Assembly (NCBI GenBank): GCA_015485355.1 | Contig: WFTQ01000107.1 | Coordinates: forward strand, 1-44,787 | DNA length: 44,787 nt | Direction of reading: 5' to 3' | DNA from: a bacterium | Lineage (GTDB): Bacteria; Calditrichota; Calditrichia; RBG-13-44-9; J042 | Shown: in pieces, positions 1 to 44,787 of the stretch | Position numbering within the stretch: the stretch's first letter is position 1 | Layout: each line of letters starts with the position of its first letter | Position numbers and translations under genes: made by a program | Notes under the pieces: generated by a model | What the model saw: the letters and a program-made list of their open reading frames with translations, nothing else | Told to the model about the DNA's origin: nothing | The model's database searches: none

Positions 1-234
1 ATGGACATCGGCCAGAGCCGATTTCAGGTCCGGAAATATCTGAGCCTTTTCCAGAATATCCTGGCTGGCATGGGCCATCCAGCGGGCTTCGGGAGCCCGG
101 GGGTGTCGCGGGTTGACCAACCGCATCCGGGAAAATCCCATGGTCTTCAGGGCTCGCGCCGCCGCACCTATGTTTCCCGGATGCTGCGGTTCCACCAGAA
201 TGAAAAGCACATTGTTTTGCTCGATGGTGTTCAT
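1..234 (-). CDS. trmJ: TrmJ-like tRNA 2'-O-methyltransferase (SpoU family), N-terminal part
   Basis: The reverse strand reads open from an ATG at 234 to the window edge (78 codons, no stop), so only the N-terminus is present. It carries the SPOUT/SpoU motif 1 signature EPQHPGNIGAAARALKTMGF (residues 15-34) followed by RLVNPR and ARWMAHAS. These are typical of the TrmJ branch, which methylates the 2'-hydroxyl at position 32 of tRNAs using S-adenosylmethionine. The missing C-terminal part would hold the SAM-binding knot. No strong ribosome-binding site precedes the ATG. LasT and other TrmH-family methyltransferases share these motifs, so the exact target is inferred; membership of the family is clear. 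Confidence 0.85.
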   Translation of the reverse strand, partial: MNTIEQNNVLFILVEPQHPGNIGAAARALKTMGFSRMRLVNPRHPRAPEARWMAHASQDILEKAQIFPDLKSALADVH

Positions 235-472
235 AGGCAAAAAATATTTTTTATCGGCGAACTTATTTGCCGGAAAAGGGTTTATATAAAACCAACGGCG
301 CTGTTCGAATGTGATCGTGCGAGTTTAAATTTACGACTCGGGATATATGTTTTAAAGCACAAAGTAAAAAGACAGGAAAAAGTAAACTGTATCGGGTATT
401 CCAGAGGGTATGGACGAAGCGATGGGCTAAGGTCGATCATCGGGCCCCAAAAATAAGAACGTTGGTGGCGCC

Positions 473-655
473 ATGAAATTTCATATCGTCATCCAAAAAG
501 TGAGAGACAATTTGTATTTGGCTTCCTGTCCTAATTTGAAGGGATGTCATGTCCAAGCAGCATCTCAAGCAGAGGCAAAGCGGTTGATCCGGGTCGCCAT
601 CCAGGCGTTGATTAAGAGTTATCAACAACATCACGAAAAAGTGGATATCAGATAA
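473..655 (+). CDS. HicB-family antitoxin-like protein
   Basis: This 60-residue protein looks like the partial RNase-H fold of HicB. It has a short beta hairpin (MKFHIVIQKVRDNLYLASCP), the family turn PNLKGCH (residues 21-27), then a helix with QAEAKRLIRVAIQAL. HicB proteins neutralise HicA mRNA interferases and autoregulate the operon. The C-terminal DNA-binding domain found in longer HicB proteins is absent, as in many short homologues. A second small gene starts 4 bases after its stop, the spacing of a toxin-antitoxin pair. Both genes are on plus between minus-strand genes, a small inserted unit. The antitoxin role is inferred. Confidence 0.6.
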   Translation: MKFHIVIQKVRDNLYLASCPNLKGCHVQAASQAEAKRLIRVAIQALIKSYQQHHEKVDIR

Positions 656-659
656 AGCA

Positions 660-908
660 ATGGAAACCAAAATATTGAAAATCCACAAAATCTCCAGAAC
701 CCGATTGTTAAGGGCCTTCCGTAAACTGGGTTTTGTAGAAGATTTTCACACCAAAGATGTGACGGTGCTTCGACAGATGAACTTCCCCTTCGATCGGCTG
801 GTGATCCCCAACGATCGCGAAATTTCGGTGGAGCTGGTAAAACTTTATTTGAAGGATTTGACCATCGATTGGGATGATTTTTATACGAATTTTTTATTGA
901 CCTCCTGA
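660..908 (+). CDS. HicA-like partner protein (putative toxin, atypical active site)
   Basis: An 82-residue basic protein begins 4 bases after the hicB-like gene, so the two are probably co-transcribed. Its layout resembles HicA: an N-terminal helix ending RLLRAFRKLGFVED, beta strands (VTVLRQ; DRLVIPND), then a helix (SVELVKLYLKDL). HicA toxins are double-stranded RNA-binding-fold mRNA interferases whose catalytic histidine lies in a G-S-H motif just after the GF turn. Here that region reads DFHTKDVTVL, with one histidine (residue 31) but no GSH. The last 15 residues are acidic and aromatic (DWDDFYTNFLL), unlike HicA. It may be a diverged or inactive toxin, or a different HicB partner. Confidence 0.45.
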   Translation: METKILKIHKISRTRLLRAFRKLGFVEDFHTKDVTVLRQMNFPFDRLVIPNDREISVELVKLYLKDLTIDWDDFYTNFLLTS

Positions 909-950
909 CCCTCATCGGGCGGGTGGTGACGGAAACACAGCCGAGCTTTC

Positions 951-3191
951 TCAATTTTTCTGACTCAAGATATCCTGCACTTTGTGCAATATGTCTTCGA
1001 TCTGAAAGGGTTTGCGCATAAACGCCGAGGCCCCCTTCTCCAGAATTTCTTCCAGATTTTCCCTTTGCGCATATCCACTGATAATCAAAACTTTCTGATC
1101 CGGCTTCACTTTTTTGATTTCCATGAATGCCGTGCGTCCGTCCATGACCGGCATGACCATATCCAGAATCACCAGATCGATTTCATTGGCATAGCGTTTA
1201 AAAATCTCCACCCCTTCTTTCCCATTGCCGGCGGTAAAAACCTCGTAACGTTTCATTTCCAGTACTTCTTTTAACATCGAGCGGATGTTATACTCATCGT
1301 CAACCACCAGAATTTTGGAAACTTGAGCGACCTTAGCTTCTTCCATAAAGGGAACCACTTCCTGCATGATCTTCTCTCCTTTCAAGGGAATGTAGACAAA
1401 GAACCGGGTGTATTCGCCAGGCAAACTTTTGACCCAGATTTCACCATCAAGATCGCGAACAATGTTATAGGCAATAAACAAACCTAATCCCATCAATTCG
1501 TTCTTGATTTTGGTTGAGAAAAACGGTTTAAAGATATGGGGTAAAAGGTTCGGATCGATGCCCATCCCGTTATCCTCAACCGTGACTTCTATATAATCGC
1601 CCTGTTTCAGGAAAATTTTATCCGAATTCAACAAGGTATCCCGAGGCAGAGAGATCATTCGGGTGGTGATTTTAATGCAACCCTTGTCGCGCAAGGCTTC
1701 TACACTGTTTTGAAGAAGGATTCGCAAGAGCTTTTTAATGCGCTCTTCGTATAACAGGGTGGTGGGCAAACCAGGTTCCAGGGAATATTGAATTTCCACA
1801 TGGGGGGGCAACTGCTTCCGGAACGCTTCGACCGTCGACTGGATCAGGGTGTTTAGATTGATTTCCCGCGGGGGTTCAATCTCCTGCAGCCCGTAATTCA
1901 AAAAACGCTGCAAAATCTTGGAAGTCTGGCTCAAGGCGTTTTCCACGGTCTGCACATTTTTTTGCAAGGGATGGTCGCTTGGCAGTTTCGATTTGATGAG
2001 GCTGACATTGGGGACAATGAGGGTGAGCATGGAGTTGATATGTTCGTAGATCGTTTCCGAAAACTGCGTAATTTCATTCAGCAATTCGTTGCGCTTTTCC
2101 AGCTGTTCCCGATAATACTGCTGCGTTGCGTCCACCGCCAAAATAACGATGAAGTCGACCTCTTCCTGCAACTGGGCCTTGGCCAGGTAAAATTCAACAA
2201 TCAGTTCATGGTTATCGGCCGCCACGACCGGACACTTGTAGAAATGAATGTCCCCATCCTTTAATTTGTTCATCAGGTTCTGGAAAGATTTTCGATGATC
2301 TTCCGGGATGATGGTGAGAAATTTTTCTCCGATAATCAGGTTTTCGTCCAGTCCCAATTTTTGCAGGGCTGCGTGATTGGTTTGCAGTACCACTCCCCGG
2401 GTGTCGGTGATAAAGAAAAGTAAGGGGCCTTTTTCCAGATATTCGGCGTAGTCGACTTCTTCCAGAATTTTCTTGTATTTCAGCTGTTTAAACAACTTGC
2501 GCTTAAAATGGGAAAAGTAGTGATGTTGAAACAAAATGAGCGAGATCATCCCCACAATCAGGTTCACAAAGGAAAGGTGTTGAAGCTGAAAGGTGTTCTC
2601 CTTGGCAAGCAACATACCAAAACCAAAATATTTGTCTTTTAAGCGGATGGGAAACAGGATGGCCATCTGGGAGCCCATTTTTGTTAAAAAGGCCGGGTCG
2701 ATTTGGAATTGTTGCAGGGAGTTTAGTAAGACGGCCATGTCGCGGTCGATGATCAGGCGGTTCATCCGCTGAAGATTTTCGGGCTTCAGCAACTGCCTGT
2801 ACAAGGCGGGTTTCTCGCTTGCCGGGTGTAGAATTTCGTATTCCTGTTCGTCTTCGCCGAAGCGGGTATACAAAAAGGCATGCTGATAAGGCACCTGGGT
2901 CTTTATAAAATCGAAGAGTTGTTGAATGGCTTCTTGGGCATTGCGGGTGCGCAGTATCCGGCGCTGAAAATCCACCAGACCGGAAAGCAAATTGACCTGA
3001 TCGAGGTAGTTCTGGAATTGATGATCCAGGGTCTCGAAAACGGTTTTGATGTATTGCTCCAGCTCGTGCAACTCTTCGGCCACGCTATGGAGCTCGGAAA
3101 AGACCTGGGCATGTTCTTCCATGGCCCGAATGGTTTTTAAAATATGATCAAAATAATCCAGAATATTTTTCTGCTTGGACATCCTAACCAT
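951..3191 (-). CDS. Soluble hybrid sensor histidine kinase (coiled coil-GAF-PAS-HK-REC)
   Basis: This 746-residue protein has no membrane segment, so it senses in the cytoplasm. Order: coiled coil (about 1-75), GAF (77-225), a heptad linker, PAS (250-360), dimerisation helices (about 368-435), HATPase_c (445-605) and a C-terminal receiver (625-745). The ATP-binding motifs look intact: N box N495, G1 DNGMGI (540-545) and G2 MGLGL. The receiver has its acidic pair D631/D632, phosphorylation site D677, S705 and K727. The H box is odd: it reads YEHINSMLT (382-390), with Glu where kinases of the HDFNNLLT type have the phosphorylated His and a His one place later. It starts 11 bases after an HDOD gene, which probably forms an operon with it. 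Confidence 0.88.
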   Translation of the reverse strand: MVRMSKQKNILDYFDHILKTIRAMEEHAQVFSELHSVAEELHELEQYIKTVFETLDHQFQNYLDQVNLLSGLVDFQRRILRTRNAQEAIQQLFDFIKTQVPYQHAFLYTRFGEDEQEYEILHPASEKPALYRQLLKPENLQRMNRLIIDRDMAVLLNSLQQFQIDPAFLTKMGSQMAILFPIRLKDKYFGFGMLLAKENTFQLQHLSFVNLIVGMISLILFQHHYFSHFKRKLFKQLKYKKILEEVDYAEYLEKGPLLFFITDTRGVVLQTNHAALQKLGLDENLIIGEKFLTIIPEDHRKSFQNLMNKLKDGDIHFYKCPVVAADNHELIVEFYLAKAQLQEEVDFIVILAVDATQQYYREQLEKRNELLNEITQFSETIYEHINSMLTLIVPNVSLIKSKLPSDHPLQKNVQTVENALSQTSKILQRFLNYGLQEIEPPREINLNTLIQSTVEAFRKQLPPHVEIQYSLEPGLPTTLLYEERIKKLLRILLQNSVEALRDKGCIKITTRMISLPRDTLLNSDKIFLKQGDYIEVTVEDNGMGIDPNLLPHIFKPFFSTKIKNELMGLGLFIAYNIVRDLDGEIWVKSLPGEYTRFFVYIPLKGEKIMQEVVPFMEEAKVAQVSKILVVDDEYNIRSMLKEVLEMKRYEVFTAGNGKEGVEIFKRYANEIDLVILDMVMPVMDGRTAFMEIKKVKPDQKVLIISGYAQRENLEEILEKGASAFMRKPFQIEDILHKVQDILSQKN

Positions 3192-3202
3192 CCTGTTCTC
3201 GT

Positions 3203-4069
3203 CTACACGTGCAGTATATCGAAGTATACTTGATTTTCTTCGACGACCTCTTGAATGGAGGTGATCAATTCCTGAAACTCTTCCTGGCTGAAGCGGAAAT
3301 GACGGGTGAAGTTGGCATCGTATTGGAGGACGGCCTCCAGACCTTTCATGCCATCTTGCATATAGTGGGCCAGGATGTTACTCAGGTAAGCCACCCGAGT
3401 TGCAAGACTATACCTGGCCGACGGGGGAATCTGGGAGGGATCGTGGTGATGTATAACCATCTGAACCAGCTCTTCCGGCAGGTTCCAGTTTTCCAATAAT
3501 TTTCCACCCACCTGGCCGTGATGAAAGTTGAGGAATTTTTTCTCCACCACGTCCAAACGGAGCCCCTCCTGTTGACTCTTCTCAAGTAAAAAATCAAAAT
3601 CTTCATTCATCGCCCGGCTTTCTACCAGTTTGCCAATGTCGTGTAACAAACACCCCACATAAAACAACGATTGATTCTCCGGATCAAATTTTTTCCCCAA
3701 GCTTCTGCCGATGATACCCGACAAGAGCGCATGACGCCATACATACCGCAGATCGAACACCGGCGATTTGCGAAATCCCTTGTAAAAACTGTAAATGGCG
3801 ATGCTAATGGCGATGTCTCGTATCAGATTGAACCCCAGGATGACGATGGCCCGTTCGATGGAATAAATGGCCCGGGGATAATTAAAATAACTGGAATTGG
3901 CAATCCGCAGAATTTGAGAAGTGAGCACCTGGTCGGAATGGATGATACTTTTTAATTGGTTGACCGTCGTGTTGGGATCGGCGCAAAGTTGAATCACTTC
4001 GAACGCCACATGATTCCGTGTCGGGAGGCGTTCGATGCGGTTGACGATTTGATCGATTTGATAATTCAT
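3203..4069 (-). CDS. HDOD domain signalling protein (copy 1)
   Basis: A 288-residue protein formed almost entirely of an HDOD domain: helices with SDQVLTSQILRIANSSY, the ERAIVILGF segment, then an HD-like motif LLHDIGKL (H143, D144) and HHGQVGGKLLENWNLPEE. HDOD proteins are HD-superfamily relatives, mostly without shown enzyme activity, found in signalling and motility regulation. I start at ATG 4069 because AAGGAAGG lies just upstream and the start then matches its paralogue at 28040-28951. An in-frame ATG at 4144 adds 25 residues but has no ribosome-binding site. It precedes the hybrid kinase by 11 bases. The HDOD-then-GAF-kinase order recurs at 26593-28951. Confidence 0.88.
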   Translation of the reverse strand: MNYQIDQIVNRIERLPTRNHVAFEVIQLCADPNTTVNQLKSIIHSDQVLTSQILRIANSSYFNYPRAIYSIERAIVILGFNLIRDIAISIAIYSFYKGFRKSPVFDLRYVWRHALLSGIIGRSLGKKFDPENQSLFYVGCLLHDIGKLVESRAMNEDFDFLLEKSQQEGLRLDVVEKKFLNFHHGQVGGKLLENWNLPEELVQMVIHHHDPSQIPPSARYSLATRVAYLSNILAHYMQDGMKGLEAVLQYDANFTRHFRFSQEEFQELITSIQEVVEENQVYFDILHV

Positions 4070-4461
4070 GTACCTTCCTTGATCGAAACCAGGCCCCAGT
4101 GTGGTAATATCCTTATCGAAATGATTGGGCAAAACTTTAAACATTTTTGATTTTATTCAATAAAAATACTCGACTTAGATGCGAAAACCTTTCGGCTCCC
4201 CCAACCCACGGGGAATCGTTCCCGGCGGACGAAGACGCAATTCTCCCGGCTATGTCCTTCGCTTCTCGAACGCCATGGACCGGTTATGTTTTCCCTTTTT
4301 GCAGAGAACCCAGCTCTATTCCGCCCGGTGTAAGAGGCTTGTCCCGGCCCCGAGAGGTCCGCGTCTGAAAGCCCGTGGTGCCATTGGATATCCCGCAAAC
4401 CATCGATGTCTGTTCGGTTCCCCAAGAGAGCCCGGAGGCGGTGAAAAGGCCCGATTGATGG
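4070..4461. other. Non-coding spacer, GC-rich with AT-rich promoter-like edge
   Basis: About 390 bases between the NtrC-type regulator and the HDOD gene, both on minus. Open frames exist on both strands, but none has a recognisable protein pattern, sensible start or ribosome-binding site. The bulk (4190-4450) is GC-rich with repeated CCCGG/CCGGG words. The side nearest the HDOD gene (4138-4175) is AT-rich and is where a promoter for the HDOD-kinase unit would be expected, though I see no clean -35/-10 pair. Confidence 0.5.
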
Positions 4462-5832
4462 TCACAGATTGTATTTCTTCACTTTATTCCGAAGCGTGCG
4501 CGGGGTGAATCCCAGTTTTCTGGCCGCCTGGGTTTTGTTTCCGTTGGATTCCACCAACGCCTGCCGGATAATTTCCCGTTCAAAAGCCTCCAACTTCTCC
4601 TTGTAGCTCATATGCTTTTGTTCCTGCAACAGAGTCTGAAAAGGTGCCTGTTTCTGCGAGGTCATCTTTAAATAGGCGGGCAGATCTTCGGGCTGGATGA
4701 ATTCTTCTTCCGTCATGACCACAGCACTTTCGATGGCATTCTCCAGTTCGCGCACATTCCCCGGCCAGTCGTGATTCATTAAAATCATGCGGGCTTCCTG
4801 AGTAATTCCCTTCACATGGCGATTGTTTTTTGCGGCATACTTCTGGATGAAATAATCGGTTAAGGGGCCGATGTCTTCCCGGCGTTCCCGCAGCGGCGGA
4901 ACGAATATGGAAATGACGTTCAGACGGTAATACAAGTCTTCCCGAAATTGCCCTGCGGCCATGATGTGCTCCAGATCGGCGTTGGTGGCGGCAATCAAGC
5001 GAACGTTGACCTGAATATTTTCCATTCCCCCCACGCGGGTAAACCGCCTTTCCTGCAAAACACGCAATAATTTTGCCTGAAGTGATACCGGTATTTCGCT
5101 GATTTCGTCCAAAAAGAGGGTCCCGTGATTGGCCAGCTCGAACTTCCCCTTCTTTAATTTGTAAGCGCCCGTAAAGGCGCCTTTTTCGTGGCCGAAAAGT
5201 TCGCTCTCCAGCAAGGTCTCGGGAATAGAGGCGCAATTGATTTCCACCAATGGACCGTTCTTGCGGTGGCTTTGATAGTGAATGGCCCGGGCAATGAGCT
5301 CCTTACCCGTACCGCTTTCGCCGCGCAGGAGGATGGTGGCATCAGAATTGGCCACCTTGACGATTTTCTTGAAAACCTCCTGCATCTTCCCGCTAACCCC
5401 GATGATATTCTCGAAGCGGTAGGTTTCCAGGATTTTGGACTTCAGATTAATGTTTTCGATGATCAATTTCTGTTCCTGAATGGCCCGGCGGATGATGATG
5501 AGCAATTCGTCCAGATTAATCGGCTTGGTCAAATAATCGTAGATGCCCAGCTTCATGGCATGGACGGCATTCTTTACCGTGCCGAATGCGGTGAGCATAA
5601 TGATGCGAATCTCGGGCTGTTCTTCCAGAAATTGGCGGGACAATTCCATACCGTCCTTATCGGGCAGCAAATAATCCAGCAGCACCACGTTAAAGTGGTT
5701 GTTGCGGAACTGGGTAAACGCTTCCCGGGCGTTGCGCGCTTTGACGACTTCAAAATTTTCGTCTTCTAAAATCTCGGCTAATCCATTGAGCGTGTTAATA
5801 TCGTCTTCAACGATAAGAATCTTGTCCTTCAT
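4462..5832 (-). CDS. NtrC-family sigma-54-dependent response regulator
   Basis: A 456-residue bacterial enhancer-binding protein with all three standard parts. The receiver (1-120) has phosphorylation site D53, T81 and K103. The AAA+ domain (about 142-375) has Walker A GESGTGKE (171-178), the sigma-54 contact loop GAFTGA (218-223), Walker B GTLFLDE (237-243) and the arginine-rich REDLYYR (297-303). A Fis-type helix-turn-helix ends it (432-453, NKTQAARKLGFTPRTLRNK). It should activate sigma-54 promoters after phosphorylation. I start at ATG 5832, preceded by AGGG; a longer frame runs into the upstream kinase gene. It begins 25 bases after that kinase (5858-7678), its likely cognate partner. 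Its target genes are not shown by the sequence. Confidence 0.95.
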   Translation of the reverse strand: MKDKILIVEDDINTLNGLAEILEDENFEVVKARNAREAFTQFRNNHFNVVLLDYLLPDKDGMELSRQFLEEQPEIRIIMLTAFGTVKNAVHAMKLGIYDYLTKPINLDELLIIIRRAIQEQKLIIENINLKSKILETYRFENIIGVSGKMQEVFKKIVKVANSDATILLRGESGTGKELIARAIHYQSHRKNGPLVEINCASIPETLLESELFGHEKGAFTGAYKLKKGKFELANHGTLFLDEISEIPVSLQAKLLRVLQERRFTRVGGMENIQVNVRLIAATNADLEHIMAAGQFREDLYYRLNVISIFVPPLRERREDIGPLTDYFIQKYAAKNNRHVKGITQEARMILMNHDWPGNVRELENAIESAVVMTEEEFIQPEDLPAYLKMTSQKQAPFQTLLQEQKHMSYKEKLEAFEREIIRQALVESNGNKTQAARKLGFTPRTLRNKVKKYNL

Positions 5833-5857
5833 ATCGCCCTGGATGTTCTCCTTCGCT

Positions 5858-7678
5858 TTATTGGCCACTATCGATCGGCAATTCAATAAATACCTTGGTG
5901 CCTTTATTCGGCCAGCTGTTAATATAAATAAATCCCTGATGGCCTTCAACGATTTGTTTGGCGATTGCCAGCCCCAGACCCGTACCCGTTTTTTTGGTGG
6001 TGTAGTAAAATTCAAACACTTCGTTGATGATTTCGGGGGAAATGCCGCGTCCGTTGTCTTGAAAGACAATGCGCACATACCGCTGGGATTGATCGGAAGA
6101 TTTGTCCCGCTGCACCACTTCGGTGCGCACGGTGAGTTCCCCACCATGAGGCATAGCTTCCAGCGCATTGATCACGATGTTGTGAAAGACCTGTTTCAGC
6201 TGGTTGTGGTCGAACATGCCGGTGATTTCGTTGTTGGCATAACGGCGATGGATTTTTATGCATTCGGTGTTGGCCCGGGCCTCCTGAAGAAGGAGAACCT
6301 CTTCCAGCACCCGATGGATGTCGGTGCGAATCAGGTTCAATTCCGGTGGACGGGCGATGACCAAAAAATTGGTCACCAGATCGTTGATCCGCGAGATTTC
6401 GGAGGAGAGCACGTGGAGATATTTGATTTTACGATCGGGCGGAACATCGCTCCGATTGATCAGTTTTTTTAAAATCTGCATGTTGATATTCATGGAGTTC
6501 AGGGGGTTGCGAATTTCGTGGCTAACCAGAGAGGCGAAACGGCTCAGGGCGGCCAGGCGTTCCATGCGCTGTAGCTCTTTCTGGTTTTGTTGCAGCGAAC
6601 GGGCCATGGAGTTAAACTCCTGGGCCAGCTCCGCCAGCTCGTCCTGCCGCTGCAGGCGAATCCGATGGTTCAGGTTCCCACTGGCATACTCCCGAACCCC
6701 CCGAACCAACTCCACCAGTGGAGAGGTGAGCCGCTGTACCGCCAGGTAGGCGAGCACCATGGCGATTAACGTGGTCAGCACCACAAAAAAGATGACCCGC
6801 TTCTGCATCTGAAAGGCCAGGGTAAAAGCTTCCTGCTGCGATTGCTGTATCACAATGCCCCAGCCCAGCTTAGGAATGGGAACATATGCGGCGATCATGG
6901 TTTCCCCGTCCATTGTGTAACGGGTAATCCCTTCCAACCCCTGACGCAATTGTTCAAAAAAAGCAAAACCGGAATAATCCTCCTTTTCTAAAACTTTTTC
7001 TTTTTCCTTATGGGCAATCACTATCCCGCTATTGCTCAGTAAAAAGGCGTTTCCCGTTTTTCCGATGGTGATGTTGTCTACCAGATCCCAAATGTTTTTC
7101 AAATCGATTTCGGCCGCCAGTACGCCTAAGGTTTGATCGAAGCGTACCAGGGGTTCAGCAATCAACAGCACGGGGAAGCGGGAGGGAGTAAAATACACTT
7201 CGGACAGAAATTCCTTGCCCTGCATGGCGGTACGGAAGAATGCTTCCCGACTAAAATCCATTTGTTCCTCCCCGAAACTGGTGGTCACCTGGACGATGCC
7301 CCGGTTGTCGACGATAAAAATTTTGTGGAAAATGGAGTTTTCTTCTTTGATCCGATTGATCAGGCGACTCTGGGAGAATTTCTCCATTTCCAGAATGTCC
7401 CGGGTGTAAGCAATCGTGTTGAGGATGGTGAGGGGACTCTGGATGAAGAGGAAGATTTCGTTGCTGGCACGACGGGCGGTTTCCAAATTCCGCTGGTAGA
7501 TATAGGTCTGCACCGTGCTTTGGGTCAGGGTGATTAAAAAGATGCTGACCACCACGATGGGCAATACCCCTAATCCCACATAGGAAAAGATGAGACGACG
7601 GGAAATTTTACCGCTCAGGAAGCGCCGGAAGGCTCGTTTCAACAAACGCCAGCGGGTTTTAAAATGTCGCCTTTTCAA
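5858..7678 (-). CDS. Membrane sensor histidine kinase (dCache-HAMP-HisKA-HATPase)
   Basis: A 606-residue inner-membrane kinase. A basic N-terminus leads into membrane segment 1 (about 30-52). A periplasmic dCache-type sensor (about 55-285) follows, with PVLLIAEPLV, TIGKTGNAFLL and the PKLGWGIVIQQ end typical of dCache_1. Then come membrane segment 2 (about 295-315), HAMP (315-367), HisKA with VSHEIRNPLNS (phosphorylated H387), and HATPase_c with N504 in HNIVINALEAM, DNGRGIS (541-547) and GTGLGLAIA. All catalytic motifs look intact. It sits between an orphan solute-binding protein gene (25 bases upstream) and the NtrC-type regulator (25 bases downstream), a three-gene sensing operon. The dCache fold usually binds small ligands such as amino acids; the ligand here is unknown. 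Confidence 0.93.
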   Translation of the reverse strand: MKRRHFKTRWRLLKRAFRRFLSGKISRRLIFSYVGLGVLPIVVVSIFLITLTQSTVQTYIYQRNLETARRASNEIFLFIQSPLTILNTIAYTRDILEMEKFSQSRLINRIKEENSIFHKIFIVDNRGIVQVTTSFGEEQMDFSREAFFRTAMQGKEFLSEVYFTPSRFPVLLIAEPLVRFDQTLGVLAAEIDLKNIWDLVDNITIGKTGNAFLLSNSGIVIAHKEKEKVLEKEDYSGFAFFEQLRQGLEGITRYTMDGETMIAAYVPIPKLGWGIVIQQSQQEAFTLAFQMQKRVIFFVVLTTLIAMVLAYLAVQRLTSPLVELVRGVREYASGNLNHRIRLQRQDELAELAQEFNSMARSLQQNQKELQRMERLAALSRFASLVSHEIRNPLNSMNINMQILKKLINRSDVPPDRKIKYLHVLSSEISRINDLVTNFLVIARPPELNLIRTDIHRVLEEVLLLQEARANTECIKIHRRYANNEITGMFDHNQLKQVFHNIVINALEAMPHGGELTVRTEVVQRDKSSDQSQRYVRIVFQDNGRGISPEIINEVFEFYYTTKKTGTGLGLAIAKQIVEGHQGFIYINSWPNKGTKVFIELPIDSGQ

Positions 7679-7703
7679 AACGATTCACCACCTTCCCAAG
7701 CCC

Positions 7704-9350
7704 TTAAAATGCATATTTTTGGAGTTCCTTGGGCACAAACCAGTTGGAAATCGGATTCAATCGGTAGTAGTAAGTGTATTCATCCCGAAACACGGACCGG
7801 ACGTTGTGGAAGCGGCTGCTTACGGCAACAATGATTTTACGGTTGAAAAAGAGAAAAATGGCCGGCAAATCACGGCGCACGTACAACTGAAACCGTTTAA
7901 GCAGTTCTTTGCGGATTTTTTCGTCCCGGTAGGAGACGTTAAAGATGCGATCGATGTGCCGGTTTCGATAATTGGGGTTTTTGAATTCGCCCCGCAGAAT
8001 GTTAAAATAAAAATATTCTACGGCCTCGAAGGGATGTTCCGGATCGTAGATGTATTTTCCGATCAGACATTCATAATCGCCCTTTTGTATGGCCAGAGCT
8101 TTTTGGCTGCGATCCAGGGGCACGGGTTGGACGTTGATGTTCAAATCACCCAGAAAAACCTTAATGCTGCGAACGATGTTTTCTTCCAGAATCGACTTTC
8201 GGGTGAAAAACAGTTTAAAAGAGAGGGGCTCGCCGTTTTTTTCCAGTATCCCGGTGCTGCGATTCAGGATCCAGCCGTTCCGCTTCAGCAACCGCATGGC
8301 CTGGGTGGGATTGTACTCGTCCTGAAAGGCGCCTCCGGCAAAGTGGGGGCTGTTTTCATCGAATAAAGTCAGGGCTATGTTGCCGTTTTTCTCCAGAATG
8401 CGCCGGGTAATTTGTTTCCGGTTGATACCCATCAAAATGGCCCGGCGTACCTCGGGTTCGGTGAAAGGGAATTTGTGTAAATTGAATAACAAGTAGTAGA
8501 GTTTCTTCTCCGGCCGCGGAACGGAGAAGACGATGATTTTTCGGCCCATCAGCTGGTTGATGCGTTGGGCCGTTGAAACCTCGGGCAATTCGGCAAAGTC
8601 GATCTCTCCGTTTACCAGGGCATCCACCATCTGCTGCTCATCGTCGAAAAATTTAATCTGGATGCGATCTAAAAACGGCCGCCCGGAATAGTAGTGGGGA
8701 TGATAGCGGAGATAAATCGCCTTGGCGGAACGGAATTGATAGGCGAATGGTCCCAGGCCCATGGGACGTTTTTCGTCGAAGATGGCCAGCCCCTTTTCCA
8801 GACCATCACCATAATAACGCTGAGAAATGATGGGCACGTCATTCAGTTTGCGATTGAAATCCGCGTCGGGCACATAAAGTTCGAAGACGATTTCCAGGTC
8901 GCCCACGGTACGCACACTTTTAATATTCTGAAAGTTTATACGACGATTCAAGATGTGCCCACCAAATTTTTTGAGAAATTCGAAGGTGAATTTGACATCG
9001 GTGTTGCGAACGTCGGTACCGTCGTGGAAGATGATATTGCGTTTGAGCACCATCCGCCACACTTTGTTGGCCTTGGGTCCCGAGGTAAAGACGAATCGAT
9101 CGACTAAGGTAGGGGGGGCCACCATTTTATCGGGACGCTGGATCAAACCGCCCCCAAAAAGCAGGCCGATGACATCCCGCTGCTCAGGGGAATCGATCTC
9201 AAAGGGATTCAGTCCCATAGCCGGATCGCCCAGCATCCCGATGATCAATTGATCGCCATAGGCTTCCGTGATTTCGAAAGACAACTGGGCCGGCAAGGAA
9301 CCCCACGCCAGGAGCAGTATGCCTACCAGTACAGGTACAAATTTTTTCAA
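7704..9350 (-). CDS. Extracellular solute-binding protein family 5 (oligopeptide/nickel type), orphan
   Basis: A 548-residue exported protein. It has a signal peptide (1-21, ending SLPAQ) and no lipobox cysteine, so a soluble periplasmic form is expected. Family-5 features run through it: NPFEIDSPEQRDVIGLLFGG, MVLKRNIIFHDGTDV (the family's W/F-H-D-G-T element), MGLGPFAYQFRSA and EVRRAILMGINRKQI. Length matches DppA/OppA proteins. The start is TTG (9350): AAAGGGAG lies 9-10 bases upstream and the signal peptide begins cleanly there. No permease or ATPase gene is nearby. It heads an operon with a dCache kinase and an NtrC-type regulator, so it may serve as a ligand-presenting co-sensor, which is inference. 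Confidence 0.9.
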   Translation of the reverse strand: MKKFVPVLVGILLLAWGSLPAQLSFEITEAYGDQLIIGMLGDPAMGLNPFEIDSPEQRDVIGLLFGGGLIQRPDKMVAPPTLVDRFVFTSGPKANKVWRMVLKRNIIFHDGTDVRNTDVKFTFEFLKKFGGHILNRRINFQNIKSVRTVGDLEIVFELYVPDADFNRKLNDVPIISQRYYGDGLEKGLAIFDEKRPMGLGPFAYQFRSAKAIYLRYHPHYYSGRPFLDRIQIKFFDDEQQMVDALVNGEIDFAELPEVSTAQRINQLMGRKIIVFSVPRPEKKLYYLLFNLHKFPFTEPEVRRAILMGINRKQITRRILEKNGNIALTLFDENSPHFAGGAFQDEYNPTQAMRLLKRNGWILNRSTGILEKNGEPLSFKLFFTRKSILEENIVRSIKVFLGDLNINVQPVPLDRSQKALAIQKGDYECLIGKYIYDPEHPFEAVEYFYFNILRGEFKNPNYRNRHIDRIFNVSYRDEKIRKELLKRFQLYVRRDLPAIFLFFNRKIIVAVSSRFHNVRSVFRDEYTYYYRLNPISNWFVPKELQKYAF

Positions 9351-9377
9351 AAGAATACTCTCCCTTTAAATCAAAGT

Positions 9378-9406
9378 ATATTAAAAAAAACCCGTACGAA
9401 AATCAA
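9378..9406 (-). promoter_or_regulatory. Sigma-70-type promoter of the solute-binding protein/two-component operon
   Basis: On minus, TTGATT (9406-9401) and TAATAT (9383-9378) are separated by exactly 17 bases including a run of eight T. The -10 end is 27 bases before the TTG start at 9350, with the AAAGGGAG ribosome-binding site in between. This is the best housekeeping promoter match I found and should drive the three-gene unit 9350-4462. Confidence 0.65.
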
Positions 9407-9912
9407 TTCCTGTGGGGGAAATTTTCTTTGGCTCGCCTGTTCAACAAGGTTTTTTACAAAGCGGCCGCTTACCGATCGGGCGGCACCGGGATTCCGGGAT
9501 TCAACCGGCGGCGATCGCCGGAACTTTTCCCTACGGCCGGGTTCTCCCGCGGGTGCCGTAAATTTTAGTAAGGTGTGGGCGGCCAAGCCGTAAAAGCCGC
9601 CGCATAATGGTGGGGGTTGCAGCGTCCGGGCGGTTTCGGGCGAGCGCGTTGTTTGTCCGCCAATGACAGCATAATCCCTCGGGGAGGGTTTGTCTTTGCC
9701 GATCGTTTCCCGGGCTGCCGAGCCGTTCCGCCTTTCCGGAATCACGGCGGGACTTCTCCATCCAAGCGAGGTCGGACAAAAGGGCATGCCCACCCCGATG
9801 TGAAAGGTCCACCCGGTCACCCGGAGGGATCGCTACAATTTGCCCCGCCAAAAGGTTGTTTTCAGGAACAGAATGTTGCATTTTACCGGACAACCGATAA
9901 GGATACTGAACA
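9407..9912. other. Non-coding GC-rich divergent spacer with nested inverted repeats
   Basis: About 500 bases between the minus-strand sensing operon and the plus-strand NUDIX gene. Open frames here read as low-complexity, GC-driven translations without family features, so I call it non-coding. It holds nested inverted repeats: CGGCACC (9481-9487) can pair with GGTGCCG (9552-9558), enclosing CCGGCG-GCGAT-CGCCGG (9505-9521). A small CCCTC/GAGGG hairpin lies near 9677-9689. CCGGG/CCCGG words are frequent. A structured RNA is possible but not shown. Confidence 0.45.
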
Positions 9913-10425
9913 ATGGCCCGGAACAGTGCAGGCTTGTTGCCGTTTCGGCGCAAAGAAGGGCGTATCGAAGTCCTGTTGGTGCATCCCGGCGGGCCGTTCT
10001 GGGCCAGAAAAGACACACATGCATGGTCTTTTCCCAAAGGGGAATACGGCCGGGAGGAATCCCCTATACAGGCAGCCAGGCGGGAATTCCGCGAAGAAAC
10101 GGGATGGGAGGCCCGGGGCGAATTGTTTCCCCTGGGAGAGGTCCGGCAAAAGGGCGGAAAGCGCGTTACCGCCTGGGCTTTCGAAGGAAATTTTGATCCC
10201 GAAAGTTTGATCAGTAATACCTTCGAAATGGAATGGCCGCCGCGCTCCGGTAAAATCCAACCATTTCCCGAAGTGGACCGAGCCGCCTGGTTTCCTCTGA
10301 GTATCGCCCGGCAAAAGATCCATCAGGGTCTCTTACCGTTTCTGGACAGACTGGAGCGCATCCTACAAGAAGCCAGCGGCCAGGACAATCCAACGAACTC
10401 ATCCCATCCATGCTCCCATCGATGA
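9913..10425 (+). CDS. NUDIX hydrolase
   Basis: A 170-residue protein with a perfect Nudix box, G-x5-E-x7-REFREETGW, at residues 43-65. These residues bind the divalent metal and catalyse cleavage of a nucleoside diphosphate linked to another group. The preceding strand (GLLPFRR, VLLVHPGGPFW) and HAWSFPKGE match the predicted NTP pyrophosphohydrolase/YfcD-like group whose proteins begin SAGLLPYR. TAAGGA lies about 9 bases before the ATG. The C-terminal 20 residues are polar and probably disordered. Substrate cannot be read from the sequence; dinucleoside polyphosphates or damaged nucleotides are plausible. It is the first gene of the plus-strand block. Confidence 0.92.
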   Translation: MARNSAGLLPFRRKEGRIEVLLVHPGGPFWARKDTHAWSFPKGEYGREESPIQAARREFREETGWEARGELFPLGEVRQKGGKRVTAWAFEGNFDPESLISNTFEMEWPPRSGKIQPFPEVDRAAWFPLSIARQKIHQGLLPFLDRLERILQEASGQDNPTNSSHPCSHR

Positions 10426-10505
10426 TCCCGGAACAACGGACCCGCCCGTCATTATCGTCGACCAATGGCAACCGGGACCTTCCCGGCACCCGAAAATCCG
10501 GGGCA

Positions 10506-10528
10506 CCGGGAAAACTATTTTTTCCCGG
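10506..10528. terminator. Perfect hairpin between NUDIX and trmB genes
   Basis: CCGGGAAAA (10506-10514) and TTTTCCCGG (10520-10528) form a 9-bp perfect stem with a 5-base loop. A second small hairpin, CCGGG-acctt-CCCGG, precedes it. It lies about 80 bases after the NUDIX stop. There is no clean U-run after the stem, so a terminator role is only probable. Confidence 0.35.
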
Positions 10529-10613
10529 AAATCTGCGGAGCGATCCCTCACCAGACAAAGGCCCACTCACTTCCGAATTCACCTCAGGAGTATCATTCCC
10601 AACAATTTGTTCC

Positions 10614-10643
10614 TTGATTTTTCCCGGGGTTTCTCTCTATTTT
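10614..10643 (+). promoter_or_regulatory. Candidate sigma-70 promoter for trmB
   Basis: TTGATT (10614-10619) and TATTTT (10638-10643) are spaced 18 bases apart, ending 45 bases before the trmB ATG at 10689. The region turns AT-rich just here after a GC-rich spacer. The match is moderate. Confidence 0.35.
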
Positions 10644-10688
10644 TACGCGTTCAATTGAAACAACGAATCATTCGATTGCGATTCTGAT

Positions 10689-11642
10689 ATGAGAAAGTCC
10701 ACCCTTGCCCGGTGCTTCCAATACGAGATTTTTCCTCGACGGGCCACGCGATTCCCCCTATCCTGGGACGACATATTCTCTCGATCCGCGCCCTTATTTG
10801 TGGAAGTCGGATTCGGCAATGGAGCCTTTTTAATCCATTGGGCCCGAGAACATCCCGAAGGAAACTTTGTGGGCATAGAGATTTCCCTGGAGTCGCTTGA
10901 GCGGGCGCAGCGACATATTTTTCAGGAAGGTTTACGTAACATTCGGGTCATCCATGAAGACGCTCGCTTTGCACTGAGGGAATTTTTCGCCGACAACAGC
11001 ATTCGCCATCTAATGATGAATTTCCCGGATCCCTGGCCGAAAGAGCGCCACCGGGAGCGGCGCGCCTTAAGCAGCCATTTTGTTCATATCCTTGGCGCCG
11101 TTTTAGAACGGGACGGTCGATTCGAATTGGTCACGGATCAGGAATGGTATGCCCAACAAGCCCTGGAATTGTTTCAGGGATTCCCCTATCTTGCCGTCGA
11201 ACGGGTGGAAAACAATCCTCTGCGCCCTGTTCAAACGAAATATGAAAAAAAGTGGCGCCGGACGGGCCGGGACATTTTCCGGGTAATCGCCCGAAAAGTC
11301 CAACCCACTACCGTAAAACGCATCATCGAGGGAGGAACCATGCCCCATATCCTTATTCCTGACAGACCCATTACAGTTCAACATATTCACTCCTTAGAAA
11401 ATCTCCAAAAAGAGGTGCCCAATCACTTTTTTATCGTCAAAGAAAGTTTCGCCTCCCCGGACGGGAAAAAATTTCTCCTGCTGATCATCACCCGGGATTA
11501 TGATTATCAACAAAAATTCTATATCACCGTGGTCGCCCGTCAAAACGGATGGATTGTTAAGCTGGAGTCGACGACTCAACCCTACCGGACTCCTGCGGTG
11601 AAGATGGCGGTTCAGGAGATCGGCCGGCGTCTTTTGGCCTGA
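10689..11642 (+). CDS. trmB: tRNA (guanine-N7-)-methyltransferase with C-terminal extension
   Basis: Makes m7G46 in the tRNA variable loop using S-adenosylmethionine. The SAM-binding glycine motif is VEVGFGNGAF (38-47), followed by GIEIS, and the hallmark NFPDPWPKERHRERR begins at N111. Most bacterial TrmB proteins are 200-240 residues. This one is 317: after about residue 205 it has an extra domain of about 110 residues with a beta-rich pattern (FFIVKESFASPDGKKFLLLI; FYITVVARQNGWIVKLES). A C-terminal extension is also known in some thermophile TrmB proteins. There is no strong ribosome-binding site, but the first ATG gives the expected N-terminus. Downstream, 241 bases separate it from recJ. 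Confidence 0.92.
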   Translation: MRKSTLARCFQYEIFPRRATRFPLSWDDIFSRSAPLFVEVGFGNGAFLIHWAREHPEGNFVGIEISLESLERAQRHIFQEGLRNIRVIHEDARFALREFFADNSIRHLMMNFPDPWPKERHRERRALSSHFVHILGAVLERDGRFELVTDQEWYAQQALELFQGFPYLAVERVENNPLRPVQTKYEKKWRRTGRDIFRVIARKVQPTTVKRIIEGGTMPHILIPDRPITVQHIHSLENLQKEVPNHFFIVKESFASPDGKKFLLLIITRDYDYQQKFYITVVARQNGWIVKLESTTQPYRTPAVKMAVQEIGRRLLA

Positions 11643-11883
11643 GCCCGGAGAAGGTCAACCATTGCCCCGCCGGCGCCGATAATAAAGAGGCGCCCAAAGA
11701 AGCTGATTTTAGGGTGGAAGTTGTGGCAGAATTTTCTTATTTTAATTTGGGTGGGGAATTGTCACTTTCGAAGAAACTGATGAACCCTTGTTGGAAGCGC
11801 GTGGGCAAGCATGCAAGCACGAACCTTTTGTTGGCAAAAAAGAAAGAGAGTAAAAATAAAAAATCAGGTAAGCAGGTGTATGA

Positions 11884-13584
11884 ATGGATTACAAATGGGT
11901 TATCAATTGCGATTATGACGAGGAGGAGGTTGCGCGCCTTGCTCATGAATTAGGCATCCCCGAGCTGCTTTCCCGAATTTTACTCAAACGGGGAATAGAT
12001 TCGTTTGAGAAGGCCAAAATCTACTTTCGGCCGAATCTGGAGGAGCTGCACGATCCCTATCTGATGAAAGACATGGACGTTGCGGTGGATCGCCTGGTGG
12101 AGGCACTGGAAAAAGGGGAAAAGATATTGATCTATGGCGATTACGATGTGGATGGTGTCAGCGGTGCCTCCTTGCTTTATCTCGCCTTATCCCGATTAGT
12201 GGGACCCAAAGTGGCCTACTACATTCCCGACCGGATGACCGAAGGCTACGGTCTGTCCAACCGGGGGATCGAACTGGCCCACCAGGAAGGGGTATCTTTG
12301 ATTCTCACCATCGATTGCGGTGTCACCGCCATCGGAGAGATTCAATATGCGGCGGAGCGGGGCATCGACGTAATCGTGTGTGATCATCACCAGCCGGGCG
12401 ACGAATTGCCGCCGGCCGTGGCGGTGCTGGACCCCAAACGACCGGACTGTGCTTATCCTTTCAAGGAGTTGGCCGGTGTGGGGGTAGGCTTCAAGTTCCT
12501 GCAGGGGTTGTATAAAAAACTGGGTTTACCCGATGCCGAACTGGATGAATTTTTAGACATTGTCGCCATCGGCAGCTGTGCCGACATCGTGCCGCTGATC
12601 GACGAAAACCGAATTTTTGTACGGCACGGCCTAGACCGGATCAATTACAACCCCCGGTACGGGGTCAAGGCGCTGCTGGAATCGGCGGGAGTGGATAAAC
12701 GGGAACTCAGCGTCGGTCTGATCGTCTTCATGATCGCCCCGCGGATCAATGCGGTAGGCCGGATGGGCGACGCCCGCCGGGCCGTGCAACTCTTTACGGC
12801 CCGGAGCCTACAGGAAGCCCGCACCCTGGCCAAAGAACTGGAACGCGAAAATCGCAATCGTCGCAATGTCGACGAAATCACCTTTAAAGAGGCCCTGGAC
12901 ATTGTGGAAACTCGACTGGACCCGGCAAATGACTACGCTTTCGTTCTCTATCGCCGCGACTGGCATCCCGGGGTCATCGGCATTGTGGCCTCCCGCATCG
13001 TAGAACGCTACTATCGTCCAACCATCATGATCTCCATCGTGGACGGTATCGGAAAGGGCTCCGCCCGCAGTATCGCCAATTTCAACATCTACGAGGCCAT
13101 CAAGGAATGCTCTCACCTACTGACGGGATTCGGGGGCCACAAGTATGCCGCCGGGTTGACCATTGATGAAGCAAACATCCCTCAATTCGTCGAATGTTTC
13201 AAAGAAGCGGCCCGGCAAAAATTGCAGCCGGAGGACCTGATTCCCCAGATGCAGATCGATTGCGAAGCCCAGTTAAACCACTTCGACGACCGTTTCATCC
13301 GTTTATTGAAATTGATGGGCCCTTTCGGCCCCATGAACATGCGACCGGTATTTGTCTCGCGCAACGTCCGGGTGGTGGGCGAACCGACGGTTGTCGGCCA
13401 CAATCACCTGAAAATGCGTCTGGAACAAAACGGGGTTCAATTCGATGCCATCGGCTTTAATCTGGCCGATCATCTGGAGCTGGTGCGGCGGAAAAACGGA
13501 CGAGTCGACTGTGCCTATGTACTGGAAGAAAGCCACTGGAACGGCCGGAAAGAAATTCAAATTCGATTAAAAGATATCAAATGA
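11884..13584 (+). CDS. recJ: Single-stranded-DNA-specific exonuclease RecJ
   Basis: A 566-residue DHH-family 5'-3' exonuclease for recombination and mismatch or excision repair. All metal-binding motifs are visible: GDYDVDG (85-91), TIDCG (142-146), CDHH (166-169), IGSCADIVPL, and APRINAVGRMGDA. These are followed by DHHA1 elements HPGVIGIVASRI, GSARS and GGHKYAAG, then the C-terminal OB-fold. Length is typical. GCAGGTG upstream of the ATG acts as a weak ribosome-binding site. A possible promoter (TTGGCA at 11831, TAAAAA at 11855, spacing 18) lies just upstream. Confidence 0.97.
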   Translation: MDYKWVINCDYDEEEVARLAHELGIPELLSRILLKRGIDSFEKAKIYFRPNLEELHDPYLMKDMDVAVDRLVEALEKGEKILIYGDYDVDGVSGASLLYLALSRLVGPKVAYYIPDRMTEGYGLSNRGIELAHQEGVSLILTIDCGVTAIGEIQYAAERGIDVIVCDHHQPGDELPPAVAVLDPKRPDCAYPFKELAGVGVGFKFLQGLYKKLGLPDAELDEFLDIVAIGSCADIVPLIDENRIFVRHGLDRINYNPRYGVKALLESAGVDKRELSVGLIVFMIAPRINAVGRMGDARRAVQLFTARSLQEARTLAKELERENRNRRNVDEITFKEALDIVETRLDPANDYAFVLYRRDWHPGVIGIVASRIVERYYRPTIMISIVDGIGKGSARSIANFNIYEAIKECSHLLTGFGGHKYAAGLTIDEANIPQFVECFKEAARQKLQPEDLIPQMQIDCEAQLNHFDDRFIRLLKLMGPFGPMNMRPVFVSRNVRVVGEPTVVGHNHLKMRLEQNGVQFDAIGFNLADHLELVRRKNGRVDCAYVLEESHWNGRKEIQIRLKDIK

Positions 13585-13724
13585 AAAAGTCCCGGGAAAA
13601 CGGGAGGCGAACCCATCGCCAGTCCATGCCGCTTCGGCAAAGCGAGCCGGAATGATCGGGATGCATTGATCCTATCGGATTCCCATAGCAAGCGGCGGAA
13701 AGAGCAACGGACTTGTTAAAATCC

Positions 13725-14681
13725 ATGAAAGAATTTTTCGACACACTGCGCCGGAAGCGAGAGGAAAAAGGGATCACCTTGCAGGAACTCCATCGTCGAA
13801 CCCGCCTGCCCCTTGCCTTTCTGGAGGCCATTGAAAACGGCGAGATGGAGCAAATCCCCCGGGGATACGAAAAAATTTATCTGCGCCGCTATGCCCGAGA
13901 AGTGGGGCTGGACCCCGATGAAGTGACGCGGGATTATGACCTGATTACCGGGCAACTGGTGGTTCCCCCTGAAGAAGAGACGGCACCGGGGGATGCTCTC
14001 CCCCCACCGGCCGGAACAACCGGAGCGTCTCCCACGCCCAGGGGAAAGCGGGCTTCGCTGGCGGAGCGCTGGAAACAGCAACTGGAAAAACTGGACCTGG
14101 ACCGCTGGTACAAAGTGTTTTGGGCGGGATTCGCCACCCTTATTCTGGCTGTGGTAGGCTTTTTCACCTATCAACAATACCAATTCGAAAAGGGCAACCG
14201 AATTGAAATTCGGGAGATCACCATTTCGGAAATGATCAACGAATTGCAAAAACAGGATAGTCTGCTGACGCCCCAATTGTCCGGCAACACCATTCTCCGC
14301 AGCCCCGGACCGTCGCGCCTGGTAGTGGCGTTGAAAGCCATTCAACGCACCTGGGTTCGGGAAATACGGGATTATCAGGATACCACCGAATACATACTTC
14401 CGGCCGGCATCCAGCGGCGCATCGAGGCCCGGGATCAGGTGAAGCTGATGCTGGGTCGGGCCGATGGCGTGGAAATCTGGCTCAACAACCGGAAACTGGA
14501 GCCGCTGGGCACGGCCAATCAGGTGGTGTTAAGCCTGATCCTCAGCCCCCAGGGGATTCTGGAAAAACGATTAAAAACCGTTCCCCCCAAGCCCGAACCG
14601 GCTCAGGACACCGTTACCATCCGTCAGGAGTTTCAATTGCGCAGGGTGGACGGCCGTCGGGATACCCTTCAAATTCAATAA
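13725..14681 (+). CDS. RodZ-like helix-turn-helix membrane protein
   Basis: A 318-residue protein with a cytoplasmic Xre-type HTH_25 domain (1-70, GITLQELHRRTRLPLAFLEAI), a Pro/Gly-rich linker (90-115), one membrane segment (about 131-150) and a periplasmic DUF4115-type domain (about 185-270, TWVREIRDYQDTTEYIL, GVEIWLNNRKLEPLG). This is the layout of RodZ, which links MreB filaments to the rod-shape wall synthesis complex. I start at ATG 13725; a TTG at 13713 in the same frame would add four residues. The C-terminal tail after DUF4115 is short and charged. The neighbours include envelope genes but no mreBCD. Confidence 0.85.
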   Translation: MKEFFDTLRRKREEKGITLQELHRRTRLPLAFLEAIENGEMEQIPRGYEKIYLRRYAREVGLDPDEVTRDYDLITGQLVVPPEEETAPGDALPPPAGTTGASPTPRGKRASLAERWKQQLEKLDLDRWYKVFWAGFATLILAVVGFFTYQQYQFEKGNRIEIREITISEMINELQKQDSLLTPQLSGNTILRSPGPSRLVVALKAIQRTWVREIRDYQDTTEYILPAGIQRRIEARDQVKLMLGRADGVEIWLNNRKLEPLGTANQVVLSLILSPQGILEKRLKTVPPKPEPAQDTVTIRQEFQLRRVDGRRDTLQIQ

Positions 14682-14793
14682 AATTTGCAAGATATCTCCC
14701 TCGGTTTTTAAATAAGCCCTTCTTTTTTTATCCTTCGTTGTGTAAATTTGACCTTCCATGGGAAGGATTGACCCGGATGGAGATGGAAACGAC

Positions 14794-15315
14794 ATGAAAT
14801 ACTGGATGGCTCTGATGACACTCCTTTCGATAATCGTCTATTCTTGCGCCACCCGTGCGTATCGACCCACCTCGACACCCGTAACCCTAGACGGTGAATC
14901 CATGCTGGTGGGGGAGGTTTCCTTCCAAGACATCCTGCATCTTTACCCCGACTGGAACAGCGTTTATCAACACAGCGAGGTACCCGATTCTATTGTTCAA
15001 CAGATAAGGGCCATCCGACGCCCCATAACCCTTTTGGTCTTTTTGGGCACGTGGTGTGGGGATTCCCGGGACGGCGTCCCCCCGTTTCTAAAAATCATTC
15101 AACACGCTCACAATCCCAACCTTCGCGTTATCCTCTACGGAGTGGACCGGCAAAAACTCGATCCGGACGGGCTGGCCGTTCAATATCACATCGAACGCGT
15201 CCCGACATTTATTGTACTTGAAAATGGGGTCGAAATCGGTCGAATGATCGAATTTCCAGAAAAAACATTTGCCGAAGACTTCCTGGAAATTCTGGCATCG
15301 TCAAGCAATGAATAG
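14794..15315 (+). CDS. Thioredoxin-fold lipoprotein (WCGDS active-site variant)
   Basis: A 173-residue protein with a lipoprotein signal peptide (MKYWMALMTLLSIIVYSC; lipidated C18) followed by a thioredoxin-like domain. The redox site reads WCGDS (87-91): the first cysteine is kept but the second is Ser, so it cannot cycle a disulphide alone. The cis-proline loop is VPTFIVLENG. WCGDS thioredoxin-like proteins are a recurring group. I start at ATG 14794, because the lipobox then sits at the usual distance; the upstream in-frame ATG (14758) would put 12 polar residues before it. Its stop overlaps the start of the gamma-glutamyltransferase gene by 8 bases, so the two are translationally coupled. 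Confidence 0.82.
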   Translation: MKYWMALMTLLSIIVYSCATRAYRPTSTPVTLDGESMLVGEVSFQDILHLYPDWNSVYQHSEVPDSIVQQIRAIRRPITLLVFLGTWCGDSRDGVPPFLKIIQHAHNPNLRVILYGVDRQKLDPDGLAVQYHIERVPTFIVLENGVEIGRMIEFPEKTFAEDFLEILASSSNE

Positions 15316-17038
15316 GGAGCTGCCTTTGCGACACCTGTGGCAAAGAAGGAAACGATACTGCGGTGATCTGGTTTTAGGGGTTCTCTTACTGGTGACCCCG
15401 GCGACGTCCCAATTGCCCCGGCACATTGTGGCGCCTCAGGGCGGGGTGGCCTGTGCGGAGATTCATGCCGCTCAGGTGGGGGTGCGAATTCTCCAGCAGG
15501 GCGGCAACGCTATGGACGCTCTGGTAGGGGTGGGCTTTGCCATGGCTGTCACCTATCCCCGGGCGGGCAACCTGGGAGGCGGGGGTTTTATTCTCTACCG
15601 CAACGCCCGCAGTGGCAAGGTGACGGCATTCGATTTTCGGGAGACAGCCCCGGCAGCAGCCTCCTTCGATATGTATTGGGATCGATCGGGCAAGCCGGAC
15701 AGGGAAAAGAGTCGCATCGGAGCTCTGGCCGTGGGCGTGCCCGGTACCGTGCGGGGCCTCGCACTGGCCCACCAGAAACACGGCCGGCTGCCCTGGAAAG
15801 CTCTGATTCGCCCGGCTGTGGAGCTGGCGCGATTCGGATTTGTGGTCGACTCATCCCTTTATGGCTCCTTAAAAGCCCGCACGGCACGTTTTCAACAGTT
15901 CCCAGAATCATTCTCCATTTTCTTTCCTGACGGGGAACCTCCCCGTCCAGGCACGCTGTTTATCCAAAAGGATCTGGCCCATACACTGGCATTGATCGCC
16001 GAAAGGGGTCCCGATGCCTTCTACACGGGTGAAATCGCCCGGAAAATTGTTGCTGCAGTAAAAAAGTACGGAGGCATTCTCTCCCTGACGGACCTGCAAA
16101 ATTACCGGGCCAAGGAACGGGCTCCCGTGGTGTTTACTTACCGGGGCTACACCATATACTCCATGCCACCCCCCTCCTCCGGAGGGCTAACTCTGCAGGG
16201 CATTTTGAAAACCCTGGAACACTATCCTCTCCATCAATTTGAACACAACGGCGCCGATTACATGGCCCTGGTGTCCGAAGTGGAGAAACACTGGTATGCC
16301 AAACGGAACCTCCATTTGGGCGATCCAGACTTCGTAAAAATCCCCTTTCAATTGTTTAGTTCGCCGGAGGTGATTCAGCGTATCCGCCAGCAGATCCAAT
16401 TGCAACGACCGTTGCCTGCCCGCTCGATGCCGGAATATGCGATGATCATCCATCAGGAAAACCCCCAAACCACGCACATCTCCATCGTGGACGCCGCGGG
16501 GAATGCCGCCGCCATGACCTATACATTGAACGGCTCCTATGGAAGCTTTCTGGTAGCCCAGGGCACCGGTATACTGCTTAACAACGAGATGGACGATTTT
16601 TCCACCCGTCCAGGGCATCCCAACATGTATGGTCTGGTACAGGGATGGGCCAATGCCATTCAACCGGGTAAACGAATGCTCAGCTCCATGACCCCCACAT
16701 TGGTCGTTCAAAACGGTCAACTGATCGGCGTTTTGGGAACCCCCGGCGGGTCGACCATCATTACCTCGGTATTGCAAGTTTTGTTAAATAAAATCGATTT
16801 TGGCATGTCCCTCGCCGAAGCCGTGGAAAAAGGACGCTTCCACCAGCAATGGCTACCCGATTCCATCGCGTACGAACAGCACCGCTTCGATGTCGCGGTG
16901 CTGGAGGAACTGCAACGACGCGGATTCGGACTGACGGCGTATTCCAAAATCGGAGACATTCAGGCCATTTGGAAGACGGCAAACGGCTGGGAAATTAGCT
17001 CCGATCCCCGGCGATCCGGATTCCCGATAGGATTTTAA
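15308..17038 (+). CDS. ggt: Gamma-glutamyltransferase (glutathione hydrolase)
   Basis: A 576-residue exported enzyme that self-cleaves into two subunits and removes or transfers the gamma-glutamyl group of glutathione and related compounds. The autoprocessing and catalytic threonine is T388 in QTTHISIVDAAGNA. Substrate-binding segments ILLNNEMDDF, GKRMLSSMTPT and GTPGGSTIIT are all present, as is NLGGGGF in the large subunit. Length is close to that of E. coli Ggt (580). A basic N-terminus and hydrophobic stretch (20-35) form a signal peptide. The ATG at 15308 lies inside the end of the thioredoxin-like gene and is the natural start. A paired role in periplasmic thiol turnover is inference. 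Confidence 0.96.
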   Translation: MNRELPLRHLWQRRKRYCGDLVLGVLLLVTPATSQLPRHIVAPQGGVACAEIHAAQVGVRILQQGGNAMDALVGVGFAMAVTYPRAGNLGGGGFILYRNARSGKVTAFDFRETAPAAASFDMYWDRSGKPDREKSRIGALAVGVPGTVRGLALAHQKHGRLPWKALIRPAVELARFGFVVDSSLYGSLKARTARFQQFPESFSIFFPDGEPPRPGTLFIQKDLAHTLALIAERGPDAFYTGEIARKIVAAVKKYGGILSLTDLQNYRAKERAPVVFTYRGYTIYSMPPPSSGGLTLQGILKTLEHYPLHQFEHNGADYMALVSEVEKHWYAKRNLHLGDPDFVKIPFQLFSSPEVIQRIRQQIQLQRPLPARSMPEYAMIIHQENPQTTHISIVDAAGNAAAMTYTLNGSYGSFLVAQGTGILLNNEMDDFSTRPGHPNMYGLVQGWANAIQPGKRMLSSMTPTLVVQNGQLIGVLGTPGGSTIITSVLQVLLNKIDFGMSLAEAVEKGRFHQQWLPDSIAYEQHRFDVAVLEELQRRGFGLTAYSKIGDIQAIWKTANGWEISSDPRRSGFPIGF

Positions 17039-17052
17039 CGGGACCGCTCAAA

Positions 17053-17355
17053 ATGGGAAAAAAACCGCCAAAACAAGAGGAATCGATCGTGCACCAATAT
17101 TATCACAAGATCTCCAGGATTCTGGAATACTATATCCTTTTCTGTTTCATCATGATCATGATTCTGCCCCTCTTCGACTACAATTGGGTGCCGCCGGTGG
17201 TCCGATTCATCTATTTCACCGGTTTTCCCCTACTATTGTTGTTGCTCATTGTAAGCTTGTTTAAAGAACCCTTGTTAAATTTTCTGGCCGGCCGATACCA
17301 GGCTTCGGGCAAATCGGTAAAAGTCGACTCAGGAAAATCCGAAGGAAAAAAGTAG
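17053..17355 (+). CDS. Small two-span membrane protein of unknown function
   Basis: A 100-residue protein with a polar N-terminus (MGKKPPKQEES), two predicted membrane helices (about 25-43 and 53-68) and a basic C-terminal tail. I do not recognise a family. It starts 14 bases after the gamma-glutamyltransferase stop and ends one base before the heptose kinase ATG, so it is in the operon. The close coupling with hldA suggests an envelope role, but nothing in the sequence specifies one. Confidence 0.7.
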   Translation: MGKKPPKQEESIVHQYYHKISRILEYYILFCFIMIMILPLFDYNWVPPVVRFIYFTGFPLLLLLLIVSLFKEPLLNFLAGRYQASGKSVKVDSGKSEGKK

Positions 17356-17356
17356 C

Positions 17357-18376
17357 ATGCTGAAATTCACCGAATCCCGCTTACAGGAGATTCTGGAAAA
17401 GGGCCGGAGTAAGCAAATAATGGTGGTGGGGGATTTGATGGTGGATCGTTACCTCTGGGGCAGCGTAAACCGTCTCTCTCCGGAAGCCCCCGTCCCCATC
17501 ATCAACATCAACGATGAGGAGATTCGATTCGGTGGTGCCGCCAATGTGGCGAATAACGTCATCAGTTTGGGAGCTACGCCCATTGTTGTCGGGATTGTCG
17601 GGAAAGATCACTGGGGGCAGGTTTTCAAATCGATGCTGATGGCTCGGAATCTTCGGGCGGACGGCTTGATAGAAGATGCTTCCCGCCCCACAACCCTGAA
17701 GACCCGAATTATCGGGAATAACCAACATATCGCCAGGGTAGACCGGGAAGTTGCCCGCCCCATATCGGAGGCCATCCAGAAAAGAATTGTTCAATTTGTT
17801 GCCGATCAGATTCACCGGATTGACGCCATCATCCTTCAGGATTATAATAAAGGCATTCTGGTTCCTCCACTGATCCAGCAGATCGTGGCGTTAGCCAACA
17901 AGCATTCGGTCATTGTTACGGTGGATCCTAAATTCGATCATTTTTTGGAGTACCGGCAGGTGACCCTGTTCAAACCGAACAAGCGGGAAACGGAAGAAGC
18001 CCTGGCCATGCGCTTGATGGACGAGGAACATATTCGGGCGGCGGGAAAACGGTTGATTGAGCGACTGAATGCCCGGGCGGTGCTCATTACCCTGGGGGAG
18101 AAAGGCATGGCGTTATTTGAATCCGACGGGCAGGTTGTTTTTACCGGCACTCGGGCCCGGAAGGTGGCCGATGTGTCGGGCGCCGGGGACACCGTTATCG
18201 CCACCGTAACCTTCGCCCTGACAGCGGGAGCGGATTTTCGCGAAGCGGTCACCCTGTCGAACTTCGCCGCCGGTGTGGTATGCGAAGAGGTAGGGGTGGT
18301 GCCCATCGATCGAGATGTTTTACAAAAAACCATCCTGATGAATCAGCACCGCTTTGATGATGCAAAATATTTTTAA
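17357..18376 (+). CDS. hldA: D-glycero-beta-D-manno-heptose-7-phosphate kinase (PfkB family)
   Basis: A 339-residue ribokinase-fold enzyme that phosphorylates heptose 7-phosphate at C1 in ADP-heptose synthesis for LPS core. It has the N-terminal GGAANVA (59-65), the mid-chain VDPKFDHF and LFKPNKRETE typical of RfaE1, and the PfkB signature DVSGAGDTV with the catalytic base D278. The C-terminal adenylyltransferase domain of fused HldE proteins is missing; it is encoded by the next gene (18418). It begins one base after the small membrane protein gene. Confidence 0.93.
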   Translation: MLKFTESRLQEILEKGRSKQIMVVGDLMVDRYLWGSVNRLSPEAPVPIININDEEIRFGGAANVANNVISLGATPIVVGIVGKDHWGQVFKSMLMARNLRADGLIEDASRPTTLKTRIIGNNQHIARVDREVARPISEAIQKRIVQFVADQIHRIDAIILQDYNKGILVPPLIQQIVALANKHSVIVTVDPKFDHFLEYRQVTLFKPNKRETEEALAMRLMDEEHIRAAGKRLIERLNARAVLITLGEKGMALFESDGQVVFTGTRARKVADVSGAGDTVIATVTFALTAGADFREAVTLSNFAAGVVCEEVGVVPIDRDVLQKTILMNQHRFDDAKYF

Positions 18377-18417
18377 TCGCATGGGGTCATCGGCGGAAAC
18401 GGCAACTTGAAACGTTA

Positions 18418-18960
18418 ATGGGAAGGGTTAGGACATTCGTGCACTTTTTAAACAGAATTCGGCAGAAAATCGTCACCTGGGATGAGCTCAAACGGCAGCG
18501 GGCGGCCTGGCGTTCCGAGGGAAAAATCGTGGTCTTCACCAACGGATGTTTCGACATCTTGCATCGCGGGCACGTGGAATACCTGGCTCAGGCCCGGGGA
18601 CTGGGGGATATACTCATTATCGGCCTCAACAGCGACGCCTCCGTACGCCGGATCAAGGGTCCCCAGCGCCCCATCTTACCCCAGGAAGACCGCGCCCTGA
18701 TGCTGGCGGCGCTGGAATGTGTGGATCGGATCACCCTATTCGAACAGGATACCCCTCTGGAGCTCATCCGCGAAATCTTACCTGATCTTCTGGTCAAAGG
18801 TGGCGATTATAAACCAGACGAGGTGGTCGGTAAAAGGGAGGTGGAGGCCGGTGGTGGACGGGTAGTCATCCTTCCGCTGATTGCCGGAAAATCCACTACC
18901 CGGATTATCGAAGCCCTTCAATCCAAAGGGATGTTGAACAGGGAGGACTCAAGGGAATGA
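18418..18960 (+). CDS. hldC: D-glycero-beta-D-manno-heptose 1-phosphate adenylyltransferase
   Basis: A 180-residue nucleotidyltransferase that makes ADP-heptose from heptose 1-phosphate and ATP, completing the step after hldA. It has FTNGCFDILHRGHVEYL with the HxGH-type site (H49, H52), NSDASVRRIKGPQRP, VKGGDYKPDEVVG and a C-terminal STTRII, all characteristic of RfaE2. The start is uncertain: ATG 18418 has no ribosome-binding site, while GTG 18439 follows AAGGGTTAGGA and would give a 173-residue protein closer to family length. Its end overlaps the transglycosylase start by four bases (ATGA). Confidence 0.93.
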   Translation: MGRVRTFVHFLNRIRQKIVTWDELKRQRAAWRSEGKIVVFTNGCFDILHRGHVEYLAQARGLGDILIIGLNSDASVRRIKGPQRPILPQEDRALMLAALECVDRITLFEQDTPLELIREILPDLLVKGGDYKPDEVVGKREVEAGGGRVVILPLIAGKSTTRIIEALQSKGMLNREDSRE

Positions 18961-20843
18961 GAATTCGACAAACGGCCTGGTATCTCTTCGCCGCGGTCAT
19001 GAACATCTTTCTTATACTGGGATGCCGAACGCTGAACTGGACATCCCCGAAACCCCATCCCGCGACCATCCACGGGGTTCCCCGGGATCACGGGGCGCTC
19101 TTTCAGCAGATGACGGCCGCGCTGGACTCCGCCGAAGCCTATCTGGACATCTCCGACAGCCTGACGGCCGAAACTTATTTGACTCGCGTGGCACAAGTAA
19201 TTGATTCGCTGGAAGACGCCGACGTCAATAGCCCGGAATTCGATTCTCTGCGTCTTCGGTTGCACAATAACTACAACCGCTTCGAGCATCTTTTCGGAGA
19301 GACCTTCAGGGATTCTTTATCCGCAGGAGCCATCTTAGACGAGCTGGGGCACATTCAAGCCGAGCTGGATACCCAGGTCACCGACAGTACGGTTACCATC
19401 CCGGACGTGATTGACGAGACCCATTCCATGCGCATCCCTCTGATCCTGAATCGCCAGGTGCAGCAGGCCATCACATATTTTACCCGGAATCCACGGGGAC
19501 GGCGGGTGTTTCAGGTGTGGTTGCACCGTTCCGGGAAATACGAAAAGTTATTCAAAGCGATCCTTAAAGAAGAGGGTGTCCCCGAGGAACTGTTCTATCT
19601 GGCCATGATCGAGAGCGGCTTCAATCCCCACGCACGATCGTATGCCCGTGCGGTGGGCATCTGGCAATTCATCTCCTCCACGGCTCGGGCCTATGGTTTA
19701 CGGCAAAGCTGGTGGTTTGATGAACGCCGGGACCCGGTTAAATCCACCCGTGCCGCCGCTCAACTCCTCAAGGACCTGTATGAACGTTTTGGGGACTGGT
19801 ATCTGGCCATGGCCGGCTATAACTTCAGCCCCCGCAAAATCGAACGACGATTAACCCGGTATGGTGTGGACAGCTACTGGGATCTACCCCGCCTGCCCCG
19901 ACAAACGCGAAACTACATTCCCACATTTATCGCCGCCGCCAAGATTGCCAAAGAACCCGAACAATACGGCTTTGTTGTGGAAAAAGCAGCCCCCATCGAA
20001 TTCGACACGGTCACCGTTCGTGAATGTGTGGATTTAAATGTCGTGGCCCGAATAGTGGGCGGCACCTTTGCCGAAATAAAAGATTTAAATCCGGCTCTAT
20101 TACGCTGGTGTACCCCCCCCGACGTGGATGAATGGGTCTTGAATCTCCCCAAAGGTACCCGCCAACAGTTTCTGGAAAACTACGCCAAAATCCCGGACCA
20201 TGAAAAACGTACCTGGATCCATCACCGCATTCGTTACGGGGAAACCCTTTCCACTATTGCCCGGAAATACGGGGTCAGCGTTGGGGAGATTAAACGATTT
20301 AATCGAATTCGGGGAAGCATGATTCGCGCCGGAGCCTCTCTGGTCATTCCGGTACCTCAAAACAAACAGGCCTATCGAAAATACACCCGGCGTTCAGGGC
20401 GAAGCTATGCAAGCCGACGCAAACCCGTCACTCACGTCCCCGGAAGAGAAAAAAAGGTCTACCTGGTCAAAAAAGGGGACACCCTGTGGGAGATCGCCCG
20501 GAAATTCAATGTGACCATCGCCCAACTGCGCTATTGGAATGCTCTGGGGTACAGCCGGATCATTCGTCCCGGGCAAACGCTGAATATCTGGTTACCCCTC
20601 ACCGCTTCCGAGGCCTCGACCATGACCCGGCGAGACATGGTGCGGCCTTCCGACGGTGGTAATCAGGCAACGATTATACACGTGGTTCAGCGGGGCGAAA
20701 CCCTCTGGGATATCGCCCAGCGGTATGGTGTGAGCCTCCGCGAAGTGAAACGCTGGAACAATATTCGCTCCAATCTCATCCGTCCCGGCGATCGATTGAA
20801 AATTGTTACCACCGGTGGAACCTTCCAGGGAGGGACCAAATAA
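18957..20843 (+). CDS. mltD: MltD-like membrane-bound lytic murein transglycosylase with three LysM domains
   Basis: A 628-residue lipoprotein that cleaves peptidoglycan glycan strands. The signal peptide ends in a lipobox (LILGC, C23). A helical region (45-165) precedes the SLT domain, where AMIESGFNPHA holds the catalytic E219, followed by AVGIWQFI and AGYNFSPRKIERR. Three LysM repeats (about 421-466, 501-545, 574-617) bind peptidoglycan; each has the G-[ED]-T-L-[SW]-x-IA pattern. E. coli MltD has two LysM domains and is shorter. The start overlaps the hldC stop (ATGA). This is the last gene of the plus-strand block. Confidence 0.94.
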   Translation: MRIRQTAWYLFAAVMNIFLILGCRTLNWTSPKPHPATIHGVPRDHGALFQQMTAALDSAEAYLDISDSLTAETYLTRVAQVIDSLEDADVNSPEFDSLRLRLHNNYNRFEHLFGETFRDSLSAGAILDELGHIQAELDTQVTDSTVTIPDVIDETHSMRIPLILNRQVQQAITYFTRNPRGRRVFQVWLHRSGKYEKLFKAILKEEGVPEELFYLAMIESGFNPHARSYARAVGIWQFISSTARAYGLRQSWWFDERRDPVKSTRAAAQLLKDLYERFGDWYLAMAGYNFSPRKIERRLTRYGVDSYWDLPRLPRQTRNYIPTFIAAAKIAKEPEQYGFVVEKAAPIEFDTVTVRECVDLNVVARIVGGTFAEIKDLNPALLRWCTPPDVDEWVLNLPKGTRQQFLENYAKIPDHEKRTWIHHRIRYGETLSTIARKYGVSVGEIKRFNRIRGSMIRAGASLVIPVPQNKQAYRKYTRRSGRSYASRRKPVTHVPGREKKVYLVKKGDTLWEIARKFNVTIAQLRYWNALGYSRIIRPGQTLNIWLPLTASEASTMTRRDMVRPSDGGNQATIIHVVQRGETLWDIAQRYGVSLREVKRWNNIRSNLIRPGDRLKIVTTGGTFQGGTK

Positions 20844-20897
20844 GTCGACGGGTATCGTCCCTGCACCGGGAACGCTCCGCCGCCATTGAGCCCGTTC

Positions 20898-20940
20898 CGG
20901 GATGCGGCCCTCTTGCATCCCGGGGAATTCAATCCTTTTT
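20898..20940 (+). terminator. Possible transcription terminator after the plus-strand operon
   Basis: CGGGATGC (20898-20905) and GCATCCCG (20915-20922) form an 8-bp stem with a 9-base loop, 55 bases after the mltD stop. A TTTTT run occurs at 20936-20940, about 13 bases past the stem, further than in a classical intrinsic terminator. The following gene is on the other strand, so termination is expected here. Confidence 0.4.
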
Positions 20941-21076
20941 CGGGAATGTCGAACGCGGCCCCCACCACGGTGCTTCCGCAAAAAGGCACACCGTCTATTT
21001 TCGCCGCCCTGCAGGCGATTCGTTCAACCGGGTTCTTGCCCGATGGGAACTTGCTTGCGCCCGAAGCCGGTAGTAT

Positions 21077-21310
21077 TTATCCCCCTGGGGTTTCCGGCTG
21101 ATCGGACGCAGAGGTGGAGCTCGTTTCTTCTTCGGGAATGATGATCCAGGCAATGATGTAAGTGATGAGCAAAGGAAAGATACCGGTAAAAAGCATGAAT
21201 AGAATCATGACCAGACGCAACAAACTGGAATCGATTTGAAAATATGCCGCCAGTCCACCCATCACCCCCGATATTTTACGGTCTTTTCGGGATCGATAAA
21301 GCCTTTTCAT
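21077..21310 (-). CDS. PspC-domain membrane protein
   Basis: A 77-residue protein with the PspC domain: [20 protein letters not shown] (2-21), [17 protein letters not shown] and one or two hydrophobic segments (about 32-58), ending in a polar tail. PspC proteins take part in the phage-shock envelope-stress response, but many bacteria have stand-alone small PspC proteins of unknown role. GGAGGG is placed 4 bases before the ATG. It is separate from the flagellar cluster upstream by 100 bases and no pspA or pspB is visible. Confidence 0.88.
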
Positions 21311-21410
21311 ACAGCCCTCCGTTTTCTGCCAAGTTACGAACCAACGGCGGAAAAGTTACTAAGGATTATTACTCGGCAAGGGGGTAAACAAACATCATGT
21401 TCCCTCATTA

Positions 21411-22826
21411 TTAATAAGACGAATACGCTTCGGATTCGATCAGGTTGCCCACCACGTGAAAACGACGACGTCTTAATTTGCGTTTGATATCCAGACTCTT
21501 TTTTTCGATCTGAATAGTCACCTTTTCATAAATATCTCCGGTAACAATCACCTCGGCCCTCTTAATGGTTTCCAGCGCCTGTTCCAGCTGAGCCTTCTCG
21601 TTTTCCATCTTCCGAATTCGTTCGGGGATCAGATCATTCTGACGTTGTAAAAACTGCAAATGCTTTTCTTCCTGTTCATTCAAGTCACCATCGATCTGAC
21701 GCAATACCAGATCATAAATTTCCTGTTTGAGTTCGATAACGCGATCGTAATAGGCGTCAATTTCTTCCTGTACTTTCGATAATTTCCGGCGTAGCAAGTC
21801 ATCCTGCCCCACCACCAGGTAGGTTTGTACCCCTTCGGGACTCCCAACCACATCCACCCGTATCCGATACAATGCTTCGCTTCGTCCGGAAATGATCCGG
21901 CCTCGGGGACTTAGAATCCTGTCTCCGACGGTGGTGTTGCATCCGATTAATTCATATTCAAAATACAAATTGCCGCCGGCCTGAAGGTTTTGGTAGCGGG
22001 CGAACGCCAGATAGATGTTTCGGTCGGCCATCACCAATCCCTTGCCATGACCGATAAAACCTTTATGAATGATCACATCCCGATGACCATGAATGCGCGC
22101 ATCTTCCACCACCCCATAGACTTCCACATCTTCGCCGGCTTCAATCCGGGTATTGGCCTTTACATCTCCCAGCACGATGACGCTTCCTTTTTCCTTAATA
22201 TTGCCCACACCAGGGTCCACCCGCTCCAGTACACGTACCGGTTTGATCCAGACACGGTTGGGTTCTTCAAAGAAGGCCAGACCGTCCGTTAAGGCCGTAA
22301 ATACATGGGGCTTTTCCGGATGCGGTGCCACACCCTCGCCGGGTTCGACCCGAATTTGAGGAACCGGTTTCACCGGGATCGGTTCCCCCAACACCGTACG
22401 CCCCTCCCGCGACGGTTTTCCGGGAATCCAGCGTACCAACGGCGTACCTTTCCGGACCAGGTTGGGATGCCGAAAAGCATGAAAACGAATATCCAGCTGT
22501 TCGGTAAACGCGATGGGTTTGCGAGGATTAAAATCGATCAATTTCTGGATTTGCGAGGCCCTACCGGGCTCGGGCGGCTGTCCCCTGGCGATCAGGAGGC
22601 GACGATCCGGTTTTTTCTCCAGCAGCAACTTTTTGATGTTCTCTTTATCCAGCCCGAACCGTACCCCCGCCTGTTGCAGTTTCTGTTTTAACAGAGACGC
22701 CAGCTGGGGAGTGGGTATGGAAAAGTTGGTGATGGCGGCGTAAACCGCCATGTGATCCCGGGAAATTTCCAGGCGTACCCACTCGTTGGTATTGGATAAT
22801 GAGGTGGGGGATGATTTAAGATTCAT
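21411..22826 (-). CDS. FapA (DUF342) family protein
   Basis: A 471-residue protein of the FapA/DUF342 family. The N-terminal region (35-105) is followed by the core (about 120-360) with GTPLVRWIPGKPSREGRTVLG, ALTDGLAFFEE and a right-handed beta-helix-like series (GSVIVLGDVKANTRIEAGED, VEVYGVVEDARIHGHRDVII, GNLYFEYELIGCNTTVGDRI). A coiled coil (about 355-430) and a second strand repeat (VTGDIYEKVTIQI) close it. DUF342 proteins have been linked with flagellar assembly and polar localisation in some species. It is the last gene of the flagellar cluster; its start overlaps the upstream kinase gene by 11 bases. Confidence 0.85.
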   Translation of the reverse strand: MNLKSSPTSLSNTNEWVRLEISRDHMAVYAAITNFSIPTPQLASLLKQKLQQAGVRFGLDKENIKKLLLEKKPDRRLLIARGQPPEPGRASQIQKLIDFNPRKPIAFTEQLDIRFHAFRHPNLVRKGTPLVRWIPGKPSREGRTVLGEPIPVKPVPQIRVEPGEGVAPHPEKPHVFTALTDGLAFFEEPNRVWIKPVRVLERVDPGVGNIKEKGSVIVLGDVKANTRIEAGEDVEVYGVVEDARIHGHRDVIIHKGFIGHGKGLVMADRNIYLAFARYQNLQAGGNLYFEYELIGCNTTVGDRILSPRGRIISGRSEALYRIRVDVVGSPEGVQTYLVVGQDDLLRRKLSKVQEEIDAYYDRVIELKQEIYDLVLRQIDGDLNEQEEKHLQFLQRQNDLIPERIRKMENEKAQLEQALETIKRAEVIVTGDIYEKVTIQIEKKSLDIKRKLRRRRFHVVGNLIESEAYSSY

Positions 22827-24009
22827 GATGCACCGCTCGATCCTTATTCCGAACCCGTTTAAACTTCGGGATTTTCAGGATAAAACAGTTCCCATCCTGG
22901 AATTCAGGATCCAGCCGAATGTCTCCCCCATGGGCATTTAAGGCCAATTTACAAAAAATCAGCCCCAACCCCCGGGCCGGTTTAAAACCGGCCTTCTTCA
23001 ATTCCGTCTGACCAAACTTCTGAAACACCTTTTCCCGAAACTGCGACGGGATCGCATTCCCATCGTGACACACCCGCATTTCCAAAAATCCATCAGGAGC
23101 TTTCCCCGTGGTCACCAAAATCGTCATGTACTCCGGGGTATTCTGAAAGACAAAATTGAACAGGTTGTCCAGGATACGTTCAAACACATCCTTGTCCACA
23201 TATGCCGGCGGCAACCCGGAAGCCAATTTCAACTGAACCGTTTTGTTTTCGTGCTCGGGTATATCCTGAAAATATTCCACCGTGTTTTTGATCAGGGGAG
23301 TAATATCCACAGGAACGGGTTCCAATTCCATGGTATGTTGTTCCAAACGACTGATATCCAGAAGATTCAACACCATTCGGAGCAAACTCCGGCTGCTGCG
23401 CTCGATGCGCTTGGTGTATTTTTCATCCGGTTCGGTTCCCCCTGTATGCTTTTGCATGTGCATCATCTGCAGATTCCCCTGAATGACAAAGAGGGGATTC
23501 TTCATGTCGTGCACAATCAAATTGGTCAATTCTTTTTTCAGCAAATCTTCCCTTTCCAGGATTTGTTTCTGCTTTTCCAGTTCTTTGTTGCGCCGGATCA
23601 GTTCATCATAATACAATTTCAAGCGCAACAGGGATTTAACCCGCGCCAACAATTCCACGCTATCGAAAGGTTTGGAAATGAAATCGTCGGCTCCGGCTTC
23701 CAGGGCCCGTATCTTGTCTTTCAACTCTTTCAGCGCGGTAATCATCACGATAGGAATGTAAAAGGTCCGGCGGTTTTTTTTCAACCGCTCACAAACCTGA
23801 AAACCATCCAGCCGGGGTAACATAATGTCCAATAAAATAATATCCGGCGGGTCGCGCTCCACCTTCTCGATGGCCTGAATCCCATCCATGGCGGTCACCA
23901 CTTCGTAGCCCGCCGGCTTCAGAAAATACACCAACAGGTCGATACTTTCCTGACTGTCTTCAACAATCAGTACCTTTAATTTCCTGTCCGTGGCAAAAAT
24001 ATCGTGCAT
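22816..24009 (-). CDS. Response regulator-histidine kinase (REC-HisKA-HATPase) with degraded ATP site
   Basis: A 397-residue soluble protein with reversed hybrid order: receiver first (11-125; phosphorylation site D61, T91, K113), a coiled linker, HisKA with LIVHDMKNPLF (H167), then an HATPase domain. The N box keeps its Asn (LDNLFNFVFQ) and GLGL of the G2 box is kept, but the G1 box reads HDGNAIP instead of DNGxGIP: the adenine-binding Asp is His and a Gly is Ala. ATP binding may be impaired. Its ATG directly follows the stop of the FliK-like gene (TAGATG) and it overlaps fapA, so it belongs to the flagellar operon. A scaffold or phosphorelay receiver role is inferred. Confidence 0.88.
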   Translation of the reverse strand: MHDIFATDRKLKVLIVEDSQESIDLLVYFLKPAGYEVVTAMDGIQAIEKVERDPPDIILLDIMLPRLDGFQVCERLKKNRRTFYIPIVMITALKELKDKIRALEAGADDFISKPFDSVELLARVKSLLRLKLYYDELIRRNKELEKQKQILEREDLLKKELTNLIVHDMKNPLFVIQGNLQMMHMQKHTGGTEPDEKYTKRIERSSRSLLRMVLNLLDISRLEQHTMELEPVPVDITPLIKNTVEYFQDIPEHENKTVQLKLASGLPPAYVDKDVFERILDNLFNFVFQNTPEYMTILVTTGKAPDGFLEMRVCHDGNAIPSQFREKVFQKFGQTELKKAGFKPARGLGLIFCKLALNAHGGDIRLDPEFQDGNCFILKIPKFKRVRNKDRAVHHES

Positions 24010-25152
24010 CTAAGCAACCTTATCCACCGTTGAAACGGAGTAGTTTAACAGTTGCCGCAATCCCTGGCCCATTCGAATTCCTGTAATGTGTGATAAGTTA
24101 ACTCTCTGGAAGCCAATTCGCATTAGTTTTTCTTTTAAATTTATCTTGTGAGAATCGACCTCCCGACCGAATACTTGATGACCATTGTAAAATACCAGGC
24201 TTATTTCGGTCCCCTTGAGTTCTCCGCGCACCTGAATCTCTTGCCACACCGGATGGTCGACCTCGAAATAAAACCGTATCCCGGACGATCCGGCGGTGTT
24301 CGATTGCTTTAGAAAAAGGAATCCGGATTCTTGGTTCACTTCCACCGGGAACATGGCCCAGCGTCCGGTGCGATAACGCACAATTTGTTCTTCCACAAAC
24401 CGCATACCGTCCTGATAGAAAGAGGACGTCCGGCAGCGTTCCCTTCCCGAACAATGAATTCGAAAATGCCGCCAGACAGCGCTGTGTAAAAATCGATCGA
24501 AAAGCGAGCCCTTCTGCAGGGGTTGTAATCCTTCCCATAACGATTCGAAGAGAGAAGAGGCCGGCTCCTCGCTCGCTTCGGCATCCGACGGTTGCCGGGA
24601 GGCCCTCGCATCGGCATCTTTAAGCCCCCAATACCACTTCAACAAAAAGAACGGTTCGGTTACCGCCAGATGCGAGAAAACACTGGACTGCACAAAATAC
24701 GGCAACAGGAACACCTCTGCAGAAATTTTCGGGTGACGATCCCACCGATGGTATAAGGATTTTAATTGTTTCACGTACTCCCGGCGCACCACGACACCCA
24801 GCTGGAAGGACAATCGAAGAAAATCCAGCGAAAAAGCATCCGTAGGAAAGCCGAATTTGCGGGCCAGTTGTTTCATCTGGGAACCGGTTTGCAAATGCTG
24901 CAGGGTGGAAATGAGTTTCAAATGAATACGAGGACTCCCTTCTTTGAATTCCAGCACCAGCAACTGTCCATCCGATAATTCCAGGCGGCTGTTCACCTCC
25001 GTGAGCTGCCCCCCGATCCTGACCAGATAACGAAACGGTCCCTTCCGTTGGAGCACACGTCCCACCAGAACATCGCCTTTTCTTAAGGGAAATTGTTCGA
25101 GACTGACCCGAGTGGGTTGGTTTGTGATTTCCGCAGGACCCATTGATTTCAC
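24010..25152 (-). CDS. FliK-like hook-length control protein (putative)
   Basis: A 380-residue soluble protein. The N-terminal part (20-80: LRKGDVLVGRVLQRKGPFRY, LVRIGGQLTEV, LVLEFKEG) resembles the beta domain at the front of many FliK-like proteins. The C-terminal third (about 265-370: FPVEVNQESGFLFLKQS, ISLVFYNGHQVFGREVDSHK, INLKEKLMRIGFQRVNLSHI) matches the Flg_hook pattern, a strand set and amphipathic helices ending L..LG. FliK measures the hook and switches export specificity with FlhB. No other fliK is visible. The GTG start overlaps the upstream stop by four bases (GTGA); ATG 25143 is an alternative. Assignment rests on pattern and context. Confidence 0.55.
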   Translation of the reverse strand: MKSMGPAEITNQPTRVSLEQFPLRKGDVLVGRVLQRKGPFRYLVRIGGQLTEVNSRLELSDGQLLVLEFKEGSPRIHLKLISTLQHLQTGSQMKQLARKFGFPTDAFSLDFLRLSFQLGVVVRREYVKQLKSLYHRWDRHPKISAEVFLLPYFVQSSVFSHLAVTEPFFLLKWYWGLKDADARASRQPSDAEASEEPASSLFESLWEGLQPLQKGSLFDRFLHSAVWRHFRIHCSGRERCRTSSFYQDGMRFVEEQIVRYRTGRWAMFPVEVNQESGFLFLKQSNTAGSSGIRFYFEVDHPVWQEIQVRGELKGTEISLVFYNGHQVFGREVDSHKINLKEKLMRIGFQRVNLSHITGIRMGQGLRQLLNYSVSTVDKVA

Positions 25153-26618
25153 GTCCGTTTAGCTGCAAACTCCAGAAACATCTCCACTTCGTGTTGTCCC
25201 AACTGCAGTTCCCGGGCAATTTCTGGAATGCTGTAATTCCGGGCCAATAAATCCAGGATGTTCTGTTTATAATCTCGACTGCGTTGCATCATATGATGAT
25301 GGGCGCTGAGGTTGAGAGCCAATTCGATTTCTCCCACTCCCAGATTCAATTCCCGGGCCAATTGCTTTTGCCGTTCCAGGTGCGGGGCCTCCTCTTCCCG
25401 GGCCGCTTCATCCGGTAAGGACGGTTTCCGGAAAGAGGGCGTTGCTTCCGGAAAGGTGGAAGCCCCCGGCATCCTTTCCGGGATGTCTTCCCCCCCTTCG
25501 GGAGGCGCCGGGCTTCGTTGCATTCGACTCACCATTTGCAAAATCTGTTCCTTGCGTTCCTGAACATTCACCGCCGCAGGATTTCTGTTCCGTTGGTGTT
25601 GCTGCCGGGCAAGGGAGGCTTTCAGGAAAAGCTTCTCTCGCTGGCGTCGCAACCACTGCAGCACGGCAAGGGAAAAACCCAAAAGTCCAAACACGGAGCC
25701 AATAAGGATGAAGACCAGCAACTTCCGCCGGTAATCTTTTCCGGGCGGATCCATAGCGCCGGCCTTAACCACACCGGCGGAATCGGTCGCCATCACCGCC
25801 GTCTGCCTTTGTGGGTCCCGGCTCCCATCCACCAGCTTGATGCGCATGGGAGACTCGTTTTTCACTTTCTTGCGGGAAGTATCGCTTTCTTCCCGGCGGG
25901 CTTTTATTTCCTCATACTTTTTCTCGTACGACCTGGCCAATTGAATCCGGCCCGATTCCCGGTACAGACGCGCCATATAATAATAAATCCGGGTGGAATC
26001 GCAGCCTTTACGGAGGGCATGGTTGAAATTGATTTCCGCCAGCCGATATTGTTTCCATGCCAGTCGAATCTGGCCGGCCTTGTAATAGGCATGGGCATGA
26101 CTTCGGTTCCGAAAGACCACCCGACGGTAATACTGCAAGGCGGTTTTCAAATCGCCTTTGCGCTGAAAATAGACTCCCCGCCAGTACAGGTTGTTCAGCG
26201 GATCCCGATATTGCTGATCGTCGATGTCCAGGCGGATTCGGCGGTCCTCTTCCTGTATTTTAAAATCCAGTTTATCCAGCAAGTCAACAATCATCAGGCC
26301 GTGAGCCTCGTCTATGGGGATATAACGAATCCCCATAACACCGGAAGTCTTTGGTGGTGCCACTGTTTGTCCGGCGGTCATAGCGGCAAAGGAAAGGGAG
26401 GTTCCCTCCCGAAGTGATAATTTTAGAATGACCTTATTGGCCGGAGAGAAATTCAGTAATTTCACCTGAACCGGTTGGTCGAATTGCACTTCCAGGCGGG
26501 TGAAGGCGGGTAATTGATCAAAACGCAGCTGCATGGCACCCACCCCTTGCAGCCCCAGAAACAGCCCGACCAGCAGTAACCGTGGTATCTTGTCAGGCCA
26601 TCGATGCAAGCGCTCCAT
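25149..26618 (-). CDS. TPR membrane protein with DUF6115-like C-terminus, flagellar cluster
   Basis: A 489-residue protein. It has a signal peptide or anchor (1-28), a beta-rich exported region (30-135), TPR-like helices (about 143-232, WRGVYFQRKGDLKTALQYYR), a membrane segment (about 300-321), then a long charged region. A C-terminal helix-turn-helix-like motif follows (455-480, NYSIPEIARELQLGQHEVEM). The last motif resembles DUF6115, found in flagellar operon proteins such as the SwrB region of Bacillus. The topology puts the TPR outside and the HTH-like tail in the cytoplasm. I start at ATG 26618, because GGGAG lies 5 bases upstream; this overlaps the kinase gene by 26 bases. No precise function is known. 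Confidence 0.72.
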   Translation of the reverse strand: MERLHRWPDKIPRLLLVGLFLGLQGVGAMQLRFDQLPAFTRLEVQFDQPVQVKLLNFSPANKVILKLSLREGTSLSFAAMTAGQTVAPPKTSGVMGIRYIPIDEAHGLMIVDLLDKLDFKIQEEDRRIRLDIDDQQYRDPLNNLYWRGVYFQRKGDLKTALQYYRRVVFRNRSHAHAYYKAGQIRLAWKQYRLAEINFNHALRKGCDSTRIYYYMARLYRESGRIQLARSYEKKYEEIKARREESDTSRKKVKNESPMRIKLVDGSRDPQRQTAVMATDSAGVVKAGAMDPPGKDYRRKLLVFILIGSVFGLLGFSLAVLQWLRRQREKLFLKASLARQQHQRNRNPAAVNVQERKEQILQMVSRMQRSPAPPEGGEDIPERMPGASTFPEATPSFRKPSLPDEAAREEEAPHLERQKQLARELNLGVGEIELALNLSAHHHMMQRSRDYKQNILDLLARNYSIPEIARELQLGQHEVEMFLEFAAKRT

Positions 26619-28014
26619 CGTCTCTCCCAGACTGAAATTGAACATTCTTTTTTATTCGAATCATTACGGTGTTTCCCGCATCGGGCAAAGACTGAATATC
26701 CACCTCCCCGCCAATATCCCGGATCATTTGCACACTTACCATCAAGCTTAAGTTGTGCTGGGTACCACTGGTAACACTGAAAGGCACCAGCGCATTGGCG
26801 ACATCATTGGCATCCAGCGGGTCACCCGTGTCGTGGATCCGAATCTCGATAAAATCGTCCGCCGCCATCCGGGTTTGGATGGTAAGTTTTCCGCCCCGGC
26901 TGAGTTGCTTCTTGGCCGTTAAAAAGAAATTCAACAAAATCTGCTGCAAATAGATGGCATTGGCCGTGATCACCGGTAACTTTTCCGCCAGTTTTAACTC
27001 GATTTCGATGCCCCGTTTTTCAATCTGCCCTCGAACCAGCTTAAGGGTATTGACAATCAGGGGATTGATTTCCACCAAATCGGAGGCCTGTTGTTTGTTC
27101 TCCCTGGCCAGCATCAAGAGTCCGCGAACGATCGTGGCTATGCGTAACGCCTGCATTTCCACTATCTTCAGGGTATCCTGACTGTGATTGCCCATCATCG
27201 CCACCTGAATCTTCCCCAAGATGATTTGCAGGGGATTGTTGATTTCGTGGGCAATGCCACCGGCCAGTTCTCCCACCGTGGCCAGTTTAACCGCCTGCAT
27301 CAATTGGGCCTGAGATTGCTTCAATTCTGTATGGGCCCTCTCCAAGTCCTTGAATAAACGCGTATACTGAATGGCAATGGCGGTTTGCATCCCCAAAAGA
27401 TTGATCAGTTCCAGATCCCTTAACGAAAACTGACTCTGCTCCTTCCGGGTGAACAAGAGCAACATCCCTATGTGATTATCGTTGATCACCAGGGGAGTAA
27501 TGACCAGGTTTCCTTCTTTCAGGGATAGGGCTTTATGAATGATGAATTCGTGCAACGGCACCACGATCGATTGTTGATGTTCCCACATCCATTCCAGAAT
27601 CCCCTCTTCCAACATGGCCTCGGAGAGTTTTAAAAAATCGTCTCGATGCTCCGGCAAAACCACAATCCAGCGATCCCCTTCTTTGAGGACCACATTGCCC
27701 GCTTCGTAACGGATGATACGGGTGCACAATTTAAGTAAGGAAGCAACGATTTTATCGTATTCCAGATGTCGAGTTATAATTTCGGATGCCTTTTGAATGG
27801 TCAGAAACTCGTCCAGGGAGTATGATAAATCCCCATGAAGTTTCTTATGATAATCCAGTTCCTGCTTAAGGGCGTGGATATCCTCTTTCAACCGGTTAAC
27901 CAGCGAGATGTAATTCTCCACAATGGCATCGATCTCTCCGCTGGTAAAGGCCTTGTCCTTAAGATCATGGACCAAAATATCCACATCCTGGTGGTTTCGG
28001 AAATGGGAAAACAT
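26593..28014 (-). CDS. Soluble GAF histidine kinase of the flagellar cluster, degraded ATP lid
   Basis: A 473-residue cytoplasmic kinase-like protein: coiled coil (30-65), GAF (75-215), HisKA with GGIAHEINNPL (H256), then HATPase_c. The H box is perfect. The ATP-binding half is worn: N362 is kept in LLNFFLTAKKQL, but G1 reads DTGDPLD (395-401; second Gly lost) and the G2 GTGLGLS box is replaced by THNLSL-type residues (SGTQHNLSL). It may be phosphorylated by a partner rather than by itself. It follows the HDOD gene by 25 bases, copying the order at 951-4069. FlrB/FlgS-type kinases act in flagellar hierarchies; no matching regulator lies nearby. Confidence 0.88.
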   Translation of the reverse strand: MFSHFRNHQDVDILVHDLKDKAFTSGEIDAIVENYISLVNRLKEDIHALKQELDYHKKLHGDLSYSLDEFLTIQKASEIITRHLEYDKIVASLLKLCTRIIRYEAGNVVLKEGDRWIVVLPEHRDDFLKLSEAMLEEGILEWMWEHQQSIVVPLHEFIIHKALSLKEGNLVITPLVINDNHIGMLLLFTRKEQSQFSLRDLELINLLGMQTAIAIQYTRLFKDLERAHTELKQSQAQLMQAVKLATVGELAGGIAHEINNPLQIILGKIQVAMMGNHSQDTLKIVEMQALRIATIVRGLLMLARENKQQASDLVEINPLIVNTLKLVRGQIEKRGIEIELKLAEKLPVITANAIYLQQILLNFFLTAKKQLSRGGKLTIQTRMAADDFIEIRIHDTGDPLDANDVANALVPFSVTSGTQHNLSLMVSVQMIRDIGGEVDIQSLPDAGNTVMIRIKKNVQFQSGRDDGALASMA

Positions 28015-28039
28015 CCTTATTCTCCTTCCTGGTTAAGGG

Positions 28040-28951
28040 TCAGGTGACGGGGGACTCTTCCTTCACCTTGCGGTTTAACAAGGTGGCCAGAAAATCGTCG
28101 ACTTTTTCATTTTCCCGGCGAAACGCTTCTTGATAGAATTCCAGTGGTTGAGGTTGTCGGAAAAGCCCCTTTAAACGTTTCTCAATATCGATTTCCTGAA
28201 ATTCCGGCAGCTGATTTAATCCACCACCCTCGTCGATGGAGTGACTGATCAAATCAGCCAGATGAATAGCCCAGACAAACTCGCGATATTTCAGGGTTTC
28301 CGGCGGTTGATGATGAAAGCGAATGGCCTGAACCAGTTTTTCGGGCAAATTCCAGCCCTCCGCCAACCAGCCGCCCACTTCGGCATGGGAAAATCCCAGA
28401 ACAGAGTACTCCGCCTGCAGAAAAGGCACCTGCTTTTCCCGGGCGTAGTGCAACACTTTGTCGAACAGATTCGGAAAATATTGCACCAGAACCAGGTACC
28501 CGATATCGTGAAGCAATCCCCCCACAAACACTTCTCCCGCCACCGAATAGCGCACCATCCGCGATAACATGCGGGAGCCCATGGCCACCACCACGGCATG
28601 GCGCCAGAATTTTTCCAGATTGATATCCACTTTCACATTGCGATTAAATTGATCGATAACGGATATGCTCAGCACCAGGTCGCGCAAAGCGTTAAACCCC
28701 AGCACGACGATGGCCAGATTCAAGGTGGATATGCGACGAGGGAAACCGTAAAAGGCGGAGTTGGCCAGTTTCAAAATGCGCGCCGTCAATACCTGGTCGG
28801 CGGCAATCACTTCCCCCAGCCGCGAGGCCGACGTCCGAGGATTCTCCACCAGCTCCAGAACGCGGGTGGCAATCTGAGGCAGGGTGGTTAATCGGGAAAT
28901 CGATTGAACACGATTACGAATATCTATCAGCGACACATCTCTCTGTTTCAT
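28040..28951 (-). CDS. HDOD domain signalling protein (copy 2)
   Basis: A 303-residue paralogue of the HDOD protein at 3203-4069, with shared blocks DQVLTARILKLANSAFYGFP, LNLAIVVLGFNALRDLVLSI and LLHDIGYL (H148, D149), then SHAEVGGWLAEGWNLPEK. The remaining HD-type histidines (RFHHQPPE) are kept. AAAGGGATC before the ATG serves as ribosome-binding site. It lies between a small flagellar-cluster gene and a GAF kinase, so it is probably co-expressed with the flagellar operon. HDOD proteins often act as binding modules downstream of second messengers or kinases; its partner is likely the next-encoded kinase (inference). Confidence 0.9.
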   Translation of the reverse strand: MKQRDVSLIDIRNRVQSISRLTTLPQIATRVLELVENPRTSASRLGEVIAADQVLTARILKLANSAFYGFPRRISTLNLAIVVLGFNALRDLVLSISVIDQFNRNVKVDINLEKFWRHAVVVAMGSRMLSRMVRYSVAGEVFVGGLLHDIGYLVLVQYFPNLFDKVLHYAREKQVPFLQAEYSVLGFSHAEVGGWLAEGWNLPEKLVQAIRFHHQPPETLKYREFVWAIHLADLISHSIDEGGGLNQLPEFQEIDIEKRLKGLFRQPQPLEFYQEAFRRENEKVDDFLATLLNRKVKEESPVT

Positions 28952-28962
28952 TCCAGATCCCT

Positions 28963-29292
28963 TTAAATTTTTACATCCAGATGTTTGACATGGCCCTGTT
29001 CATCTTTCTCGATAATCGACCGGCTTTCGGTGGTATTTTCCCCGGTCTTTCGTCGATCCTTCGCTTTTTGGCCTGACCGCCGGCCCTTTTCCTGATCCCC
29101 ACTCTTTTCTTTCAACCTCGCCTTTTCCGAACCCTCGGCCCTGACGGGCTTGCTCTGCAAACCTTCCAAATACTGCCGAATGGAGTTTTCCAGTACCTGC
29201 TGGTGGATCTCCGGCAATTTGCGCTGGGTGAGGTATTGCTTATCCCCGGACAATACGCCGGCCTGCAGATACTGTATTTTGATCGGGACCAT
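28963..29292 (-). CDS. Small charged flagellar-cluster protein
   Basis: A 109-residue protein with an ordered start (PIKIQYLQAGVLSGDKQYL, then PEIHQQVLENSIRQYLE) and a highly charged Lys/Arg/Glu tail (50-109) ending HVKHLDVKI. The N-terminal P-I-x-x-x-x-L-Q pattern resembles short proteins found in flagellar operons of other phyla, which are unassigned. The ATG follows GGGGG by 7 bases. Between fliA and the HDOD gene and co-directional with both, it could be an export chaperone or regulator, but the sequence does not tell. Confidence 0.65.
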   Translation of the reverse strand: MVPIKIQYLQAGVLSGDKQYLTQRKLPEIHQQVLENSIRQYLEGLQSKPVRAEGSEKARLKEKSGDQEKGRRSGQKAKDRRKTGENTTESRSIIEKDEQGHVKHLDVKI

Positions 29293-29307
29293 CGTCCAGC
29301 CCCCATT

Positions 29308-29388
29308 TTATGCTTTCGGTTTTAATACAAATTCAATACCAAAACCGGAAAACCTTCCTAACGCATTGTAAATATAGGCTTTATCCAT
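29308..29388 (-). CDS. Possible 26-residue small protein
   Basis: A short frame in the gap between fliA and the 109-residue gene encodes MDKAYIYNALGRFSGFGIEF plus VLKPKA. A GGGGGAG element lies about 10 bases before the ATG, and the stop is 15 bases before the next start, so it fits the close packing of the operon. The composition (aromatic/aliphatic, with a Gly-Phe-Gly turn) looks protein-like, but its small size gives little statistical support. Confidence 0.3.
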   Translation of the reverse strand: MDKAYIYNALGRFSGFGIEFVLKPKA

Positions 29389-29449
29389 TTTCTCAACGCT
29401 CCCCCGCGTTCTCGTTTTTTCCCCATTTCGACCACAAAATGTCTGATTT

Positions 29450-30205
29450 TTAAACACTTAATTCTTTTTTCAGCATGCGCTTCAATGTTTTGATCGTCTC
29501 GGAATGAATCTGAGAGATTCGACTTTCAGAAACGTTTAAAATTTTACCGATTTCCTTAAACGTCAAGCGCTCGTAATAATACAGGGTCAGCGCCAACCGC
29601 GCTTTCTCGGGCAACCGCTTAATCAATCGAGCCAATACTTCTTTCATTTCCCGGGACTCCAGATCTTCCAGCGGATTTCCGGTGGAACTATCCTCTACGG
29701 AATCGTAGAGATTGTGATCGTCGAAGTTGGGATTGGGCTTGTCCAACGAAACCATGTTTGTACGGTTCAATTCCGACTGCCACTGATGGTATTCTTCCTC
29801 GCTGATTCCTAAATGATAGGCCACCTGCTGATCGGAGACTTCCCCCCGTTGGACCTGCTCCAGCTCTTCAACCACCTTCTTGATTTTATTCGATTTCGAA
29901 CGCAGGGAACGCGGGATCCAGTCCTGTTTGCGCAACTCATCGATGATCGCCCCCTTTATGCGCGGGATGGCGTAGGTCTCGAACTTGATCCCGAAATAGG
30001 GATTGTAACGATCCAGCGCCTCGCTTAAACCGATAACCCCTATGTGGACCAGATCCTCCCGATCCACATTGGAGGGAATCGATTTAAACAACTTGTTCAC
30101 CACATAATGCACCAAACCCAGATATTTTACCATCAACTGATTTCGCAGCTCTGGGGATTTCTGTTGATGGTAGGCCTGCCACAACGAATCCACTTTTGCT
30201 TTCAT
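29450..30205 (-). CDS. fliA: Flagellar sigma factor sigma-28 (FliA/WhiG family)
   Basis: A 251-residue RNA polymerase sigma factor of the FliA group. Region 2 is seen in NQLMVKYLGLVHYVVNKL, DLVHIGVIGLSEALDRY and GIKFETYAIPRIKGAIIDEL, then DWIPRSLR, region 3 (YHLGISEEEYHQW), and region 4 with ALTLYYYERLTFKEIGKILN and VSESRISQIHSETIKTL. It recognises TAAA-N15-GCCGATAA-type promoters of late flagellar genes. AAAGGAAG precedes the ATG. It lies after flhG and one small membrane protein gene, as in Gram-positive-like fla/che operons. A sigma-28-like site occurs before flbD-motA in this window. Its anti-sigma factor FlgM is not seen here. Confidence 0.95.
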   Translation of the reverse strand: MKAKVDSLWQAYHQQKSPELRNQLMVKYLGLVHYVVNKLFKSIPSNVDREDLVHIGVIGLSEALDRYNPYFGIKFETYAIPRIKGAIIDELRKQDWIPRSLRSKSNKIKKVVEELEQVQRGEVSDQQVAYHLGISEEEYHQWQSELNRTNMVSLDKPNPNFDDHNLYDSVEDSSTGNPLEDLESREMKEVLARLIKRLPEKARLALTLYYYERLTFKEIGKILNVSESRISQIHSETIKTLKRMLKKELSV

Positions 30206-30230
30206 TGCTTCTTCCTTTCTTTATGTTTCT

Positions 30231-30494
30231 TTATTGATTTTCTCCGGTCGATGAAGAGGACTGAACCGGCACCTCTTCCGGGGCAGTCTCTTCGTTTTTC
30301 TTTAGCTGAGCCTTCAAAAAATTGTAAGTGGTTTGATTGTATATCAACAACACCACCAGCTCCAGAACCGAAAAAATCAAATAAATCACAAATGAACGAA
30401 TCAAATTGTCCATCAACGACAGCTTCAGGTAAAACCCGGAAAGAAAGGTGATAAAGAAGACCAATAGAGACAATTTGAAGGGTAACTGGCTCAT
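30231..30494 (-). CDS. Small two-span membrane protein between flhG and fliA
   Basis: An 87-residue protein with two hydrophobic helices (about 7-25 and 33-53), then a polar, Ser/Glu-rich cytoplasmic or periplasmic tail (65-87). No family is recognised. Its start overlaps the flhG stop by four bases, so it is translated with flhG. Genes for small membrane proteins at this place are seen in other flagellar operons but lack a named function. Confidence 0.6.
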   Translation of the reverse strand: MSQLPFKLSLLVFFITFLSGFYLKLSLMDNLIRSFVIYLIFSVLELVVLLIYNQTTYNFLKAQLKKNEETAPEEVPVQSSSSTGENQ

Positions 30495-31351
30495 AACGTG
30501 ACCTCGCTCTTATTGGTTAAAGACCCTGAATGGAGTGTCCCTTGCCGGGCGATCTCGTCTGCGACGGCTTGAACGGCTCGGCGCACCTTCGACTTCACCT
30601 GCCGTTGCCAGGGGAATACCTGGTCATTCAAACAATTCCGCACCGAAAGATCGAACGGAATGCTGGCCCCCAGGGGGAGACCATGGTTCAGAAAATGCTT
30701 CAAAGCCGCGTTTAACTTCTCATGGGCCTCTTCACCTCCCTTCTCGGTGAGGGTTTGATTGACGACCAGTTCAAACCGGTTTAAATCCGCAAACGGTTGA
30801 ACGGCCTTTAAGAAGAGATAGGTATCGATAATGGCCGTGGGATCGGGAATGGTGATCAGATAGACCCTCTGAACCGCCTGAATGAGGGTCAGATTCCAGG
30901 TATTCAGCCCGGTTTGAGTGTCCAGCAGGATGACATCGTAGATTTTCCCCAGCGGCTGCAATTCTTCGATGAAAAAGCCGCCGTTGTCCGCCGCACCGCT
31001 GTACAGGTTGGCGGCATTACCCTCATTGGGGAAAAGGTGCAAGCCGGGCAACAGCTCGGGCAATTGGCCCAGACGATCGGACTTACCGATGCTGAGCAAC
31101 TGATTGAGGGTAAACTCGGGGCTGATGTTGCTCAAAACATGAAGCGAGGGATTGCGCAAATTGGCATCGACCAGCAGCACCTGTAAGCCCCGGGCAGCCA
31201 GGCGTTCCCCCAGCGCGAGGGTGAAAAAGCTTTTACCCACCCCCCCTTTGGCACTGGCTATCAGAATCATTCGGGCCCCCGCGGTGCCCCACGGGGAAGC
31301 AACCTGCCGTTGTCGGGCCAACTCCCTTAACTGACTTGCCTGATCCATCAT
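30491..31351 (-). CDS. flhG: FlhG/MinD-family flagellar number ATPase
   Basis: A 286-residue P-loop ATPase of the MinD/ParA type that counteracts FlhF and sets flagellar number. The N-terminal DQASQLRELA (3-12) is the segment that stimulates FlhF GTPase activity. The deviant Walker A is KGGVGKS (35-41), followed by VDANLRNPSLHVLSNI and a Walker B-like ILLDTQTGLN, where most homologues have DTGAG. NQTL (the base-contacting region) and a C-terminal amphipathic stretch are present. It starts by overlapping flhF by four bases and lies directly after it, the usual pair. Confidence 0.93.
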   Translation of the reverse strand: MMDQASQLRELARQRQVASPWGTAGARMILIASAKGGVGKSFFTLALGERLAARGLQVLLVDANLRNPSLHVLSNISPEFTLNQLLSIGKSDRLGQLPELLPGLHLFPNEGNAANLYSGAADNGGFFIEELQPLGKIYDVILLDTQTGLNTWNLTLIQAVQRVYLITIPDPTAIIDTYLFLKAVQPFADLNRFELVVNQTLTEKGGEEAHEKLNAALKHFLNHGLPLGASIPFDLSVRNCLNDQVFPWQRQVKSKVRRAVQAVADEIARQGTLHSGSLTNKSEVTL

Positions 31352-32613
31352 GCGCTCAGTACTCCTTTATAAATCAAATTCGACAATACCTCACGATTCG
31401 CCGGGACAATGTCGTTGGGAACCGTCTGCCCGGTGGTTAAAAAGCTTACCGGCCATTGGTGTTTGTACAGCACATTAATAATATTGCCTGTATGGATGCT
31501 CTCGTCCAGTTTACTAAAAATGAACCGATTCGGGCGCAGCAGCTGAAACCGCCGAATCACATCCAGCATGGTCTTTAAGCCGGTGGTCAGGCTCAAAACC
31601 AGATGCACTTCATCGGGATTGGCGGCATCGATGAACTGTTGCAGATCCCGCAAATGCTGATCATGCTTCTGGCTCCGTCCCACGGTGTCGATCAGAATAA
31701 TCTCTTTGTCCTTATATTTATAAACGGCCTCTCGAATTTCTTGAGGACTATAGGCCACACTCATGGGAATGTTCGCAATGTTCGCAAAGGTCTGCAACTG
31801 TTCGATGGCGGCAATGCGATAGGTGTCGGCGGAAATCAGCGCCACGCGACGATTATAAAACAGTTTCAGATTGGCAGCAATTTTGGCAATCGTGGTGGTC
31901 TTTCCTACCCCCGTGGGTCCCACCAGGGCAATCACGTACGGGGTGCGTTTGATTTGGTCCAGGGGTTGGGCTATCTTCATCATTTTGCCCAATAAATGCA
32001 GTAAATTGCGTGTCACAACCTCCCGCTTCCCGTAATTCGCCACGGTGGTATGGGAATAGACCGTTTGAACGATGGCTTTGGCCAGGTCTTCGTGGACTTC
32101 ATTGTCTACCAGCCGCTTTAACATTTCCTTGAACAATTCAGGCAATGCCGGCATGCGACTGTATTTCAAAAAATCGGCAACCTGATTCAGGGTTTTTTTG
32201 ATGTCACTGATTTCATCTTTCAGCTCTACGATGTTGCTCAGTTGTTCCAGAATCTTCCGGCGTTCGGCCTTCCAGGCCTGAACATCCAATTCGGAGGCGG
32301 GGGCACCATTTCCGCCGGCGGGATGGTTCTGCACCAGGGTGTCCAAACGGGCGGTGGCCCCGCTATAGGAGGGTTTGGTTGCCTGGGAGGTGCCGGCGGC
32401 GGCACCGGCCATGCCCCGTAACCGACCGTTCCGCGGGGAAACACTATCCAATCCCGCCGTTATTTCGTAATACTCCTTGCCTCCCCAAAAATCCAGCTTA
32501 CCCCCATTTTTTACCTTGCGGGAATTCAGAATGATGGCCTCGGAACCCAATTCATTCTTCATCTGCTCGAATGCTTCCTGAAACGTTTTTCCCACATATT
32601 TTTTAATTCTCAT
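31348..32613 (-). CDS. flhF: Flagellar biosynthesis GTPase FlhF
   Basis: A 421-residue SRP-type GTPase that fixes the flagellar position, often the pole. The N-terminal domain is MRIKKYVGKTFQEAFEQMKN followed by a low-complexity linker (60-110). The NG core carries G1 GPTGVGKTT (232-240), DTYRIAA (263-269), DTVGRS (309-314) and SKLDE (367-371), ending with GQTVPNDI. I start at ATG 32613 because GTGAGGA is placed 6 bases upstream; a TTG two codons earlier is less likely. It overlaps the flhA stop by 11 bases. Confidence 0.95.
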   Translation of the reverse strand: MRIKKYVGKTFQEAFEQMKNELGSEAIILNSRKVKNGGKLDFWGGKEYYEITAGLDSVSPRNGRLRGMAGAAAGTSQATKPSYSGATARLDTLVQNHPAGGNGAPASELDVQAWKAERRKILEQLSNIVELKDEISDIKKTLNQVADFLKYSRMPALPELFKEMLKRLVDNEVHEDLAKAIVQTVYSHTTVANYGKREVVTRNLLHLLGKMMKIAQPLDQIKRTPYVIALVGPTGVGKTTTIAKIAANLKLFYNRRVALISADTYRIAAIEQLQTFANIANIPMSVAYSPQEIREAVYKYKDKEIILIDTVGRSQKHDQHLRDLQQFIDAANPDEVHLVLSLTTGLKTMLDVIRRFQLLRPNRFIFSKLDESIHTGNIINVLYKHQWPVSFLTTGQTVPNDIVPANREVLSNLIYKGVLSA

Positions 32614-34666
32614 TGGCAATCCTCACCTTTCCTATGGATTCGATTTGGACTTCGGCGGGTAATTCCCCAAACGAAATAACGGCCACATCCGGGAATACAT
32701 TTTCAATCAGCTTGCGAAAGTAGGCCCGGATGGCCGGGGAACACACGATGACCGGTTGATATCCCCGGCTGATGGCCTGTTCCACATTCTCGGCAATGCT
32801 GCGGTGGATTTGTTGAATGACCGCCGGAGATAAACCCAACGTGTGGGTGACCTGCTTCTGCTTTTGCAGCGAACCGGTAATCAATTGTTCGATTTTGGCA
32901 TCCAGGGTAATGGCACGAATCACCCCGTCTTCGTCCTGATACAATTTGGCAATGGTATCGGAAAGGGCGTAGCGCACATACTCGGTCAGCACTTCCACGT
33001 TCTTGGTGACGTTGGCGTAATCGGCCAGCGTTTCCAGAATGGTGACCAGGTCGCGGATGGGGATATTTTCTTTTAATAGATTTTGCAATACTTTCTGGAT
33101 GGCACCGATGGAAAGCTGATCGGGTACCAGTTCTTCCACCACCGCCGGATAATCTTTCTTCAAATTATCCAGCAATTGTTTAACCTCCTGCCGGCCCAGC
33201 AGCTTATCGGCATGGCGGCGAATAATTTCCATCAAATGGGTCGAGAGCACCGCAGACGGTTCGACCACCGTATACCCGGCCAATTCGGCGGCCTGTTTCT
33301 GTTCCGGACGAATCCACACGGCGGGTAAACCAAACGCCGGCTCGGTCACCCGGATGCCCTCCATCTCTTCTTCCACATTGCCCGGATTCATGGCCAGATA
33401 ATGTTCCACCAACAATTCGTTGCGGGCCACTTCGTTTCCCCGGATTTTAATCACATACTCATCGGGATTGAGCTGCAGATTATCCCGTACCCGAATGGGG
33501 GGGACAATAATCCCCATTTCCATAGCCATCTGCTTGCGCATGGAAGTGATGCGTTCGAACAGATCGCCTCCCTGCTCGGTATCCACCAGTGCGATCAGGT
33601 TGTACCCGATCTCCAGCTCCAGGGCGTCCACCTGAAGGTAGTTTTCGATTTCCACCGTAGGGGCGGGCAACTGCGCCTCGTCCACCACTTCGTCCATCTC
33701 TGCTTCCAGTTCCCTGGCTTGGCTTACGGAATATCCAATAAAGGCGATGACGCCGGCCAGAAGGAAGAAAGGTACCGAAGGCAGGCCGGGCGTAAAGGCG
33801 AACAGCGCTAATGTACCCGCGGCAACAAACAATGCCTTGGGATTGGCAAAGAGCTGGCTGGTCAGGTCGGCGCCCAGATTGTCCTGGCTGGCGGCACGGG
33901 TCACCACAATACCCGCAGAGGTGGACACCAGCAACGCCGGGATCTGGGATACCAGCCCATCGCCAATGGTCAACAGGCTATAGGTCTGCAACGCCTGACC
34001 GGCGGACATGCCCATTTGAACCATGCCGATGATCAGCCCCCCCACAATGTTGATCGTCGTAATGATCAAACCGGCAATGGCATCGCCTCGAACAAACTTG
34101 CTGGCTCCGTCCATGGCGCCATAAAAATCGGCCTCCCTGGAGATCAGCTCCCGTCGCTGCCGTGCTTCTTCCTCGGTAATGATGCCGGCATTCAAATCGG
34201 CGTCGATGCTCATCTGTTTCCCGGGCATGGCATCCAGGGTAAAACGGGCCGCCACCTCGGCAATGCGTCCGGCCCCTTTAACAATCACCACAAACTGGAT
34301 GATGATCAGAATCAGAAAGATGATGAAACCGACCACATAATTTCCTTTCACAACAAAGCTGCCGAAGGAACGAATGATTTCGCCCGCATAGGCTTCGCCC
34401 AGGATCAATCGCGTTGAGGCGATATTCAACGAAAGACGGAACAGAGTGAGCACCAAAAGCAGGCTGGGAAAGACGGAAATCTCCAGGGGATTGGTTAAAT
34501 AGAGCGATACCAGCAACAACACCAGGGCGGCGGATATGTTTAAGGCCAGCAATACGTCCAACAGGGCCGGGGGCAGGGGGATGATCATCAACACCAGAAT
34601 GGTGATGACCCCCACAGCCAGAAATATGTCGCTATTATGCCGCCACATGCTTGCGGTCTTCTCCAT
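32603..34666 (-). CDS. flhA: Flagellar type III export gate protein FlhA
   Basis: A 687-residue export gate component with about eight membrane helices in the first 330 residues and a large cytoplasmic domain (about 345-687) that docks chaperone-substrate complexes. The FHIPEP signature region is seen as FRLSLNIASTRLIL (76-89), followed by GSFVVKGNYVVGFIIF, ARFTLDAMPGKQMSIDADLN and AMDGASKFVRGDAIAG. The ATG overlaps the flhB stop by one base (TAATG). Length is standard. Confidence 0.97.
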   Translation of the reverse strand: MEKTASMWRHNSDIFLAVGVITILVLMIIPLPPALLDVLLALNISAALVLLLVSLYLTNPLEISVFPSLLLVLTLFRLSLNIASTRLILGEAYAGEIIRSFGSFVVKGNYVVGFIIFLILIIIQFVVIVKGAGRIAEVAARFTLDAMPGKQMSIDADLNAGIITEEEARQRRELISREADFYGAMDGASKFVRGDAIAGLIITTINIVGGLIIGMVQMGMSAGQALQTYSLLTIGDGLVSQIPALLVSTSAGIVVTRAASQDNLGADLTSQLFANPKALFVAAGTLALFAFTPGLPSVPFFLLAGVIAFIGYSVSQARELEAEMDEVVDEAQLPAPTVEIENYLQVDALELEIGYNLIALVDTEQGGDLFERITSMRKQMAMEMGIIVPPIRVRDNLQLNPDEYVIKIRGNEVARNELLVEHYLAMNPGNVEEEMEGIRVTEPAFGLPAVWIRPEQKQAAELAGYTVVEPSAVLSTHLMEIIRRHADKLLGRQEVKQLLDNLKKDYPAVVEELVPDQLSIGAIQKVLQNLLKENIPIRDLVTILETLADYANVTKNVEVLTEYVRYALSDTIAKLYQDEDGVIRAITLDAKIEQLITGSLQKQKQVTHTLGLSPAVIQQIHRSIAENVEQAISRGYQPVIVCSPAIRAYFRKLIENVFPDVAVISFGELPAEVQIESIGKVRIANEN

Positions 34667-35733
34667 TAAACCGATTTATTTTTTAGTTTGTACACATAGG
34701 CCAGCACTTCGGCCACGGCCTGGAAAAACTGTTCCGGGATCTCCTGTTCCAGCTCCACCGTGTGATAGAGGGCCCGGGCCAGGGGGGGGTCTTCGACTAT
34801 GGGCACCTGATGGGCTTCCGCCAAATCCCGGATGCGCAGGGCAATCAGGTTCTGACCTTTGGCCACCACACGGGGTGCCCGCATCTGCTCGACATCATAC
34901 TTCAGGGCCACCGCATAATGGGAGGGATTGGTAATCACCACATCGGCGGTGGGAACATTCTGCATCATCCGCTTCATGGCCATTTGAATTTGTACACTGC
35001 GGATCTTGGACTTGATTTTGGGATCCCCTTCGGTCTGCTTGGCCTCATCTTTTACTTCCTGCTTGGTCATCCGCAAATTCTTGATATGCTGATATTTCTG
35101 AAATGCGAAATCGGCGGCGGCAATGAATATGAAGATGGCCGCTATTTTGAAACTGACCTTGAACCCCGCCGAAATCATAAAACCGGCAATCTGAGACACA
35201 TCCTTATCCTGAAGGGGGATGAATTCTTCCCGGTAGCCCATGACCGCCTGATAGCCAATAAGGATCACAATGGTCAGCTTGGCGATATTCTTGATCAGTT
35301 CTTCGACCGTACGGGCCGAAAACATGATTTTCTTAAAGCCCTTCAGGGGATTGAGCTTTTCGAACTTCAACTGCAAGGGTTCCAGAGTGAACAAAAACCC
35401 CACCTGTAAAATACTGGCGCCGATCCCGAGGACCATAACGCCGACCATAAAACCGAAAACAATCAGGCCTAAGGACCCCAATCCCTGCACCAGATAATAG
35501 TGAACCGATTCGGGCGTCAATTCGATCTGGTATCCGCCATTGAGGATTGCTCGATACATCCGCAGGGTTTGCTGATAGAAGTAGCCTCCCAGGACATAGA
35601 GCAGGGTTAAGCCGCTAATCAACCCCACGGCGGAATTGATTTCGATACTTTTGGCAACGTTGCCCTTCCGTCGGGCTTCTTCCAACCGTTTACCAGTGGG
35701 TCTTTCGGTTTTTTCCTGGTAACTATCCGCCAT
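34666..35733 (-). CDS. flhB: Flagellar export specificity switch FlhB (NPSH variant)
   Basis: A 355-residue protein with four membrane helices and a cytoplasmic domain that self-cleaves between Asn and Pro to change export from rod/hook to filament. The N-terminus EKTERPTGKRLEEARRKGNV is typical. The cleavage site reads NPSHYAVALKY instead of the near-universal NPTH; the codon is TCC. The rest, MRAPRVVAKGQNLIALRIRD and PIVEDPPLARALYHTVELEQ, is standard. It overlaps fliR by one base at its start and flhA by one base at its end. Confidence 0.96.
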   Translation of the reverse strand: MADSYQEKTERPTGKRLEEARRKGNVAKSIEINSAVGLISGLTLLYVLGGYFYQQTLRMYRAILNGGYQIELTPESVHYYLVQGLGSLGLIVFGFMVGVMVLGIGASILQVGFLFTLEPLQLKFEKLNPLKGFKKIMFSARTVEELIKNIAKLTIVILIGYQAVMGYREEFIPLQDKDVSQIAGFMISAGFKVSFKIAAIFIFIAAADFAFQKYQHIKNLRMTKQEVKDEAKQTEGDPKIKSKIRSVQIQMAMKRMMQNVPTADVVITNPSHYAVALKYDVEQMRAPRVVAKGQNLIALRIRDLAEAHQVPIVEDPPLARALYHTVELEQEIPEQFFQAVAEVLAYVYKLKNKSV

Positions 35734-36500
35734 TACATGACCTGCAAAATGTAGGTGATGTTGTTTTCAAATTGTTCCAACAATTTTTGAAACACATACA
35801 GGAACAGCGGCATTCCGAAAATCAGGGCGGAAAATCCTGCCAGCATCCGCAGAGGGATGCCCACAAAAAAGATGTTCATTTGGGGAACGGCCCGAGCAAT
35901 AATCCCCATGGCCACGCTGGTTAAAAACAGGGTGACCACCGCCGGCGCGGCGATCTTGATGCCGATGACAAAGACCTCCGCCGAAATCTGCATGATCCGT
36001 TGTACGGCCAATGAAGACAGTTGCCATCCCCCAACCGGCACGGTGCGGTAACTATACGCCAGCGCCTCTATCAGGTAATGATGACCGTCCAGCAACAGAA
36101 ATATCAACATGGCCATGTTGGTCTTCAGCCGGGCAATGACCGACAACGGCTGATTAAAGGTGGGATCGATCTCCTGAACCATGGAAAACCCCATGTCCAG
36201 ACCGATGTATTCGCCCGCGATTTCAATGCCGACAAACAGAAACGATAAGACAAAACCGATCATGACCCCGGTAAAAATCTCTGCAAAAACCACCACCAGC
36301 ACCTGAAGCCAATCCAGGGCTATTTCGGGGGTGTTGGGTTCCACTACCGGAAAAATCAAGAAAGATATCAGACCGCCCATGCCGATCTTAAACATCATGG
36401 GAACGCTCCGCGAGGAAAACACGGGAGCCGCAAGAAACAGGGAAGTCATCCGCACCAGGATCAGGAAAAAAAGCAATATTTGATGTTCGGTATAAGCCAT
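35733..36500 (-). CDS. fliR: Flagellar export protein FliR
   Basis: A 255-residue export gate component with about six membrane segments and little else. Family markers include FLAAPVFSSRSVPMMFKIGM (near 23-42), FAEIFTGVMIGFVLSFLF, GEYIGLDMGFSMVQEIDP and MGIIARAVPQMNIFFVGIPL. FliR forms the helical core with FliP and FliQ. The gene follows fliQ by one base and its stop overlaps the flhB start. Confidence 0.96.
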   Translation of the reverse strand: MAYTEHQILLFFLILVRMTSLFLAAPVFSSRSVPMMFKIGMGGLISFLIFPVVEPNTPEIALDWLQVLVVVFAEIFTGVMIGFVLSFLFVGIEIAGEYIGLDMGFSMVQEIDPTFNQPLSVIARLKTNMAMLIFLLLDGHHYLIEALAYSYRTVPVGGWQLSSLAVQRIMQISAEVFVIGIKIAAPAVVTLFLTSVAMGIIARAVPQMNIFFVGIPLRMLAGFSALIFGMPLFLYVFQKLLEQFENNITYILQVM

Positions 36501-36501
36501 C

Positions 36502-36771
36502 TCACCGCACCAGTGTTGGTATCAGGTTAAACACGGCGATCGTATAATTTTGCATCAATTGCAGCATCCAGGGTAAAAGCAACAACAAGACGATCACCAC
36601 GGCTATGATTTTGGGAATGAAAGTCATGGTCATCTCATTGATCGACGTGACCGCCTGAAAAATCCCGATCAAAAATCCGACCACCAGGGTGACCAATAAG
36701 ATGGGCCCGGCAATCAATATCACCGTGTAAATGGCATCGGTCAAAAATTTGATCACAAATTGTTCGGTCAT
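36502..36771 (-). CDS. fliQ: Flagellar export protein FliQ
   Basis: An 89-residue, two-helix export gate component. MTEQFVIKFLTDAIYTVILI and LIGIFQAVTSINEMTMTFIP match the family (usual length 85-90). I start at ATG 36771, 13 bases after fliP; a longer frame upstream overlaps fliP and would add an unrelated extension. Confidence 0.95.
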   Translation of the reverse strand: MTEQFVIKFLTDAIYTVILIAGPILLVTLVVGFLIGIFQAVTSINEMTMTFIPKIIAVVIVLLLLLPWMLQLMQNYTIAVFNLIPTLVR

Positions 36772-36784
36772 TTTTCTGCCCGCG

Positions 36785-37564
36785 TTAAAAACTATTGACC
36801 AGGGAATTGACCAGTAAATACCACCCATCGACCAGGACAAACAGCAAAATCTTAAAGGGTAAAGAGATCATCATCGGGGGTAACATGAGCATTCCCATGG
36901 ACATTAACACGCTTCCCACCACCATATCGATGATGAGAAAAGGGATGTAAATAATGAATCCGATTTGGAAAGCGATGCGCAGCTCACTAATGGCAAAAGC
37001 CGGAATGAGTGCCAGCATAGAGATGTCATCGGCATTCAGCGGTTTTTGACCCTGAGAAAGCCGCACAAACAGGGCCAGGTCTTTTTCCCGGGTATGTTTG
37101 AACAGAAATTCTCGGATCGGCTGCAACGCCTTTTGGTAGGCTTCCTGCTGGGATATCTGCCCGTCCAGATAGGGACGCAGGGCGTTATCGTGTACCCGTT
37201 CCCAGGTAGGTGCCATAATAAAAAAGGTTAGAAACAGCGCCAATCCCACTAACACCTGGTTGGGAGGAATTTGCTGAGTGCCCAGAGCCTGCCGAATAAA
37301 ATGAAACACGATGACAATACGGGTGAAGGAGGTCAATAAAATCAGAAAGGCGGGGGCCAGGCTCAGGATGGTCATCAGAAAAATCAATTGCAGGGTTATG
37401 GTCAGATCCTGGGGGGTGCGGGCGGTCTCCACCCCTACGGTGACCCTGGGCAGCGGAACGGTCGGGTTGCCGGGCTGAGCCAGGGCGGGCGTCTCCGCAC
37501 CCGGCAACAGCAGTAACATGCCTAAGAAGCAGAAAATATACCGGGTTTTCCAACTCGCTGCCAT
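36785..37564 (-). CDS. fliP: Flagellar export protein FliP
   Basis: A 259-residue core protein of the export gate, with a cleaved signal peptide ([20 protein letters not shown], then [10 protein letters not shown]) and four membrane segments. FliP signatures [56 protein letters not shown] and [20 protein letters not shown] are present. I chose ATG 37564, because GGGAGGGG sits 9 bases upstream; the ATG at 37573 directly abuts that element, and a TTG at 37591 overlaps fliO. Confidence 0.95.
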
Positions 37565-37580
37565 TCGAGCCATCCCCTCC

Positions 37581-38045
37581 CTAATTCTCAATTTTCTTTT
37601 TGAGCATCGACCAGAAAAAATGGGGCGCTCCTGGACCCGGGGTTATGCGGTTCTTTTCGATCCATTGGGTCAATTGCGGATTCGGTTCTAACTCGCCCAA
37701 ATTGCTGATCGAGGATTCCGTGATTCCCAGCAGAAAAAAGCGGTCGAAAACTCGAACCAGGGCAATGGAATGCTGGGTATGTAAGGGGGCCCGGGCCACG
37801 ATTTGAAACCAATCCTGATCCCCCACAATTCCCAACTGGCGGCCCCAGATTTTTTTTATCACCAACACCAGCACAACAATGAGGCCGAGGATCAAAAGCA
37901 GCATGGCCACCGCTTTAAAGACCAGCCAGCCCAGTTCGGGGGTTTCGGCCCCGGTGGGCTGAACCAGAACACTGTCGGCGGGTTGGGCCATGCCCCGGAC
38001 ACCGCCGGCAACCATTCCCATTAGATAAATCATGCCGCGATTCAT
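37581..38045 (-). CDS. fliO: Flagellar assembly protein FliO
   Basis: A 154-residue single-span protein (membrane helix about 43-65, [20 protein letters not shown]) with a short periplasmic start and a cytoplasmic domain ([37 protein letters not shown]) that matches FliO. It stabilises assembly of the FliP ring. The start overlaps the fliN stop by four bases and fliP follows closely. Confidence 0.88.
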
Positions 38046-38473
38046 TCGCCTGGGGTCCCCAGTTTTTTAATGCGATCAGCCGGATCGATGAGGTTCGTGA
38101 TGCGAATCCCAAAATGCTTATCCACCACTACCACCTCCCCCTCGGCCATTTTTTTGTTGTTTACATATAAATCCACCGGCTCACCGGCCATTTTATCCAG
38201 CTCGATGATGGAGCCCCGCTCCAGCTCCAAAATGTCCTTGATGTACATTGTGGTGCGTCCCAGTTCGATGGACACCGGCAGCACAATATCCAACAACATC
38301 TCCAGCTTGCGATTGGAATCGAACTTCTTTTCCGGGGTTTCCAGATTTTCGAACTCGGCCTTCTGCACTTCAGGATCATCGATTTTCCGGGTCTGTGCCG
38401 GCGCCTGGTTTTCTTCCGGGGTTGCATCGGCCGGAGATTCCGCCGTTTGCATCTCTTGTTGGTTTTCCGGCAT
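38042..38473 (-). CDS. fliN: Flagellar switch protein FliN
   Basis: A 143-residue C-ring protein. The N-terminal 60 residues are acidic and Pro/Glu-rich ([14 protein letters not shown]), longer than in E. coli FliN. The SpoA domain follows (65-137): [60 protein letters not shown] and [18 protein letters not shown]. It forms the base of the switch with FliM. It lies 16 bases after fliM. There is no CheC-like domain of the FliY type. Confidence 0.95.
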
Positions 38474-38489
38474 GAAACAGATTCTCCCT

Positions 38490-39476
38490 TTATTTGGTTT
38501 CCTCGGTGGCTTCCTGGGTTATTTTGATCGCGATGCGATCGTCCACCACACCCGGACGACCATAAAACTTGAGTCGATCGCGCAGATACACGGGAATGTC
38601 CTCATCGATCTGGGTATCCAGCCGCAACACATCGCCCTCCTCCAGCTCCAAAAGCTCCCGGATGGTCAATTGAGAGGTTCCCAGCAGCACCCGGATGTCC
38701 ACGGGCGTTCCCGCCAGGTGCCGTTGAATCGCCAGCTTGCTCTGATCCCGGTTTTTGTTTTTCACCACGGTGGAAAAATATTGAACATTCAGCTTGGCAA
38801 TCACGTCTTCCAGGGCGTAGGAGGGGTAGCAAATGTTCATCATGTAGGAATCTTCTTTGATTTTAATTTCGAAGGAAACCACAATGACGATCTCGCTGGC
38901 GGGGGCAATTTGGACAAAATCGGGATTGTTCTCGAACCCGGCCAGTTGAAAATTCAGGGTATAGATGGGTTTCCAGGCCGTGGTCAGGCATTCCAGGGCC
39001 TGCTGAACCACGGGACGCATAATGCGCTGTTCGATGGGGGTGATGGGTCGAACCTGGGTGGCCTGCATGCCGCCGCCGCCCAATAATCGCTCTACGCTGG
39101 TAAAGACCAGTTCCGGTGTCATCTCCAGTACAGCCCGCCCCTCCGTCTCTAAAATCTCGAAAATGTAGATGCAACTGGGATTCGAAATCGACAGCACGTA
39201 TTCGGAGTACCGTAACTGATCCACAGCCAGCAAATCGATCGTAACCATGGTTTGCAACTTGGAAGCCAGATAAAAGCCAAACAGCTCCGCAAAGCTTTCG
39301 TGCAACGTACGGATGGTTTTGAGCTGATCCTTGCTCACCCTGGTGGGACGACGAAAATCATAATCCTGAACTTCCTTGTGCTTTCCGATACTGGTCAGCT
39401 CTTCTTCCTGAATGGAACCGGTGTTGATACCGGATAATAATTGATCGATTTCTTGCTGCGAAAGGACTTCAGCCAC
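38490..39476 (-). CDS. fliM: Flagellar switch protein FliM
   Basis: A 328-residue switch protein. The N-terminal CheY-binding motif is kept ([13 protein letters not shown], residues 5-17), then the middle domain ([40 protein letters not shown]) and the C-terminal SpoA domain ([20 protein letters not shown]). The start is GTG (39476) with GGAGGAAG 3-4 bases upstream. The kept CheY motif implies chemotaxis control although no che genes are in the window. Confidence 0.96.
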
Positions 39477-39500
39477 GGCTTCCTCCGTTGCCTCTCGTTT

Positions 39501-40049
39501 CTACTGGATGATGTAGTTGGAAAAATAGACGTTATACAGGTGCCCCTCGGGCAACAATTGGGAGACACTTTCGATGATCTCTTTCCGAAGCAATTCTTTG
39601 TCGTCCGGACCATCCAGCTCCAGAAGGGTTTTGCCGCTCAGCAACTGAATCAGGATATCCCGCACAATCACATCGCGTTGCTTCAGCAGCTCCACATCGT
39701 CTTCGGACTTGACTTCGAAGGCCAGGTTAATCAACAGGAACTGAGAGCCCTGGCTTTCGGCCGGATTGACAATGATGTCTTCCATTTGATGAATGACCCC
39801 ATATTCCCGTTCTTCTTTTTCGCCGGAGTCCGGCCGGGCTTCGGCTTCGCCTTTCGCCGCCTCGGCAGACCCATGGGCGCTGGCCTGATCGAAAAACATA
39901 GGAACGATCAAATAATTGGCCAAAAAATAGGATAAAACGACCTGCACCACGAGCACGGGAATCCCGACTTTTACCATACTAAACCGTTTGGTCTCTTTCG
40001 GGGGACTTTCCAGGGACGGTTCCGAATGATGGTTTTGAACATCAGCCAT
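39501..40049 (-). CDS. fliL: Flagellar basal body protein FliL
   Basis: A 182-residue single-span protein (membrane segment about 28-49, VGIPVLVVQVVLSYFLANYL) with a periplasmic domain containing IIVNPAESQGSQFLLINLAF, VIVRDILIQLLSGKTLLEL and the C-terminal GHLYNVYFSNYIIQ, which mark FliL. It surrounds or supports stator units. An acidic, Ala-rich linker (58-85) follows the membrane segment. GGAGGG lies 5 bases before the ATG. Confidence 0.94.
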   Translation of the reverse strand: MADVQNHHSEPSLESPPKETKRFSMVKVGIPVLVVQVVLSYFLANYLIVPMFFDQASAHGSAEAAKGEAEARPDSGEKEEREYGVIHQMEDIIVNPAESQGSQFLLINLAFEVKSEDDVELLKQRDVIVRDILIQLLSGKTLLELDGPDDKELLRKEIIESVSQLLPEGHLYNVYFSNYIIQ

Positions 40050-40064
40050 TGTAACCCTCCTTGT

Positions 40065-40802
40065 TTAAAAATTGTCTTCCCTGAACAGAAACTGTTTGTC
40101 TTCGCGTTCGATATAAATCTCCACCCGGCGATTTTTGGCGCGATTTTCCGCACTGGTGTTCGGCACCAACGGATGGTACTCCCCGTAACCAACGGCAGCC
40201 AATCGTCGCGGCTCTACTCCCTTGCCCAAGAAATAACGCAACACACTCAACGCCCTTGCGGTGGATAACTCCCAGTTGGAAGGGAATTTCCGGGTGTGAA
40301 TGGGAAGATCATCGGTGTGACCCTCAATCCGAATTTTATTGGGCCACATTTTGGTCATTTCCACCACTTTATCCAGAATGGGATAGGCCTCCGGCTTAAT
40401 CGTGGCTTCTCCCAGATCAAACAACACGGGAGAATCAATGCGGATCAACAGCCCCTTGGGGGTAACTTCCAGCCGAATATTGTTTCCTAATCCCCGGGCA
40501 TCGACGATCCGCTGCAGTTCGCGGGCGATCCGCTTAATGTGTTTCCGACTCTTATCCGCCAGTTGGGGCACGAGGATTTCCCGTTGATAAACCACCGATT
40601 CCTCCTTTGGTAACACGCCCAGGGCCGCTTTCAGACTACCTAAGGCTTTCTGGAATTTCACGTTTTGAATCGATGAAAATGAGACAATGAGAACAAAAAA
40701 GGTCAACAACAGCGACATCAAATCGCCGTAGGTCACCATCCATCCCGGCGCTCCCCCACCGCCGCTCTCTTCGGTGCCGCTTTTTCGTTTGTTTTTTCCC
40801 AT
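40065..40802 (-). CDS. motB: Flagellar stator protein MotB
   Basis: A 245-residue stator subunit. A short basic N-terminus is followed by one membrane helix with the ion-carrying aspartate (WMVTYGDLMSLLLTFFVLIV, D27), a plug/linker, and a C-terminal OmpA-like peptidoglycan-binding domain (IRIEGHTDDLPI, NWELSTARALSVL, NRRVEIYIE). The helix sequence DLMSLLLTFFVL resembles sodium-type PomB/MotS more than E. coli MotB, a weak hint of sodium coupling. It is first in a run to fliL-M-N and has a sigma-54-type promoter just upstream, separating it from motA. Confidence 0.95.
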   Translation of the reverse strand: MGKNKRKSGTEESGGGGAPGWMVTYGDLMSLLLTFFVLIVSFSSIQNVKFQKALGSLKAALGVLPKEESVVYQREILVPQLADKSRKHIKRIARELQRIVDARGLGNNIRLEVTPKGLLIRIDSPVLFDLGEATIKPEAYPILDKVVEMTKMWPNKIRIEGHTDDLPIHTRKFPSNWELSTARALSVLRYFLGKGVEPRRLAAVGYGEYHPLVPNTSAENRAKNRRVEIYIEREDKQFLFREDNF

Positions 40803-40834
40803 GTTCTTGTTTCATCGATTCCGTAGTAAGAAGG

Positions 40835-40850
40835 GCAACATGTATGCCAG
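40835..40850 (-). promoter_or_regulatory. Sigma-54-type (-24/-12) promoter upstream of motB
   Basis: The minus strand reads CTGGCATACATGTTGC. It matches the RpoN consensus TGGCAC-N5-TTGCW with exactly 10 bases between the invariant GG and GC. Transcription would start near 40823, about 20 bases before the motB ATG at 40802. It sits at the only large gap between stator genes, where a promoter is expected. It would need an NtrC-type activator; one is encoded at 4462-5832, but the link is unproven. Confidence 0.65.
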
Positions 40851-41055
40851 AAAATGAGGAGGGCGGGCCCCGGCGGGAGAAATTTATATCCCATTGTTTA
40901 TTATGAAATTACAAGACCATACCCGCCGGCGCCGGAATCCTGATCCCGTCCGCCATGCCGAAAAAGTGGTCATTTTTTCGACACAGGGAGTTAAAATTCA
41001 GACATTGTTAAAAATCAAATCACCAGGGAAACCTCCTTCGGGTAAGAGGAGTCCC

Positions 41056-41083
41056 CGGCCGGTCCGTCGGATCCATCCGGCCG
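41056..41083. terminator. Inverted repeat after motA
   Basis: CGGCCGG (41056-41062) and CCGGCCG (41077-41083) can form a 7-bp GC stem with a 14-base loop, about 40 bases downstream of the motA stop. There is no U-run in the motA direction, so it may slow polymerase or protect the 3' end rather than terminate. Confidence 0.35.
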
Positions 41084-41121
41084 TCTTCGGTAACGCCCCT
41101 GCGGATTCCCCATGTTCCCCC

Positions 41122-41904
41122 TTAACCGCTTCCATCCTCTGCGCGGCGCAATTTCGGGGGCAGAAAGGTCATTAACTTTTGCTCAACAATGCGGGGATTA
41201 TCCCCGGATTGAATGGCCAGGATGCCTTCAATAATCATCTCCCGGATGAGCACCTCGCTTTTGGTTCGCTCCTTTAACTTTCCTGCCAGAGGCAGAAAAA
41301 CCAAGTTGGACAGGACCGCACCGTAAAAGGTGGTAATCAACGCTACCGCCATGGACGGCCCTATACTGGATGGATCTTTCATCGTTCTCAACATCATGAC
41401 CAAACCGATTAGCGTTCCGATCATTCCGAACGCCGGCGCCGCGGTGCCGAAGGCTTCGAAAATGCCCTGTCCTTTCCGATGCCGCTCCTCCAGGTTCGCC
41501 ACTTCCGTTTCCAGAATATCTCGCAACAACTCCGGTTCGGTGCCATCAATGGCCAGTTGTAATCCGCCTTTGATAAAATCATCGTCGATTTCTTTGATGT
41601 ATTTTTCCAGCACCAGCAACCCTTCCTTACGAGCCTCCTCGGCAAACTTGACAATCAATTTCACAATTTCCTGGGGGTCGGCCGTGGTCTGCATGATGGT
41701 CTGCCGGACAACGCCCATCAACCCCAGGACATCGCCCAACGGGTATTGCACCAGCACGGCGGAAATCGTACCGCCGACAACAATGAGAATGGAAGGAATG
41801 TTGATAAAACCGCCCAGTCCACCACCAACCATTATGGAAACCAGAATGAGCAAAGACCCGCCAAAAATTCCGATAAGGGTCGCTATGTCCAGTGCCTTCT
41901 TCAT
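41122..41904 (-). CDS. motA: Flagellar stator protein MotA
   Basis: A 260-residue protein with four membrane segments (about 5-25, 34-52, 150-170, 180-200). Family marks include GGGLGGFINIPSILIVVGGT, the cytoplasmic loop EEARKEGLLVLEK, FGTAAPAFGMIGTLIGLVMM and ALITTFYGAVLSNLVFLPLA. It couples ion flow with MotB to FliG rotation. The start overlaps the flbD stop by four bases (ATGA). motB follows only after 319 bases, whereas motA-motB are usually coupled. Confidence 0.96.
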   Translation of the reverse strand: MKKALDIATLIGIFGGSLLILVSIMVGGGLGGFINIPSILIVVGGTISAVLVQYPLGDVLGLMGVVRQTIMQTTADPQEIVKLIVKFAEEARKEGLLVLEKYIKEIDDDFIKGGLQLAIDGTEPELLRDILETEVANLEERHRKGQGIFEAFGTAAPAFGMIGTLIGLVMMLRTMKDPSSIGPSMAVALITTFYGAVLSNLVFLPLAGKLKERTKSEVLIREMIIEGILAIQSGDNPRIVEQKLMTFLPPKLRRAEDGSG

Positions 41905-42116
41905 AGCTGTTGTCTTTCAATTTCGATCCGGATCTTCTCGAAACAGCGCTGTCGATACTCAATAATCTTTTCCACCACTTCCTTCACGGTTTCTTTTACC
42001 AGAATTTTTTTCCCGGTCATGGTCGTAATAATGGTATCCGGCGTGGATTCCACAAACTCGATGATCTCGGCGTTAATCGTGATCGGTTGATTGTTGATTC
42101 GGGTAACCGTTATCAT
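41901..42116 (-). CDS. flbD: FlbD-family flagellar protein
   Basis: A 71-residue protein of the small FlbD (SwrD) family, found beside motA in many flagellar operons: MITVTRINNQPITINAEIIE, FVESTPDTIITTMTGKKILV and KETVKEVVEKIIEYRQ. In Bacillus the homologue SwrD raises swimming power; it is not the Caulobacter FlbD regulator. I start at ATG 42116, because the family begins MI-x-L/V-TR and GAGGG is 5 bases upstream. An ATG one codon earlier and a TTG at 42137 are alternatives. A sigma-28-like site is just upstream. Confidence 0.92.
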   Translation of the reverse strand: MITVTRINNQPITINAEIIEFVESTPDTIITTMTGKKILVKETVKEVVEKIIEYRQRCFEKIRIEIERQQL

Positions 42117-42143
42117 CATATCCCTCACAATGTTCAAAGCTCA

Positions 42144-42170
42144 TATTCGGCAGGAGAAAAACGAAAATTA
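42144..42170 (-). promoter_or_regulatory. Sigma-28 (FliA)-like promoter before flbD-motA
   Basis: On minus, TAAT (42170-42167), a 15-base spacer and GCCGAATA (42151-42144) match the FliA consensus TAAA-N15-GCCGATAA with exact spacing, one mismatch at -35 and two at -10. The predicted start near 42137 leaves about 20 bases before the flbD ATG. Placement right after the flgE hairpin and the class-3 nature of motA support it. Confidence 0.5.
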
Positions 42171-42229
42171 ACCCACCTTTCTCATCCCATTTCCCACGAG
42201 ATTCTGTGTTTCGACTTTTCGATTAACAC

Positions 42230-42252
42230 AGGGGCACCGCGGGTGTGCCCCT
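42230..42252. terminator. Strong hairpin just after flgE
   Basis: AGGGGCAC (42230-42237) and GTGCCCCT (42245-42252) form a perfect 8-bp stem with a 7-base loop, beginning 19 bases after the flgE stop. In the transcript direction it is followed by GTGTTAATCG, without a U-run, so it may be an attenuator, a Rho-associated stop or a 3'-end stabiliser. Confidence 0.5.
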
Positions 42253-42270
42253 ATGGGTTATGGGTTCAGG

Positions 42271-44367
42271 CTATCGTTTCAGGTTCGTCACCTCGGCCAG
42301 GAGGTCGTCGCTGGTGGTAATGATTCGGGCATTCGCCTGAAAACCTCGCTGAGCAACGATCATTTTGGTAAACTCTTCCGCCAGATCCACGTTGGATTGC
42401 TCCAGGGCTCCGGAGATAATCGAGGCATTGATGCCATCGCCCGCCGTGGTCAATACAGGATCACCCGAATTACCCGAGGCGACAAACAAATTATCCTCCG
42501 TTCTTAATAAACCACCCGGATTATTGAAATTGGCCAGACCAATCTGGGCCAGCAGCTGAACCACACCGTTGCTGAAAATTCCGGAAATGTTCCCAAATTG
42601 ATCGATGGCTATGCGTTCCAGAGTACCCATTCCGTAGCCATCTTGATTGACAATCAGGACATTGCTATTCGAACCGCTGAATTGCGTAATACCATCGAAA
42701 CTGCCCAATTCTCCGGGATTCAATTCGATGCTAATGAGATCGGACCCCTTATCCCCGGTGGCCAATTGCAGGGAAGACGAACCATCCAGATAACGAAAGC
42801 TCTTGATCGAACCATCGGTATTGAATTCGATATAGCCTTCGTTTCCTCCGGTGGCGGTGATGGAGTCGGGAACCCGGACCTCCCATTTCCAACGATTGGG
42901 CTGCACCACATCCTTGGTAAAAATGATCGTCAGATCAAAGCTGTTGCCCTGAGAGTCGTATACCGTAATCGAAGACGACTGCTGGGCGTCCTGGGCTTTC
43001 TGCAGCTCTTGATAATGCCCCGGGGTACTATCGAAGATATTGTTGAACAGTGTTCGGGCGGTCCCGCCGGGACCGGGGGTATCGTCTGCACGAATATCCA
43101 GGGCGGACAATTCGTATGCCTTACCGCCGTCTCCGTTGATTACCAAGGCCCCGTCATCTGCAGAGATCTGCACCCCCTCTTTGTTGGTCAATCCCAGAGC
43201 GGTTTCCAGTTCCGTGGCAAAGTCCTTATACGTGGTGGCGGTGGAAACGGTAAAAGCATATTCGGAGATGGGGTTTCCGCCCTTCAGGCCGTTAATGGTG
43301 ATTTCATCGCCCACCTGCAAACCCAATCGGTTGCCGTCGGCATCCCGCAAATCCACCAGTAAATCGGTTTCATTCGCCACGTGGGAGAATTCGTCTGTCT
43401 GCCTATCTCCTGCGGCTAAATCGCCGCTGGCGGAGCGTAAGGCCTGATTGAGAATGGGATTGTTACTCTCGATCGTCAGGACATTCGACGCCCCCGATAC
43501 GTTGGTAAATACAATCGCCCCATCGGCGTTCAGGCTGGCTGTGAGGGAGTTGCCGCCAAAATCATTATTAATTTCGGCAATCAGGTCATCCAGGGAATTG
43601 AAGGCCCCATTCCCGACCGCGGTATCGGCCGCCACATACTTATAGGTTCGGGTCCCCACCACGCTATCGCTGATGGTGATGGTGGTACTATTCGGGATCA
43701 TTCCTGAAATGACCTCATTGGCATTGCCTTTGGCATACAACCCTTCCACATCGCTGCCGTCCCCGGCTTTTTCCACGGCGAAAAGTCGGGTGGATTTCAG
43801 AATGGTGCCCAATGGCTCGGCACTGGCATCCAGGTTCCCCGCCAGGTCGATCCGACTGGTGGCATTAGCGGCGATCTTTTTCTCCAGAGGCAACCGGATG
43901 TCCGAAATAGGGGTCCCGGCTTCTATCACCCCGTCCTTGTTGGCCATAAACCCCTGCACCCGCAATCCATTGCTGGGCGATACCAGATACCCATTGGCAT
44001 CAAACTGAAATCCACCGGCCCGTGTAAAGACGCGCTTTTCGCCATCACTGAGTATGAAAAAACCGTTCCCCTGGATGGCCAGATCGGTTACCTGACCGGT
44101 ATTTTCGATGGTTCCTTGACTGAACAGCGTATCGATGGAATTCAACGACATTCCCAGGCCCACCTGCATGGGATTGGTTCCACCGAGATTGGCCAGGGGT
44201 TGGGTAGTACCTCGGAGTGTCTGGGCAAACATCTCGCTGAACGTCACTCGTCCCACCTTGAACCCGATGGTGTTGACGTTGGCAATATTATTGCCGATAA
44301 CATCCAGCATAACTTGATGATTGCGTAACCCTGAAACCCCGGCATAGAGTGAGCGGAGTAAACCCAT
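42271..44367 (-). CDS. flgE: Flagellar hook protein FlgE
   Basis: A 698-residue hook protein. The N-terminal rod-type motif (LRSLYAGVSGLRNHQVMLDV, IGNNIANVNTIGFK) and the FlgE-specific SLNSIDTLFSQGTIENTG, DLAIQGNGFFIL and RAGGFQFDANGYL are present. The C-terminus holds GALEQSNVDLAEEFTKMIVA and QRGFQANARIITTSDDLLAE. The centre (about 150-560) is much longer than in Salmonella FlgE (403 residues), with a repeated ITI/TAS-type beta region (LTIESNNPILN, SLTASLNADGAIVFTN). AAGGAGGG stands 4 bases before the ATG. It is exported by the gate encoded downstream. Confidence 0.95.
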   Translation of the reverse strand: MGLLRSLYAGVSGLRNHQVMLDVIGNNIANVNTIGFKVGRVTFSEMFAQTLRGTTQPLANLGGTNPMQVGLGMSLNSIDTLFSQGTIENTGQVTDLAIQGNGFFILSDGEKRVFTRAGGFQFDANGYLVSPSNGLRVQGFMANKDGVIEAGTPISDIRLPLEKKIAANATSRIDLAGNLDASAEPLGTILKSTRLFAVEKAGDGSDVEGLYAKGNANEVISGMIPNSTTITISDSVVGTRTYKYVAADTAVGNGAFNSLDDLIAEINNDFGGNSLTASLNADGAIVFTNVSGASNVLTIESNNPILNQALRSASGDLAAGDRQTDEFSHVANETDLLVDLRDADGNRLGLQVGDEITINGLKGGNPISEYAFTVSTATTYKDFATELETALGLTNKEGVQISADDGALVINGDGGKAYELSALDIRADDTPGPGGTARTLFNNIFDSTPGHYQELQKAQDAQQSSSITVYDSQGNSFDLTIIFTKDVVQPNRWKWEVRVPDSITATGGNEGYIEFNTDGSIKSFRYLDGSSSLQLATGDKGSDLISIELNPGELGSFDGITQFSGSNSNVLIVNQDGYGMGTLERIAIDQFGNISGIFSNGVVQLLAQIGLANFNNPGGLLRTEDNLFVASGNSGDPVLTTAGDGINASIISGALEQSNVDLAEEFTKMIVAQRGFQANARIITTSDDLLAEVTNLKR

Positions 44368-44404
44368 AATTAACCCTCCTTGTTTTGTTGTACTTCATCA
44401 TCCT

Positions 44405-44442
44405 TGAAGCGCACCTCGCTTCGGTCGGTCGGCGAGGCTTCA
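44405..44442. terminator. Hairpin between TIGR02530 gene and flgE
   Basis: TGAAG (44405-44409) and CCTCGC (44414-44419) pair with GCGAGG (44432-44437) and CTTCA (44438-44442), a two-part stem with a four-base bulge. No U-run follows on either strand. It lies 38 bases upstream of the flgE start, so it may affect flgE expression level. Confidence 0.35.
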
Positions 44443-44494
44443 GGGCCTCCTTCTGCGGTTTGAACAGGAAGGTCCGGCCCTGCTTCATTGGTTT

Positions 44495-44771
44495 TTACTT
44501 AATGATAATCGCCGAATCAATATTCGTGAACACGTTCTCCCGTAAATTCTCTTCGGCGATGGCGGTGATTACCGTTCGGTTATCCACACTGACAATAAAG
44601 GCCACATCTTCCATTAAAACCAGCGAGTCCCGAGCGCCCTTGGTCTCGGCCTTTTCCACGGCGGAGACCAGCTTGCGGACTTTCTCCGGTGTCATCTCAA
44701 TGTTGCGGCTTTGCAGGCGCGTTCGGGCGTGGGCAGAAAACTTAATCCCCTCGATTTCGCCCAACTTTTCC
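44495..44771 (-). CDS. TIGR02530-type flagellar operon protein, N-terminus cut
   Basis: The frame is open to the last genomic base (44771), so the N-terminus lies outside the contig. The visible 90 or so residues match the small flagellar operon protein family next to flgD/flgE: GIKFSAHARTRLQSRNIEMT, EKAETKGARDSLVLMEDVAF, IVSVDNRTVITA and NVFTNIDSAIII. Its function is not established. The TTG at 44764 is not taken as the start because coding continues upstream (EKL) to the adapter junction. It precedes flgE by 127 bases. Confidence 0.85.
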
Positions 44772-44787
44772 CTGTCTCTTATACACA
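44772..44787. other. Tn5/Nextera mosaic-end adapter remnant
   Basis: The last 16 bases read CTGTCTCTTATACACA, identical to the 5' part of the Tn5 mosaic-end sequence used in tagmentation libraries. It is sequencing adapter and not genome; the true contig end is 44771. Confidence 0.93.

Follow-up and report, generated by a model that had tools for sequence, protein, structure and literature searches.

The closest described systems are histidine kinases that are split between proteins or kept for regulation. In Rhodobacter sphaeroides, CheA3 and CheA4 carry the catalytic and the phospho-acceptor/phosphatase halves on separate proteins and have an HE/DxxN/T motif (PMC3591291); HE/DxxN is named in that work for phosphatase-capable (bifunctional) split kinases. 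DivL of Caulobacter is a catalytically inactive kinase that controls CckA (PMC12189002). The Lvr system of Leptospira (LvrA-LvrB-LvrC), in the accessible part of its description (PMC13269768), includes LvrB, an active kinase of REC-DHp-CA order, and LvrC, a REC-Bergerat protein proposed to act as an anti-sigma factor, whose sigma partner is given there as not known. For the HDOD domain a mechanistic role is not established, according to the sections available of PMC6543031, and the HDOD proteins SadB, GsmR and Cj0248 are described in the accessible text (PMC6543031, PMC11004494) in non-enzymatic regulation, often of flagella.

Two HDOD gene pairs in one contig

We analysed a 44,787-nucleotide stretch of a Calditrichota genome (contig WFTQ01000107.1, assembly GCA_015485355.1), hereafter the window. 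Twice in the window an HDOD gene is followed by a kinase-like gene on the minus strand, with gaps of 11 and 25 bases, an arrangement that the original prediction had pointed out and that the reading frames and Pfam assignments confirm. The first pair (4144-951) comprises HDOD1 (3203..4144; PF08668, E = 1e-54) and, after 11 bases, HK1 (951..3191). The HDOD1 reading frame reaches 4144, and 4069, the start given originally, is an internal ATG and the likely start. HK1 has the order coiled coil-(GAF)-PAS-DHp-CA-REC, in which the DHp region lacks the phospho-acceptor histidine and the CA domain is intact; Pfam finds PAS, HATPase and REC, in agreement with the claim that PAS and REC had been added in one copy. 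The pair shares an operon with three further minus-strand genes: a solute-binding protein at its head (SBP_bac_5, 7704..9350; Pfam E = 3e-51), an NtrY-like dCache-HAMP histidine kinase with complete motifs (5858..7678; Pfam) and an NtrC-type response regulator (4462..5832; Pfam; 92% over 456 residues in genome G001). Relatives have the same order.

The second pair (28951-26593) comprises HDOD2, a stand-alone HDOD protein of 303 residues (28040..28951; PF08668, E = 3e-66) with 3hc1 and 3m1t as PDB relatives, and, 25 bases on, HK2 (26593..28014), a coiled coil-GAF-DHp protein with a degenerate CA domain (Pfam GAF, HisKA and HATPase; motif alignment). Both partner kinases had been called GAF-type, which stands for HK2; the window copy of HK1 has no significant Pfam GAF match, and a weak one was seen in 6 of 10 HK1 orthologues. 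HDOD1 and HDOD2 belong to the HDOD family, scoring 185 and 223 bits over the whole domain against a curated PF08668 cut-off of 22.9. The long identical blocks they were said to share were overstated, since the two are 34-35% identical and the blocks are typical HDOD motif blocks.

The genes around HDOD2-HK2 are likewise on the minus strand. Upstream lie a sigma-28-family (FliA-like) sigma factor (29450..30205; Pfam sigma70 regions 2, 3 and 4) and, between it and HDOD2, a small charged protein with no Pfam match (28963..29292), which occurs in a flagellated subset of genomes (G001, G002, G003 and G013). Downstream, an AMIN-like/TPR protein (25149..26645; the AMIN-like part judged by eye) overlaps the 3' end of HK2 and is missing at this locus in relatives without flagella. 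It is followed by a poorly conserved 380-residue protein with no Pfam match (24010..25152), which may be FliK-like by position and is missing from the G005, G009 and G007 loci. The REC protein predicted three genes on is RECHK (22816..24009), which Pfam reads as REC-HisKA-HATPase and which has a REC-DHp-degenerate CA organisation.

Conservation of the gene pairs

We searched 16 genomes of one Calditrichota order and read the neighbourhoods of the genes. HDOD1 directly precedes HK1 in 13 of the 14 genomes with HK1 (gaps of -34 to 75 bases), G010 being the sole HK1 genome without HDOD1, and the pair usually stands behind the SBP_bac_5, dCache histidine kinase and NtrC genes. HDOD2 is paired with HK2 in 9 of 11 HK2 genomes, contiguously in eight and split across contig ends in the ninth (G014); HK2 occurs without HDOD2 in G007, and in a short form without GAF, again without HDOD2, in G006. 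The linkage in relatives that the original prediction had set as its own test is thus present for both pairs, and because the order of the genes persists between genera and between families the adjacency of HDOD and kinase genes exceeds chance. In the window genome a GAF gene follows three of the four complete HDOD genes, though GAF_2 has just 24 matches genome-wide. We also observed a third HDOD-GAF pair there, on contig C4 upstream of flgF, in which the HDOD gene is followed by a gene for a 176-residue GAF-only protein; this pair is conserved in G001 and G013.

Motif losses in HK1, HK2 and RECHK

HK1, HK2 and RECHK were aligned with 21 ordinary control kinases, including the dCache-HAMP kinase of the HDOD1-HK1 operon. 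The histidine, the N-box asparagine and the G2 glycines are present in 21/21 controls, and the G1 aspartate in 20/21. HK2 keeps the phospho-acceptor histidine (11/11) and the HExxN motif with broken G1, F and G2 boxes: the second G1 glycine and the first two G2 glycines are missing in 11/11 and the N-box asparagine in 9/11. Its H-box, HEINNPLQ, is the same in all 10 full-length orthologues, whereas their ATP site drifts, which suggests that the histidine is in use. RECHK keeps the histidine (23/23), within an invariant HisKA motif HD(M/I)KNP, as well as HE/DxxN and the REC aspartate; the N-box asparagine is replaced by phenylalanine or tyrosine in 23/23 and the second G1 glycine is lost. The reverse is found in HK1, where the N and G1 boxes, and with them the ATP site, are intact in 10/10 and the phospho-acceptor histidine is replaced by E, N, G, K, A or S in 10/10. 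A FNNLLT motif beside the missing histidine anchors the alignment. A shifted acceptor, as YEHIN in the window copy might offer, was rejected: in the sister genome the sequence reads YEQIN, and the other genomes have no histidine there.

Neither partner described as a kinase is therefore complete by the motif alignment. HK1 lacks the histidine of a functional kinase, and HK2 and RECHK lack its ATP-site boxes; seen as a split kinase, the set holds histidine proteins without a catalytic site (HK2, RECHK) and a catalytic protein without a histidine (HK1). The AF2 model of HK2 shows a GHKL fold whose ATP lid is short or truncated; among the neighbours of the model in the PDB are ordinary kinases as well as LvrB and DivL. 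Mean pLDDT values of 72.6 and 73.3 make the predicted structures adequate for folds only, and we base no active-site conclusion on them by themselves. Nucleotide binding is retained by some proteins whose HATPase boxes are degenerate.

A sigma-RECHK core with an HDOD2-HK2 insertion

RECHK occurs phylum-wide in Calditrichota and turned up in 30 of the 40 genomes that we examined from the class. On all 24 informative Calditrichota contigs (those extending more than 1 kb beyond RECHK on its upstream side) a sigma-28-family gene precedes RECHK on the same strand, so that sigma is a constant neighbour of RECHK; it stands directly before RECHK (22-369 bases) in 17 and is separated from it by HK2, with or without HDOD2, in 7. 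HDOD2-HK2 is therefore an order-specific insertion into an older sigma-RECHK locus that is conserved through Calditrichota. The loci are graded, from sigma-RECHK (Calditrichales and G004) through sigma-HK2short-RECHK (G006/L184), sigma-HK2-RECHK (G007) and sigma-HDOD2-HK2-RECHK (G005 and G009) to the last of these with two further genes, on the flagellar operon, in the G000-G003 group. A Planctomycetota-labelled contig (L203) carrying RECHK without sigma was judged chimeric and set aside, because the reading frame begins partway through the REC domain, where unrelated sequence adjoins. The genome that we take to be Caldithrix abyssi (G017) has sigma-RECHK at 1.35 Mb, without HDOD2-HK2, and at 1.78 Mb it carries another sigma-28-like gene (28%); a flagellar cluster is present in the published C. 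abyssi genome (PMC5317091).

One copy of the pair had been proposed to be tied to motility. This held in flagellated members, where the sigma gene is within the flagellar operon. It did not hold beyond them: G005 (one contig, 4.1 Mb) and G009 gave no match to FlhA (PF00771) or Flg_bb_rod (PF00460) and keep sigma-HDOD2-HK2-RECHK, which rules out a motility-only role. Flagella are present and HDOD2 absent in G006 and G010, and the flagellar operon of G006 has a different sigma (33% identical to that of the window), with its sigma-HK2short-RECHK locus elsewhere. The tie to motility is local; the constant partners of HDOD2-HK2 are the sigma-28-family gene and RECHK. The pair has the look of an extra input joined to a transcription switch, not of a motility module that was copied.

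Proposed mechanism and alternatives

From these patterns we propose that HK2, steered by HDOD2, would act as a phosphatase or phosphotransfer protein on RECHK, and that RECHK would control the sigma factor; we put the probability of this reading at roughly 0.5. HK2 would be unable to autophosphorylate, and its most economical role would be on the REC domain of RECHK, as a phosphatase (through HExxN) or in phosphotransfer. The GAF domain of HK2 and HDOD2 would serve as allosteric input, HDOD2 not being essential to the circuit, since G007 and G006 do without it. RECHK may then bind or release the adjacent sigma factor through its REC and former ATPase (GHKL) domains, by analogy with the proposal for LvrC, and in flagellated members the switch would additionally gate motility genes, because of the position of the sigma gene. 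HK1 might likewise modulate its NtrY-NtrC neighbours, as a scaffold or phosphate sink, without phosphorylating itself.

Counted against a sigma switch are the DHp region and most of the G2 box that RECHK retains, unlike a minimal anti-sigma factor, together with the nucleotide binding of degenerate HATPases and the sigma regulon, which was not found: matches to the FliA consensus TAAA-N14-16-CCGATAA were about as many as those of a reversed-pattern control.

HK2 and HK1 might instead be scaffolds only, positioning HDOD proteins and other kinases by dimerisation as DivL might, with no phosphate passing through them. The entire loss of the histidine in HK1, the precedent of DivL and its place among the structural neighbours of the HK2 model all fit this; the invariant HK2 H-box does not, and we consider the idea possible but rather unlikely. 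More doubtful still is a split kinase, in which the ATP half of HK1 would act in trans to phosphorylate HK2 (or RECHK) on its histidine, the phosphate would pass to the REC domain of HK1 or RECHK, and the HDOD proteins would join the halves. The losses in HK1 and HK2 are exactly complementary, HK2 has the motif named for split bifunctional kinases, and HK2 was never seen in a genome that lacks HK1. However, HK1 is present in 14 of the 16 genomes, so their co-occurrence is not significant (Fisher p about 0.08, computed by hand), and G004, G010 and probably G011 have HK1 but no HK2; an obligate pair is not supported by this distribution. The two genes also stand in different operons, and RECHK in Calditrichales would need a donor too (the HK1 survey covered the 16 genomes of the other order). 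A phylum-specific sigma switch run entirely by half-kinases, in which HK1 would phosphorylate HK2 in trans, HK2 would set the phosphorylation of RECHK, RECHK would sequester or free sigma and the HDOD proteins would couple the halves, we regard as improbable.

Phylogeny bears on whether one module was duplicated. In a tree of 59 HDOD proteins, the 13 HDOD1 orthologues form a single clade (100/98), as do the HDOD2 orthologues of nine genomes (100/97); placing the two as sisters costs 1.96 log units (p-AU 0.313). HDOD1 and HDOD2 are thus separate old orthologous groups whose common origin is neither supported nor rejected. HK1 and HK2 are about 22% identical over their shared part, and in a tree of 51 DHp-CA regions a clade of the two is rejected at p-AU 0.031, a marginal value in a tree with long branches, while HK2 groups with RECHK (96/88). 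The duplicated signalling module of the original prediction, one copy of it recruited to motility, is accordingly rejected for the kinases, and we hold it to be very improbable: the like domain order and the tolerated HDOD sisterhood fit it, but the kinases do not group, their motif losses are opposite, their GAF regions gave no mutual BLAST match and the second pair has an older sigma-RECHK context without HDOD. The best explanation is that two operon tails, each an HDOD protein with a half-kinase, evolved independently.

Comparison with known systems

In the literature searched, where most subscription papers were out of reach, we came across neither an HDOD-pseudokinase pair nor the sigma-RECHK locus. 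The locus extends across an entire phylum of which very few members have been cultured; one of these, Caldithrix abyssi, seems to possess the sigma-RECHK core. For SadB, GsmR and Cj0248 no kinase pairing is described in the accessible text, and HDOD2 occurs also where flagella were not detected. Its conserved neighbour, with the histidine kept and the ATP site broken, is a specific partner open to experimental test, and the output is defined as well, namely a sigma factor and its receiver protein.

RECHK shares the REC-DHp-CA order of LvrB as described in the available part of that work, but has lost N-box and G1 residues that an active kinase such as LvrB keeps. Like LvrC it combines REC with a Bergerat (GHKL) fold by Pfam; it is not an LvrC-like protein, because a DHp (HisKA) region, which LvrC lacks, stands between the two, and its linkage to a sigma gene is absent from the published LvrC definition. 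HDOD proteins are not reported for the Lvr system in the same accessible portion.

HK1 and HK2 resemble CheA3 and CheA4 in having the two halves on separate proteins. They differ in being HisKA-type rather than chemotaxis CheA proteins, in each keeping remains of the other half, in lying in separate operons and in the occurrence of HK1 without HK2, and trans-phosphorylation between them is only putative. If the proposed reading is true, they would enlarge the short list of known split or pseudo-kinases by examples of the HisKA type. With DivL they share a histidine-kinase fold kept for regulation without catalysis; in contrast to DivL, HK2 keeps the histidine and has lost the ATP site, and HK1 has lost the histidine.

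Sigma factor of the flagellar operon

The FliA-like sigma factor of the flagellar operon (window 29450-30205, minus strand) is orthologous to a non-flagellar sigma factor that occurs throughout the phylum. A different sigma-28 paralogue occupies the flagellar operon of G006, and a different paralogue is probably also present in C. abyssi. The flagellum-less genome G005 retains the sigma gene together with HDOD2, its degenerate GAF kinase HK2 and the REC-DHp protein RECHK (C1:958000-964200, L076), and neither FlhA nor the rod and hook proteins found a match there; despite this, an FlhG-like gene is still present at L076. Only the flagellated members of the sigma-RECHK locus carry the 380-residue protein without a Pfam match (window 24010-25152), which, judged by gene position, is possibly FliK. 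A truncated RECHK piece lies at the end of contig L203, labelled Planctomycetota, which looks chimeric.

Additional HDOD genes and an unusual reading frame

The window's own genome holds a third HDOD gene on contig C4, directly followed by a gene for a 176-residue GAF-only protein, with the pair (L007:9067-10512) flanked by CheR/REC genes and flgF-flgG-flgA-flgH-flgI-flgJ; a second HDOD gene on this contig (L007:12762-13640) precedes CheR. The HDOD part of the L008:3435-5000 protein is degenerate, and its C-terminus appears GGDEF-like by eye, the motif being visible in the translation. In G010, NtrY and NtrC, the kinase and response regulator, share a single 1126-residue frame (L245:3708-7088), either a fusion or a sequencing error. 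HDOD-HDOD tandem pairs occur in G012 and G014 (L249 and L250), separate from the HDOD1-HK1 and HDOD2-HK2 modules.
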